DNA from: Ignavibacteriota bacterium | GTDB lineage: Bacteria > Bacteroidota > Ignavibacteria > UBA10030 | Direction of reading: 5' to 3' | DNA length: 55,291 bases | Assembly (NCBI GenBank): GCA_003142475.1 | Contig: PLMK01000079.1 | Span: forward strand, 44,399-99,689 | Part shown: positions 1 through 55,291 of the stretch, piece after piece | Layout of the letters: each line of letters begins with the position of its first letter | Numbering within the stretch: position 1 is the first letter of the stretch | Notes under the pieces: generated by a model | Database searches by the model: none | What the model was told of the DNA's origin: nothing | Seen by the model: the letters and a program-made list of their open reading frames with translations, nothing else | Translations under genes and position numbers: made by a program

Positions 1-3000
1 TGGATTCCAACAAATGGGTGTACCGCCTTCGTGAAACTGTAGGCGATAAGGATACGCGCATATCGACAGAAGTACCAATAGATGAATATTCCTCGCTTCG
101 ATTGAGGCAAGCCGTGCGGCAAAACTGGGAATCGATCACGCAATTCTATAAGCTTGAAGGTGAATCAAAGACGACGCTGGGGGATGTGTTTAGCAAGATC
201 ACAAAGATTGAAATTCCGGTTCCGAAGAATCCGATCTTCAGCATCTTCGGCACAAGCAGAATATTAATGACTATCAATGGTGCAATTGATATTCATGCTG
301 GATATCGTAATATCAAATCAGATCTTGTTACATCAAGTGCATTGGGACAGAGCCAAAGCACTCCAGATTTCAAGCAAGAAATTCAAGTGAACGTAAAGGG
401 CGAAATTGGCGATAAATTAAAAATTGATGCCGATTGGAATACTCAGCGCACGTTTGAGTACGAAAACCAACTTCACGTCAAGTACCAGGGCTACGAAGAT
501 GAACTTGTGCAAAGTGTGGAAGCGGGCAACGTGTCACTTCCCACAAATTCATCATTTATTACCGGCGGTTCTGCTTTGTTTGGTATCATGGCAAAATTCC
601 AACTGGGGCCATTGCGCCTGACTACTGTTGCGACGCAGAAGAAAGGACAGATTAAAGAACTTTCTGTTTCCGGCGGCTCACAATCTTCTGCAATAGAGAT
701 ACGTGCGGCAAATTATTCTAAATGCCACTTCTTTGTCGATACATCGTACATCCAATTTTATGATACCGTGTATCAAGTTCCGGCAATCATCACACCGTAT
801 ATTCAGAGTAAGCACATTCGTCAAATTGAAGTATGGGTTTCTACGAAGACGGAAACAGACCCTACAAAATATAGAAATGTTCTTGCTTTGATGGATCAGA
901 AGCAAGTGGACTCCGCAAAAAATAATCTTGCTGCCCGTCGCAAAGGTGTATGGACTCCTGCTCAGGGACAGGTTGAAGAAGCAAAATTCATTAAGCTTGA
1001 AGCAACGGATTTTGATTGTGATCAATTTGCTGGAATTATTTCACTTCGGAGTCAGCCGCAAGACGACCAAGTAGTTGCAGTCTATTATGTGTTAGATAAT
1101 AATACTGCTATCGGTCAATCGAGCCAGACAACAAATGATACTTTGAACCTTGTCCTGAAACTTGTACGTCCAGCGCAGCTTGGTCCGACAATGGATCCCG
1201 CCTGGAGGATGATGCTGAAGAATCGGTATTCTCTTGGCGGAAGCAATATAGATGAATCGAGTTTTGACTTCCGTGTAGAATATCAAGTACCCGGTAAAAC
1301 GCCAATGACAGACATAACGGATTATAATGTTGGTGTGATGGAAATGCTTGGATTGGATCGATATAGCACCGATGGCTCTAAAAAACCTGATAAGGTGTAT
1401 GATAAGGGAATTACTTTCAACAAAGCGCGAGGTGAAATTGTTTTTCCTACAGTGGAACCGTTCGATTCCTCGAGTTTGTACAATTATTTCAAGATCCATA
1501 GCGGTATTGATGACACCACTGCTCGAAGCCTTGCCGAAAAATACGCTTATGGAGCAATTTATACAAAATTGCAAGAGGATGCAGTGAACGATCCGCGCAA
1601 CTTGTATTACATGCGTGGCACGATGAAAGCATCTGGAACGTCAAGTCAAAGTCACTATACGCTTGGTTTTAATATTGTGGAAGGAAGTGTGCAAGTAATT
1701 GTCGATGGTGTGGTAGCAACGCCTGGTGTTGATTACATCGTTGATTATATTTCCGGCAGTCTTGATATCAAGAATCAGGCGTATCTTAGTCCGGGACGAA
1801 ATGTCCAAATCAAATTCGAAGCAAACGATATGTTCCAGCTTGCTTCAAAATCTCTGCTTGGCGCTCGCGGTGAATTCGATTTAGCTAAGAACACTACCCT
1901 TGGTTTAACCATTATGAGTTACAACCAGCAATCGTTAAGCGACAAAGTGCGGCTTGGCGAAGAACCTATCAGCAACTTGATTATGGGAATTGATGGCGGA
2001 ACCACACAGGATGCACGTTGGCTCACTAATGCGCTGAATTATATTCCTGGTGTTAAAACAACGGCGATGTCACAAGTTAGTGTCAAAGGTGAGGTGGCAT
2101 ATATAAAGCCGAACCCGAATACGCGCACTAGTCCGATTTCCAGCGATGGCGGTAAAGGTGTCGCGTATATCGATGATTTTGAGGGTGCACGCCAAATCAT
2201 TCCTCTTGGCGTTGTTTATGCGTCTTGGAAAGATGCAAGCGCACCATGGTTCATTAAAAATTTGGATACATATCCATCTGTGCCCGACACGAGTGGCCAC
2301 GACTACATTCCGTTTTCAGACGGTTTAAACGGTCTCCACACAGATGTAGAAAAGATGGAGTATAAGGGGCGAGCTTGCTGGTTCAATGTTCAACCCAGCG
2401 ATGTCCTTATTGACACGCTCTGGAATGGGCGCAAATCACATGCTACAGGTGAAAATCAGGTGATGTCTTTGGATTTCTATTTTCATCCGGAACAGCGCGG
2501 CGAGTTTAACTATTCTATGAAGCTTGACTCAACCATCGGATTAGATAAACCAGATCCTAAAACTCACATGCAATCATGGGCTGGTATTCAGCGCGTTCTT
2601 GGTACAAGCTCCACGAACCTTATAGAACAAAACGTTGCATTTATTGAGCTTTGGATTAACATTATTTCCCCGATAACTGATAATGATTCCGCAAAGATCA
2701 ATATTGATCTTGGTTACATCAGTGAAGATGTGCTTGCGAATAAACAACTTCAAACGGAAGATGGATTGGATAATCCAGCCCATATTCACAGACATGTTAT
2801 GAACAACAATTATGATTGGGGGCTTGATACTTTAAAGGATCCGGCTGAACAAATAAATTATGAGCCTTTCTGGAAACAGTATCCGACCCATCCTGAATAT
2901 AAATCAGATCCTTCAGGTGATAATTGGTCAAAGCTGCCGATTGGTAGTGGATATAAACTTAATATGACATTAGCTGAGCAATATGAAGGAGTGAATGGCA

Positions 3001-6000
3001 CGGAAGGAAACTCTGCGAGTGACGACGGACGTTTTCCAGATACAGAAGATTTGAATAATAATGATAAATTAGACTGGTTGAATTCCTATTTTGAATATGA
3101 AATTCCTCTCGATACAAACAATGTTCGTTTTAGACAATTGATGACGGGAACAGGCGGTGACCATTGGCATCAAATTCGTATTCCGCTCTCCGACTATAAT
3201 AGAAAAATAGGAACTCCAAACTTTACAGATGTGGAAGGAGTGCGTTTATGGATTACAGGAGCTGGAAAACCAGTACTATTTCGCATTGTCGATTTTGATC
3301 TTGTCGGCAACCAATGGGAAAAAAGGATAAAGACTGATGATTCTTGGGAATTGAGTGTCGTGAACTATGAAGATGATTTTCCAATATATCAGCCACCAGA
3401 TGGTAACCTTCGTACAAAAGATCTCACTCGCCCGGATCAAAACATTCTTAGCAATGAGCAATCGCTGAATCTAGTTGTGAAGAATTTGCAAGATGGAGAT
3501 TACAAGGAAGCAGTGAAATATATGAACGACCGTCCGCTTGATATGTTTAACTATCATACATTAAAGATGTTTGTTCATGGCGAAACGGGCGAAAACGTTG
3601 TCAAAGGGTATAAAAAATTTGTGTTTCAAGATACAAGCCATTACGATGCAGAAATGTTCCTGCATTTTGGAGACGATACGTCAAATTATTATGAGTACCG
3701 TGCCCCTGTCCGTCCAGGTTGGACCGGAAATGATATCGTCATCAAGTTCTCTGATCTTACTAAGCTTAAAGCTTTCCTCGACACCTTAAATAATACACCA
3801 CAATTTGCGGTGCCGGATGGACCACCGGGAGCACGATATCGGATTCGTGGAAGTCCACGGTTGGATAGAATCAAATTTATTTCTGTTGGAATTGTGAATC
3901 CGAAAGATACAGCCGCTTCGATTCCTTCGGTTCTCAATGGTGAATTATGGGTCGATGAACTGCGCCTTACCGATGTGGATGATACACGTGGGTGGGCGTA
4001 TAAAGTGGATGCCAGTATAAAGCTTGCAGACATCGGGAGTATTGCATTTTCGTTGAGCGAGCGCGATCCGTACTTCCACGGATTGGAAGATCATTTTGGT
4101 ACACGTAACACGAGCCGGGCATGGAGCCTCTCTAGTTCCTTTGCTCTTGATAAACTTCTGCCGGAGACATGGAATGGTTCTGTGATAAACCTCAGTTATA
4201 CTCATTCGGAGTCTATTAACAAACCGCTCTATCTCCCCGGAACGGATATTTTAGTTGAAGAGGAAGCAAAGCTCATCGCACTGAATCCGACCAGTCAATA
4301 TAAAAATGCAGAAGATGTACGAGCACAATCTGAAGATATGAGTATTACGGATTCTTATTCTGTGCCGACACTCAAGTTAAACATTCCTGCTAAAACTTGG
4401 CTTATAACAGAAACAATCAACAAAATGACGCTTGGATACAACTATACACAATCTCACCTGCGCAATCCATCAACTGAATATTCAAATGCATGGAGTTGGA
4501 ACGCAGCCTTCAGATATGGAACGCAGTTTAATCCGAATAATTTTCTTTTATTGGGAGCATTAAAATTCTTTTTCACGCCCCAGCAGATAAATTTTGGTGC
4601 AACACTCAGTAGGAGTCAATCACAAACAAAGTTGCGCTCTCAAGAGAACCCCAATGATACTCTACGTACCTTAAATTCCACGCGGTCAATGGATTTCAAC
4701 TGGCAATTCTTTCAAGGTGGATTGTTTGATCTTGGTGTTGCATATAGTGTTAATGTCTCAAGCAGTCTCGTGCATTTGGAAACAGATCGGTATGGGAACC
4801 AGCGTACATTTATGGCAATCCTCAGCGATATATTTTTCAGCGATCGACTGATCGACTTTGGTATCGATCAAAACTTTGGTCAGGGAATTGTATTGAATAC
4901 AAAAATCACAGCGCCGAAGGTGCTGATGTTAGATAAGATTTTTACGCCAAACTTTCGTTATTCTGTGAACTATAATTGGACGAACAATATTCAGGCAGGT
5001 CCTATCGGCCGCAGCGCCGGTTGGAGCGGCGGACCTTCATTATCTCTAGAGGTTAATCTCAAACCAATCGCAGATGCTATTTGGTCACCAACCACATCAC
5101 CAACCACAGTACCAACCACGGGACTAACTGTATCACCAACTACAGCACCAATTAAAGCGCCGGCACAAGTGGACACCAGTATGAAAAAAAGTTCCTTCAA
5201 TCTACTGAAGAGTATCGATCAAATATCGCGCATCTTGATCAAAAATTCTTTATTCGATTTTGAGAAACTCAATTTCAGCTTCACACAGTCGAATACGTCA
5301 CAAAACTCAGGTGTGCGAGGCAATACGGGATTTGCCAATATGTTTGCACGAGTTCCATTTTTTCAATCGTCGTTGGCAGAAAATGGGCCAAACTTTTTAT
5401 ACCAATTTGGATTGATCTCTGATCCCAATGGCGAGTTAGTAATGAAAACGAAAGGAACATTTCCGTTCATTTACGGCTACACCGTACCAGGTATTCGCGC
5501 TGACAGCGCGACTGTTAGTGATGCATATTCGCAGAATAATCAAATTGCCATGCACACTTCCAGGCCATTATGGGAAGGGGCAACACTTCAGTTGGATTGG
5601 AAGGTAGGATGGACTAATAACGAGAACAGGAACGGTACCACGGATTCTCTTGGCTATATGATACCAAGCTCAATAAGCAGTATGGTCACCGGAGACATGG
5701 ATCGTTCGTTTATTTCGCTGCCGATAAAATTTTTCAAAACGAATCTTGATAATGTGAACGCTAAATATACTGCAATGATGAATGCGGATCCTACGCGCGA
5801 TCCCGCTGCAGCGTTATCGCAAGCATTTGAGCAGGGATTAGAGGCGTTTCCCTGGCTATCAAAAATATTAGGTTCGCTTGCACCACGTGCCAATTGGTCA
5901 ATTCATTGGGATGGATTAGAAAATATTAGTTTTTTGAAAAGTATTGCATCACGCATCTCGCTCGATCATGCCTATACTTCAGATTATAGACAGCGGTGGC

Positions 6001-6554
6001 AAATGGTATCAAATACAGATGCGAGTACGGGAACCACGAGTATGACTAAAACAACGACAAGCCAATCGGTTACTTATGGATTTTCTCCATTGATTGGTGT
6101 GAATATAACATTTAAAGATTTTATCAAAGGAAGCTTGGGCGCCACATTCCGGTACGGGTCAACAACATCATACGATCTTGTGCCATCTAATCAAAATGTG
6201 ACGGAATCATCAACCTCGGATATTTCTATTACAGGTTCATATAGCCGTCAGGGATTTGAAATTCCATTTTTTGGCGTGTCGCTCATGAATAATATCGATA
6301 TAACTTTTACCTACGGCTATTCACATAATGCCAGTTTGCTCTATGATTTCAATAATTTTCAAACAAATGGATTATCTATGAGCGGTCTAGGCCGCACCAC
6401 GATAGAACCTCGCATCCGATATACATTGAGTGAACGTGTTACAGCATCTGTGTATTATCGCTACACAAGAGTTGCTCCGGATGATGGCGGATCAGTTACT
6501 CCAGGATCCACAACTAACGAAGGCGGTGTGGATGTTCACGTCCTCATTCAATAA
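1..6554 (+). CDS. sprA: T9SS translocon protein SprA, 5'-truncated by window
   Basis: The frame is open from the first complete codon at position 3, so the gene starts upstream of the window; about 2184 residues are visible, against roughly 2400 for known SprA/Sov proteins. SprA is the giant outer-membrane beta-barrel of the type IX secretion system, through which cargo with C-terminal sorting domains crosses the outer membrane. The visible protein shows the family's long run of alternating beta-strand-like segments, many aromatic strand ends and conserved blocks such as GKGVAYIDDFEGAR (near residue 720) and LWVDELRL (near 1315). A Thr/Pro-rich linker sits at about residues 1690-1715. Two T9SS cargo proteins are encoded further on in the window (26.9-30.6 and 38.3-40.8 kb) and the T9SS regulator PorX follows directly. 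Family identity is secure; the N-terminus cannot be judged. Confidence 0.93.
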   Translation, partial: DSNKWVYRLRETVGDKDTRISTEVPIDEYSSLRLRQAVRQNWESITQFYKLEGESKTTLGDVFSKITKIEIPVPKNPIFSIFGTSRILMTINGAIDIHAGYRNIKSDLVTSSALGQSQSTPDFKQEIQVNVKGEIGDKLKIDADWNTQRTFEYENQLHVKYQGYEDELVQSVEAGNVSLPTNSSFITGGSALFGIMAKFQLGPLRLTTVATQKKGQIKELSVSGGSQSSAIEIRAANYSKCHFFVDTSYIQFYDTVYQVPAIITPYIQSKHIRQIEVWVSTKTETDPTKYRNVLALMDQKQVDSAKNNLAARRKGVWTPAQGQVEEAKFIKLEATDFDCDQFAGIISLRSQPQDDQVVAVYYVLDNNTAIGQSSQTTNDTLNLVLKLVRPAQLGPTMDPAWRMMLKNRYSLGGSNIDESSFDFRVEYQVPGKTPMTDITDYNVGVMEMLGLDRYSTDGSKKPDKVYDKGITFNKARGEIVFPTVEPFDSSSLYNYFKIHSGIDDTTARSLAEKYAYGAIYTKLQEDAVNDPRNLYYMRGTMKASGTSSQSHYTLGFNIVEGSVQVIVDGVVATPGVDYIVDYISGSLDIKNQAYLSPGRNVQIKFEANDMFQLASKSLLGARGEFDLAKNTTLGLTIMSYNQQSLSDKVRLGEEPISNLIMGIDGGTTQDARWLTNALNYIPGVKTTAMSQVSVKGEVAYIKPNPNTRTSPISSDGGKGVAYIDDFEGARQIIPLGVVYASWKDASAPWFIKNLDTYPSVPDTSGHDYIPFSDGLNGLHTDVEKMEYKGRACWFNVQPSDVLIDTLWNGRKSHATGENQVMSLDFYFHPEQRGEFNYSMKLDSTIGLDKPDPKTHMQSWAGIQRVLGTSSTNLIEQNVAFIELWINIISPITDNDSAKINIDLGYISEDVLANKQLQTEDGLDNPAHIHRHVMNNNYDWGLDTLKDPAEQINYEPFWKQYPTHPEYKSDPSGDNWSKLPIGSGYKLNMTLAEQYEGVNGTEGNSASDDGRFPDTEDLNNNDKLDWLNSYFEYEIPLDTNNVRFRQLMTGTGGDHWHQIRIPLSDYNRKIGTPNFTDVEGVRLWITGAGKPVLFRIVDFDLVGNQWEKRIKTDDSWELSVVNYEDDFPIYQPPDGNLRTKDLTRPDQNILSNEQSLNLVVKNLQDGDYKEAVKYMNDRPLDMFNYHTLKMFVHGETGENVVKGYKKFVFQDTSHYDAEMFLHFGDDTSNYYEYRAPVRPGWTGNDIVIKFSDLTKLKAFLDTLNNTPQFAVPDGPPGARYRIRGSPRLDRIKFISVGIVNPKDTAASIPSVLNGELWVDELRLTDVDDTRGWAYKVDASIKLADIGSIAFSLSERDPYFHGLEDHFGTRNTSRAWSLSSSFALDKLLPETWNGSVINLSYTHSESINKPLYLPGTDILVEEEAKLIALNPTSQYKNAEDVRAQSEDMSITDSYSVPTLKLNIPAKTWLITETINKMTLGYNYTQSHLRNPSTEYSNAWSWNAAFRYGTQFNPNNFLLLGALKFFFTPQQINFGATLSRSQSQTKLRSQENPNDTLRTLNSTRSMDFNWQFFQGGLFDLGVAYSVNVSSSLVHLETDRYGNQRTFMAILSDIFFSDRLIDFGIDQNFGQGIVLNTKITAPKVLMLDKIFTPNFRYSVNYNWTNNIQAGPIGRSAGWSGGPSLSLEVNLKPIADAIWSPTTSPTTVPTTGLTVSPTTAPIKAPAQVDTSMKKSSFNLLKSIDQISRILIKNSLFDFEKLNFSFTQSNTSQNSGVRGNTGFANMFARVPFFQSSLAENGPNFLYQFGLISDPNGELVMKTKGTFPFIYGYTVPGIRADSATVSDAYSQNNQIAMHTSRPLWEGATLQLDWKVGWTNNENRNGTTDSLGYMIPSSISSMVTGDMDRSFISLPIKFFKTNLDNVNAKYTAMMNADPTRDPAAALSQAFEQGLEAFPWLSKILGSLAPRANWSIHWDGLENISFLKSIASRISLDHAYTSDYRQRWQMVSNTDASTGTTSMTKTTTSQSVTYGFSPLIGVNITFKDFIKGSLGATFRYGSTTSYDLVPSNQNVTESSTSDISITGSYSRQGFEIPFFGVSLMNNIDITFTYGYSHNASLLYDFNNFQTNGLSMSGLGRTTIEPRIRYTLSERVTASVYYRYTRVAPDDGGSVTPGSTTNEGGVDVHVLIQ
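5085..5160 (+). repeat. Thr/Pro-coding short tandem repeat inside sprA
   Basis: About six imperfect 12-base units of the form ACCAACCACATC encode the stretch SPTTSPTTVPTTGLTVSPTT. It lies in an otherwise strand-rich barrel protein and probably forms a flexible loop. The repeat length could vary by slippage in steps of four residues without breaking the frame. Confidence 0.75.
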
Positions 6555-6609
6555 TAATTCTCACGCATTGATTCTCGCGTGTGGAAGTGGTACTTTACCT
6601 CAGGCTTAA

Positions 6610-8175
6610 ATGGAAACTCCCAAAAAAATTCTCTGGGTCGATGACGAAATCGACTTATTGCGTCCTCATCTACGATTATTGGAACAGAAGGGATATCAAG
6701 TCGATACAGCGGCTAACGGCGAAGATGCCATCGAGTTGGTAAAAACTAAAGGTTACGACCTTGTTTTTCTTGATGAGATGATGCCCGGTTTAGGTGGTTT
6801 ACAAACTCTTTCGGCAATGAAAGATATCTCACCAACGGTTCCGGTGGTAATGGTGACAAAGAGCGAAGCTGAAAGTTTAATGGAAGAAGCCATAGGCAGT
6901 AAAATCACAGATTATTTGGTGAAGCCGGTGAATCCCAGTCAGATTCTCATGGCATGCAAGAAAATATTTGAATCGAAAAAAATATCCGGCGCATATATCT
7001 CCCGTGACTATATTAAAGAATTTCAAAATATTAGTCTTACGCTGAACAATTCTCTTTCGGAAGAAGATTGGATCAATCTGTACCTGAAAATAACGAACTG
7101 GGACATGGAATTAGATGCTCATCCAGAATTGGGATTAAGGCAAACACTTCAGGATCAGAAACGTGAATGCAATGCCGAATTTGGAAAATTCGTTGAGCGT
7201 AACTATCGTAAATGGATTGATGATTCGAAACGTTCGGTTATGCTCTCGCCCGATGTTATGGAACGTTGTGTGCTTCCTGAACTGAATAATCGCACTTCTG
7301 TCTTTTTCTTCGTTATTGATTGCCTGCGGCTTGACCAATGGTTGATTCTGGAAGAACTGTTATCAGAATATTATACCTTTGAAAAGCAATATTACTTCAG
7401 CATTTTGCCTACTGCAACACCGTATTCCCGCAATGCAATATTCAGCGGATACTTTCCGATTGATATAGAAAAACGATTTCCTGAAATCTGGTCTTCCGAA
7501 GATGATGACGACGAAAACAGCCGTAACCGATACGAGCACCAGTTGATGGACAAACTATTAGAACGCAAGCGCATAGTATTGAAGCCGGAATCAAAGTACG
7601 TGAAAATATTGGATTCGGACTTTGGCAAACAATTCGAGGGAAACATTATTTCTTACACACAAAGCCGTCTCACGGCTGTCGTGGTGAATTTTATCGATAT
7701 GCTCGCTCACGGCCGCTCGGACTCGCCGATCCTAAAAGAAATTGCCCCTGACGAAGCCGCATATCGTTCGCTTACACGATCATGGTTCCAATATTCGTCC
7801 CTTTTTGGAATGCTCAAAACACTCGCTTTGCAAAAAAATGTTAAGATTATTCTTACTACAGATCACGGAAGTGTCCGATGCATGCGCGGCTCAAAAGTGG
7901 TTGGAGATCGAGAAGCATCGACGAACCTGCGTTACAAATTTGGCAGGAATCTTAAGGTGGACGAAAAGCAAGCTGTCTTTATCAAGAGTCCGGTTGATTA
8001 CAAACTGCCGCGAGGGAGTGTTACCACAAATTATGTAATGGCGAAAGAAGATTATTATTTCGTCTACCCAACAGAGTACCACAAGTATCTAAATCATTAC
8101 CACGATAGCTTCCAACACGGTGGCATTTCTATGCAGGAGATGATTTTGCCCATCGTGAAGCTTGAACCGAAATGA
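6610..8175 (+). CDS. porX: PorX-type response regulator with PglZ domain
   Basis: This 521-residue protein has an N-terminal CheY receiver domain (about 5-120) with the acidic pair D11/D12, phosphoacceptor D55 in VFLDEMMPG and the conserved lysine in YLVKPVNP. After a helical linker comes a PglZ domain of the alkaline-phosphatase fold (about 225-515), with metal-site motifs FVIDCLRLDQW, TPYSRNAIFSG and LTTDHGSVR. The length and order match PorX of Porphyromonas gingivalis, the response regulator that controls T9SS gene expression; PglZ domains of this kind have been reported to act as phosphodiesterases. The gene begins 55 bases after sprA and its stop overlaps the tsaE start in ATGA. The link to T9SS control is known for the family; sharing a transcript with sprA is inferred. 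No PorY-type sensor kinase is in the window. Confidence 0.92.
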   Translation: METPKKILWVDDEIDLLRPHLRLLEQKGYQVDTAANGEDAIELVKTKGYDLVFLDEMMPGLGGLQTLSAMKDISPTVPVVMVTKSEAESLMEEAIGSKITDYLVKPVNPSQILMACKKIFESKKISGAYISRDYIKEFQNISLTLNNSLSEEDWINLYLKITNWDMELDAHPELGLRQTLQDQKRECNAEFGKFVERNYRKWIDDSKRSVMLSPDVMERCVLPELNNRTSVFFFVIDCLRLDQWLILEELLSEYYTFEKQYYFSILPTATPYSRNAIFSGYFPIDIEKRFPEIWSSEDDDDENSRNRYEHQLMDKLLERKRIVLKPESKYVKILDSDFGKQFEGNIISYTQSRLTAVVVNFIDMLAHGRSDSPILKEIAPDEAAYRSLTRSWFQYSSLFGMLKTLALQKNVKIILTTDHGSVRCMRGSKVVGDREASTNLRYKFGRNLKVDEKQAVFIKSPVDYKLPRGSVTTNYVMAKEDYYFVYPTEYHKYLNHYHDSFQHGGISMQEMILPIVKLEPK

Positions 8176-8618
8176 GCGAGATACGCACAACTACATCGGT
8201 AACAGAGACAATTGCCTATGCGCGTGCTTTCGCTGGTAGATTACGGCGCGGCGATGTTGTGACGCTCTTTGGTGATCTTGGAAGCGGGAAGACACAGTTT
8301 GTTAAAGGTGTGTGTCAGGCATTTAAAACGTGCACAACTGCAACAAGCCCATCCTTTGTTATCCTCAATCGATATAATGGCACGGATGAACGAGAAAGTG
8401 AGCTTCTCGTGTATCACTTCGATCTGTATCGTGTTAAGTCGCTTACAGAAATATACGATCTTGGCTACGAGGAATTTCTTCAGGGTGATGGAATTTGCCT
8501 CATCGAATGGGCGGAGATGCTTGGGGAGCTCCTGCCGAAACGAAGGTACGACATTCGATTTTCTTTAGGTGCAGATGAGAATGAACGCCGTATTGAAATT
8601 AGTGGAGTTGGCAAGTAA
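8172..8618 (+). CDS. tsaE: tRNA threonylcarbamoyladenosine ATPase TsaE
   Basis: TsaE is the P-loop ATPase that works with TsaB and TsaD to make the t6A modification at position 37 of ANN-decoding tRNAs. The 148-residue product has Walker A motif GDLGSGKTQ (about residues 34-42), the following TSPSF motif, HFDLYR and LIEWAE, all typical of the family, and a normal length. The start overlaps the porX stop by four bases (ATGA), and the stop overlaps the tsaB start by one base (TAATG). This points to translational coupling. tsaD is not in the window. Confidence 0.94.
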   Translation: MSEIRTTTSVTETIAYARAFAGRLRRGDVVTLFGDLGSGKTQFVKGVCQAFKTCTTATSPSFVILNRYNGTDERESELLVYHFDLYRVKSLTEIYDLGYEEFLQGDGICLIEWAEMLGELLPKRRYDIRFSLGADENERRIEISGVGK

Positions 8619-9301
8619 TGACAATCCTTGGCATTGAGACATCAACGGCGGTTTGTTCAGTAGGATTAGCAAACGAAATTGGTTTACAATCGGAAAGATC
8701 GCTTGTTGAGTCACATATTCATTCGGAAAAACTATTAACGCTGATTCAAGAATTATGCGATGAAAAAAAGATGAAACTATCACAGTTGGACGGTGTGGCG
8801 GTTTCTCTAGGTCCCGGCTCTTTTACCGGATTGCGTATAGGATTAAGCACAGCAAAGGGATTATGCTTCGCACTGGAAAAACCGCTTATTGCAGTGCCGA
8901 CGTTCGCATCTATTGCAAAAAGTGCAATTTTGTTACATCCAGATTATAAGCGAATCGTCGTATGCATTGATGCAAAGCAGAGAGAGTATTATATTGGAGT
9001 ATATGAACAAAACGATAGAATTGTACGCGAAGTGTCGCCTGTGCACATTGCAAATCTTTCATCAGCACTTGCCACAGCATCTGCGAAGACATTAGTGCTA
9101 ACAGATCGCATGGACGAAGTAAAAACGAAATCCGGTGATTCTATAATGGTTGCAGATGTTTTCACGTATTGTCGAGGGGATACTATAGCGCGTATGGCGA
9201 TAGAGCAATGGAATGCTGGAGAAAGAAATGTTTGGGGACAGTTGGAACCGATCTATTTGAAAGACTTCGTTGTACGGGCACAGGTGAAATTGGAAAAATG
9301 A
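8618..9301 (+). CDS. tsaB: tRNA threonylcarbamoyladenosine protein TsaB
   Basis: A 227-residue member of the ASKHA-fold TsaB family, the inactive paralogue of TsaD that holds the t6A synthesis complex together. It begins [15 protein letters not shown] and carries the family block [14 protein letters not shown] around residues 65-78. Length is usual for TsaB. It directly follows tsaE with a one-base overlap, the frequent tsaE-tsaB arrangement. Confidence 0.93.
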
Positions 9302-9326
9302 TTCACGGCAAGTGAAGGAGAGAGCA

Positions 9327-10169
9327 ATGGCTTGGTTCAAGCGGTCACAAGAAAATATTTCATCGAATGGTCAGAAGAAAGACATCCCTGATGGCATGTG
9401 GACGAAGTGTAGCGGGTGCGGTGAGATTATCCATAAAAAGGAGTTAGATAAAAATCTTTTCACTTGCCCAAAGTGCAATTTCCATTTTCGTATTGGCAGC
9501 AAGGAATATTTTGAAATCCTGCTCGATGACGGTTCATTCAAAGAGATGAATAAAAAAATGCGTTCCATAGATCCGCTGAAATTTACAGACACAAAATCAT
9601 ATGCAAGCCGTGTGGAAACAACAATAAAGAAAACCGGTCTCTATGATGCTGTGAGAACCGGCGAAGGAATGATGAACGGAATTCCTGTGGTAATTGCGTG
9701 CATGGATTTTGCTTTCATCGGCGGAAGCATGGGCTCTGTTGTAGGAGAAAAAATTGCACGCGCTACAGACATCGCACGTAAAAAGAGACAACCGTTGATC
9801 ATCATTTCTTCCACTGGCGGTGCCAGGATGATGGAGGGCGCTTTGTCACTGATGCAGATGGCTAAGATGAGCGCAAAACTTGCGCAGCTTTCTGATGCGG
9901 GTGTGCCGTACATTTCTATACTTACAGATCCAACTACTGGCGGTGTAACTGCAAGCTTTGCGATGTTAGGCGATATACACATTGCAGAACCTGCTGCGCT
10001 TATCGGATTTGCAGGTCCGCGCGTTATTAAACAAACAATTGGAAAAGATTTGCCAAAAGGATTTCAGCGATCAGAATTCTTGCTGGATAAAGGTTTCGTC
10101 GATCTCGTTGTACACCGGAAAGAACTCAAAGAAACAATATCCAAGGTGATTCGGAATCTTGTTGGATAA
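9327..10169 (+). CDS. accD: Acetyl-CoA carboxylase carboxyltransferase subunit beta
   Basis: AccD is the beta part of the carboxyltransferase that moves the carboxyl group from carboxybiotin to acetyl-CoA, giving malonyl-CoA for fatty acid synthesis. The N-terminal zinc ribbon is complete (C28, C31, C47, C50), followed by the crotonase-fold carboxyltransferase domain with [11 protein letters not shown] and [12 protein letters not shown]. Translation most likely starts at the ATG at 9327, because a strong ribosome site (GAAGGAGAG) lies just upstream; a GTG at 9312 in the same frame would place that site inside the gene. The product is 280 residues, normal for AccD. accA is not in the window. 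Confidence 0.95.
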
Positions 10170-10180
10170 ATAAGGAACTA

Positions 10181-11041
10181 TTGTTGTCAATTCAAATTGT
10201 AAAATCGATCCGTGAGATGCAGGATATTGCTGAACGGTTTCGGTGTGAAGGTAAGATTATTGCCGTGGTTCCAACAATGGGATATCTTCACCAAGGACAT
10301 GCAAGTTTAATTAAAATTGCTCGCCTGCATGCGGATGTCGTCATTACAACAATTTTTGTTAATCCAACTCAGTTCGCTCCGAACGAAGACTACAAGAGCT
10401 ATCCTCGCGACTTGGACCACGACAAGACAGTTGCTATAGATGCAGGCGCAGATATTATATTCTTTCCTGATGTGTCTGAGATGTATTCAAAAGAATTTAG
10501 CAGTATAGTGGAAGTTGAAGGAGCGTCCAAGATATTGGAGGGCTCGTTCCGTCCGACACACTTTCAAGGCGTAACGACGGTAGTGGCAAAAATATTTCAT
10601 ATCACAAAACCACATATTGCTGTCTTTGGGCAGAAAGATGCACAACAGGCTTTCATTGTCCAGAAGATAGTGAAAGATTTAAATTTCGGTATAAAGATCA
10701 TAATTGCACCAATTGTTCGAGAAGAAGACGGGCTAGCGCTGAGTTCACGCAATATATATCTAAACGATACTGATCGGAAGAATGCGCTCGTGCTCTATCG
10801 TTCACTTCAGTACGCAGCTAAACGAATTCAAGAGGGTGCAAGAAATGTGACAGATATTCGTATTGAAATGGAAAAAATAATTAAAGGTGGAAATCCAAGT
10901 CAAATCGACTACATTGCTTTTGTCAATCCGGAAATATTTAAGGAAGTAGAAATAATTGAACCGCCGGTAGTGCTTGTAGCGCTTGCTGTGCGTTTCGGTA
11001 CGACGCGCCTTATTGATAATTTACTTATACGGTTAAAATGA
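10181..11041 (+). CDS. panC: Pantothenate synthetase
   Basis: PanC joins pantoate and beta-alanine using ATP, the last step of pantothenate (vitamin B5) synthesis. The 286-residue product has the nucleotide-binding block VPTMGYLHQGH (about 30-40), FVNPTQF, FGQKDAQQAF and LALSSRN, all standard for the family. No ATG is available before the conserved N-terminus; the start is a TTG at 10181 (or 10184) behind a TAAGGA ribosome site. It follows accD by 11 bases. Confidence 0.95.
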   Translation: MLSIQIVKSIREMQDIAERFRCEGKIIAVVPTMGYLHQGHASLIKIARLHADVVITTIFVNPTQFAPNEDYKSYPRDLDHDKTVAIDAGADIIFFPDVSEMYSKEFSSIVEVEGASKILEGSFRPTHFQGVTTVVAKIFHITKPHIAVFGQKDAQQAFIVQKIVKDLNFGIKIIIAPIVREEDGLALSSRNIYLNDTDRKNALVLYRSLQYAAKRIQEGARNVTDIRIEMEKIIKGGNPSQIDYIAFVNPEIFKEVEIIEPPVVLVALAVRFGTTRLIDNLLIRLK

Positions 11042-11051
11042 GGAAATAGTA

Positions 11052-11825
11052 TTGAAAACAGAAAAAAAACGCGGTCTTGCTGTTGCGATTATGGCGGCTG
11101 GCAAGGGAACACGTATGAAGGATCCATCCAAAGCGAAAGTTATGTATGAAGTGCTTGGCAAACCGATGATTTATTATGTGGTTGATCTTGCATATAATCT
11201 TAAAGCGGATCGTGTCATTGTCATTGCTGGATATCAACGCGAGGCAGTAATAAAGTATATTAGCAAATCGTATCCAAAGATTGAGATAGCAGTGCAAGCC
11301 GAACAACTTGGTACTGGTCATGCTATTATGCAAACAGAGACTGCACTAAAGGATTTTTATGGAGATGTGATTGTACTTTCTGGTGATGTTCCGTTGTTGA
11401 CTGCTAAAAGCATGCAGCAACTCATAGAACATCACTTCGAGACACGGGCTGGAGCGACTATCCTTACTGCACAATTTAATGATCCAACAGGTTACGGACG
11501 TATTATAAGAAACGATGATAATTCGGTGAAGAAAATCGTCGAACATAAGGACGCAACGGAAGAAGAGCGTCGAGTGAAAGAGATTAACTCGGGTATCTAT
11601 ATTTTTGACAAGCAGAAACTGTTCGATGGTTTACAGCAAATAACACCGAATAATGTTCAGAAGGAATATTATCTTACAGATGTGTTTGAATATTATTGGA
11701 AGAAGAAATGGCGCGTCTCAGCCTTAAAATCAAATTATGTTGATGAGATCCGTGGTATTAACACAATAGAACAGTTGAAAGAAGCAGAGACTATCAAATT
11801 AGCACAGTTACATTCTTCAGTTTAG
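11052..11825 (+). CDS. GlmU-like UDP-N-acetylglucosamine pyrophosphorylase, uridyltransferase domain only
   Basis: The 257-residue protein is a GT-A-fold nucleotidyltransferase with AAGKGTRM (about 15-22), the substrate-site motif EQLGTGHA and the metal-binding LSGDVPLL, closest to the N-terminal half of GlmU, which makes UDP-GlcNAc from GlcNAc-1-phosphate and UTP. Canonical GlmU is about 450 residues and carries a C-terminal left-handed beta-helix acetyltransferase; here the frame ends after the first domain and a terminator-like hairpin follows, so the second domain is truly absent at this place. The acetyl transfer must come from another protein, or the enzyme uses another sugar phosphate. 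The start is a TTG behind AGGAAA, ten bases after panC. Confidence 0.85.
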   Translation: MKTEKKRGLAVAIMAAGKGTRMKDPSKAKVMYEVLGKPMIYYVVDLAYNLKADRVIVIAGYQREAVIKYISKSYPKIEIAVQAEQLGTGHAIMQTETALKDFYGDVIVLSGDVPLLTAKSMQQLIEHHFETRAGATILTAQFNDPTGYGRIIRNDDNSVKKIVEHKDATEEERRVKEINSGIYIFDKQKLFDGLQQITPNNVQKEYYLTDVFEYYWKKKWRVSALKSNYVDEIRGINTIEQLKEAETIKLAQLHSSV

Positions 11826-11842
11826 AGAGAATATTAGCACAA

Positions 11843-11862
11843 AAAAACTTATCAAAGTTTTT
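11843..11862. terminator. AT-rich hairpin between convergent glmU-like gene and dapA
   Basis: An 8-bp stem (AAAAACTT / AAGTTTTT) with loop ATCA lies between the convergent gene ends. The stem is weak because it is almost all A-T, but it reads as an A-tract/T-tract pair in both directions, as expected for a bidirectional terminator. Confidence 0.5.
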
Positions 11863-11885
11863 AACCTTGACAAGCTAAATTTTGT

Positions 11886-12779
11886 CTAAACCAATTTTAA
11901 ATCTTCTAGTAATTTCTTTAATTTTGCCCGGCTTGGTTCGGTAATAGGCACCATTGGCAAGCGAAAAGCTTCTTCAATCATTCCCATCATTGCGAGTGCT
12001 GTTTTTACCGGAATGGGGCTCGATTCTACAAAATTAATATTCATAAGCGGAAGCAGGCGATAGTGAAGCTGAAGTGCTTCTGTCCATTCACCCTTCAGGC
12101 ATAGACGCATCAGATGAGAATATTCTTTTGGCACTTCGTTTGAAACAACCGAAATACATCCATCACCGCCAAGAGCAATTATTGAATAGGCAAGTGCGTC
12201 ATCGCCGGAGAGAAGAGAAAAATTCTTTGGCTTGTTGCGGGCGATTTCCATGACCTGTGCCATATTACAGGAAGCTTCTTTTACCATAGCAACATTCGGT
12301 ATCTCTTCTGCCATACGAAGTAATGTCCCAGCTTCAATATTTCCGCTTGTTCGTCCTGGCACATTATAAACGATAATAGGAATATCTACAGCATCGGCGA
12401 CAGCTTTAAAGTGTTGAAAGTATCCGTTTTGTGTCGGTTTATTGTAGTACGGACCAACAATGAGTACTGCATCTGCGCCAGCTTGCTTCACGAAGCGAGT
12501 TTTCTCGATGACTTCAGCCGTGTTGTTACTCCCGGCTCCAGCAAATATTTTTACATGCCTATTTGCCTGTTCTATCACAATCTCAATTACGCGCTGTTGT
12601 TCTTTCATATTGAGTGTTGAGTACTCGCCGGTTGTTCCTAAAGGTACAAGTGCTTCAACACCGCCTTTAATTTGAAAATCGACAAAACGTCGCAATGCTG
12701 CTTCATCGACCGAACCGTCTTTCTTAAAAGGCGTGATGATTGCTGTTGCTGTTCCTCGAAATTTTGTCTGCGCTGCCAT
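11886..12779 (-). CDS. dapA: 4-hydroxy-tetrahydrodipicolinate synthase
   Basis: DapA condenses pyruvate with aspartate semialdehyde, the first step specific to lysine/diaminopimelate. The 297-residue TIM-barrel protein shows the glycine-rich LGTTGEYSTL near residue 47, the catalytic tyrosine in IVYNVPGRTS and the Schiff-base lysine in MVKEAS near residue 165. It is the last gene of asd-lysC-dapB-dapA, two bases after dapB. Confidence 0.96.
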   Translation of the reverse strand: MAAQTKFRGTATAIITPFKKDGSVDEAALRRFVDFQIKGGVEALVPLGTTGEYSTLNMKEQQRVIEIVIEQANRHVKIFAGAGSNNTAEVIEKTRFVKQAGADAVLIVGPYYNKPTQNGYFQHFKAVADAVDIPIIVYNVPGRTSGNIEAGTLLRMAEEIPNVAMVKEASCNMAQVMEIARNKPKNFSLLSGDDALAYSIIALGGDGCISVVSNEVPKEYSHLMRLCLKGEWTEALQLHYRLLPLMNINFVESSPIPVKTALAMMGMIEEAFRLPMVPITEPSRAKLKKLLEDLKLV

Positions 12780-12781
12780 AA

Positions 12782-13525
12782 TTAACGGTTTCCTTGATTA
12801 AAAATATCTTGAAACGCATCGTCCATTGTGAAGAGTCCCTTTTTATCGCGAATCCATTCTGCTGCGAATAATGTACCGAGCGCAAAGCCAGAACGATCTT
12901 TTGCTGTGTGTTTCAGTTCTATCGAGTCTGCGGCTGAGTCAAATGCGAGTGTATGTGTACCGACAACTGTGCCGCTTCGTGTGGATGAAATATGAAGCTG
13001 TTCTGGCCGTATTTTATTGTGCGATGTTTCGTTCAGCAATTCTTTTTTCCTTCGCAGGTTCTCAAGGATAATCTGTCCCATCGTTAACGCAGTTCCGCTT
13101 GGACTATCGATTTTATTTTTATGATGAATTTCTTGAATGAACGCATCATAATCTTCAAACTTATCCATCATCTGTGATGCAGTTTTAATGAGATGAAAAA
13201 AGATGTTAACACCAAGCGAAAAATTTGAGGCATAAATCAAGCCGATTTGATTCTTTGTAACCAGTGTCTTAATGCTCTGCAATTGTTCCTGCCAACCGGT
13301 CGTCCCAACGACAATCGGTTTATGCGCTTCCGCCCATGGCGTAAGATCGTTGATGATGTTTTTGGCAGTCGCAAAATGAATCACGACATCTATATTCTCT
13401 CGCTGTGCTTTAGTCACGGGCGGCGTATCGATATCAATATGGATATCAACATTCCAGCCACGCTCAATTGCGAGGCGTTCAATCTCTTTGCCCATTTTTC
13501 CATAACCAACAATAGCTAAACGCAT
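12782..13525 (-). CDS. dapB: 4-hydroxy-tetrahydrodipicolinate reductase
   Basis: DapB reduces the DapA product with NAD(P)H to tetrahydrodipicolinate. The 247-residue protein has an N-terminal Rossmann motif (VGYGKMGKEI) and the catalytic signature EIHHKNKIDSPSGTA. It is slightly shorter than the E. coli enzyme (273), which is common in Bacteroidota. It lies five bases after lysC and two before dapA. Confidence 0.95.
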   Translation of the reverse strand: MRLAIVGYGKMGKEIERLAIERGWNVDIHIDIDTPPVTKAQRENIDVVIHFATAKNIINDLTPWAEAHKPIVVGTTGWQEQLQSIKTLVTKNQIGLIYASNFSLGVNIFFHLIKTASQMMDKFEDYDAFIQEIHHKNKIDSPSGTALTMGQIILENLRRKKELLNETSHNKIRPEQLHISSTRSGTVVGTHTLAFDSAADSIELKHTAKDRSGFALGTLFAAEWIRDKKGLFTMDDAFQDIFNQGNR

Positions 13526-13530
13526 AGGAA

Positions 13531-14925
13531 TTACTTGCCTCCAACTGGTTCGAATAAATCTGTATCAGGGACAGACTCAAAGAATTGTTTATGCAACAGT
13601 CGTACGGCTTCATCCACCTGTGTTTCATCAATCACTAGACTCATATTGATTTCAGATGCTCCCTGTGTGATCATAACCAAGTTGACTTTCTGCAGCGCGC
13701 CGAAAATCTGATCGGCAACACCGGCGGTGGAACGCATTTGATCGCCGACTATGCAAATGATTCCTTGGTGTTCGAGGATGGAGACTTCTGCGAATTCGGA
13801 AAGTTCTGCAACAATTTTATCCAATGTTGCTGTGTTATCAATTGTGAGTGAAACAGCAACCTCGGATGTGCTGACGAGATCAACCGATGTCTGATACTTA
13901 TTAAAGACAGAAAAGATTGATTCGAGGAAACCATATGCCATTAACATTCTCAATGATTGCACATTCACGACTGTTATACCGCGTTTGCATGCAATGGATT
14001 TTACCGGAATATGCGTTTTCGGTGGATGCGAAACGATTCGTGTACCGGTATTTTCCGGACGCTTTGAATTGAGCACAACAACAGGAATATCTTTCTTTAC
14101 TGCCGGGAAGATCGTGCTAGGGTGTAAAACTTTTGCGCCGAAGTATGCGAGCTCTGCTGCTTCGCGGAATGAAATCATTCTAAGTTTCTGTGCCCCTGAA
14201 GCAATGCGCGGATCTGCCGTCAGCACTCCATCGACATCAGTCCAGATTTGGATTTCCTCGGCGTCGAGTGCTGCACCAATAATTGAAGCAGAATAGTCTG
14301 AACCTCCACGGCCTAATGTTGTTGTTGCGCCCTTGGCATTTGATCCAATGAACCCTTGCGTAATAATGACTTTGCCAGCAGATATCAGCGGAGAAAGAAT
14401 TTCTTTTACTTTAATGTCGATTTGATCAAACTGAGGCGTCGCTGAAGCAAATTGACTATCAGTGATCATAAATGTTCGTGCATCAATCCATTGTGCCAGG
14501 AGTCCTTGTGCAAGAATTGCCTCGCTGAGAATTTGCGAGGATAGAAGCTCACCAACAGAGGCAATGGCATCTAAGGAGCGATCCGTCAATTCACCAAGAA
14601 TGGCGATACCGCGGCAGAGATTCCGAAGTTCCTCAAACCTCGGCTTGAAAGATGCAATAAGATTCTGAACTGTCTGTCGATGGTCGATGAGATTTTCCAT
14701 CACAGTTACATGGCGGTCGAATAATCCATTCAAAAGAAGAATTGCGTCATCGAGCTTACCTTCCTGTGCTGTTCGCGCAGCCTTTAAAAGTATATTAGTT
14801 GCACCGGAGATAGCAGAAAGCACTACAATGGGTGGTCGAGTTTGTTCCTTTCGGACAATTTCGATTACCGTGCGCATCGATTTAGCATCTTCAACAGAAG
14901 TGCCGCCGAATTTCATGACAATCAT
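13531..14925 (-). CDS. lysC: Aspartate kinase, monofunctional
   Basis: This enzyme phosphorylates aspartate, opening the path to lysine, threonine and methionine. The 464-residue protein begins with the kinase motif KFGGTSV, carries TTLGRGGSDYSA in the nucleotide site and ends with two ACT-type regulatory regions (about 310-460), so allosteric feedback by an amino acid is likely. There is no homoserine dehydrogenase domain. It is followed by dapB after five bases, which fits a role in lysine and diaminopimelate supply. Confidence 0.94.
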   Translation of the reverse strand: MIVMKFGGTSVEDAKSMRTVIEIVRKEQTRPPIVVLSAISGATNILLKAARTAQEGKLDDAILLLNGLFDRHVTVMENLIDHRQTVQNLIASFKPRFEELRNLCRGIAILGELTDRSLDAIASVGELLSSQILSEAILAQGLLAQWIDARTFMITDSQFASATPQFDQIDIKVKEILSPLISAGKVIITQGFIGSNAKGATTTLGRGGSDYSASIIGAALDAEEIQIWTDVDGVLTADPRIASGAQKLRMISFREAAELAYFGAKVLHPSTIFPAVKKDIPVVVLNSKRPENTGTRIVSHPPKTHIPVKSIACKRGITVVNVQSLRMLMAYGFLESIFSVFNKYQTSVDLVSTSEVAVSLTIDNTATLDKIVAELSEFAEVSILEHQGIICIVGDQMRSTAGVADQIFGALQKVNLVMITQGASEINMSLVIDETQVDEAVRLLHKQFFESVPDTDLFEPVGGK

Positions 14926-14939
14926 TTTTTACCTTGTAT

Positions 14940-15055
14940 TGGCTTAGTCAGGAAATCCCAAATCACAAAATCCAATTATCAAATAAACTACAATATCTGA
15001 TAATAAAAGTATATTCTGGGAATTCTATTTGTTATTTGAATATCTGATATTCGCG
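14940..15055. repeat. AT-rich imperfect palindromic intergenic element between asd and lysC
   Basis: The 144-base gap contains a direct repeat AATATCTGATA (14992-15002 and 15039-15049) and a perfect inverted repeat GAATAT-CTG-ATATTC (15038-15052). The left arm, rich in CAAAT-type words, and the right arm, rich in their complement, could form a long imperfect hairpin. It could be a dispersed intergenic repeat or a site that uncouples lysC from asd. Confidence 0.4.
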
Positions 15056-15069
15056 AATAATCCTTGTAA

Positions 15070-16068
15070 TTATTTCATTCGTAAAGCGAGCAATTCTGCA
15101 ATTTGTACTGCATTTGTTGCAGCACCTTTCCGGACATTGTCTGAGACTATCCAGAGATTGATTCCATTCGCAATGCTAAAATCTTTTCGGATGCGTCCGA
15201 CAAAGACCTCATTCTTTCCATACGCATTAATTGGCATTGGATAGATATTTTTTGATGGGTCATCTTCTACAATGACACCTGGCGCGCGATTTAGAATTGC
15301 ACGCACTTCTTCCGGTGGGCATGGCCGTTCAAATTCAATGTTCACTGCTTCGCTGTGTCCGCCAAACACAGGCACACGCACAGTGGTCGCTGTGAGAGGA
15401 ATATCTACACCCATTATTTTTTTAGTTTCCAATATCATCTTTTGTTCTTCCTTCGTGTAACCATCTGGAAGGAAAATATCGATGTGTGGCAGGATGTTGA
15501 ATGCAATTGGATGAGGAAATTTCTTTTCGCGCAACGGCTTTTTGGCTATCTCATCTTCCAACTGATTGACGCCTTTCTTGCCGGCACCTGTCACAGACTG
15601 ATATGTGGAAACCACAACGCGCTTGATACCAAATGCATCATGCAGCGGTTTCAAAACGACTACCATCTGAATAGTCGAGCAATTTGGATTTGCGATAATT
15701 CCATGATGTTTGAAAGCGTCTTCAGGATTTACTTCCGGCACAACAAGTGGAACATCCGGATCCATCCGAAATGCGCTGCTATTGTCAATTACAATTGTAC
15801 CATACTTAACTGCTTTAGGTGAAAACTCTTTACTGATACTTGCACCAGCAGAAAAAAGCGCGAAATCAACGCCCACAAAACTATCATCGGTTAGTGTCTG
15901 GACTTTAACAGGTTTGCCATGAAACAGTACTTCCATCCCGGCAGATCGGGAGGATGCAAGTGGAACAAGACGTCCGACTGGGAAATTTTGTTCTTCCAAT
16001 ACGGTTGTCATGGTGCGTCCAACTAAACCAGTCGCCCCTGCGACCGCAACTGTATAAGATTTACACAT
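15070..16068 (-). CDS. asd: Aspartate-semialdehyde dehydrogenase
   Basis: Asd reduces aspartyl phosphate, the LysC product, to aspartate semialdehyde with NADPH. The 332-residue protein has the N-terminal Rossmann motif AGATGLVGRTM, the active-site cysteine in ANPNCSTIQM (about residue 130), and the loop STYQSVTGAGKKG. It is the first gene of the run; lysC starts 144 bases later, a wider gap than the rest of the cluster. Confidence 0.95.
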   Translation of the reverse strand: MCKSYTVAVAGATGLVGRTMTTVLEEQNFPVGRLVPLASSRSAGMEVLFHGKPVKVQTLTDDSFVGVDFALFSAGASISKEFSPKAVKYGTIVIDNSSAFRMDPDVPLVVPEVNPEDAFKHHGIIANPNCSTIQMVVVLKPLHDAFGIKRVVVSTYQSVTGAGKKGVNQLEDEIAKKPLREKKFPHPIAFNILPHIDIFLPDGYTKEEQKMILETKKIMGVDIPLTATTVRVPVFGGHSEAVNIEFERPCPPEEVRAILNRAPGVIVEDDPSKNIYPMPINAYGKNEVFVGRIRKDFSIANGINLWIVSDNVRKGAATNAVQIAELLALRMK

Positions 16069-16174
16069 TATCTCACTTTAATATATTGATTGAAAAATAC
16101 TTTACCTTATTAAGATACAGATTCCGACGCTATTCTTCAAATAAATTCTTACAAAATAGGCAAATTATTTTCTA

Positions 16175-16203
16175 TTGAACGAGAATGAAGAGCTTGGTAT
16201 ATT
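16175..16203 (+). promoter_or_regulatory. sigma70-like promoter of the ABC exporter operon
   Basis: TTGAAC at 16175-16180 and TATATT at 16198-16203 are separated by 17 bases, 35 bases before the start codon of the ABC ATPase gene. The region between the divergent asd and ABC genes (16069-16238) must hold promoters for both; none as clear is seen on the other strand. Confidence 0.55.
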
Positions 16204-16238
16204 GGCATTGAAATAAACATATTGAACATCGACTTGAA

Positions 16239-17165
16239 ATGAACGAAAATATTTTACAAACACGACAACTTGGAAAGCGGTACGGAAAACGCTGGGCGGT
16301 CAAGAATCTTAATCTTGAAGTTCATCGTGGCGACGTGTTTGGTTTTCTTGGTCCTAATGGAGCAGGAAAAAGCACTACCATCCGAATGATTCTATCGCTT
16401 ATCAAACCGACAATAGGTGAAACAGAACTCTTCGGCTATTCGCTCAAGTCAAACCGATCGGATGCACTGCGGCGTGTCGGAGGAATTGTTGAAAAGCCTG
16501 ATTTCTATTTATATCTCTCCGCGTATAAAAATCTCGAAATTATCGGTGCACTTTCAGGTGGTGTGAGGCGAAAGAAAATTCTGGAAGTACTAGATCTGGT
16601 AGGCTTAACAAGTCGTGCAGCTGACCGTGTTAAAACTTATTCGCATGGAATGAAACAGCGGTTAGGCATTGCGCAAGCATTGCTCTCCGATCCCGAACTT
16701 GTGATTCTAGACGAACCTACGAATGGGCTTGATCCGCAGGGGATGAAAGAGGTGCGGGGTCTTATTGTGCATCTTTCGCGCGAACAGAAGAAAACAATTA
16801 TTCTTTCTTCACACCTGCTGAATGAAATTGAAATAGTTGCCAATCGGATGGTGATTATTAACGATGGTGAATTGGTTGTGCAAGGCGATGTGAGCAAACT
16901 ATTAGATGAAGGGGAGAAGTATGTTGTGATTCAGGCTCAACCGCAGAAGAAGGTTGAGGCCGTTTTACAGCGGCTCAAAAATATTATCGGAAAATACGCG
17001 GTAAAAGACAGAACGTTTGAAGTGTGGATGGACTTTGCCGACATTCCTGAGTTAAATAAAGCACTTGTGCGCGCCGGAGTTTTAGTGGAGGCATTAATTC
17101 CGAAACGTTCGCTCGAAGATTTGTTTCTTTCTATGACCGAACATTCAAACGAGGTTAGCACGTGA
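16239..17165 (+). CDS. ABC transporter ATP-binding protein (CcmA/NatA type)
   Basis: The 308-residue ATPase has Walker A GPNGAGKST (about 39-47), the signature YSHGMKQRLGIAQAL in the form usual for DrrA/NatA-like exporters, Walker B LVILDEPTNGLDPQG, and a C-terminal regulatory extension of about 80 residues. Its stop codon overlaps the GTG start of the permease gene, so the two subunits are made together. The substrate cannot be told; the family covers drugs, lipids and sodium. Confidence 0.92.
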   Translation: MNENILQTRQLGKRYGKRWAVKNLNLEVHRGDVFGFLGPNGAGKSTTIRMILSLIKPTIGETELFGYSLKSNRSDALRRVGGIVEKPDFYLYLSAYKNLEIIGALSGGVRRKKILEVLDLVGLTSRAADRVKTYSHGMKQRLGIAQALLSDPELVILDEPTNGLDPQGMKEVRGLIVHLSREQKKTIILSSHLLNEIEIVANRMVIINDGELVVQGDVSKLLDEGEKYVVIQAQPQKKVEAVLQRLKNIIGKYAVKDRTFEVWMDFADIPELNKALVRAGVLVEALIPKRSLEDLFLSMTEHSNEVST

Positions 17166-17998
17166 TTCGCCTTATTTATTACGAACTTATAAAAATATTC
17201 CTGAAGAAACGCACATATCTAGGTTTTGGAATTGTGCTGGTGATTGTGCCTTTAGTAGAAGTGGCAATGAAGTTAGAAGGCGGCCGCTTCTTGACAGTGG
17301 CAATGCGCGGGTTATCAAAGGATTTTTTATTCTTCGGGAATATTTTTAATGGTTGGTTTGTCGCTCATCAAATCATGAACAGTCTATGGTTACATATTCC
17401 GTTACTGATTTCATTTGTTGCTGGAGATCAGCTTGCTGGTGAGGCGACGGCAGGCACGTACCGTCTCATCCTCATCCGGCCGGTTTCACGTACGCGTATT
17501 TTTATTTCTAAATATATCACAACACTTATTTATACGGTTATCTTTGTTTTCTTCTTGGCGGCTTTAAGCATTGGTTTGGCTCTGGCTTTGCTTGGTCGTG
17601 GTGATCTTATTATTCTCAATCGTAACATTCTTCTTCTCCCCGAATCGGAAGTCGCATGGCGATTTATTATCGCCTATCTTCTTGCCGCGTTAACTATGAT
17701 TGCGATTGCATCGATTTCATTTTTCTTTTCTTCATTTGTTGAAAACGCAATCGGTCCAATTGTCGCCACGATGGGATTGCTAATTGTGTGCACAGTTATT
17801 ACGGTTATGCCGGTAGAGATGTTTGAAATCCCAAAGAAATTTCTTTTTACTCGATATATGGATATGTGGCAAAAGATATTTCTGGATCCGATTCCGTGGA
17901 ACGAAGTCAAAATTGGAATTTTGTATATGAGTGCATGGACCCTTGCAGCGGTGCTGGGAGCGTGGGGTGTGTTTGTGGAGAAGGATATTCTTTCATAA
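17162..17998 (+). CDS. ABC-2 type transporter permease
   Basis: A 278-residue membrane protein with about six hydrophobic segments in the ABC2_membrane pattern, including the large loop after the first segment and a block near residue 90-110 (GDQLAGEATAGTYRLILIRP) typical of this family. It starts with GTG at 17162 overlapping the ATPase stop and forms the membrane half of the exporter. The sequence does not show a substrate. Confidence 0.88.
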   Translation: MIRLIYYELIKIFLKKRTYLGFGIVLVIVPLVEVAMKLEGGRFLTVAMRGLSKDFLFFGNIFNGWFVAHQIMNSLWLHIPLLISFVAGDQLAGEATAGTYRLILIRPVSRTRIFISKYITTLIYTVIFVFFLAALSIGLALALLGRGDLIILNRNILLLPESEVAWRFIIAYLLAALTMIAIASISFFFSSFVENAIGPIVATMGLLIVCTVITVMPVEMFEIPKKFLFTRYMDMWQKIFLDPIPWNEVKIGILYMSAWTLAAVLGAWGVFVEKDILS

Positions 17999-18030
17999 AG
18001 AATTGAAGTGTTTCAAAGCAAGGAGAGTGC

Positions 18031-19302
18031 GTGGATATTAGAGCAAGGGTGCAGGAGATAAGGAATGGTTTTCATCCTACATTCTGGGTGGCAAATGGGA
18101 TGGAATTGTTTGAACGGCTAGCGTATTATGGTCAGCAAATTGTTTTCATGATTTATCTCCGTAACAAACTCGGCTTCACGGAAACAGAAGCAGGTCAGCT
18201 CTCCGGCATCTTTGGCGGATTGATTTATTTGTTACCAATTCTCGGCGGCACTCTCGCCGATAAATGGGGATTCCGTCGCGCATTTAACATTGCCTTCTCA
18301 ATTCTGGCTCTTGGATATTTCTTGATTGGTTCGGTTGGAATGGCTGCTTTTGCAGGAGTGTATAGCAACTTCAATCTTTATTGGCTGTTGATGATATTTC
18401 TTGTTTTTACGGCGTTTGGCGGTTCGTTTATCAAACCTTCAGTACTTGGAACGGTTGCGGTTACTTCCAAAGAAGAAACTAAATCGCTTGGTTTTGCTGT
18501 GTATTATTGGTTAGTCAATATCGGAGCGATGTTAGGTCCTACGATTGCCTATTTTGTGCGGGATAGCTTTGGCAATGCGTTTGTTTATATGGTGTCGTCT
18601 ATAAGCTGTCTTGCTATGCTCATTGTAAACTTAATTCTCTACAAAGAAGTGAAGAGCACGCGTACAGTTGTCGTGGAATCGCTTGGAAAGAAAATTGCAA
18701 ATCTTTTTATCGTCTTGGCAAATGTGAAGTTCATGATTTTTCTTCTCATCTATTCTCTCTACTGGATTATTTTCTGGCAGGAATTTATTATTGTTCCATA
18801 TTACGTTACAGATTACATAAATGCGAATGCGCCTTATGAAATTCTCCAATCGTGGGCAGGAGCTGGTGCGATTATTCTGTTTCAGATTCCGCTCAACCGT
18901 CTCACGAAGAACATTCCAACGCGCAGCGCTATTGTTCTCGGTTTTGCAATCTCTAGTCTCATATGGTTGATTATCGGTATCTATCCAAGTATCCCAACTA
19001 TCGCGGCTGGAATCGTTGCTTTTGCAATTGGTGAAATGATCCAAGCACCGCGTTATTACGAATACATCTCGGAAATTGCTCCTCCGGGTCAACAGGGATT
19101 ATTTCAAGGTTTCGCATTCCTACCAATTGCAATTGCGAGATTTGTCGGCGATCCAATAGGCGGATGGTTATATCAGACATCGAAAGCGAGCGGTAAGCCA
19201 GAATTAGTTTGGTTTGCACTCATAGGTATCGGTGTACTTGGCACAATTTTAATGCTGCTTTACAATAAGATCGTCAAGGCACAAGAAACAATAACAGTTT
19301 AG
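18031..19302 (+). CDS. POT/PTR-family MFS transporter
   Basis: A 423-residue membrane protein with about 12 hydrophobic segments. Near the N-terminus it has ELFERLAYYG, matching the ExxER...YY motif of proton-dependent peptide transporters, and GGTLADKWGFRRA matching the MFS loop 2-3 signature. Substrates may be di/tripeptides, but divergent members carry other solutes. The GTG start at 18031 sits behind an AAGGAGAG ribosome site, 32 bases after the ABC permease. Confidence 0.82.
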   Translation: MDIRARVQEIRNGFHPTFWVANGMELFERLAYYGQQIVFMIYLRNKLGFTETEAGQLSGIFGGLIYLLPILGGTLADKWGFRRAFNIAFSILALGYFLIGSVGMAAFAGVYSNFNLYWLLMIFLVFTAFGGSFIKPSVLGTVAVTSKEETKSLGFAVYYWLVNIGAMLGPTIAYFVRDSFGNAFVYMVSSISCLAMLIVNLILYKEVKSTRTVVVESLGKKIANLFIVLANVKFMIFLLIYSLYWIIFWQEFIIVPYYVTDYINANAPYEILQSWAGAGAIILFQIPLNRLTKNIPTRSAIVLGFAISSLIWLIIGIYPSIPTIAAGIVAFAIGEMIQAPRYYEYISEIAPPGQQGLFQGFAFLPIAIARFVGDPIGGWLYQTSKASGKPELVWFALIGIGVLGTILMLLYNKIVKAQETITV

Positions 19303-19366
19303 ATTGTGTTTTAAAGAAATGCAAAACAAAATATCGTCAAATCTTGTGAAATAGTAAGGGATGATT

Positions 19367-20074
19367 ATGAAGATCTTGAAAGTATTATTGATAGTCGGAT
19401 TGATAATGAGTGATGCGTTTGCTCAAAAGGTAGAAAAAATTCAGGATGCAGATGAAATCTTAGCAAAGGCTGTCAAAAGTTTCGAGGAAGTAAAAGATTT
19501 CTCTGCAACCATAGACGCAGAAATCAATATGGATCGTGTTCAAATTCCTAAAATGCATGCAGAATTGTTCTTCAAGAAGCCGGACAAAATTCATTTTTCG
19601 TCGCAGAGTTTTCTTCTCGTGCCGCGAGAAGGCGTTGCGTTGAATCCTTCAGTGCTGCAACAACATTATCTCACTACCTCGGCAATGCGCGATACCATCG
19701 ATGGAAAAAATTTGTATAAACTTCTACTTGCCGCCAAAGACTCCAAGACTCGCTTACGTGCGCTTTCAATCTGGGTCGATCCAATAAATTGGACGATCAC
19801 AAAGATAGAAACCATTCCGTATGAGGGACGCACACTCTCCATGATATTCACTTATGAATGCCAGCAAGAGAAATATTGGCTTCCATCAAAATTGGTTGCA
19901 TCGTTCGCATCGGAATCGGATAAGGCGGAGAAAGATTCTTCACCATCCATAGACAATCAATTTGACGGTGCTCAGCGTTTAGCGCCACGAAGTGGTATGA
20001 TTACTATCGTTTATTCAAAGTATAAAATCAACATTGGACTCTCGGATGAAATATTTGAGAAGAAGGAAAAGTGA
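19367..20074 (+). CDS. LolA-like exported protein
   Basis: A signal peptide (cleavage after SDAFA) is followed by ADEILAKAVKSFEEVKDFSATI, PKMHAELFFKKPDKIHF and a string of beta strands, the pattern of LolA/LppX-fold lipoprotein-binding proteins. The product is about 235 residues. The ATG at 19367 is preferred over the one at 19361, since the AGGG ribosome site ends at 19360. Whether it carries lipoproteins or another lipid is open; no LolB or LolCDE gene is adjacent. Confidence 0.6.
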   Translation: MKILKVLLIVGLIMSDAFAQKVEKIQDADEILAKAVKSFEEVKDFSATIDAEINMDRVQIPKMHAELFFKKPDKIHFSSQSFLLVPREGVALNPSVLQQHYLTTSAMRDTIDGKNLYKLLLAAKDSKTRLRALSIWVDPINWTITKIETIPYEGRTLSMIFTYECQQEKYWLPSKLVASFASESDKAEKDSSPSIDNQFDGAQRLAPRSGMITIVYSKYKINIGLSDEIFEKKEK

Positions 20075-20119
20075 TTAATTTTCATTTGTCATCAGCCAGT
20101 TTTCGACGACAAAAATTAA
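20075..20119 (+). promoter_or_regulatory. Inverted repeat covering the leader of the Nramp-USP gene
   Basis: TTAATTT...TTGTC (20075-20090) can pair with GACAA-AAATTAA (20108-20119), with a four-base bulge. The hairpin ends five bases before the ATG and no T-tract follows, so it is more likely to affect translation start than to stop transcription. Confidence 0.35.
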
Positions 20120-20123
20120 AAAG

Positions 20124-21989
20124 ATGAAAAAAAACCAACCATTTGTCTCGCTTTCCGAAGTTCACGGCTCTGTGAACATTTCCAAAAATTACGGGATGAT
20201 CAAGCGGTTCCTTGCATTTGCCGGGCCTGCGTATCTTATAAGCGTTGGCTATATGGATCCGGGAAATTGGGCGACGGACATCGAAGGTGGTTCACGGTTT
20301 GGATATCAATTGCTGTGGGTTATTTTGATGTCAAATATGATGGCGGTGCTTTTACAAACGCTTTCTGCCCGACTTGGCATCGTTACAGGCCGTGACCTTG
20401 CACAAGCGTGCCGGGATGAATATCCGAAACCGATCGTATTCGTTTTATGGATTCTCTGCGAGATTGCGATTGCAGCATGCGATCTTGCTGAATTACTCGG
20501 TACGGCTATTGGATTAAATCTTCTTTTTGGACTGCCGCTTATCATCGGTGTTATACTTACCGGTTTCGACACTATGCTTTTTTTAGTGATTCAGAATTTT
20601 GGAATCAGGAAGATGGAGTTTTTTATTGTGATGCTCGTGTCAATTATGGGCGTGTGCTTTGGAATTGAAATGCTGCTTTCAAAACCGGTCTTAGGTGAAG
20701 TTGCTAAGGGTTTCCTTCCTCAATTAAGTTCCGAAAATCTATTTGTTGCTATTGGAATACTTGGCGCAACAGTGATGCCGCATAATTTGTATTTGCACTC
20801 GGCACTCGTTCAGACACGATTAGTGGAGCAAACGGAACAGGGAAAACGGCAAGCCTGCAAATTTAATTTGATTGATACATCGATTGCACTGAATGCTGCA
20901 TTTTTAGTTAATGCTGCAATCCTGATTGTTTCTTCCTCAGTATTCTTTAAGAATGGTCTGGTTGTAACAGAAATCCAGCAGGCACATTCGCTTTTAGCAC
21001 CATTACTCGGAACAACTCTCGCAAGCACTCTATTTGCAGGCGCATTATTGGCATCTGGGCAAAGCTCAACGTTGACCGGTACATATGCAGGTCAAATTGT
21101 GATGGAAGGATTTTTGCATTTTAAAATGCGCCCAGTACTTCGCCGATTTATTACACGCGCTATCGCCATAATTCCCGCAATCGTTGTTATTATTTTTCGC
21201 GGAAATAAAGGGTCGTATGAGTTATTGATCCTCAGTCAAGTTGTTTTGAGTATGCAGCTGCCATTTGCCATTATTCCTTTGATTAACTTCACAAGCGACA
21301 AAGAACGGATGGGTGTGTTTGTAAATAAAGGATGGATCAAGATTCTTGCTTGGATTGCGGCGACAATCATCGTCGTGTTGAATATTCGCTTGGTGCTCGG
21401 AAATATTGCTGATTGGATCGCAAACGCAAGAGATATGGCAGTTGTCATCTGGTGTGTGGTTGTACCAATAATTGTTGGATTATTTTTATTCCTCATATAT
21501 ATTTCTTTACCGAAAACCTGGCGCAGGAGAGAACCCGCAATGCCTTCAGAAATAGAACACCTTGAATTTGAATCGCATCCATTCACAAATATCGGAGTCG
21601 CACTTGATCTAAGCGGAATGGATTCTAAAGTGCTCTCGCAAGCCAAGACACTGGCTCAGCAAAATGGCGCACGTCTTGTGCTAATGCATGTTGTTGAAGG
21701 AGTTGGAGGGCAATTATTTGGCAAGAATGCATACGATGATGAAGCGCGTGATGACCGAGAGCATTTGGAGAACCATGCAGAACAACTCCGAACCACAGGA
21801 TTAGAAGTGCAAGCAGTACTCGGCTTCGGCCGCATACAGAAAGAAATTATCCGTATTGCAAATGAACAAAAAGTCGATTTGCTGGTGATGGGTGGACATG
21901 GGCATCGCGGCGTTAAAGATATTATCTTTGGTACTTCAATTTCGAAAGTGCGGCATGGACTGAAAATACCTGTGCTGGTTGTGCAATAA
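20124..21989 (+). CDS. Nramp divalent metal transporter fused to a universal stress protein domain
   Basis: The first 450 or so residues form an Nramp (MntH-like) carrier with about 11 membrane segments and both metal-binding motifs, DPGN (45-48, first segment) and MPHN (near 218, sixth segment); such carriers bring Mn2+ or Fe2+ into the cell with protons. After a hydrophilic linker, a UspA domain starts near residue 486 and ends with the ATP-binding signature GGHGHRG-(x8)-GTS and PVLVV. The fusion suggests that nucleotide or stress state acts on metal uptake, which is inference. Length is 621 residues against about 410-450 for plain MntH. A terminator hairpin follows. Confidence 0.9.
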   Translation: MKKNQPFVSLSEVHGSVNISKNYGMIKRFLAFAGPAYLISVGYMDPGNWATDIEGGSRFGYQLLWVILMSNMMAVLLQTLSARLGIVTGRDLAQACRDEYPKPIVFVLWILCEIAIAACDLAELLGTAIGLNLLFGLPLIIGVILTGFDTMLFLVIQNFGIRKMEFFIVMLVSIMGVCFGIEMLLSKPVLGEVAKGFLPQLSSENLFVAIGILGATVMPHNLYLHSALVQTRLVEQTEQGKRQACKFNLIDTSIALNAAFLVNAAILIVSSSVFFKNGLVVTEIQQAHSLLAPLLGTTLASTLFAGALLASGQSSTLTGTYAGQIVMEGFLHFKMRPVLRRFITRAIAIIPAIVVIIFRGNKGSYELLILSQVVLSMQLPFAIIPLINFTSDKERMGVFVNKGWIKILAWIAATIIVVLNIRLVLGNIADWIANARDMAVVIWCVVVPIIVGLFLFLIYISLPKTWRRREPAMPSEIEHLEFESHPFTNIGVALDLSGMDSKVLSQAKTLAQQNGARLVLMHVVEGVGGQLFGKNAYDDEARDDREHLENHAEQLRTTGLEVQAVLGFGRIQKEIIRIANEQKVDLLVMGGHGHRGVKDIIFGTSISKVRHGLKIPVLVVQ

Positions 21990-22052
21990 TAAAGTTTTAC
22001 TAACGAACATTAAAGATAATTAAAAACTTTTAATATCTTGATTAGCAGAAGA

Positions 22053-22096
22053 AAAGCCGAATTGATGTTTATTATCAACTCGGCTTTAATGTTTTT
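22053..22096. terminator. Rho-independent terminator between convergent genes
   Basis: AAAGCCGAATTGAT and ATCAACTCGGCTTT form a 14-bp stem with one mismatch, loop GTTTATT, followed by AATGTTTTT. An A-rich run on the left side lets it work for the gene on the other strand as well. Confidence 0.85.
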
Positions 22097-22113
22097 ATGT
22101 GGTTGAGTAAGGG

Positions 22114-22467
22114 TCACTTTTGTACACGTTCATTATGCTTCAACCGGTAAATATCCCGGCTTGCTTTATTCTGCTCTCGACGAATTTTTTGTCTTTCTTG
22201 TGGAGTCACTTTTCCGTCTGCCTTTGCAATTTTTTTATCATGTTGAATTTTAGCCTGTTCTTTTTCCAATCGTCGGGTTTCGCCTTTTGTGAGTTCACCA
22301 CTTTTTACACCTTGCCTAATACGAGCTTGCTGATTAATTTGTCGTTTTGTAATGCGAGGTGTCTTTGGAGTTCGTGGTGGTGGAGGCGTTGGTTGCTCCT
22401 GCGCGATTATTGTTCCGCAGAATAAGCCCAATACGAGTGCTGTTACTAGCATTCTTGTACTTTTCAT
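22114..22467 (-). CDS. Small basic exported helical protein of unknown function
   Basis: A 117-residue protein with a clear signal peptide (cut after IIA), a Pro-rich segment (PTPPPPRTPKTP) and a highly charged helical body. The body has two similar helix-turn-helix units: QGVKSGELTKGETRRLEKEQ and AKADGKVTPQERQKIRREQN, each with a G-x-[LV]-T turn, giving an EF-hand- or SHOCT-like look without the full calcium loop. Similar short proteins occur widely in Gram-negative bacteria with no known role. A strong AAAGGAG ribosome site precedes the ATG. It lies downstream of the amidase gene on the same strand, 156 bases away. Confidence 0.7.
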   Translation of the reverse strand: MKSTRMLVTALVLGLFCGTIIAQEQPTPPPPRTPKTPRITKRQINQQARIRQGVKSGELTKGETRRLEKEQAKIQHDKKIAKADGKVTPQERQKIRREQNKASRDIYRLKHNERVQK

Positions 22468-22623
22468 TTTTTCTCCTTTGAGTTGTATGTGATGGTTTAG
22501 GGTTTTTTATTACATCTACCTACAAGACATTGGCAGCACCAATTTGGTTTAAGATAAAAGGAAACCCACCAGATTAATATTCTTTCACTTAATTCGTTTT
22601 GTAATTTATTCGGTATTTCGATT

Positions 22624-24207
22624 TTATTTATCGCGGATTCCTTCTTGTAAGGTCTTTTCGTATTTCAGTTTATAGTCTTTAATTCCTCGGAATAGAGCAT
22701 CTGCAATCCGATCTTGACCATTTTCACCGCGCAAGAACTGTTCTTCATTTCTATTAGAAAGATATCCTAATTCTACAAGTACATTGGGCATGGAAGCACC
22801 GACAAGAACGAAGAATCCCGCTTGCTTAACGCCGCTGTTTCTGATACGCAGGCGTTTTGCCATCGAGCCGGCGGCGCTCTCGGCAAATTGTTCACTCTGT
22901 TTCATGTATGCGCTCTGTGCCATCGTCACAATGATGAATTCCTCTTCCGTTAACTTCTGGTAGCGCTCCTTGTATCCTTCTTCAAGTTGAATAACAGCGT
23001 TTTCGCGTGAAGCAATGGCAACCGCTTCTTCGGTGCGATTGGGGCGCAATAAATAAATTTCGAATCCATTCATATGCGACGGTTTATGTACTGTCGAATT
23101 ACAATGAATGCTAATAAACAATTTTCCGCTTGCCTCGTTGGCGATCTGTGTGCGCCGATACAATTCAACAAAATTATCGGCAGATCGAGTATAGACTACT
23201 TTTACATCTTTGAGATTTGTTTCAATAAGATGACCAAGTTTTAGTCCAACGTCCAGCGTGATATTTTTCTCGTATGTTCCAGCGACCCCAATACAGCCGG
23301 GATCTTTTCCGCCATGCCCGGCATCAATCACGATGACGTCTAATTTCCATCGATCACGTCCATTGCTTAATTGTTGCTTTTTTTCTTCATCCTTCTTTTT
23401 TATCAGCTCTTCCTTTTCTGAATTTGAAAGAGTACGGAGTGAGATGAGAAGGTTGTTGGAAGCAGGATCGTTTCCTGTTTCTGCTTGCACGACATTCGAA
23501 GTTACTTTGAACGTTAATTGGAGCGAAGCAGGTGATTGAAATGCCAGCACTTTTCGTACTGCACCAAATGGCTTCGTTTTATTGATAGTAGCTATATCAG
23601 CTTTCCCACCAATAATTGTAACGAAAAGCCAACCGTCCGGCTTTAGCCAGCTCTCTACATCTCCCAATTTATCATTAGCAAGAATGGTAATAAGAGAACC
23701 GTTTATTTTTTTTTCGATTTGAATTCCTGCAATTGAGTACTTAAATTTGCGGGGAGTTTCAGACAACAGCACATTGTGCTGTGAATTGATTGATAATTGT
23801 TGTTCGGTGAGACGTCCGAACAAAGGAATAAATTCGGCTGCTGGTACAAAAAAATCACTGTTTCTGCGAATAACCGAAACAGACATTTGATAAATGGTTG
23901 CTGTATTTGTTGTTCGTTCTGTGATAACGACAAACGGGTTGCGATCCGTAAAACGGACAAGCTGCGTACCAATTAAGCATTCTATTTTTCCTGTGGTATC
24001 GTTGACAGATGCCGGATACTTCGATGAATTTAAAAAATCATTGAGGGAAAAAAAAAGAACACCTGCGCTATCAACACCGCCGACAATAGCCGTATCTCCA
24101 GATGCAAGCCGAAAAGAAATAGATGTTTTCTGTTCTATCGTTTGGGCATGGCATAACGAGAACACTAAAGAAAAAAGGACGGCTTTTAAGAAACAGGCGG
24201 GTCTCAT
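22624..24207 (-). CDS. N-acetylmuramoyl-L-alanine amidase (Amidase_3, AmiC-like)
   Basis: A zinc amidase that cuts the bond between MurNAc and the stem peptide during cell separation or wall turnover. The 527-residue protein has a signal peptide, an N-terminal region with two beta-rich parts (about 30-250, the later one AMIN-like) and the catalytic domain from about residue 290. Zinc ligands are seen in IDAGHGGKDPG, GTYEKN and FISIHCNS, and the catalytic glutamate in VLVELGYLSN. A charged stretch (KEELIKKKDEEKKQQ) links the halves. Its start codon directly abuts the yajQ stop, so the two are probably co-transcribed. Confidence 0.92.
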   Translation of the reverse strand: MRPACFLKAVLFSLVFSLCHAQTIEQKTSISFRLASGDTAIVGGVDSAGVLFFSLNDFLNSSKYPASVNDTTGKIECLIGTQLVRFTDRNPFVVITERTTNTATIYQMSVSVIRRNSDFFVPAAEFIPLFGRLTEQQLSINSQHNVLLSETPRKFKYSIAGIQIEKKINGSLITILANDKLGDVESWLKPDGWLFVTIIGGKADIATINKTKPFGAVRKVLAFQSPASLQLTFKVTSNVVQAETGNDPASNNLLISLRTLSNSEKEELIKKKDEEKKQQLSNGRDRWKLDVIVIDAGHGGKDPGCIGVAGTYEKNITLDVGLKLGHLIETNLKDVKVVYTRSADNFVELYRRTQIANEASGKLFISIHCNSTVHKPSHMNGFEIYLLRPNRTEEAVAIASRENAVIQLEEGYKERYQKLTEEEFIIVTMAQSAYMKQSEQFAESAAGSMAKRLRIRNSGVKQAGFFVLVGASMPNVLVELGYLSNRNEEQFLRGENGQDRIADALFRGIKDYKLKYEKTLQEGIRDK

Positions 24208-24705
24208 CTATCTATAATTTACGAATTGTAATGCAAACGAAAACTCATGGTTCCGAATCAATGCCATGACGGCTTGCAGGTCGTCTTTATTTTTTCCGCT
24301 CACTCGCACTTGATCGTCCATAATTTGAGTCTGCACTTTCAATTTCGATTCTTTCACAAGTTTTGTAATAATTTTTGCATCGTCTTTCGCAATCCCAACT
24401 TGCAAGGTGACAGTCTGTCGTACACTGTTGCCGGATGCTTGTTCTATAGTTCCATAACGAAGTGCCTTTATCGGAACACTGCGTTTGATCAACTTGGACT
24501 GCAAAATATCAATAACACTTTTAAGATGAAATTCATCGCCCGTTATGAGGATAATTTTCTTTTCTTTCTGGTCTAATTCGATGGAAGTATGAATTCCCTT
24601 GAAGTCATAACGCTGGATTATTTCTTTTTGCGCTTGGTTCACCGCGTTATCGACTTCTTGAAGGTTTACTTCGGAGACAATATCAAATGAGTTTTGCTGT
24701 GCCAT
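24208..24705 (-). CDS. yajQ: YajQ-family nucleotide-binding protein
   Basis: A 165-residue member of the YajQ/UPF0234 family: SFDIVSEVNLQEVDNAVNQA at the start, QRYDFKGI near residue 32 and a C-terminal VRVSGKNKDDLQAVMALIR block. Family members have been shown to bind c-di-GMP or other nucleotides, and some bind tRNA; the exact role here is unknown. The gene is followed without a gap by the amidase gene. Confidence 0.92.
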   Translation of the reverse strand: MAQQNSFDIVSEVNLQEVDNAVNQAQKEIIQRYDFKGIHTSIELDQKEKKIILITGDEFHLKSVIDILQSKLIKRSVPIKALRYGTIEQASGNSVRQTVTLQVGIAKDDAKIITKLVKESKLKVQTQIMDDQVRVSGKNKDDLQAVMALIRNHEFSFALQFVNYR

Positions 24706-24816
24706 GGGATCAATTATTGTTTTAATTCTGGATTGAAAAATCTTAATTACTGGTTTAATATTGTCACTTTCGCCTTAAAAGTCAATTAAAGCTCTCAAGG
24801 CGCGATGCCGGATTTA

Positions 24817-25464
24817 TCATTTACGAATTTCGCCGGTCTCCATACTCCAGAAAACAAGATCAAGTTCATCCAATGCGATGCCTATATCATTTGCAAACTT
24901 CGAAAAACGTTGTTCTATTTCCAAATAATGTTTTCTGCTGATAGATTTCGGGGTTGATTTAATCACGCCGAGTCGTTTTAAATTACGCAGAATATGTCGG
25001 TCAAGTATTGCAAGGCCATCATTTCTGCCGATATTGCGTAAAAAATGGGACGCTTCTTTATATCCTAAACCAAGAACATTTTCTACAAGCCATTCACGCA
25101 GCTCCAAAGCTAAAACAGGTTCAAATAATTTTTGAGCAATAATAGAAAATTGATCTTTTATTCGAAGAAGATGCCGAGATTTTGTTTTGTGAAAGCGGAT
25201 ATAACATTCCTTCCGACGAAGAAATGGTTCTGGGTTTATATCTTTGTTATGAAATCCAGCATCGCGAAGTTCGGCGGCTACTTGTTCAGCATGAGCAGCG
25301 CTCGATTGCGGGGTGAGAAGACAATAGACAAGTTCGTAAAAATAATCTTCTGTTTGTATTGCGGCAAATTCTGATAAGCGGGTGCGTATCGCAACTTGGT
25401 GTGACCTGTAAAGTTGCTTTATCTTTTCGAGTTCAAGGTTTCGATTAATTAATTTTTTCTTCAT
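24817..25464 (-). CDS. N-glycosylase/DNA lyase, Ogg2 type
   Basis: A 215-residue HhH-GPD glycosylase that removes 8-oxoguanine opposite C and nicks the abasic site. The catalytic pair of the Ogg2 group is present: the lysine in LGLGYKEASHFLRNIG and the aspartate in LAILDRHILR. The small size and the lack of the N-terminal domain of Ogg1 also fit Ogg2. Its ATG overlaps the mutY stop by four bases, so it is the third gene of mutT-mutY-ogg2. Confidence 0.87.
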   Translation of the reverse strand: MKKKLINRNLELEKIKQLYRSHQVAIRTRLSEFAAIQTEDYFYELVYCLLTPQSSAAHAEQVAAELRDAGFHNKDINPEPFLRRKECYIRFHKTKSRHLLRIKDQFSIIAQKLFEPVLALELREWLVENVLGLGYKEASHFLRNIGRNDGLAILDRHILRNLKRLGVIKSTPKSISRKHYLEIEQRFSKFANDIGIALDELDLVFWSMETGEIRK

Positions 25465-26363
25465 CGCGGCAGAGAAAGATAGATTTTCTTGTTGTAAGAA
25501 CGAATTTGAATTAATCCATCACGTAATAGTCCATCGAGTAATTTGTCCAACCATTCTTTTTGCCGGAAGGAGTAGTCTGGTTTTACTGTTTTTGCCAATA
25601 GATTTGCTTCAATCGACCGATGGCGAGCTATCATTCGCAGTGTTGCAATGATTCGTCCGCGATAGATTCTGTTTGGAATCGTAGTCTGAGATTTCCTCTT
25701 CAACGGCTTCTTTTTCTTCAAGGTGGAAAATGCACTTGGACAATCCTGTTTAAGCGGGCACTCGAAACACTGGGGATTGGTCGCAGTACAAATAATGCCG
25801 CCCAGTTCCATGAGAGCCTGATTCCAATCGTATGCTTTTCCCTTCGGAAGCATTTGCTCGGCAAGTTTCCATATATCTGAAGCTTGAGCGCGTTGTGGGA
25901 AAAGTCTCGAAAGCACCCGCTCCTCATTTATATCAACAGCCGCAGTCTGTAAACCAAATGCAAAACAAGCAACAGCATTAGCAGTGTAACGTCCGATACC
26001 AGGAAGCTGCTGGAGCGTTTCAACATCTTGTGGGAGCCGTCCTCCGTAATCATTGATAACACATCTGGAGATTTGTTGGAGGCGCAACGCACGATTGTTG
26101 TAACCCATTCCGGACCATGCGCGAATAACATCGGCTGTGCGAGCTTGTGCAAGACATGCGAAGTTAGGAAATTGACGCACAAACTCAGGGTACTTCAACA
26201 TCACGCGACTTACTTGCGTTTGCTGGAGCATAATCTCTGAAAGAAGTATGCGATATGGATTTTTAGTTTTTCGCCAGGGGAGAGGACGCGCGTTTTTCTT
26301 GTACCACATCAAAAGATGTTTTTGGATTATCAATTTTCGATTGCGGATTGACGAAGGTGACAT
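25461..26363 (-). CDS. mutY: A/G-specific adenine glycosylase MutY, short form
   Basis: MutY removes adenine wrongly paired with 8-oxoguanine. The HhH-GPD domain has the catalytic glutamate in LLSEIMLQQTQV, the helix-hairpin-helix LPGIGRYTANAV and the catalytic aspartate in AVDINEERVLSRLF, then the [4Fe-4S] cysteines in the C-x6-C-x2-C-x5-C spacing (CTATNPQCFECPLKQDC). The protein is 300 residues; the C-terminal NUDIX-like domain that reads 8-oxoG in standard MutY (about 350) is missing. Instead the end looks like a small winged-helix of about 80 residues. A separate mutT-like gene lies 11 bases upstream. Confidence 0.9.
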   Translation of the reverse strand: MSPSSIRNRKLIIQKHLLMWYKKNARPLPWRKTKNPYRILLSEIMLQQTQVSRVMLKYPEFVRQFPNFACLAQARTADVIRAWSGMGYNNRALRLQQISRCVINDYGGRLPQDVETLQQLPGIGRYTANAVACFAFGLQTAAVDINEERVLSRLFPQRAQASDIWKLAEQMLPKGKAYDWNQALMELGGIICTATNPQCFECPLKQDCPSAFSTLKKKKPLKRKSQTTIPNRIYRGRIIATLRMIARHRSIEANLLAKTVKPDYSFRQKEWLDKLLDGLLRDGLIQIRSYNKKIYLSLPR

Positions 26364-26374
26364 TGTGAGATTTA

Positions 26375-26752
26375 TTATGTCAGTTTTTCCACAAATGGTT
26401 TATTGCCTTCAAGCAAATCCATTTCTTTCAATTCATTAATTGTAACCCAGCGGATTTGTTCGAAGACATTGTTTTGCGGTTCGCCGTCGAATCCGGAGAC
26501 AAAGCAGTAAGAAACGTTGAACACTCCACCATCTTTGTAATATGCAGCACGCGTCTCAATATGTTCGATGGATTGAATTTCGATAGAAAGTTCTTCGCGT
26601 AATTCACGACGGAGACATTGTTCCACTGATTCACCAGGCTCAAGCTTACCACCAGAGAATTCCCACTTTAACGCGTACCTGCCGCCTTCCTTCCGCTGGC
26701 AGATGAGAATCCGATTGTCTTTCTTTAATACACCGACTGCAACTTCTGTCAT
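26375..26752 (-). CDS. mutT: MutT-like NUDIX hydrolase
   Basis: The complete NUDIX box is present in GKLEPGESVEQCLRRELREEL with the expected glutamates, and the order of strands fits 8-oxo-dGTP diphosphatases, which clean the nucleotide pool. The likely start is the ATG at 26752, behind AGGAAAGGA, giving about 125 residues (usual for MutT); the frame stays open upstream to 26854, but that part is not conserved-looking. The gene heads mutT-mutY-ogg2. Confidence 0.87.
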   Translation of the reverse strand: MTEVAVGVLKKDNRILICQRKEGGRYALKWEFSGGKLEPGESVEQCLRRELREELSIEIQSIEHIETRAAYYKDGGVFNVSYCFVSGFDGEPQNNVFEQIRWVTINELKEMDLLEGNKPFVEKLT

Positions 26753-26840
26753 TTCATTCCTTTCCTGAAATATATCGAAACCCGATTGGATTTCCAATTG
26801 TGATATGTCCATTTGTGGTATGAAGTAGAAATTGGTTATA

Positions 26841-26868
26841 TTGAAATCAAACAAGACCCAATCATAAT
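26841..26868 (+). promoter_or_regulatory. Possible promoter of the secreted PLD protein gene
   Basis: TTGAAA (26841-26846) and CATAAT (26863-26868) are 16 bases apart, 22 bases before the ATG at 26891. The 138-base region is shared with the divergent mutT gene and is AT-rich, so chance matches are likely. Confidence 0.3.
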
Positions 26869-26890
26869 TTTATCTTTATGAGGTACAAAA

Positions 26891-29800
26891 ATGAAATATC
26901 GTTTACTATTGGCGGCGGTGATGGTTTTTGCTATAGCTGGAAATCTATCTGCTCAAACAGCAAATCACATAGTGATTAGTGAAGTCTATGGCGGTGGAGG
27001 GAATAGTGGAGCCTATTGGAAGAATGATTTTATAGAATTGTACAATCCAACTACTTCACCAATAAATATTAACGGTTGGTCGGTTCAATATTCGTCTGCA
27101 ACAGGAACAAGTTGGCAGGTAACTAATCTTGCTGGCACAATTACTCCACATGGATTTTATTTGGTTCAGGAAGCGATGGGTACTGGTGGAACAACAAGTT
27201 TACCGACCCCCGACGCAACTGGATCTATTCCGATGGGAGCTACAGCATTTAAGATTGCATTATGCAATTCCACCACACCTTTAACTGGTTCATCTTCGAC
27301 TGGAGGAAGTATCGTAGATTTTGTTGGAGCAGGAGCGACAGCAACTGGGTATGAAGGTACTGGTCCTGCCCCGGCACCTTCCAATACAACAAGTGTCGAA
27401 CGCAAGGCATCCTCAGCCTCAACTGCTGCATCGTTGTCGGGTACTGGCTCAGAAGTGAACATGGGAAACGGATATGATGCCGATAATAATGCAAATGATT
27501 TTGTAGCCCAAACTGTAGTCAATCCGCAGAATTCGTCAAGTCTCGCAGAACCGGCATTGCCAGGAGGAGATGTTACTCCGCCATCAGTAACTGCTATAAA
27601 AGTACTTACATCCACACAAATTGAAATTAATTTTAACGAACCGGTAGATTCCGTTACATCTTCAAAATCGACAAATTATACTATGACGAAATCTATCGTT
27701 GTCAGTCAAGCGCAACGGGATATTTCTAATATTAAGCGTGTAGTGTTAACAGTTTCCACGATGGCAAATGATATTTACACTCTTACCATTCAAAATGTGA
27801 AAGACACAGTAGGCAATGCAATGACAACGTCTGCGAGTTTCCAATTCAGTGTTGGAGTGTTGACGATTGCACAAGCCCGTGCAGCGGGGACAGGGGTCAA
27901 TGTGCGCGTCCGCGGTATTATTACAGTAGCAAATGAGTTTGCATCACCATCATATATGCAGGATAGTACCGGCGGGCTTGCGGTGTACAATACGAAGTTT
28001 AGCACGAGTGTCAAATTAGGAGATATCTGGGAAGTCTCCGGAGTTTTATCGAACTATTATGGTTTAATAGAGATGAACCCATTAACCGATTCCGTTAAAA
28101 TCAGCTCAGGAAATCCACTTCCAACTCCAAAGGTTCTCCATTCATCTGGACTCTCCGAAACGGAAGAATCGGAACTGGTTCGTGTGAACAGAGTGAAGTT
28201 CGCAGCATCCGGGAGTTTTGCAACTGGTGTGGATAGCAATTATGCTGCTGGTGATGCTTATGGTCCAATGCAAGTCTACATCAGTAAATATTCCGCTGTA
28301 CCTGGTTCGCAGATCCCTGCGGATTCCGTCAACATTATCGGCGTTGTGAATCAACACAATGATGTCTATAGCGTGCTTCCTCGTACTCTTGCAGATATCA
28401 ATTTCAAAGACCCACCATCGTCACAAACATGGTTAGATATCAATATTGCACGTTCACACTCGGACGGCGATACGGTAAAAGTGCGCGGAATAGTAACGTA
28501 TGGACAGCCATCCGGCACCGCTGCAAAGACAATTTTCCTTCAGGATTTTTCTGGAGGAATTGCTGCTTACGACACTACGACTGATAAACTATTACCGGGC
28601 GATTCTATTGAGATCAAGGGTGTCTTGAAACAATATAGTAATTTACTTGAACTCTCACCGGTTAACTCTCTCACGATCTTTGGACACAATCTTTCACTAC
28701 CTTCACCCGAGCAGATTGCGATTCAGCAAGTATCTGAAGCGTATGAATCTCAGCTCATAAAAATAAATGGTGTACGCTTTACAACGTCTGGGACATTCTC
28801 AGGCGGTACTTCAGGTACTACGTATAGTATAACTGATGGAGTGAATCAGCTACAGATATTTATTCCATTCGGATCGGTTCTTGCGAGTGTACTAATCCCC
28901 GCTGGTCTCCTCGATATTGTCGGCGTCATTTCTCAACACTCCGCATATCAACTTATTCCGCGTTCTTCAGATGATTTATTTGGATACCCCGGACCTCAGA
29001 TCTCTTCTCTGCCTGCACTCACATCGGTAACTGATACAAGTTTTACAGTCAACTGGGCAACCTTCTTCAGAGGAAGTTCGAATATCTATTATGGTTTGAC
29101 TAAGAATCTGGGAGATTCAGTTATCGTATCATCGCTCGATTCTTTGCACTCCGTCACCGTTTCCCGACTCAAGTCAGGCCGAATCTATTATTACAAAGCT
29201 GCGTCAGTGAACAGTGCAGGGACGAGCGCATCGTTCATCACTCCTTTGGTGACAATGTCACCGGCAAGTACAGGACAGATGAACTTGTATTTCAATTACT
29301 CCATCGATGCCAGCTATGGTTTAACACCACTGGCAAACGGCAACACAGATTTGTTGAGCAAGTTATTGGAACGAATTCACAATGCAACGAAGAGCATTGA
29401 TATGGCTATTTATTCATATGACGATTTCTCCGGAACAACCGCTATTGTTTCTGATCGCATTTCCGATTCTCTTCTTTCCGCGTACAATCGTGGAGTAAAA
29501 ATTCGGGTTGTGTTTGATAATAAATCAACAACGACTCCGCTCGGCCGGTTAATTAATGCGGGAATTCCTGTCGTGAAGCGTTCAATTCCGGGAATAGACA
29601 ATGGCATCATGCACAACAAATTTTTTATATTTGACGGAAGGGATACAACAAGCGCCACCGATGATTGGGTATTGACAGGTTCATGGAATGTAACAAATAC
29701 AGGAACTGTGAGCGATGCGCAGGATGCAATCTTCATTCAGGATCAATCACTTGCCCGGATTTATACGATTGAATTCGAGGAAATGTTTGGCAGTTCGACT

Positions 29801-30634
29801 GAAACTCCGGATCTTACGCAGGCAGCGTTCGGTCCGATGAAACAAGATAATACACCTCACGTTACAACAATTGCCGGAAAAAAAGTGGAAGTCTACTTTA
29901 GTCCCTCTGATCACACAACAACCTATATCATTAATGCCCTCTCAAGTGCGAATAAAAATATCTTTTTTGGTGTTCTTGCATTCACCCGTGATGATATCGC
30001 ACAGACACTTATTGCGAAAAAAAATTCGTCCGTCGTTGTTCGTGGACTTATCGATCAGCAACCAAGCGAGTTGGGGACATTACAAGCAGCGGGAGTTGAC
30101 GCTCTGCAGGCAGGCCATAGTGTTGTAACCGGTTTGTTCCATCACAAATATGGTGTGGTCGACCCATTCAATGATGATAGTGATCCATTAGTGATTATGG
30201 GCAGTCACAATTGGTCTACTGCTGCTGAACAGGACAATGATGAAAACACGTTAATTATTCACTCGGGAGTCATCGCGCGGCAGTATGTGCAGGAATTCGC
30301 TGCACGGTATAAAGAAAGTGGGGGAATGGGAACTATTACGGGTGTTTCAAATATCAGTTCTGCTGTTCCTGGACATTTCAGTGTCTCGCAAAATTATCCA
30401 AATCCGTTCAATCCAACAACAACTTTCCAATTCCAGATTCCTTGCTCTGGATTAGTTTGTATCAAAGTGTTTGATATTCTTGGCCGTGAAGTTGCAGTTC
30501 TCTTGAACGAAGTGAAATCCGTCGGGGTCTATCAGCTCACGTGGAACGCATCAACATTGCCGAGTGGTATTTATTTCTACCGGGTGCAGGTTGGAACCAA
30601 TACCGCTGTAAAGAAAGCGATATTACTAAAGTAA
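26891..30634 (+). CDS. T9SS-secreted multidomain phospholipase-D-like nuclease
   Basis: A 1247-residue exported protein. In order: signal peptide (ends NLSAQ); lamin-tail domain (about 24-150; HIVISEVYGGGG...FIELYNPT); Ig-like domain (about 228-320); two OB-like repeats of the kind found in secreted nucleases (about 325-420 and 515-620, each with VRVRGI/VKVRGI and FLQD/YMQD); a fibronectin type III domain (about 700-790); two PLD half-domains with HKD motifs HNKFFIFD and HHKYGVVD, each followed by GSWN/GSHN; and a type A T9SS sorting domain from about 1163 (NYPNPFNPTTTFQF...PSGIYFYRV). The HKD pair implies phosphodiester cleavage, so extracellular DNA or phospholipid is the likely target; the OB and lamin-tail parts favour nucleic acid. 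A terminator follows. Confidence 0.88.
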   Translation: MKYRLLLAAVMVFAIAGNLSAQTANHIVISEVYGGGGNSGAYWKNDFIELYNPTTSPININGWSVQYSSATGTSWQVTNLAGTITPHGFYLVQEAMGTGGTTSLPTPDATGSIPMGATAFKIALCNSTTPLTGSSSTGGSIVDFVGAGATATGYEGTGPAPAPSNTTSVERKASSASTAASLSGTGSEVNMGNGYDADNNANDFVAQTVVNPQNSSSLAEPALPGGDVTPPSVTAIKVLTSTQIEINFNEPVDSVTSSKSTNYTMTKSIVVSQAQRDISNIKRVVLTVSTMANDIYTLTIQNVKDTVGNAMTTSASFQFSVGVLTIAQARAAGTGVNVRVRGIITVANEFASPSYMQDSTGGLAVYNTKFSTSVKLGDIWEVSGVLSNYYGLIEMNPLTDSVKISSGNPLPTPKVLHSSGLSETEESELVRVNRVKFAASGSFATGVDSNYAAGDAYGPMQVYISKYSAVPGSQIPADSVNIIGVVNQHNDVYSVLPRTLADINFKDPPSSQTWLDINIARSHSDGDTVKVRGIVTYGQPSGTAAKTIFLQDFSGGIAAYDTTTDKLLPGDSIEIKGVLKQYSNLLELSPVNSLTIFGHNLSLPSPEQIAIQQVSEAYESQLIKINGVRFTTSGTFSGGTSGTTYSITDGVNQLQIFIPFGSVLASVLIPAGLLDIVGVISQHSAYQLIPRSSDDLFGYPGPQISSLPALTSVTDTSFTVNWATFFRGSSNIYYGLTKNLGDSVIVSSLDSLHSVTVSRLKSGRIYYYKAASVNSAGTSASFITPLVTMSPASTGQMNLYFNYSIDASYGLTPLANGNTDLLSKLLERIHNATKSIDMAIYSYDDFSGTTAIVSDRISDSLLSAYNRGVKIRVVFDNKSTTTPLGRLINAGIPVVKRSIPGIDNGIMHNKFFIFDGRDTTSATDDWVLTGSWNVTNTGTVSDAQDAIFIQDQSLARIYTIEFEEMFGSSTETPDLTQAAFGPMKQDNTPHVTTIAGKKVEVYFSPSDHTTTYIINALSSANKNIFFGVLAFTRDDIAQTLIAKKNSSVVVRGLIDQQPSELGTLQAAGVDALQAGHSVVTGLFHHKYGVVDPFNDDSDPLVIMGSHNWSTAAEQDNDENTLIIHSGVIARQYVQEFAARYKESGGMGTITGVSNISSAVPGHFSVSQNYPNPFNPTTTFQFQIPCSGLVCIKVFDILGREVAVLLNEVKSVGVYQLTWNASTLPSGIYFYRVQVGTNTAVKKAILLK

Positions 30635-30653
30635 AAACTTGTATCGTATATTT

Positions 30654-30692
30654 AAAAGCTCAATCAATGTTCAATTGATTGGGCTTTTCTTT
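30654..30692 (+). terminator. Rho-independent terminator after the PLD protein gene
   Basis: AAAAGCTCAATCAA pairs with TTGATTGGGCTTTT (14 bp, one G-T wobble, 7-base loop) and is followed by CTTTTG, 20 bases after the stop codon. Confidence 0.88.
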
Positions 30693-30759
30693 TGTATCTG
30701 AAGTTCCTTTTGGTTAGATTTTTATAATTTCATTTCGAAAAAATATTCCAGGAGGTTGT

Positions 30760-31245
30760 ATGAAAAAGAGTCAACTTGTAACACTCATTTCTGTGATCCT
30801 ACTTATGCTGACCATCGCGTTTCCATCAGATGCTCAGTTGACAACGAAGAAGGCACTGACATTAGAGGCAGCAAAAAAACTTGCGACTCTTGCTGAATCA
30901 GAGGCAACGAAAAATAAGTGGACTATGGTGATCGTCATTGTTGATGATGGAGGCAATGTAATGTACCTCGAACGAATGGATAATACCCAAATTGGAAGTA
31001 TTGAAGTCGCTACGCAAAAAGCAAAGACAGCAATATCGTTCAAACGGCCGACGAAATCATTTGAAGAACGGGCGCTTGCTGGAAGAAATGTTCTCCTTGC
31101 ACTGCCCGGAGCAATTCCCATTGAAGGAGGGCTTCCGATTGTTGTTGATGGACAATATCTTGGTGCTATAGGTGTAAGCGGCGGTGCTTCGGACCAGGAT
31201 GGTATGGTCGCGAAAGCGGCTCTTGATGCCTTTTCACCACATTGA
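30760..31245 (+). CDS. Exported GlcG/HbpS-family heme-binding-like protein
   Basis: A 161-residue protein with a signal peptide (cut near SDAQ) and one GlcG/HbpS (DUF336) domain: MVIVIVDDGGNVMYLERMD, a helix with KAKTAISFKRPTK, and GLPIVVDGQYLGAIGVSGG. HbpS of Streptomyces binds heme and senses oxidative stress, but most family members have no proven role. An AGGAGG ribosome site precedes the ATG. It is followed after 65 bases by the giant LamG-VOC gene, with no visible terminator, so the two may share a transcript. Confidence 0.82.
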   Translation: MKKSQLVTLISVILLMLTIAFPSDAQLTTKKALTLEAAKKLATLAESEATKNKWTMVIVIVDDGGNVMYLERMDNTQIGSIEVATQKAKTAISFKRPTKSFEERALAGRNVLLALPGAIPIEGGLPIVVDGQYLGAIGVSGGASDQDGMVAKAALDAFSPH

Positions 31246-31310
31246 TTATAGATGTTTTACGAAATGATATTTATACTATGATGACTAACAATTAAGAATG
31301 GAAAAAAAAC

Positions 31311-34300
31311 ATGTTTTGTCGTACTAAGACGAATCAAATATTCAATACAATTCTATCTATAGTTGTTTACCTCATCCTCGGTACCTGCTATTTATTTTCA
31401 GCTGAAACTCATTCTAAGAGAACGGAGCCGGGCTTATTGTTTTATCTTTCCGGGGATCAAGGATTCAAAGCGGATTATTCAGCAGGAGGAAAACCGGAGC
31501 CGAACTATTTGGCAAACGTGGATATCATCAAAGATGGGGCGAAAGGCCCTGGCTTTCGATGTGCTGATAAACAACTGATGACTTATTGGGCGCCGGGAAA
31601 TATCTATGCGGAACGGGGGACGTTAAGCTTCTTCTGGAGGTCGCGCGAGCCGGTTGGGAAAACGGAGTTCCCGATTTTTCGGGTCGGGTTTGCCGATCAT
31701 TCTAGCTGGGATATGGTATGGATGCGAATTGATTACAACGGACATGGCTTCGACGCATTCGTCACTGATGTGAATCTTGCTAGAGTTCGTATCTCTTATA
31801 CGATGACTCCTTTTCCCGCTCCGGATAAATGGATCCATCTTGCGTTAGCTTGGGATGAAACGAGTGGAATTCGTTTTTATGTCAATGGTAAATTAGCTGC
31901 GAAGAAAGATAGCGTTGTGGTTCTTTATACGGGTCTGGATCAATTTGGACCTCATTCACGGATCATTGCTCCATCGCAGGTACAAAGTGCATACAACTTT
32001 CAGCGAGGCGGAGATATTGATGAAATTAGAATTTATGATCGCATGCTTTCCGATGCGAATACTACCCGATTAGCAAAAGGTTTATCTGCGGGAGATGTTC
32101 CGAAACTTACTCGAACATTGAAAGATGCGAAGTGGCAGGAGGAATGGAATCTGCGGTACGGATGGAATCGAAAAGGAGATTTGCCTTCTTATCCGCAACA
32201 GCAATTCACACGAGTGAAGAAAGTCGAAATCGAAGATGTCTATGACTTGAAACGGTGGTGGTGGAAAGGAACGGATGGGATTCGGGAAACAACATGGCCG
32301 GGTGTCTACAACCGTTCACGTCTGCCGGGGCGAAATGATTATTTTCAGTTGCCGGATTGGGATTGCTATTCGCTCTCCGGTAAATCTGTAACATTCTTTA
32401 TGCCGAATGAACCGTGGAATCATTTGGAAATATCCGGTTCGGCATTCGGTAAGATGGAAGTCTTTTCATCGGCACAGGATACCATGGGTCAAATATTATT
32501 TCAACGGCCGCAAGGTCAGGAAAGGACTTTCCATGATATTGCAAAATCGATTCAGGGTGAAAGAATTCGCTTTACAAATGTTCAACAAGAAATGCCCATC
32601 GGCGAATTGTCTGCGTATAATGTCGATGCTGGAAAAGAACCAGCCGGGATCCATACTCTTTCATATTCGCTCATAAATAAAACAGACCAGCCCAATGATC
32701 AGTTCCAGCCGTTATTGAAGTTTATTGATGGAAGATACATGCCTGATGAACGAGCAGTGATGGTTGCTGTTCCGCAACAATCAAAACAAGAATCGTTAAA
32801 AAAGAGCACAGAAAAAACATTGCCGTTGGTTCATCTGCTCATTCCGTGTAATTCTCAGTTTGATTCACAAAACACAATATCTGCCGAAAGCTCAGATTCT
32901 TTGTATAACTGGGAGAATATCAACGGGGGATTGGATGGCATCGCAATTGATCTACCAGCTATGAAAATAAAACCGGTGAGCGGCGGATTCATACCATTGA
33001 ATATTCAGATCAAAGATCCAATTTGGCCGATGCGGAATATGCTGGACTTTTCTTTCTCGGTGAAACCGGGCGAAGCGCGTACGCTTTGGTTGGATATACG
33101 GGATAGGATTTTGGCAAAAGGAAAGAACCTCTACGTGACCATTGCGAGCGCCTGCCCTGATTTTAATCCGCAAGTTCTGGATAGTGCACAGGTCCGGTTG
33201 ATCTTCAAACCATGGAAAGAGGCATACCGAGAGCATGTGCAAGATCGGTTTACACAAGTGCGTGACAATTATGCAAATCTTGTTGAAGAACGTCCCGATG
33301 ATCCGCGTCTGAATCTCTATAATCGATTCGAAGCCGATATGTCGGATCTTTTACGTGTAGACCCAAATCATTATCCTGGACAAAACTATTGGTGGGATCT
33401 TGATCATACACATGCAAAACCACTATTTGTTCAACCGATCTGTCCCAAAGGAGTTCCGCTCTGGGCGTTCCGTCAGGTGGAAGACCTGCGGTACTTTAAA
33501 CGATTTGTGCTTTGGTGGATCGATCATCGCCAAATATCCAACGGTGAATTGGGGGGCGGGCTCTCGGATGATGACGATCTGACAAATTGTTGGCCTGGTG
33601 CTGTACTCATGGGATGTGAACCGAACAAGATCATTAACGCTGTCTTGAAAATGTTGGATGCGATTTATGATCAGGGAATGTTCACCAACGGTCTTTCAAC
33701 GATACAAACAGACGGATTACATGCTCATGAAGAAGGGATCGAAGCGCAAACACAAGCAATGCTTGTGGATTATGGAAGTCCGAAACAGATTGAGCGGATG
33801 ATGGCAACTGTGCGTGCATTAGATGAGAAAATCATTCTGAAGAACAAAGCGGGACATCGTCATTTTCGTTCGAGTTATTTTAGCGGTACGAAGATTGCTG
33901 ATGAAGGTGTCTGGGAATGGGCGTTGCAGCCTCACCAATTCCTGCTTCTCCAACCGGTGCTCACGCTGGCTGCATTCAATGGGAATCCTCGCGCACGGCA
34001 GCTGGCGATTGATATGGCAGACGGATTATTAGCGCATGCCCGCAAGGACAAGGATGGAAAACTTGTCCTGGATACAGAGATCAATTTTTCGAGTGATTCT
34101 GCCCGTCCGTCTCCACTCGGATCAAAGGGTGTTCTTGGTATGAGTATGGGATACGGCGGAACGCTGAGCACATCATCTGCAGGAGTACAATTGCTCTGGG
34201 CTGTGTACAAATTTACAGGGGAAAAGAAATATCTTCAGCCATTGCTCGATTCTGGAAAAGAGGTGCTTGGATCGATGAGCGACGATGCCCTCGATATTCT

Positions 34301-36062
34301 CAGCGTACGAGATTCCTGGGGAAAACAGATTGTTGAAAAAACAATACCTGCAAAAGGCTATGATCTTTTTAGGCACATCGCCTGGCAGATGACAGGCGAT
34401 AAAACCTTTTTGGAAAATTACTATGCGGATCAAATCGAACAATCTGCATTGCGCGAGTATATTAACACGGAAGGTTCGCTGTGGAGTGATCGTGTATTTG
34501 TGGCAAATCGCGAGCTACAGCGTTCACGTCTGGGGGGAATTGCACTAGTGCGTGGATCTATCCAATCCGGTCACGTGGTAAGCTGGAAATTCAAATCGCC
34601 AGCAACCGAAGAAAGTGCTGCGATCCTCGTACCGCACGCTACGACGTCTGACATCAAAATTCTTGTGTATACACTTGATCAAAAACCAGTGGATCTCACG
34701 ATGACTGGATGGAACATCGAGCCGGGAACTTGGGAGATCACCCAAGGATTGGATATGAATGGTGATGAAAAAGCAGATACCATACTGTCGACTAAGGTAG
34801 TTGATTGGGAACGGAGTAAGGACATAAAGCTCACATTTACTCCGCAGAAGACAACGGTTCTGATGCTGAAACTCCAATCGAAGTCGGTACCATATTGGCA
34901 GCGTCCCGATTTGGGAATTGGGAAAGAAGATATTGAAGTTGTGAACAATACGGTCATGGTGCAAGTGCACAGTCTTGGTTCGGTAGATGCGCCGGCGACC
35001 ACACTGGCATTGATGGATAGCGGGAAAGTGATTACAACAGCAGCCGTGCCAGCGCTTCAAGCCCCGTACGATCTGGTGCCGAAAATTGCTCAGGTTACAT
35101 TGACCGTGCCACCAGATATCGATCTTATGAGATGCAGCATCTCGATTGACCCAGATAAAAAATTAAATGAAGTAACCGTGAAAAACAACTCTGTAACAGT
35201 AAAGGAAAGTATGAACATGGTAAATCTGCCTCACCAATCGAAATCAAACGACCAAATCGTTTCGTTGAAGAAACAACCGCGTCTAGAACATATTGCCTTC
35301 AATGTGAAAGATCCGGCGGCTGTTGCCAAATGGTATTGCGATCATTTAGGAATGAAAATCGTGCGAAAGAGTGTTCCTCCTGCAAATACACATTTTATCG
35401 GGGATACTGCGGGGAATATGACTTTCGAGCTTTACAATAATCCGGATGTGCCGGTTCCAGAATATGCGTCACTCAGTCATATGTCGTTACATCTGGCGTT
35501 TATGGTTGATGATGTGAAAGCAATGCGCGATTCGCTTCTTGCTGCAGCAGCGAAGCTGGTAGAAGATATAACTATAACTCCAGCTGGAGATCAAGTATTA
35601 ATGATGCGCGATCCGTGGGGACTTGCTATTCAATTTGTAAAACGAATTTCACCAATGCTTGTTCCTACAGGTATACGACCGGAGCATTTTGCGTTGAATG
35701 TTGCAGATCCGCAAAGCATGACGAATTGGTATTGTGAAAATCTTGGTATGAAGGTCAATCGGAAAGGTACTCCGCCGACGTACACAAATTTCGTTGCGGA
35801 TGACGGCAACAATATGATGTTTGAATTATTTAACAATAGTGCGTATCCGGTGCTGGATATGTCGAAGATACATCATTTATCTCTCCATATTGCGTTTGTC
35901 GTAGATGATGTGCGCGCAATCCGCAATGGATTAATTGCAGCCGGCGCGACACTTGTTGACGATATTACAATAAGCTCGAGCGGTGATGAAATACTCATAC
36001 TGCGTAATCCATGGGGTGTACCGCTCCAATTTATCAAGCGTGCGAAGCCGATGTTAAAATAA
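31311..36062 (+). CDS. Exported LamG / toroid-like / tandem-VOC fusion protein
   Basis: A 1583-residue protein without a clear named family. A signal peptide is followed by a LamG-like lectin fold (about 45-260; GTLSFFWRSRE, WIHLALAWDE, IRFYVNGKL); a beta-rich region; a helical region (about 640-1090) with ISNGELGGGLSDDDDL and repeated WxxA/LL helices that resemble the alpha/alpha toroids of carbohydrate lyases and hydrolases; an Ig/CARDB-like part (about 1180-1295); and two VOC (glyoxalase-fold) domains at about 1323-1443 and 1450-1575. Both VOC domains keep metal-ligand-like His (LEHIAF, PEHFAL), Glu (FELYNN, FELFNN) and His (SLHLAF, SLHIAF), but end in Gln (IQFV, LQFI) where Glu is common. 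There is no T9SS sorting domain. The first part suggests polysaccharide binding or breakdown; the reason for VOC fusion is unknown. Confidence 0.75.
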   Translation: MFCRTKTNQIFNTILSIVVYLILGTCYLFSAETHSKRTEPGLLFYLSGDQGFKADYSAGGKPEPNYLANVDIIKDGAKGPGFRCADKQLMTYWAPGNIYAERGTLSFFWRSREPVGKTEFPIFRVGFADHSSWDMVWMRIDYNGHGFDAFVTDVNLARVRISYTMTPFPAPDKWIHLALAWDETSGIRFYVNGKLAAKKDSVVVLYTGLDQFGPHSRIIAPSQVQSAYNFQRGGDIDEIRIYDRMLSDANTTRLAKGLSAGDVPKLTRTLKDAKWQEEWNLRYGWNRKGDLPSYPQQQFTRVKKVEIEDVYDLKRWWWKGTDGIRETTWPGVYNRSRLPGRNDYFQLPDWDCYSLSGKSVTFFMPNEPWNHLEISGSAFGKMEVFSSAQDTMGQILFQRPQGQERTFHDIAKSIQGERIRFTNVQQEMPIGELSAYNVDAGKEPAGIHTLSYSLINKTDQPNDQFQPLLKFIDGRYMPDERAVMVAVPQQSKQESLKKSTEKTLPLVHLLIPCNSQFDSQNTISAESSDSLYNWENINGGLDGIAIDLPAMKIKPVSGGFIPLNIQIKDPIWPMRNMLDFSFSVKPGEARTLWLDIRDRILAKGKNLYVTIASACPDFNPQVLDSAQVRLIFKPWKEAYREHVQDRFTQVRDNYANLVEERPDDPRLNLYNRFEADMSDLLRVDPNHYPGQNYWWDLDHTHAKPLFVQPICPKGVPLWAFRQVEDLRYFKRFVLWWIDHRQISNGELGGGLSDDDDLTNCWPGAVLMGCEPNKIINAVLKMLDAIYDQGMFTNGLSTIQTDGLHAHEEGIEAQTQAMLVDYGSPKQIERMMATVRALDEKIILKNKAGHRHFRSSYFSGTKIADEGVWEWALQPHQFLLLQPVLTLAAFNGNPRARQLAIDMADGLLAHARKDKDGKLVLDTEINFSSDSARPSPLGSKGVLGMSMGYGGTLSTSSAGVQLLWAVYKFTGEKKYLQPLLDSGKEVLGSMSDDALDILSVRDSWGKQIVEKTIPAKGYDLFRHIAWQMTGDKTFLENYYADQIEQSALREYINTEGSLWSDRVFVANRELQRSRLGGIALVRGSIQSGHVVSWKFKSPATEESAAILVPHATTSDIKILVYTLDQKPVDLTMTGWNIEPGTWEITQGLDMNGDEKADTILSTKVVDWERSKDIKLTFTPQKTTVLMLKLQSKSVPYWQRPDLGIGKEDIEVVNNTVMVQVHSLGSVDAPATTLALMDSGKVITTAAVPALQAPYDLVPKIAQVTLTVPPDIDLMRCSISIDPDKKLNEVTVKNNSVTVKESMNMVNLPHQSKSNDQIVSLKKQPRLEHIAFNVKDPAAVAKWYCDHLGMKIVRKSVPPANTHFIGDTAGNMTFELYNNPDVPVPEYASLSHMSLHLAFMVDDVKAMRDSLLAAAAKLVEDITITPAGDQVLMMRDPWGLAIQFVKRISPMLVPTGIRPEHFALNVADPQSMTNWYCENLGMKVNRKGTPPTYTNFVADDGNNMMFELFNNSAYPVLDMSKIHHLSLHIAFVVDDVRAIRNGLIAAGATLVDDITISSSGDEILILRNPWGVPLQFIKRAKPMLK
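35201..35219 (+). promoter_or_regulatory. Possible internal ribosome site and start before the VOC domains
   Basis: AAAGGA at 35201-35206 is followed by in-frame ATGs at 35211 and 35217, just where the Ig-like region ends and the tandem-VOC region begins. Starting here would give a cytoplasmic protein of about 283 residues made of the two VOC domains alone. This is an inference from spacing and domain borders. Confidence 0.35.
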
Positions 36063-36085
36063 TAATTTACAACATTAAAAAAATG

Positions 36086-36118
36086 AACGCCAGATTCCTA
36101 CAAGAGTCTGGCGTTTTT
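36086..36118. terminator. Rho-independent terminator between convergent genes
   Basis: AACGCCAGA and TCTGGCGTT form a perfect 9-bp stem with a 12-base loop, followed by TTT and preceded by an A-run, so it can serve both the LamG-VOC gene and the rubrerythrin gene. Confidence 0.88.
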
Positions 36119-36142
36119 GTTAGATCAAAAGGAGAGTGAGAT

Positions 36143-36718
36143 TTATTCAGTCTCTTCTATCACTTCAAAATATGATTCCGGATGTTCGCATGCTGGGCAC
36201 TTTGCAGGTGGAGTTTTTCCTTCGTGAATGTAGCCGCAATTCCTGCATTACCACCGGACAACTTTTTCTTTCTTGAAAACAGTTCCATCTGCCACCTGCT
36301 TTTGAAACTTGCGATAGCGTGCTTCGTGATGTTTCTCAACGAGTGCGATCGTGCGGAAAGCAAGCGCAATCTCAGTGAATCCTTCTTGTTTGGCGACCTC
36401 GGCAAAATGCGGATACAGCTCAGAGAATTCTTCGTGTTCTCCTTCTGCTGCGGCTTTCAGATTATCCTTTGTTGTACCGATGACACCTGCTGGAAACGAT
36501 GCAGTGATTTCTACTGCTCCACCTTCAAGAAACTTAAAGAATCGTTTTGCATGCTCTTTTTCGTTATCAGCGGTCTCTAAAAAGATCGCGGCGATCTGTT
36601 CGTAACCCTCTTTCTTCGCTTGAGATGCAAAAAAAGTGTAGCGATTTCGTGCTTGAGATTCTCCAGCAAATGCCGCCAAGAGATTCTTTTCTGTTTGTGT
36701 TCCATGTAGACTTGGCAT
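36143..36718 (-). pseudogene. rbr: Rubrerythrin interrupted by an in-frame TAA before the rubredoxin domain
   Basis: Rubrerythrin reduces hydrogen peroxide with a diiron site fed by a rubredoxin-type iron. The four-helix part is complete ([40 protein letters not shown]). At codon 157, after VVRW, stands TAA (36248-36250); the same frame then continues with CRNCGYIHEGK...CPAC...YFEVIEETE to a second TAA at 36143-36145, giving both CxxC pairs of rubredoxin. Relatives have W-K/R-CRNCG here, so one change AAA to TAA explains the break. The whole frame would encode 191 residues, the usual size. The start at 36718 is chosen for its AAAGGGA ribosome site; an ATG at 36736 is less likely. It may be a truncated but working diiron peroxidase, a recent nonsense mutation, or a sequencing error. 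Confidence 0.87.
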
Positions 36719-36738
36719 TATATTTTCCCTTTCCATTG

Positions 36739-36779
36739 ATTGTTATTCATATTTAAAATGCTAAGCATAATGTAACAAT
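36739..36779 (-). promoter_or_regulatory. Inverted repeats upstream of rubrerythrin
   Basis: An 11-base palindrome ATGCT-A-AGCAT (36758-36768) lies inside a pair of arms ATTGTTA (36739-36745) and TAACAAT (36773-36779), 21-61 bases upstream of the start codon. It could be an operator for a peroxide- or redox-responsive regulator; it does not match a PerR or OxyR box well. Confidence 0.35.
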
Positions 36780-36791
36780 TGTCTTATTACA

Positions 36792-37877
36792 TCAACTATG
36801 TCTTATAGATATTATGTCTCCATCTTTCACAATATATTCTTTTCCTTCGAGCCGCCATTGTCCGAGTTCCCTTGTTTTAGCGAAAGAACCTCCAGCAGCG
36901 ATGAAGTGATCGTATGAGACAACTTCCGCACGTATGAATTTTGCAAAAAAGTCAGAATGGATCACACCTGCCGCTTCCTGTGCATTCATTCCTTTTTTAA
37001 TTGTCCAAGCCCGGCATTCGTCTTCGCCTACCGTGAAGAAGGATTGAAGCCCGAGGAGAGCATACGCTTCGCGAATCAACGTATTGAGCGCAGATTCTTT
37101 TATACCGTATTCTTCCATGAAAACCTTTACTTCATCATCCGCCAGTTCGGACATCTCCATCTCAATCTTGCCGAAGAAGGAAACAACTTTAGTATTCTTT
37201 CCCTCTTTCTTTTCGGCAACTTGTTTTACAAGTGTACCCATTTCGCTCCGTTGAGATTCATCCAAGTTCAATGCAATAAGCATAGGTTTAATAGAAAGAA
37301 GCTGATATGTCTTCAGCAAATGCATTTCATCTTTCGTGAATACTGTTTCTCGCAATGGTTTCTCTGATTCAAGTATCTGCTTGCATTTCTCCAAGACCGG
37401 CAGTTCACGCTTGGCAAGTTCATCCTGCATTTTCAAAAGCTGTTTCTTAATCCTTTCAACCCGGGTTTCGACAAGAGACAGGTCGGAGAGAATAAATTCC
37501 GTTTCAAATGCATCGATATCACGTAAAGCATCGATTGAGCTGTCGGGATGTGGAACAGTCTCATTTGCAAATAACCGAACAACCTGCACAAGTGCATCGT
37601 TTGTTTTGACATTCGCTAGAAAGTTAGTGGAAAACTGTGTTGAGCCAGATTCGCCTTTTTTCAGTCCCACTACATCAACAAATTCGATTGTTGCGTGCAC
37701 GGTGCTTTTAGGGGAAAAGATTTCAGAACATTTGTCCAACCGAACATCAGGAATTTTCACGACAGCGTGATGAGCCTCAGCCTTAGCAAGAGCTGAAGGG
37801 TCAATATGAGTTTTCGTGATGGTCTGAAACAAAGTGGATTTTCCGCAGAACGGAATACCGACGATTCCTATTTGCAT
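36792..37877 (-). CDS. ychF: YchF-family GTPase/ATPase
   Basis: YchF (Obg-like) binds ribosomes and prefers ATP; it is linked to translation and oxidative stress. The 361-residue product has a P-loop (GIPFCGKST at 7-15), the G3-like VDVVGLKKGE, the altered G4 region ALNLDE that fits YchF rather than true GTPases, a coiled-coil insert (about 125-175) and a C-terminal TGS domain with GVIHSDFFAKFIRAEVVSYDHF and WRLEGKEYIVKDGD. The usual P-loop wording is GLPNVGKST, so the FC at that point is unusual. The rubrerythrin gene follows on the same strand after 74 bases. Confidence 0.92.
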   Translation of the reverse strand: MQIGIVGIPFCGKSTLFQTITKTHIDPSALAKAEAHHAVVKIPDVRLDKCSEIFSPKSTVHATIEFVDVVGLKKGESGSTQFSTNFLANVKTNDALVQVVRLFANETVPHPDSSIDALRDIDAFETEFILSDLSLVETRVERIKKQLLKMQDELAKRELPVLEKCKQILESEKPLRETVFTKDEMHLLKTYQLLSIKPMLIALNLDESQRSEMGTLVKQVAEKKEGKNTKVVSFFGKIEMEMSELADDEVKVFMEEYGIKESALNTLIREAYALLGLQSFFTVGEDECRAWTIKKGMNAQEAAGVIHSDFFAKFIRAEVVSYDHFIAAGGSFAKTRELGQWRLEGKEYIVKDGDIISIRHS

Positions 37878-38331
37878 ATTAGAACTTTCAAAGTGTTTGG
37901 AATGTTTTGAATAATATACGATAAAATTTGAAAGGAGAAAGCAAATGATTTACTGAAGATACGTATTGCATCGTAATTATAAGGAACCCCAAAGTTGTGT
38001 AATTACTGATGATGATATTTGAATAATGAACAACAGCTTCCATATCAAACGTCTCCGGCTTAACTTACGTTTGCTCCGTCCCGACGCAGAAGTCTGCATC
38101 CTGTCTAATTTTGATTGACTAAATATGAATATAACATGATTATAAATTCTGGGATCAGATATAAACTCTATACTTGACACAGAAAATGATTTCATCTATT
38201 TATAGAATCATATTATTGTATATTACAAATTCTAAAATCTGTCTTATCACATTATGTTGCGGTTCACCGAAATACACTCTATTTTTCAGGAAGAAATGCA
38301 AATTTCATAATTTAAATTACAGGCGAATACA
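37878..38331. other. Intergenic region, 454 bases, divergent starts of ychF and the PL9 gene
   Basis: Only short, unconvincing frames are found. Positions 38050-38105 form a more GC-rich island in AT-rich DNA and include the inverted repeat GCAGA-AG-TCTGC (38086-38097); it may be a dispersed repeat or a remnant. A promoter-like pair lies further on (see next entry). Confidence 0.5.
38174..38202 (+). promoter_or_regulatory. Candidate promoter for the PL9 pectate lyase gene
   Basis: TTGACA (38174-38179) is a perfect -35 word, with TATTTA (38197-38202) 17 bases on. The start codon is about 130 bases downstream, leaving a long leader. The -10 match is only fair. Confidence 0.4.
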
Positions 38332-40803
38332 ATGCTTAAAAACAGACAATTCTGTCGATGTTTTGAGAGTTGGAGGGGGAAGATAATTCTTTTTCTCAGC
38401 ATCGGATTATTTCAAGCGACAGTTAGCTATGCCCAAACAGATTCCGTCAAATGGGCGTTAACTTCAGATACCAATGCCGTAGCAATCGGCAATGTGGGCG
38501 GATATACAGAAGTATTTTCAAATTTGGTAATAAGAAGTTATAATGGCGGTGTCTGCCAAAAATCGGCGCCTACAATAGCAGGTGATTGGATTGCGGAGAG
38601 CGCACAAAACGATACTCGTTACTTACAATTTGCTGCATCGCCATCATCTGGATACAATTTTACCGTAACAACAATCGCTTTTACAATCGGATGGGCCGGA
38701 TCAACAGGCCATGTATTTGCTAATGTTTATTATTCGACTGACTCGACGTTTACCGCAAAGACGCAATTAGGTTCGGCAATTATTTTACAGAATTCAACCG
38801 GTGCAGTAAACGGCTCAACATCTCTCAATATTATTGTCAATAGTGGGCAAACATTATATGTGAGGTTTTATCCATGGGATGACCAGACGGCAACGACAAA
38901 ATCTATGGGAATCGCGGGATTTGTTATTGCTGGAACAGCGGCAACTGCGGGATCACCCTCTTTTAGTTTGACACCCAGTTCGATTTCATTTGGTACAATC
39001 AAAGTGAACACAACAAAGGATAATTATTTTACGTTGTCCGGTTCGATCTTAAATCCAGCGAGCGACAGTATTCGTATTACAGCACCACCCAATTTTATAG
39101 TTTCGACAACATTAGGAAGCGGTTATTCATCTCGTCTTGCCCTGCCGTACTCTGATTCAACATTTAATCAGGATACCGTGTTTGTAAGGTTCGCACCCTC
39201 TGTAAATAAAGTATATCGTGATAGCATTTTAGTGTCCGGCGGTGGGACGACAACACATGCTATTTATACAAGTGGCACAGCAGTCGATCCAAGCACAATT
39301 CTTGGGATCTTTGTATCGACGACTGGTAGCGATACTAATGCCGGAACATATTCCGCTCCGTTTTTGACTATTCAGAAAGCAATCTCGATTGCCCAAGCGG
39401 GAGATAGCATTTATGTAAGAGCAGGGACGTATGTTAATAATTCGACGATCAATATTTCTTCGAGTGGGACGGCACTTAATAGGATTGCTCTTTATGCCTA
39501 TCCGCCGGATAGTGCACATCCTTTTCTTGATTTTTCGTCTATGGCATATAGTAGTTCAAATCGTGGAGTGAATCTTGCAGGCAGCTACTGGCATATTAAA
39601 GGACTCGACGTATTTAAAGCTGGCGACAATGGTCTGTTTACGAGCGGTTCGCATAATATCATTGAGTTTTGTGCATTCCATGAGAATAGAGACGGCGGAT
39701 GCCAGATTGGCGGTGGTGCTTCCTATAATCAATTTATTAATTGTGATTCATACTTCAATTACGATTCTGTTACAACCGGCGGCAATGCAGACGGATTTTC
39801 ACCAAAGTTGGATGTCGGCACAGGAAATTATTTTTATGGTTGCAGGGCGTGGCAGAACTCAGATGACGGCTGGGATGGATATTTGCGGCCTTCTGACGAT
39901 GTTAATACAACAATCGAAAATTGCTGGTCATTTATGAATGGCTATTTAAAGGACGGTGTAACGACCTTTTCCAATATGAACGGCAACGGATTTAAAATGG
40001 GTGGTAGTGATGCAAAAAATTTTAGACATAATATGGTTGTGAAAAACTGTCTTTCGTTCCTCAACAAGTCAAAAGGATTCGACCAGAACAGTAATATGGG
40101 ATCAATGACAATTTTAAATTGCACGGCGTATAAAAATGGACTGGGTGATGGAAAACCAAACTTCTATGTTTCTCTTGCTTTGGCCACTGGAAAAGTGTTG
40201 ACTGTAGAAAATTGTATTGCGCTTGGATCTACAGGAGTGACTTTAAGTATTCCAGGTACTTTTGTAACAAATAGCTGGGAAAGTCTATTTACAGGAGCAA
40301 CAGCAGCGGATTTCGTCAGCGTTGATACAACTGGTGTCCGCGGTCCGCGGAAACCTGATGGCAGTTTGCCCGATATTACATTTATGCATTTAGCATCGAA
40401 TAGCCAGTTTGTCGATGCCGGAACAAATGTGGGATTGCCATACATCGGCAGGGCTCCGGATTTGGGATGCTTTGAATCGAGTTTCGTTACCAGTGTTAAA
40501 GATCAAAATAATGCGTTGATTCCCAATGTGTTTACTCTGTACCAAAATTATCCCAATCCATTTAACCCGTCAACAGAAATTAGATATAGTGTTCCGACAT
40601 TCAGTGCTGTAAAGTTGAGTGTATATAACATACTTGGGCAGGAAGTTGCAATCCTCGTGAATGAACAAATGCAGCCTGGTAATTATTCTATTCAATGGAA
40701 TGCGTCTAGGATATCCAGCGGCCTATACTTTACTTGGTTGTCTGCTCAGACAGGGACCGGCCAGTCGTTCTTGCAGACGCGCAAGATGCTTCTAATAAAA
40801 TAA
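38332..40803 (+). CDS. Secreted PL9 pectate lyase with T9SS sorting domain
   Basis: A polysaccharide lyase of family 9 that cuts (homo)galacturonan by beta-elimination. The 823-residue protein has a signal peptide (ends VSYAQ), an N-terminal beta-sandwich region (about 40-205), an Ig-like domain (about 210-315) and a right-handed beta-helix (about 325-690). The helix carries PL9 hallmarks: NADGFSPKLDVGTGNYFYGC, the calcium-site block NSDDGWDGY (about 510) and the proposed base, Lys555, in NGNGFKMGG, then FDQNSNMG. The C-terminus (about 735-823) is a T9SS sorting domain (NYPNPFNPSTEIRYSVP). It is the only pectinase of the cluster with this signal, so it is the likely surface enzyme. Confidence 0.92.
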   Translation: MLKNRQFCRCFESWRGKIILFLSIGLFQATVSYAQTDSVKWALTSDTNAVAIGNVGGYTEVFSNLVIRSYNGGVCQKSAPTIAGDWIAESAQNDTRYLQFAASPSSGYNFTVTTIAFTIGWAGSTGHVFANVYYSTDSTFTAKTQLGSAIILQNSTGAVNGSTSLNIIVNSGQTLYVRFYPWDDQTATTKSMGIAGFVIAGTAATAGSPSFSLTPSSISFGTIKVNTTKDNYFTLSGSILNPASDSIRITAPPNFIVSTTLGSGYSSRLALPYSDSTFNQDTVFVRFAPSVNKVYRDSILVSGGGTTTHAIYTSGTAVDPSTILGIFVSTTGSDTNAGTYSAPFLTIQKAISIAQAGDSIYVRAGTYVNNSTINISSSGTALNRIALYAYPPDSAHPFLDFSSMAYSSSNRGVNLAGSYWHIKGLDVFKAGDNGLFTSGSHNIIEFCAFHENRDGGCQIGGGASYNQFINCDSYFNYDSVTTGGNADGFSPKLDVGTGNYFYGCRAWQNSDDGWDGYLRPSDDVNTTIENCWSFMNGYLKDGVTTFSNMNGNGFKMGGSDAKNFRHNMVVKNCLSFLNKSKGFDQNSNMGSMTILNCTAYKNGLGDGKPNFYVSLALATGKVLTVENCIALGSTGVTLSIPGTFVTNSWESLFTGATAADFVSVDTTGVRGPRKPDGSLPDITFMHLASNSQFVDAGTNVGLPYIGRAPDLGCFESSFVTSVKDQNNALIPNVFTLYQNYPNPFNPSTEIRYSVPTFSAVKLSVYNILGQEVAILVNEQMQPGNYSIQWNASRISSGLYFTWLSAQTGTGQSFLQTRKMLLIK

Positions 40804-40852
40804 AAGTTTGTTAGTGGTTTTTTTTAAAATATTCTTAATGTTTGAATAGAGG

Positions 40853-40881
40853 TTGCGAAAGAGAGATCAATTCTCTATAAT
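40853..40881 (+). promoter_or_regulatory. Promoter with built-in inverted repeat, pectinase operon
   Basis: TTGCGA (40853-40858) and a perfect TATAAT (40876-40881) are 17 bases apart, 33 bases before the GH28 start codon. The spacer holds the inverted repeat AGAGA-TCAAT-TCTCT (40862-40876), where a repressor could block RNA polymerase. Confidence 0.6.
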
Positions 40882-40913
40882 AGCGCACAGCATGTGAAAA
40901 GGAATAACAGCCT

Positions 40914-42314
40914 ATGACGTCTATTTTACGAAGTTTTGTTTTTACTTTTCTCTATTGTCTGTTGGTGAGTTGTTTTGTTACTGCCCAACAAACAGTACCT
41001 ATCCTCCAGGGATGGGATGCATATCCCGCTATATTAAAGCGAATTTCTCCACCCGCATTTCCTCAAAAAGATTTTCTTGTAACAAAATATGGTGCAGTCG
41101 GCGATGATAAAACAGATTGTACGAACGCATTTAAAAAAGCAATCGGTGAATGTAATACATCCGGCGGGGGTAGAGTTGTCGTGCCGAAGGGAATATATCT
41201 TACAGGTGCAATTCATTTGCTGAGCGACGTCAATTTATACATTTCAAAAGATGCAGTTATTAAATTTAGTATTGATCCTAAAAAATACTTGCCGGTTGTG
41301 TACGCGCGGTGGGAAGGCGTAGAGTGCATGAATTATTCTCCATTGATTTATGCATTTGAGCAGGAAAATATCGCGGTTACAGGCAAAGGTATTCTTGACG
41401 GACAAGGGGCTAAGAGCAATTGGTGGAGCTGGAAGGTGAACAAAGATACGAGCAAACCAAACCAAAAAGAAGCGCGCACAAAACTCAACGAGATGGGAGA
41501 GAAGAATGTTCCTATTGCAGAGCGTATCTTTGGAGAAGGCTCGTATCTTCGTCCGAATTTCTTTGAACCATATAAATGTAAAAATGTGTTGGTCGAGGGA
41601 GTAACGTTTAAGAATTCTCCTATGTGGTTTTTGAATCCTGTCCTCTGCAATAATGTATCCATTATTGATGTCGCAACAGAAGGGTTAGGTCCGAACAACG
41701 ATGGATGCGATCCGGAATCGTGCACCGATGTGCTTATTAAAAATTGCAAATTTAATAATGGTGATGATTGTATTGCTATAAAATCAGGACGCAACAACGA
41801 TGGCAGGCGAGTGAATGTTCCTTGTTCAAATATCATTGTTCAAGGATGTCGAATGAAGGCTGGTCATGGCGGAGTGTCGTTGGGGAGCGAATGCTCTGGT
41901 GGCATCCAAAATGTTTATGCTGAAAATGATACTATGGACAGCCCAAATCTCGATCGCATGCTTCGTATTAAAACAAATTCTATCCGTGGTGGAGTGGTGG
42001 AAAATATCTATTTTAGGAACATCAAAGTTGGACAAGTTACAGATGCCGTTATGCAAATTGATTTTTATTATGAAGAAGGCGATGTAGGAAGTTTTACACC
42101 TCTTGTGCGGAATGTCGAATTAAAGAATATTGAAAGTAATAAGAGCATGTTCGCAATTTGGATTCGTAGTTATGACAGATCACCCGTGACAAATGTGACT
42201 ATCGAAAACTGTACATTCAATAATGTTGCTAACGCTGACGTTCTGGAGAATGTTAGGAATTTAAGTATGGTTGGCGTTAAAATGTTTAAGGCAGTAAAAT
42301 CAGCAGTTAGATAA
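40914..42314 (+). CDS. GH28 polygalacturonase
   Basis: A glycoside hydrolase of family 28 that cleaves galacturonan by inversion. The 466-residue protein has a signal peptide (cut after VTAQ) and a beta-helix with all GH28 signatures: NNDGCDPESC, NGDDCIAIKSG (catalytic Asp pair), GHGGVSLGSE and RIKTN. A segment of about 60 residues (170-225) between early helix turns resembles the inserts seen in exo-acting bacterial members. It has no T9SS signal, so a periplasmic place is likely. It is the first gene of the run GH28-GH105-CE12-GH43-GH28. Confidence 0.93.
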   Translation: MTSILRSFVFTFLYCLLVSCFVTAQQTVPILQGWDAYPAILKRISPPAFPQKDFLVTKYGAVGDDKTDCTNAFKKAIGECNTSGGGRVVVPKGIYLTGAIHLLSDVNLYISKDAVIKFSIDPKKYLPVVYARWEGVECMNYSPLIYAFEQENIAVTGKGILDGQGAKSNWWSWKVNKDTSKPNQKEARTKLNEMGEKNVPIAERIFGEGSYLRPNFFEPYKCKNVLVEGVTFKNSPMWFLNPVLCNNVSIIDVATEGLGPNNDGCDPESCTDVLIKNCKFNNGDDCIAIKSGRNNDGRRVNVPCSNIIVQGCRMKAGHGGVSLGSECSGGIQNVYAENDTMDSPNLDRMLRIKTNSIRGGVVENIYFRNIKVGQVTDAVMQIDFYYEEGDVGSFTPLVRNVELKNIESNKSMFAIWIRSYDRSPVTNVTIENCTFNNVANADVLENVRNLSMVGVKMFKAVKSAVR

Positions 42315-42375
42315 ATCGTTACATTCATTTAAATGTCTTTAAACATATTTTCTGTATTCAACGGCAGATAAAACA

Positions 42376-43569
42376 ATGGAAAAAAATCTATTCCAAAACA
42401 TCTTCGGACTTACTGCATTATGTCTGTTCATTTTCTTTAGTGGTTTTGCCGGTGGCAAAGACCAAACTCCTTGGTCGGCGCGTATTGTCCATTCTCTTAT
42501 AGTACGAAATGCGGATACTATTCAATATCTTGGAGTTGCGAAAAGTGCTCGATGGGATTATGAGCGTGGCGTCGTGTTGCAGGGTATCTATCAACTTTAT
42601 CTTGCTACTCACAAAAAAGAATATCTAGACTACATTAAAAAACATATCGACTTGTACGTGCAGGAAGATGGAGCGATTCGTACATATGATTATTTATCGT
42701 TCAATCTTGATAATATTGCTACGGGCAGAAATCTACTTGCCCTGTATAAAGCAACAAAAGATAAGAAATATAAAATAGCGGCCGATACATTACGCAAACA
42801 ATTGGCACATCATCCACGAACCAACGAAGGCGGTTTCTGGCATAAAAAGATTTATCCATATCAGATGTGGTTAGACGGTATCTATATGGCGGAACCCTTC
42901 TATGCTCAATATGCACAGATGTTCCATGAACCGGCTGACTTTAACGATATTGTTAATCAGTTTATTTTCATTGAACGACATACACGCGATCCGAAAACCG
43001 AATTATTATATCATGCTTGGGATGAAAGCAAGCAGATGCCTTGGGCAGATAAGCAAACAGGCTGTTCTCCGCATTTTTGGGGTCGCGCGATTGGATGGTA
43101 TGTTTGGGCATTAGTGGATGTTTTAGATTATCTGCCTAAGGATTATGCCAAAAGAAAAGAGTTGATCGCAATTTTAAAGCGAGTTTCCAATGCATTGCTT
43201 AAATTCCGGGAGCCACAATCGAAACTCTGGTATCAGATCGTTGATCAAGGAAGTCGAGCCGGTAATTATCTGGAGTCTTCCGCCTCCTGCATGTTCGTAT
43301 ATGCATTTGCTAAGGGCGCAAATAAGGGGTATCTGGATAAAAAATATTTGACAGCTGCAAGAGAATCTTTCAAGGGTATTCTTGATTCTATGATGACGGT
43401 GGACGATAAAGGATTGATCAGCCTTCATCATGCTTGCCAAGCTGCTGGTTTAGGCGGCAATCCATACCGTGACGGAAGTTATGAATACTATATAAGTGAA
43501 AAGCAGCGTACAGATGACCTCAAAGCTATAGGCCCATTCATTCTGGCTGCATTGGAATTAAAAAAATAG
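42376..43569 (+). CDS. GH105 unsaturated rhamnogalacturonyl/glucuronyl hydrolase
   Basis: A 397-residue protein with signal peptide (FAGG end) and an alpha/alpha six-hairpin barrel. The block YQMWLDGIYMAEPFYAQ carries the catalytic aspartate seen in YteR/RhiN enzymes, and HFWGRAIGWYVWALVDVL is a further family mark. These enzymes hydrate the double bond of unsaturated galacturonyl ends left by lyases, so it acts after PL9 or rhamnogalacturonan lyases. It lies 61 bases after the GH28 gene. Confidence 0.93.
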   Translation: MEKNLFQNIFGLTALCLFIFFSGFAGGKDQTPWSARIVHSLIVRNADTIQYLGVAKSARWDYERGVVLQGIYQLYLATHKKEYLDYIKKHIDLYVQEDGAIRTYDYLSFNLDNIATGRNLLALYKATKDKKYKIAADTLRKQLAHHPRTNEGGFWHKKIYPYQMWLDGIYMAEPFYAQYAQMFHEPADFNDIVNQFIFIERHTRDPKTELLYHAWDESKQMPWADKQTGCSPHFWGRAIGWYVWALVDVLDYLPKDYAKRKELIAILKRVSNALLKFREPQSKLWYQIVDQGSRAGNYLESSASCMFVYAFAKGANKGYLDKKYLTAARESFKGILDSMMTVDDKGLISLHHACQAAGLGGNPYRDGSYEYYISEKQRTDDLKAIGPFILAALELKK

Positions 43570-43615
43570 GTCAATTCTTTTTTCACTATTTCAGAAAAAA
43601 CAATTGAAGGTACGT

Positions 43616-45133
43616 ATGCAAAATACATGGATTAGAAAATTATCAATAGTTTCCCTCGTGCTCGTTATTCTTGTTCTTTTCGTTGCATGGTTCCCGAAGA
43701 CGCAGTCACGTATCTTTCTCATCGGTGATTCCACCATGGCGGATAAACCTCTTGTTGATAATCCGGAACATGGCTGGGGACAAATGCTGCCGTTGTTCTT
43801 TACAAAAAATGTACAGATCCATAATCATGCCGTGAACGGCCGCAGTACAAAAAGTTTTATTGCTGAAGGACGATGGGCGGCTGTTTATAACCAACTTCAG
43901 CCGGGTGACTATGTCTTTATTCAATTCGGCCATAATGATGCGAAGAAAGAAGATACAACGCGTTTTGCGGCACCGCGTCCTGATTATAAAAACAATCTTG
44001 AAAAATTTGTTCGAGATGCCCGCGAAAAGAAAGCAGTCCCGATTCTTTTAACTCCGGTGACGCGGCGAGATTTTGATTCGTCTGGTAAATATGTTGGAAC
44101 ACATGGCGATTATCCAGCCGTTATGAAAGAGGTTGCAGAGGAAGAAAACGTTCCCCTTATCGATATGTTTGAAAAATCAAAGAAGTTGGTAAAATTACTT
44201 GGGGATGAACCATCGAAATCGTTATATCTTAATGGTGTTAAGAACGAATTTCGTAATTGGAATAAAAAACGAGACAATACACATTTTACAAGACCGGGCG
44301 CTATCCAGATGGCGTTGTTAGCCGTTGAGGGTATAAAAAAATTACACCTGCAGCTGGAAAACGAACTCGTCTCTATTCAATCCATAAATCTTGTAGGTTC
44401 TGGAAAAGTTGTCGGACTTGACTATTTCTTTAATAATGAATGGCGTATGAAAAAAGATAGTGTGCGGGAACGCTGGCATTACACGTGGGAAGATACTACG
44501 AACAGTGGATTCTCTCTATTAGGAAGAAGCATCGATCTTCTTGGTGCCGATCTTGATACTCTTCAATGTGCTCCGACAGATTCCGTGTTGAACCGATGCA
44601 GTGTGTACATCATTGTCGATCCAGATACACCGGCTGAGACCGATAAGCCAAATTATATGTCGGAGGATGCAATCAATGTTATTGTCCCGTGGGTTGAACG
44701 TGGTGGTGTGTTGGTTTTGATGGAGAATGATAAAGGGAATGCAGAGTTTGAACATTTCAATAAATTGGCAGAGCGTTTCGGTATTCACTTTAATGAAGAT
44801 TCTTACCACAAAGTGATCGGCAAAGAATATGAAACTGGTAAGAATGATAATTTACCTGCACATCCTATATTCAAAAATGTGAACCAAATTTTTACAAAAG
44901 AAGTGTGTTCTCTGCGAATTGAAAAACCTGCGGAGCCGATCCTAATGGAAAATGGCCTCATTCTCATGGCGTCAGCACGTGTAGGCAAAGGGTTGGTGTT
45001 TGCGGTTGGTGATCCCTGGTTGTACAATGAATATATGGATTCACGCAAACTTCCTGCTGAATACGAAAACGCTAAAGCAGGTAAGAATTTATTTGGATGG
45101 CTTCTCAAGAATGCTTGTTCAACAGTACGGTGA
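43616..45133 (+). CDS. CE12 rhamnogalacturonan acetylesterase fused to a GATase-like domain
   Basis: The first 250 residues form an SGNH esterase of family CE12: block I FLIGDSTMA (nucleophile Ser), AVNGRSTKSF, block III FGHNDAKKED and block V DNTHFTRPG (Asp-His). It would remove acetyl groups from pectin backbones. An N-terminal hydrophobic segment (10-25) serves as signal or anchor. A second part (about 255-505) looks like a DUF4350/GATase1-like Rossmann domain (CSVYIIVDPDTP, VPWVERGGVLVLMEND, GKGLVFAVGDPWLYNEY), with no visible active site. The ATG at 43616 is chosen over a TTG at 43604 because GAAGG lies at 43606-43610. The gene is seven bases ahead of the GH43 gene. Confidence 0.87.
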   Translation: MQNTWIRKLSIVSLVLVILVLFVAWFPKTQSRIFLIGDSTMADKPLVDNPEHGWGQMLPLFFTKNVQIHNHAVNGRSTKSFIAEGRWAAVYNQLQPGDYVFIQFGHNDAKKEDTTRFAAPRPDYKNNLEKFVRDAREKKAVPILLTPVTRRDFDSSGKYVGTHGDYPAVMKEVAEEENVPLIDMFEKSKKLVKLLGDEPSKSLYLNGVKNEFRNWNKKRDNTHFTRPGAIQMALLAVEGIKKLHLQLENELVSIQSINLVGSGKVVGLDYFFNNEWRMKKDSVRERWHYTWEDTTNSGFSLLGRSIDLLGADLDTLQCAPTDSVLNRCSVYIIVDPDTPAETDKPNYMSEDAINVIVPWVERGGVLVLMENDKGNAEFEHFNKLAERFGIHFNEDSYHKVIGKEYETGKNDNLPAHPIFKNVNQIFTKEVCSLRIEKPAEPILMENGLILMASARVGKGLVFAVGDPWLYNEYMDSRKLPAEYENAKAGKNLFGWLLKNACSTVR

Positions 45134-45140
45134 TTACGTA

Positions 45141-46838
45141 ATGCAGGACTCTAAATCGAGACGGAGTTGTTCCGGTTCGATATGGCAGCAAGATCAACAT
45201 AGGGTGATATTCTGGATAATGGCAGGATTCTATTTTCTTGCTGCCACGTTCAACTGCTTTTCACAAGTCGTATCAGCAACGACTTCCTCAAATGTAAACA
45301 CACCTGGCTGGGTGGCTGATCGCGGGGATGGCACCTATACAAATCCAATCATTTTCGCCGATTATTCTGATCCTGATGTCATTCGTGTGGATGATGATTT
45401 CTACATGGTTTCATCAAGTTTCAATTGCACACCGGTAATGCCTGTACTGCACTCGAAGGATTTGGTGAATTGGACAATCATCGGTCATGTTTCCGAGAAT
45501 TTACCGTCACCTGTTTTTAACCAACCGCAGCATGGCAAAGGGTGCTGGGCACCGAGCTTACGGTTTCATAATGGCGAGTTCTATGTTTATTATGGCGATC
45601 CGGATTTTGGTATCTACATGTCGAAGACAAAAAATCCATCTGGTCTGTGGGAACCACTTCTTCTCGTGAAACAAGCTTTAGGATGGATCGATCCATGTCC
45701 TCTGTGGGATGATGATGGTAATGCATATCTAGTGCATGCATGGGCAAAGAGCAGAGTCGGTTTTAACAGCGTCTTACATGTAAATCGGATGAGTGCTGAC
45801 GGGAAACATATATTTGATGACAGCGTAATGGTGTTCGACGGACACATTAATCATCCGACGATGGAAGGGCCAAAATTTTATAAACGGAACAACTATTACT
45901 ATATCTTTGCACCGGTTGGTGGAGTTGGTCCAGGGTGGCAAACTGTACTGCGTTCCAAGAATGTCTATGGTCCTTATGAAGATAAAATTGTTTTACATCA
46001 AGGATCGACCACAATCAACGGACCACATCAAGGTGGTTGGGTAGAAACGCAAACAGGAGAATCATGGTTTCTGCATTTTCAGGATCGTGGTGCTTTTGGG
46101 CGCATCATCCATCTCCAACCAATGTGGTGGAAAAATGATTGGCCGATGATGGGAATCAATCAAGATTTCTCTGGTTGCGGAGAGCCTGTGATGACTTGGA
46201 AAAAGCCAAATGTAGGAAAAGTATTTCCGATAGAAATTCCTCAGACCAGCGATGAATTCGATTCGACAAAACTTGGTTTGCAGTGGCAATGGCATGCCAA
46301 TCATCTCGATAGTTGGTATTCCTTACGTGAGAAACCAGGAACACTTCGTCTGAGATCCATTGAAATGCCGGAGCGCAGTAAAAATTTATGGATGGTTTCT
46401 AATTTGTTGCTTCAAAAAATGCCGGCACCGAGATTTTTAGCGACCACTGAGCTGGAATTGCATCCTACTAATATCGGTGAAAGAACCGGAATTGTAATCT
46501 TCGGATTCGATTATTCTTTTCTCGCCCTGGAAAACAGGGCAGATGGAGTTCATCTTATTAATGGTATTTGTAAAGAGGCAGATAAAGGAATTGGCGAGAC
46601 TATTCAAGCGGATATTCCTTATAGTCAACAGACAGTATTTCTATGTGTGAATGTCGATACAGGTGCAGTATGCCGATTCAGTTATAGTGCGGATGGAAAG
46701 AATTTTACTAATATTGGAACTGAATTCACAGCACGCGAGGGTCGGTGGATCAGTGCAAAAGTTGGATTATTTGCTATTTCGCCAAATGGAAGTACATCAT
46801 TAGGTTTTGCTGATTATAATTGGTTTAGAATAAAGTAA
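45141..46838 (+). CDS. GH43 glycosidase (arabinofuranosidase/xylosidase group)
   Basis: A five-bladed propeller hydrolase of family 43. The three acidic residues are visible in FADYSDPDVIRV (base), GWIDPCPLWDDDG (pKa modulator) and HPTMEGPKFYK (acid). After the propeller (about 40-340) comes a beta-sandwich (about 360-565; DEFDSTKLGLQWQW, GTLRLRS) as in GH43 xylosidases with a C2 domain. The frame is open back to 45000, but the ATG at 45141 is preferred: it is seven bases after the CE12 stop, follows a GGTGA site, and yields a signal peptide (FNCFSQ end); product 565 residues. In a pectin cluster, arabinan or arabinogalactan side chains are the likely substrate, though the subfamily is not certain. 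Confidence 0.88.
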   Translation: MQDSKSRRSCSGSIWQQDQHRVIFWIMAGFYFLAATFNCFSQVVSATTSSNVNTPGWVADRGDGTYTNPIIFADYSDPDVIRVDDDFYMVSSSFNCTPVMPVLHSKDLVNWTIIGHVSENLPSPVFNQPQHGKGCWAPSLRFHNGEFYVYYGDPDFGIYMSKTKNPSGLWEPLLLVKQALGWIDPCPLWDDDGNAYLVHAWAKSRVGFNSVLHVNRMSADGKHIFDDSVMVFDGHINHPTMEGPKFYKRNNYYYIFAPVGGVGPGWQTVLRSKNVYGPYEDKIVLHQGSTTINGPHQGGWVETQTGESWFLHFQDRGAFGRIIHLQPMWWKNDWPMMGINQDFSGCGEPVMTWKKPNVGKVFPIEIPQTSDEFDSTKLGLQWQWHANHLDSWYSLREKPGTLRLRSIEMPERSKNLWMVSNLLLQKMPAPRFLATTELELHPTNIGERTGIVIFGFDYSFLALENRADGVHLINGICKEADKGIGETIQADIPYSQQTVFLCVNVDTGAVCRFSYSADGKNFTNIGTEFTAREGRWISAKVGLFAISPNGSTSLGFADYNWFRIK

Positions 46839-46957
46839 GGTTAATCAATTATGCACTCATCACAAATAATGGAGGTTGAACAAATTAATGTTTTTATTTT
46901 ACCAGTAACATTTGTATAAATAATGAACCAATCAATCTAGTGTAGAACCACAGAAAA

Positions 46958-48643
46958 ATGGAAAAGCTAATGTCACGAAAAAATTATATGATTCTATTCG
47001 TCTTCCTGTTTGTGATGAGAGGTATCGCGGGAGACCAAAAACAATTGAAGGATTATCTTTCCAATCTCCCATTTACAATGCCGGTGTTGGTTGAGCCGCA
47101 ATTTCCCCCACACAATGTCAATATTGTCGAATTTGGTGCCGTTCCAGATGGGCATACATTGAATACAAAGGTTTTTGCTGATGCCATTGCTGCCTGTGCG
47201 AAAGCTGGTGGTGGAACCGTTGTTGTTCCAGCTGGCACTTGGCTTACCGGACCGATCAGACTTGAAAGCAATATCAATCTTCATGTGGAAAAGGGAGCGC
47301 TTGTTCAGTTCAGCAAAAATATCGATGACTATCCTTTCATCGAAAATCCGGGAGGTAGACAAAACAGATATGGAAGAGCTCAACTTATCTCTGCCTACAA
47401 GGCAAAGAATATTGCCATCACCGGTGGTGGGATTTTTAACGGGACCGGAGAAATTTGGCGTTATGTATTAAGGGAGGATCTTACAGAGTTACAATGGAAA
47501 GCTCTTGTTGCATCTGGTGGTATTGTGTCTGCTAATGGTGAAGAGTGGTGGCCATCGGAGAAAGCGATGGGAGCCGAAATTTTTTTTAAAGAAAGTGCAA
47601 ATGCAAAGAAAATGCTCACAAAGGAAGATTACGAATCGACAAAAGAATACCTTCGACCTAATCTCGTTAACTTTATCGAGTGTACTGATATTCTGCTAGA
47701 TGGTCCGACCTTTGAGAACTCGCCTCGGTACCATATTATTCCTCAGCAATGTGAAAATTTGATCATCCGCAATGTGAATGTGCTCGCGCCGGTTTATGGA
47801 AAAAATACAGATGCTATCGATCCTTCGGCATGCCGCAACGTTGTGATTTATAATTGTATGATTGATGTCGGTGATGATGGAATATGTCTAAAACCCGGAA
47901 CAATAGCTTTTAGTCAGAAACCGGGTCCAGCCTGTGAGAATATTGTTGTTGCGGATTGTGTGGTCTATCATGCGCATGGAGGTTTCGTTATTGGGAGCGA
48001 AAGCAACGGCGGTGCACGCAATGTATCCGTCCATAACTGCGTTTTTATCGGCACAGATGTAGGACTTCGTTTCAAATCGGCACGCGGAAGGGGCGGAGTG
48101 ATTGAAAAAATATTTATTGATGGAATCCAGATGCGTGAGATTGTAACCGATGCGATTCTCTTTGATATGTACTATTCCGGCGGTGCCCCGGATGTGGAAG
48201 CCAGGAAAGATCTGACCATTCGAAAGGCAGAGCCCGTAACGGACAGGACACCGCAGTTCAAGGACTTCTTCGTCAAGAACATCGTTTGCAACGGCGCAGA
48301 CCGTGCAGTGGTCATTAACGGTCTTCCTGAATTGTCTATCAAGAACATGATCCTTGACAATGTTTCCATCACATCAAAACGGGGTGCGTTTATTGCTGAT
48401 GCAGATGGGGTTCAGTTGAATGGATGCAGGATCGTTCCGCAATCGGGAAATGTCTTCAATATTATTCAAAGCCGCAATGTGACCATTAAAGATGGAATCT
48501 ATCCTGCGCCAGCCGATCTCTTCCTAAAAGTCTATGGCGAGAGATCGGATAATATCCGCTTGATTGGTGTCGACCTCAAGCAAGTAAAAAAAGAGATTGA
48601 ACTTGAGAAGAATGTAAAAGCAGATGCAGTGAGGCAAGAGTAA
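46958..48643 (+). CDS. Second GH28 polygalacturonase
   Basis: A 561-residue family 28 enzyme with signal peptide (MRGIAG end) and beta-helix. Signatures: NTDAIDPSAC, VGDDGICLKPG (Asp pair), HAHGGFVIGSE and GLRFKSARGRGG. Compared with the first GH28 it has GLRFK in place of RIK and a different insert (about 165-235), so a different pectin linkage, such as exo-action or rhamnogalacturonan, is possible. ATGs at 46958 and 46970 are both usable. It ends the pectinase run, 110 bases before the sensor kinase gene. Confidence 0.92.
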   Translation: MEKLMSRKNYMILFVFLFVMRGIAGDQKQLKDYLSNLPFTMPVLVEPQFPPHNVNIVEFGAVPDGHTLNTKVFADAIAACAKAGGGTVVVPAGTWLTGPIRLESNINLHVEKGALVQFSKNIDDYPFIENPGGRQNRYGRAQLISAYKAKNIAITGGGIFNGTGEIWRYVLREDLTELQWKALVASGGIVSANGEEWWPSEKAMGAEIFFKESANAKKMLTKEDYESTKEYLRPNLVNFIECTDILLDGPTFENSPRYHIIPQQCENLIIRNVNVLAPVYGKNTDAIDPSACRNVVIYNCMIDVGDDGICLKPGTIAFSQKPGPACENIVVADCVVYHAHGGFVIGSESNGGARNVSVHNCVFIGTDVGLRFKSARGRGGVIEKIFIDGIQMREIVTDAILFDMYYSGGAPDVEARKDLTIRKAEPVTDRTPQFKDFFVKNIVCNGADRAVVINGLPELSIKNMILDNVSITSKRGAFIADADGVQLNGCRIVPQSGNVFNIIQSRNVTIKDGIYPAPADLFLKVYGERSDNIRLIGVDLKQVKKEIELEKNVKADAVRQE

Positions 48644-48690
48644 AAGGTACTAAAACAAAGGAGACAATAATTGTAGATAGTGGATGTAAA

Positions 48691-48739
48691 AGTTTAGTTT
48701 TGCCTTAATATATTTCTTTAGGAATATTCAGTTTAGTTT
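48691..48739 (+). promoter_or_regulatory. Direct repeats and possible promoter before the sensor kinase gene
   Basis: AGTTTAGTTT occurs at 48691-48700 and again at 48730-48739, 39 bases apart. Between them TTGCCT (48700-48705) and AATATT (48723-48728) with 17-base spacing could be a promoter. LytTR regulators bind direct repeats with a GTT core, so self-control of the operon is possible. Confidence 0.35.
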
Positions 48740-48753
48740 CCATAGAACTTTCA

Positions 48754-49902
48754 ATGATGAAGAATTTCCGGATATCGCTCCCAAGTGTGATCAAAAAGTA
48801 TTCCTTTGACGGATATCTTTCCAGTCTTCTCTTCTTCGTTTTGACAGGGATCGGTATTGCACGCGCGCTCCAGCATATGTATGTTGTTGATGTCTATCAA
48901 CGTATACAATACACGCTTTGGTGGCATATTCCATTCAATCTCTTTATGTGGTGGAATTGGTTCCTGATCATCCCGGTTATGTATTGGATCACCATCCGTC
49001 TGCCATTGGAGAACATAAAACTCTTGCATTGGCTCATTGTCTGTTTTCTTCTTCCAATCTTTATTGTAGTCATCCGTCAAGCCCTGGCATCGTTTATTAC
49101 AGTATTAGTATTAACGGACAAGACGGATTTTCAAACGCTTTTCGATTGGCGGTTGTTCAATAATCCATGGATTTGGTTGGACTTCATTGTGTACTTTGCA
49201 ATCTTAATCGGTATCAGAGTGGTGGAATATCAGCACAAGAATAAATTGAGTGAGTTGAGGTTCACACAATTGCAGGCGCAATTAGCTCAATCGCACTTGA
49301 ATGCACTAAAGAGCCAACTCCATCCCCATTTCTTATTCAACACGCTCAATACCATCTCCACCCTGATCCTGAAAGCGGACGATTCCGAAGCAGAACGTAT
49401 GCTTTCGCTATTGAATAATTTTCTGAAGACCACGTTATTCCAGAGTGAGCGCCAGGAAATCACTTTGGAAGAAGAGCTACGATTTGTTAAGGATTATTTG
49501 GAGATCGAAAAAGTTCGTTTCAGCGATAAGTTGGAAGTGAAGGAGGACGTAGCCAGAGAAACGTTGCAGGCGCAGGTTCCCAATCTTCTTTTGCAACCTA
49601 TTATTGAAAACGCGATCTACCATGGAATTGCTCCTAAAACATCCAACGGCATTATTCGGATCAGCGTTAAAAAAGAGGGTGGACAATTATTGATCAGTGT
49701 AGAAGATAATGGTCCTGGTCTGACGTTGACGAAAAAGCGAAAATTTAAAGAAGGTGTTGGGTTGAAAATCACAAAGGAACGCTTAGATCATCTCTTTGGA
49801 ACTGATCATCTGTTTGAGTTAGAGAATCTGGTGTCCGGAGGAGTGAAGGTCACTATCAGTATCCCTTTTACCCATAGTGTGCCAATGGTAGTTTTGTCAT
49901 GA
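48754..49902 (+). CDS. LytS-like sensor histidine kinase (His_kinase, PF06580)
   Basis: A 382-residue membrane kinase. Four hydrophobic segments lie in the first 165 residues, with almost no periplasmic part, so the signal is probably sensed in the membrane or through a partner. A short coiled coil leads to the phosphoacceptor block LKSQLHPHFLFNTLNTIS, followed by the ATPase domain with N box LLLQPIIENAIYHG, G1 box VEDNGPG and the later GGVKVTISIPF. All key residues are present. Its stop overlaps the start of the next, related gene by four bases (ATGA), and a LytTR regulator follows. Confidence 0.9.
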   Translation: MMKNFRISLPSVIKKYSFDGYLSSLLFFVLTGIGIARALQHMYVVDVYQRIQYTLWWHIPFNLFMWWNWFLIIPVMYWITIRLPLENIKLLHWLIVCFLLPIFIVVIRQALASFITVLVLTDKTDFQTLFDWRLFNNPWIWLDFIVYFAILIGIRVVEYQHKNKLSELRFTQLQAQLAQSHLNALKSQLHPHFLFNTLNTISTLILKADDSEAERMLSLLNNFLKTTLFQSERQEITLEEELRFVKDYLEIEKVRFSDKLEVKEDVARETLQAQVPNLLLQPIIENAIYHGIAPKTSNGIIRISVKKEGGQLLISVEDNGPGLTLTKKRKFKEGVGLKITKERLDHLFGTDHLFELENLVSGGVKVTISIPFTHSVPMVVLS

Positions 49903-51056
49903 CAATATCTTTCCGAAAATATATTTCCTCTTCTAGAACGCATCTAGATATTAACGTATTTGTTCCTTTATTTTCGATCCTTACGCTGATCGCACTCGTG
50001 ATTTCCTTCCAGGCGTACTATAGTATCCAATCGGGAACGGCTTCGCTGCCAATCTTATTCCGAATTCTACTTTCCAAACTCGTCTACTGTTGGTATTTTT
50101 CTATCCTGGCATTGGTCGTTCAGTGGCACTCGAAGCGAACCCAGTTTACAAGAAAGACAGTCGTCCGGTGGTCCCTGATCCACTTAACGACACTAGTGGT
50201 TTCGTTCTTCATTCATGAATCTCTCTCGCTCGGTGCCGATACACTGATTTGGGGAACAAAGTTGAAAGCAACATTATTGTATGTTCTTTTTAATAACCCA
50301 TCAGTCTGGATAGAGACCTTGGTGTATATTCTTTTCCTCTTGAGTTTCTCGTTGATGGAATACAGGAGAATGAGCCAAGAGAATGAGATTAGATGCTCGC
50401 AGTTGGAAGTGCAGATCATTCGGTCGAAACTGCAGGAGATACGCAGCAAAATACAACCAACATTTCTCTTTAACACTTTACAAACAATATTGGAATTAAT
50501 TCGCACACATAGAAATAAAGATGCGAACCATATTCTTTCATTACTCAGTGATTTCTTGCGAACGACCGTATACGATAATGAACGCGATGAAATTACCCTG
50601 GAAGAAGAGATGCGGTTTCTGAATCAATATCTAGAGATCGAAAAAGTGCGGTCGAGTTATACATTCAGTGTCCATGAAGATATCGAGCGATGTGTCTCAA
50701 ATGCAGTGGTACCGAATTTTATTCTGCAACCCATTGTGGAAGAATTAGTCTACCGGAACTTTGGACAGAATACTACCCAGCATGAGATTGTTATCAGAGC
50801 CTATAAAGCGGAAGAACAACTTGAAGTGATGATAGAAGATCATGGAATAGAAACCACAGGGAGCCTAATTGGTAAAGAAGAAAAGGGGATTGTTCTAGAT
50901 ATTACCAAAGAGCGATTATTGCATCTCTATGGAGATCAACAAAACCTGACAGTGCAATTAACTCGTGAGGGAGGGGTTCTCGTGAAGATTCGAGTACCGT
51001 TCAGAGAAATGAATATCGAATCAGAAGGAACCCTAGTAGTGGAGAGTGCTTTGTGA
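49899..51056 (+). CDS. LytS-like pseudokinase paralogue
   Basis: A 385-residue protein with the same plan as its neighbour: four hydrophobic segments, coiled coil, H-box-like region and ATPase-like domain. The active residues are gone: the H-box reads KIQPTFLFNTLQ, so Thr replaces the phosphoacceptor His; the N box reads LQPIVEELVYRN, with Glu in place of the key Asn; and the G1 box reads IEDHGIET instead of DNGPG. Structural parts such as LEEEMRFLNQYLEIEKVR and GGVLVKIRVPF are kept, so the fold is under selection. A role as regulator or heterodimer partner of the intact kinase is inferred. It overlaps both the kinase gene before it and the regulator gene after it by four bases. Confidence 0.87.
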   Translation: MTISFRKYISSSRTHLDINVFVPLFSILTLIALVISFQAYYSIQSGTASLPILFRILLSKLVYCWYFSILALVVQWHSKRTQFTRKTVVRWSLIHLTTLVVSFFIHESLSLGADTLIWGTKLKATLLYVLFNNPSVWIETLVYILFLLSFSLMEYRRMSQENEIRCSQLEVQIIRSKLQEIRSKIQPTFLFNTLQTILELIRTHRNKDANHILSLLSDFLRTTVYDNERDEITLEEEMRFLNQYLEIEKVRSSYTFSVHEDIERCVSNAVVPNFILQPIVEELVYRNFGQNTTQHEIVIRAYKAEEQLEVMIEDHGIETTGSLIGKEEKGIVLDITKERLLHLYGDQQNLTVQLTREGGVLVKIRVPFREMNIESEGTLVVESAL

Positions 51057-51862
51057 AAACACGAACACTGATTGTCGATGATGAACCTCATGCGAGAGAA
51101 GGCATCAGGATTCGCCTAAAAGAATTCAAGAACATACAAATTGTGGGCGAATGTTCTTCAGGCATTGAAGCAGTGAAATCTATCAATGCTCTTAGTCCTG
51201 ATTTGTTGTTCCTTGATATTCAAATGCCTGAGATGAATGGCTTTGAAGTATTAAAGAAAATCACTGTTACTCCTTTGCCTGTTATAATATTTGTAACTGC
51301 TTTTGATAAGTATGCCATTAAAGCATTTGAATGCCACGCTGTGGATTATTTATTGAAACCTATCAGAGAAGATCGTTTTAAAAATGCTCTCCAAGTTGCG
51401 CTTTCGGAAATTAGCCATCGTAACCTTGAACTCTATGCAAATAAATTGAAATCTGTAGTGAATGATTATCTGGATATAACCGAAGGAATTACGGAAGGAT
51501 ACCATGCGCCAACCGGTCAGATTAAATATCTTGACCGCCTTATGATCAAATCCAAAGATCACGTTTCAGTGATTCCTGTCCTTGAGATCGAGTGGATAGA
51601 ATCTGCCGGTGATTATGTCTACGTTCATTCAAATTCACAAAAACATATTTTTAGGGAAACTCTTACTGCACTTGAACAAAGGATGGACCCGCAAAAATTT
51701 ATTCGTATTCATCGTTCTACTATCGTCAATATTGAAAAGATAAAAGCACTTCGACTTAATGAACATAGTGATTTTGATGTTTACCTGCTTAGCGGAGTAA
51801 AGTTAAAGCTGAGCAGAACCTATCGTCCTCACTTTGAAAAAATTACGGGAAACCCTCTCTAA
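51053..51862 (+). CDS. LytTR-family response regulator
   Basis: A 269-residue regulator with a receiver domain (about 3-120; acidic D9/D10, phosphoacceptor D55 in LLFLDIQMPEMNG, Lys in YLLKPI) and a C-terminal LytTR DNA-binding domain (about 160-265; LMIKSKDHVSVIPVLEIEWIE, FIRIHRSTIVNIEKI). It starts with GTG overlapping the pseudokinase stop. Its place between pectinase genes and the pectin methylesterase gene suggests that it controls this locus. Confidence 0.93.
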   Translation: MKTRTLIVDDEPHAREGIRIRLKEFKNIQIVGECSSGIEAVKSINALSPDLLFLDIQMPEMNGFEVLKKITVTPLPVIIFVTAFDKYAIKAFECHAVDYLLKPIREDRFKNALQVALSEISHRNLELYANKLKSVVNDYLDITEGITEGYHAPTGQIKYLDRLMIKSKDHVSVIPVLEIEWIESAGDYVYVHSNSQKHIFRETLTALEQRMDPQKFIRIHRSTIVNIEKIKALRLNEHSDFDVYLLSGVKLKLSRTYRPHFEKITGNPL

Positions 51863-51870
51863 TTTCATCT

Positions 51871-51899
51871 CGTTTTATAAGTATCTTTCTCCGTTTTAT
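51871..51899 (+). promoter_or_regulatory. Direct repeat pair, candidate LytTR binding site
   Basis: CGTTTTAT occurs at 51871-51878 and 51892-51899, exactly 21 bases apart (two helix turns), the spacing used by LytTR-type regulators such as AgrA. It lies just after the regulator gene and about 205 bases before the CE8 start. Confidence 0.4.
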
Positions 51900-52002
51900 C
51901 GCAGTATTCCGTAATTGGTCTCATTTCTGTTTATCCAATAATAATAAATCAGGAATTTGTTCTCCGTAGATATATAAGGAACTTTGTGTTATGTTTATCT
52001 AT

Positions 52003-52016
52003 ACAATAAATATTGT
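52003..52016. promoter_or_regulatory. Perfect inverted repeat upstream of the CE8 gene
   Basis: ACAATA-AA-TATTGT overlaps a possible -10 word TACAAT (52002-52007), about 90 bases before the CE8 start codon. It could be an operator. The rest of the 242-base gap shows nothing else clear. Confidence 0.35.
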
Positions 52017-52104
52017 GCAACCGCCTCTGATTTAAGGTGAAGTAACACATGCCTGCATTCAAATTCTTTTTCTCAAACCATCAGAATTATTTTAATTAGA
52101 TAAT

Positions 52105-53370
52105 ATGAAAAACTTTATCGTTCTTACTGTCATCATAGTTGTATATATATTTTCTTCGTTAGTATTGGCAAAGGATAAGGCGAACATAATTGTCGCACAA
52201 GATGGAAGTGGGCAATTCTTAAAAATTCAAGATGCAATTGACGCCATACCGGTAGACAACAAACAAAACGTCATTATTCTGATCCGCAATGGTGTGTACC
52301 ACGAAAAGTTATTCATCATGAAAAGCTTCATTACTCTTGTTGGCGAAGACCGGGACAGCACACGCATTATCTATGCAGAATTACGCAAGAATATAAACAA
52401 AACATGGATGGATATGAGGCGCGATTGGGGAACAGCGGTTGTGAATATTGATTCGTCTGTCACGGATATTACGTTGGCAAATCTGACCGTCCATAATAAT
52501 TACGGTTCGTTACATAATACGGAAGACCATCAGTTTGCAGTTCGTGGTGGAGGAACGCGCGTGCTTATTTTAAATTGCAACGTCATAGCCGATGGTGGGG
52601 ATACACTCAGTCTTTGGAATAAAAAGAATGGTATGTATTATCATGCCAATTGTTATTTTGAAGGATACGTTGATTATGTCTGTCCGCGCGGGTGGTGCTA
52701 TATTACCGATAGTAAATTCTTTGGGCACAACCTGAACGCAAGCATCTGGCACGATGGTGATGCAGATAAGAATCAAAAATTTGTTATTCGTTATTCACTA
52801 TTCGATGGCGTACAGGGATTTCCCCTGGGGCGCAATCATCGAGACGGACAAATATTTTTACTTGATTGCACATTCTCAAAGGCGATGGCAGATACGCCTA
52901 TTTACTGGCCTGAAGGTAGTCAAACACAGTGGCAATGGGGCGATCGACATTATTATTATAACTGCCATAGAGATGGTGGCGATTATGCTTGGTTCAAAGA
53001 TAATTTAGAAAAAGCCGAAACTGCTCCGAAAGAAAATGAGATCACTGCAAAATGGACATTCGATGGCAAATGGGATCCGGAAGAAACGATGCCGTCGGTT
53101 CTGCCGATGGTGTTTTTGCCGCGGCCGAGAGATGGTGCCAAGCAAATTCAAGATAAATCGATCACACTAAAATGGGTGCCGGCAAGAAATGCAATCTCGC
53201 ATAAGGTGTATTTTGGAAACACGTCAACTCCAAAGTTTAAGAAAAATCAAAAATGCAATTCGTATACACCCGGCAAATTAAAATCGAAGACGACCTATTA
53301 CTGGCGTATTGATGAGGTCACTGAAACAGGTACATTGCGCGGCCCTCTCTGGCATTTTACAACAACATAG
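52105..53370 (+). CDS. CE8 pectinesterase with C-terminal Fn3-like domain
   Basis: A pectin methylesterase of family CE8, which frees methanol and leaves de-esterified galacturonan. The 421-residue protein has a signal peptide (SSLVLA end), a beta-helix beginning IIVAQDGSGQFLKIQDAIDAI, and the family's active residues in variant form: the Gln of HQFAVRGGG, the Asp of ADGGDTLSLW, the Asp of GYVDYVCPRG and the Arg of FPLGRNHRDG. The last 80 residues (PRPRDGAKQIQDKSITLKWVP... to WHFTTT) form a fibronectin III-like module. No T9SS signal is present. Confidence 0.88.
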   Translation: MKNFIVLTVIIVVYIFSSLVLAKDKANIIVAQDGSGQFLKIQDAIDAIPVDNKQNVIILIRNGVYHEKLFIMKSFITLVGEDRDSTRIIYAELRKNINKTWMDMRRDWGTAVVNIDSSVTDITLANLTVHNNYGSLHNTEDHQFAVRGGGTRVLILNCNVIADGGDTLSLWNKKNGMYYHANCYFEGYVDYVCPRGWCYITDSKFFGHNLNASIWHDGDADKNQKFVIRYSLFDGVQGFPLGRNHRDGQIFLLDCTFSKAMADTPIYWPEGSQTQWQWGDRHYYYNCHRDGGDYAWFKDNLEKAETAPKENEITAKWTFDGKWDPEETMPSVLPMVFLPRPRDGAKQIQDKSITLKWVPARNAISHKVYFGNTSTPKFKKNQKCNSYTPGKLKSKTTYYWRIDEVTETGTLRGPLWHFTTT

Positions 53371-53925
53371 TCATCAGCAAGAAAAAGAAGTAGTATCAGA
53401 TCATAGTGGCGCCGATCCACTGATGAAGGATAAGATCTTTAAAGATCCGCCTCTGCCAGATCCATTCAAGCATGTAGTAAATATTCGTGATGGGGCTATG
53501 TCTATCCTGATCGGTGTTGTAGCCCGTAAAAGTATTGATTTTGGAAAATCAGCTGCAATTTCAGAGTTGACTGACTTAGTGCCTCAAGCTACAAAGCTAT
53601 GATAGCACAGGATTTATTCATTTGTCAAGATTCATTTTACATTTGCTTGCCTTTTTATTCGGTATTAAAAGAGGTAGGCTATTTAATTATATAAGGTGTT
53701 TTTCTTGCACGAGATTATTGGTATATTATTTTCCAAGGAAGATATTGTTTCATCAGCTGAGATTGAGCAGCATTTACTTTAGACAATAGAACAACAGGAT
53801 AAGACGTTTTATATTATGCGTAATAGGCAGCAAGAATCAAGTATTTGATAATTTGGATTTGGATTGTATCACAATGGGTGGGTTAAAATAAGTGATCGCT
53901 TCCTAATAAGTAGAAGAGAAACATT
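53371..53925. other. Decayed region between CE8 and uxaC genes, 555 bases
   Basis: The stretch holds a Gfo/Idh/MocA C-terminal remnant (listed separately) and, at 53696-53848, a short frame without a proper start, broken by TAG at 53780-53782 (HEIIGILFSKEDIVSS... then TIEQQDKTFYIMRN), which looks like another gene scrap but is not recognised. The rest is AT-rich with no gene. Confidence 0.6.
53396..53602 (+). pseudogene. C-terminal fragment of a Gfo/Idh/MocA-family oxidoreductase
   Basis: A 69-codon open stretch reads DPLMKDKIFKDPPLPDPF and then DGAMSILIGVVARKSIDFGK and ISELTDLVPQA, the wording of the C-terminal tail of sugar oxidoreductases of this family. The N-terminal Rossmann part and any start codon are missing; the fragment begins about 25 bases after the CE8 stop. 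The gene was probably cut by a deletion. Intact members often oxidise sugars, which would have suited this cluster. Confidence 0.65.
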
Positions 53926-55291
53926 ATGAGAAAAGAATTTATTCACGAAGATTTCTTACTGGACAATAAAACTGCATCTAAACTGTATCACACCTATGCT
54001 GAACCACTTCCAATTATTGATTACCACTGTCATATCTCGCCAAAAGAAGTTGCTCAAAATCGACAGTTTGAAAATATGACACAGATTTGGCTTGCCGGCG
54101 ATCATTATAAATGGCGGGCGATGCGCACATGCGGAGTGAATGAACGGTTTATCACCGGTGATGCCTCCGATTGGGAAAAGTTTGAAATGTGGGCGCGCAC
54201 GGTACCTAAAACTATTCGCAATCCGTTGTTTCATTGGACGCATTTGGAATTGAATCGTCCGTTCGAAATTTCTGATACAATGTTGAATGAAAAAACGGCA
54301 AAGAAGATTTGGGGAAAATGTAATGCCAAACTTGCAACTCCAGGTTTTACAACGCAAGGAATCGCAAAACGGATGAATGTCGAGGTAATCTGCACAACGG
54401 ACGATCCTATTGATTCTCTCGAATATCACGAGGAATATGCAAAGAATGGAAACGGATTCACGAAGATGCTGCCTGCCTTTCGTCCGGACAAAGCGATGGC
54501 AGTGGAAAATGTGGATGCGTTTCTTTTTTACATCCAGAAATTAGAAACTGCATCCGGAGTTGAAATAAAGGATTATGAATCACTGATCATAGCGATTCGC
54601 GCGAGGCATGATTTCTTCCATTCACGTGGCTGTCGAGTTTCAGATCATGGTCTTGAAACAACATATGCTGAGGACTATACTGAATCGGAAATCAAATCCT
54701 TTTTCAAAAAACTTCGTAAAGGGAAAAGTCTTGATATGACTGAGGTGATGAAATTCAAATCAGCAATGCTGCATGAATTCGGTGTTATGGATTGTGAGCG
54801 AGGATGGGTTCAACAGCTTCATCTGGGAGCGCTTCGCAATAATAATTCCAGAATGATGCGCACAATTGGTCCAGATACCGGTTTTGATTCGATTGGTGAC
54901 TTTGAAATAGCGCGCACATTATCTAAATTTCTTGATAAACTTGATACTGAGAATAAACTTGCCAAAACGATTATATATAATCTTAATCCCAGAGATAATG
55001 AATTGATAGCCACTATGATTGGTAACTTCCAGGATGGAAGTGTTCCTGGCAAACTTCAATATGGTGCAGGATGGTGGTTCCTTGATCAACTTGATGGAAT
55101 GCGAAAACAAATTGAAGCACTTTCTAATTTAGGCATCTTGGGTCAATTTGTTGGCATGCTTACAGATTCCAGAAGCTTCCTTTCTTATCCACGCCATGAA
55201 TATTTTCGACGATTGTTGTGTAATATCTTAGGAAGTGAAATCGAAAGAGGTCTCATACCCAATGATATCAAACTCATTGGTGGTTTAGTTG
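53926..55291 (+). CDS. uxaC: Uronate isomerase, 3'-truncated by window
   Basis: UxaC converts D-galacturonate to D-tagaturonate (and glucuronate to fructuronate), the first inner step for pectin monomers. 455 codons are visible without a stop; the family is about 470 residues, so only the last 15 or so are missing. Motifs: LPIIDYHCHISPKEVAQN (metal-binding HxH), FHWTHLELNRPFEI, VICTTDDPIDSLEYH, RVSDHGLE, LHLGALRNNN, TDSRSFLSYPRHEYFRR and KLIGGLV near the end. The start is the ATG after AGAAGAGAAAC. Its presence next to the pectinases shows that the cluster is built to use galacturonate. Confidence 0.95.
   Translation, partial: MRKEFIHEDFLLDNKTASKLYHTYAEPLPIIDYHCHISPKEVAQNRQFENMTQIWLAGDHYKWRAMRTCGVNERFITGDASDWEKFEMWARTVPKTIRNPLFHWTHLELNRPFEISDTMLNEKTAKKIWGKCNAKLATPGFTTQGIAKRMNVEVICTTDDPIDSLEYHEEYAKNGNGFTKMLPAFRPDKAMAVENVDAFLFYIQKLETASGVEIKDYESLIIAIRARHDFFHSRGCRVSDHGLETTYAEDYTESEIKSFFKKLRKGKSLDMTEVMKFKSAMLHEFGVMDCERGWVQQLHLGALRNNNSRMMRTIGPDTGFDSIGDFEIARTLSKFLDKLDTENKLAKTIIYNLNPRDNELIATMIGNFQDGSVPGKLQYGAGWWFLDQLDGMRKQIEALSNLGILGQFVGMLTDSRSFLSYPRHEYFRRLLCNILGSEIERGLIPNDIKLIGGLV

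Follow-up and report, generated by a model that had tools for sequence, protein, structure and literature searches.

Why would a membrane sensor that has lost the active site of a histidine kinase be kept between an intact kinase of the same type and a response regulator gene, next to a cluster of pectin genes? This question is raised by a stretch of 55,291 nucleotides of an Ignavibacteriota bacterium (assembly GCA_003142475.1, contig PLMK01000079.1, positions 44,399 to 99,689 of the forward strand), which was analysed as a whole and is hereafter called the window. Three consecutive genes of the window, designated A, B and R, overlap by four bases at both junctions, in the sequence ATGA at 49899-49902 (A/B) and GTGA at 51053-51056 (B/R). 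Their coordinates, reading frames and overlaps had been given in a first-pass annotation made from the sequence, and they proved to be exact on re-checking (Table 1).

Table 1. Genes A, B and R, the surrounding pectin genes and the two copies of the cis element in the window.
Feature	Position	Strand	Basis
Second copy of the cis element, approximately 220 bp upstream of the first pectin-cluster gene	38053..38111	+	profile 39.9 bits
First pectin-cluster gene, Pel9A-like beta-helix protein carrying a secretion tail	38332..40803	+	PF22842, PF18962
GH28 family enzyme	40914..42314	+	PF00295
GH88 family enzyme	42376..43569	+	PF07470
GDSL-type esterase	43604..45133	+	PF13472
GH43 family enzyme, start codon uncertain	45234..46838	+	PF04616, PF17851
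GH28 family enzyme, gene preceding A	46958..48643	+	PF00295
Gene A, LytS-type histidine kinase	48754..49902	+	PF06580, HATPase_c, motifs, hydropathy
Gene B, LytS-type pseudokinase, plan as in A	49899..51056	+	PF06580, motifs, 15 homologous B genes
Gene R, response regulator	51053..51862	+	Response_reg 88 bits, LytTR 85.3 bits
Cis element copy between R (directly before it) and the pectinesterase gene, with a direct repeat at 21-bp spacing	51868..51926	+	profile 30.4 bits
Pectinesterase, probable target, next gene after R	52105..53370	+	PF01095

The comparison with PF06580 proposed in the first-pass annotation places both sensors above the curated cut-off of this His_kinase family (A 92.6 bits and B 71.2 bits, cut-off 25.2), and both count as homologues of the family. 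An HATPase_c domain match is obtained for A (40.1 bits) and none for B, and the receiver and LytTR domains of R both exceed their cut-offs. A and B are 34% identical across 367 aligned columns, and hydropathy predicts four membrane segments joined by short loops in each protein. Because these loops are short, neither protein seems to have a folded outside domain, and a signal would presumably be perceived by way of another protein or else within or close to the membrane. The AlphaFold models of A and B (mean pLDDT 60.4 and 57.2) are poor and are given little weight, and the fold of B cannot be judged from them. In a sequence comparison of the B profile with the PDB, the kinase domain of GanS alone was matched (E = 4.3e-18), and it is also the top fold match of the weak B model. 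The genome of the window contains two other LytS genes, each of which adjoins a LytTR gene and keeps the His.

According to its sequence, A is an intact kinase, and in its motifs PHFLFN, PIIENA, EDNGPG and EGVGLKITKERL the His that accepts the phosphate, the Asn of the N-box and the ATP lid are all present. The corresponding motifs of B are PTFLFN, PIVEEL, EDHGIE and KGIVLDITKERL. In B, Thr stands in place of the phospho-accepting His and Glu in place of the N-box Asn, the GxGL box has Val for its second Gly (GIVL versus GVGL), and the lid reads DHGIE instead of DNGPG, in which Asn, Pro and the last Gly (now Glu) are altered. Thus, B has neither the His, nor the N-box Asn, nor the complete lid of a working kinase. 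The first-pass annotation had claimed that three active-site features were lost from B. The losses of the His and the N-box Asn stand, whereas that of the DNGPG box is only partial, and to call it lost is slightly too strong because Asp and the first Gly are still present.

The distribution of this arrangement was determined by several searches. Those based on B covered 198 relatives with B itself and then, with a B profile, 98 genomes of the order, 391 of the class and 395 of the phylum. The profile searches undercount B because the most eroded copies (genomes G228 and G285) were missed; this gap was closed by searching the 391 genomes, a sample of the class, with an A profile and scoring up to five candidates per genome. 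There were 16 matches of at least 347 bits, followed by a gap down to 285 bits, and each of the 16 loci, all of which were read, has A, B and R. The 16 triplets belong to 14 genomes, namely G000 (the genome of the window), G001, G005 (three triplets), G006, G097, G103, G122, G132, G148, G200, G228, G285, G293 and G385. The search of related genomes that had been suggested therefore yielded 15 triplets beyond the original one, which rules out a lone mutant of a single genome, and no A without B was found among the 16 A-type genes of the 391 genomes. In the phylum search, with four candidates scored in each of the 395 genomes, all matches above 208 bits came from the class. The best matches from other classes reached 207.6 bits, and those that were read (L090-L097 and three more) proved to be ordinary LytS kinases. 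Within the genus of the original genome, the triplet is missing from three of the five other sampled members (G002, G003 and G004). An exact 4-bp overlap is found at 18 of the 32 A/B and B/R junctions, with start codons taken as first-codon guesses. Viral contigs scanned with the B profile gave no relative, and carriage of B by phages was rejected on this ground. Different tandem LytS pairs precede a LytTR-type regulator gene in G004 (L115 6203-8420) and G008 (L114 6535-8900); the second partner in G004 has Asp at the N-box Asn position, and the first partner in G008 carries an in-frame stop. These pairs were rejected as cases of the same kind because none of their four proteins has lost the His.

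The His is missing from all 16 B proteins, the frames of which are all open, and its site is occupied by Gln in eight, by Thr, Ser and Glu in two each, and by Ala and Asp in one each. All 16 A proteins have both the His and the N-box Asn, with one lid glycine altered in three of them (G293, G228 and G285). Moreover, the His is kept in 42 of the 42 related LytS kinases read outside the triplets, a set made up of 39 kinases and three that were initially dropped by a motif filter, and representing the best-scoring loci rather than every LytS gene of the genomes concerned. Set against these 42, the loss of the His from 16 of 16 B proteins is beyond chance. The Asn at the N-box position is retained in four B proteins (G006, G293, G385 and G285), and a DAGAG lid is retained in one (G005b). 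The B proteins of G293 and G385 are heavily eroded, those of G228 and G285 end at 317 aa with a shortened ATP-binding domain, and that of G097, with 276 aa, has lost this domain in frame. None of the 16 loci has a second gene that is intact or broken at random. The statement of the first-pass annotation that the reading frame of B is kept holds in all 16 loci, but its statement that the fold is kept is not supported as worded, since only the membrane and dimerisation regions are kept, and the ATP-binding domain erodes, is shortened or is deleted. The motif WHIPFN in the membrane part occurs in 16 of 16 A proteins, in none of the 16 B proteins and in none of the 39 other kinases. Together with the presence of B beside every A, this restriction suggests that the membrane parts of the two proteins took different jobs.

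In a tree of 68 rows, the 14 B rows group in a single clade (100/99) and the A rows in a second one (100/98); these clades are joined to each other, apart from the 39 other kinases (100/99). The tree was midpoint-rooted for drawing only and does not contain the eroded B proteins of G228 and G285; the G228 row, which was counted as a single gene, is an A, and its B was recognised later. The B clade spans several families of the class, and the simplest reading would be one old loss followed by drift at the freed sites. Across seven pairs, pN/pS ranges from 0.25 to 0.54 in B and from 0.14 to 0.35 in A, and B evolves faster than A in every pair. These values are raw proportions rather than true dN/dS, because whole-gene pS ranges from 0.44 to 1.00 and is mostly near saturation. 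In all seven pairs, conservation within B is higher in the DHp region than in the ATP-binding region; however, the same is true of A, and this contrast alone is no proof of lost constraint. When B is compared with A, identity falls more strongly in the ATP-binding region than in the DHp region in six pairs, and by the same amount in one. Because the pairs are non-independent (the original locus was used three times) and their synonymous sites are near saturation, we consider the pN/pS pattern to be supporting evidence only.

The link of this control unit to pectin, also put forward in the first-pass annotation, is supported by the neighbouring genes and by a shared DNA element. A pectinesterase gene directly follows R in 12 of the 16 triplets (the original one, G005a, G001, G103, G122, G132, G148, G200, G293, G385, G228 and G285). 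Because the 14 triplet genomes contain only 29 pectinesterase genes above the cut-off, from one to four each, this linkage is far from chance, although the 12 loci are not independent, since the cassette is inherited whole. In the other four loci, R is followed by a TonB receptor gene in G005b, no pectinesterase was found on the triplet contigs of G005c and G006, and the contig of G097 stops 368 bases past R. The three triplets of G005 lie on contigs C236, C116 and C54; just one adjoins a pectinesterase, and the one that precedes the TonB receptor gene indicates that the cassette may be re-used for other targets. On the other side of the triplet, a serine hydrolase gene lies directly before A in G293 (L112 10347-11375), G385 (L113 1353-2384), G228 (L119 8573-9559) and G285 (L120 7447-8430); those of L112 and L119 match PF00144 (Beta-lactamase), and those of L113 and L120 resemble them by sequence. 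The window also encodes a 1583-aa protein (31311-36062) with an odd mix of Laminin_G_3, CARDB and two glyoxalase-type stretches.

The shared element is a block of approximately 60 bp that contains a direct repeat at a spacing of 21 bp. It is common to 12 loci, lies between R and the pectinesterase gene and starts less than 20 bp past the stop codon of R. When a profile built without the window's own copy was run over both strands of the window, the sites at 38053 and 51868 scored 39.9 and 30.4 bits and the third place only 13.9 bits. With all three rows of the genus removed from the profile, the same two pectin sites were again on top (34.1 and 21.8 bits, third place 15.2). A possible further, weaker copy at 38241-38284, downstream of the strong copy at 38053 and before the pectin cluster begins, scores 13.5 bits and is within the noise. 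A sequence-only model made from 13 sites was then run across the 14 triplet genomes. In the original genome, its top three matches are the two pectin sites and an unlinked site outside the training set, C46:7720 (22.6 bits, E = 2.9e-4; next match 14.5 bits), which lies just before the other pectinesterase gene of this genome in surroundings that also hold a tagaturonate epimerase and a PfkB-type kinase. The match between R and the TonB receptor gene of G005b (L039 5792-5849) is weak (14.7 bits) and within the noise. The model is not perfectly specific, because matches outside the training set also occur inside an unrelated coding gene in G285 (18.9 bits) and G228 (18.5 bits); an ill-fitting match of 16.0 bits in G103 likewise lies within a coding gene. 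A pair of repeats separated by two turns of the helix would suit binding by a LytTR dimer, and the element is a probable binding site of R.

The gene order, the residue losses, the single clade, the conservation pattern, the pectinesterase linkage and the shared element were all computed directly. On balance, we favor the reading that A, B and R constitute a three-part pectin switch, in which A and B form a mixed sensor, A alone is phosphorylated and R activates the pectin genes. A and B would be an old duplicate pair of LytS-type membrane sensors with four segments, of which B probably turned pseudokinase once, before the family spread, and was presumably retained because of the parts that lie in the membrane and form the dimerisation helices (DHp). 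Through these parts, A and B most likely form a mixed dimer or a larger complex. With the His missing from B and its ATP site incomplete, only A could carry phosphate, and in an A-B dimer A would have to phosphorylate its own His in cis. B would act as a co-sensor that sets the activity of A through membrane and helix contacts, and we infer that the signal is derived from pectin. Phosphorylated R would then bind the direct repeat with its 21-bp spacing, both downstream of the R gene and in front of the pectin cluster, and turn on the pectinesterase and other pectin genes. More tentatively, the pair may represent a natural and obligate sensor with one active site, in which B senses or gates, A alone binds ATP and carries the phosphate in cis so that there is one working kinase per dimer, and B is shedding its ATP domain, which is gone in G097, toward the membrane and helix parts.

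At first glance, B might be taken for a functionless duplicate in decay, given that its active-site residues are gone, its ATP-binding domain is eroding and it evolves faster than A in seven of seven pairs. However, all 16 frames are open, pN/pS is below 1 in every pair, no A was found without B, and the B clade extends across several families; decay is thus very improbable, and we reject it. The same observations, a single clade with open frames, pN/pS below 1 and a B with every A found, argue that B is kept by selection, as the first-pass annotation had supposed, and this inactive copy probably contributes to the function of the sensor. It is also conceivable, but unlikely in our opinion, that the cis element belongs to another regulator of the pectin genes and that R has its targets elsewhere. 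Two triplets, those of G005c and G006, have no recognisable element, and a LacI-type regulator is present in the locus of G001. Against this, the element follows R in 12 loci and was recovered after R in G097 (20.5 bits), which was not used for training, and no site above 15.2 bits was found in 14 genomes without the triplet, although six of them have a pectinesterase above the cut-off.

The role of B within the sensor allows further alternatives. A dead kinase could be kept as a phosphatase that mainly dephosphorylates R, and such a split of roles after duplication is plausible. The position four places after the His is important for phosphatase action in other kinase families, and the Asn found there is kept in the B of the window. 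However, this Asn is kept in only eight of the 16 B proteins (the original one, G005a, G001, G148, G005b, G097, G200 and G293), and the B of G097 is without the entire ATP domain, which makes a phosphatase quite improbable. A real, if lesser, possibility is that B acts as a brake that poisons active A homodimers by drawing A into inactive mixed dimers and is released by a pectin signal, in the style of RetS and GacS. If phosphorylation occurs in trans, a mixed dimer would indeed be dead, since B is without the His and the lid, and the reported action of RetS on GacS provides a precedent (PMC12675982, PMC9491836). However, the sequences do not separate a brake from an activator, and FasC and DivL, the two published pseudokinases considered here for which the sign of the effect is stated, are both reported to support activity. 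By analogy with these two, we regard B as slightly more likely to be a required activator than a brake, and we retain the three-part pectin switch with a mixed A-B sensor as our reading.

The few bacterial pseudo-histidine kinases compared here are isolated cases, whereas B is a conserved natural family of one clade, which in the loci seen always occurs with a live partner and offers stages of ATP-domain loss, predicted targets and a readable DNA element. Therefore, three small genes and a single promoter suffice for a direct test of the role of a dead histidine kinase. A-B-R is also a candidate for the switch that controls pectinesterase genes in this class, which has been little studied.

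Among known systems, single LytS/LytTR systems share the kinase family and the regulator type of the triplet but have no dead partner, and GanS, a PF06580 kinase like A and B, has none either. DivL of Caulobacter is, like B, a pseudo-histidine kinase working on a live kinase; however, it represents a different kinase class and partner arrangement and is not known to be an adjacent duplicate with its own regulator. DivL is reported to act on the live kinase CckA (PMC4211667, PMC5361649, PMC9491836), and its function requires neither the ATPase domain nor the phosphorylation residue (PMC9491836). RetS of Pseudomonas is described as inhibiting GacS by hetero-oligomers, although both can also homodimerise (PMC12675982, PMC9491836). 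The likeness to the proposed A-B pair is that one histidine-kinase-like protein controls another, whereas RetS and GacS are hybrid kinases with other regulators. In ChrS of C. glutamicum, loss of the ATP domain reportedly produced a pseudokinase, which increases output by way of a kinase paralogous to it (PMC9491836). This ChrS variant is a laboratory mutant with an intact but unused His, in contrast to the natural and conserved B family.

Two adjacent sensor-kinase-like genes with a response regulator gene, as in A-B-R, are also found in FasBCA of group A Streptococcus, the kinases of which belong to another, AgrC-like class. In a 2025 report, FasBCA is described as a three-component system of two sensor-kinase-like membrane proteins and a ComE-like response regulator. 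Two-hybrid assays showed FasB and FasC to interact as heterodimers, and FasC can do without its ATP domain but needs its His H246 for activity; the authors propose that FasC is a pseudokinase (PMC12675982). FasC thus keeps a His, whereas all 16 B proteins have lost it. At the sequence level, the B of G097 lacks its ATP domain. FasBCA serves virulence regulation, and A-B-R adjoins pectinesterase genes, belongs to PF06580 and sheds the ATP-binding domain of its pseudokinase. Our search of open-access journal papers found no description of the A-B-R family. The first-pass annotation had regarded the kinase/pseudokinase pair as a new variation on two-component sensing. However, a triplet of kinase, pseudokinase and response regulator has already been published as FasBCA (PMC12675982), and what distinguishes A-B-R from it is the loss of the His, the shedding of the ATP domain, the PF06580 family and the pectin setting.
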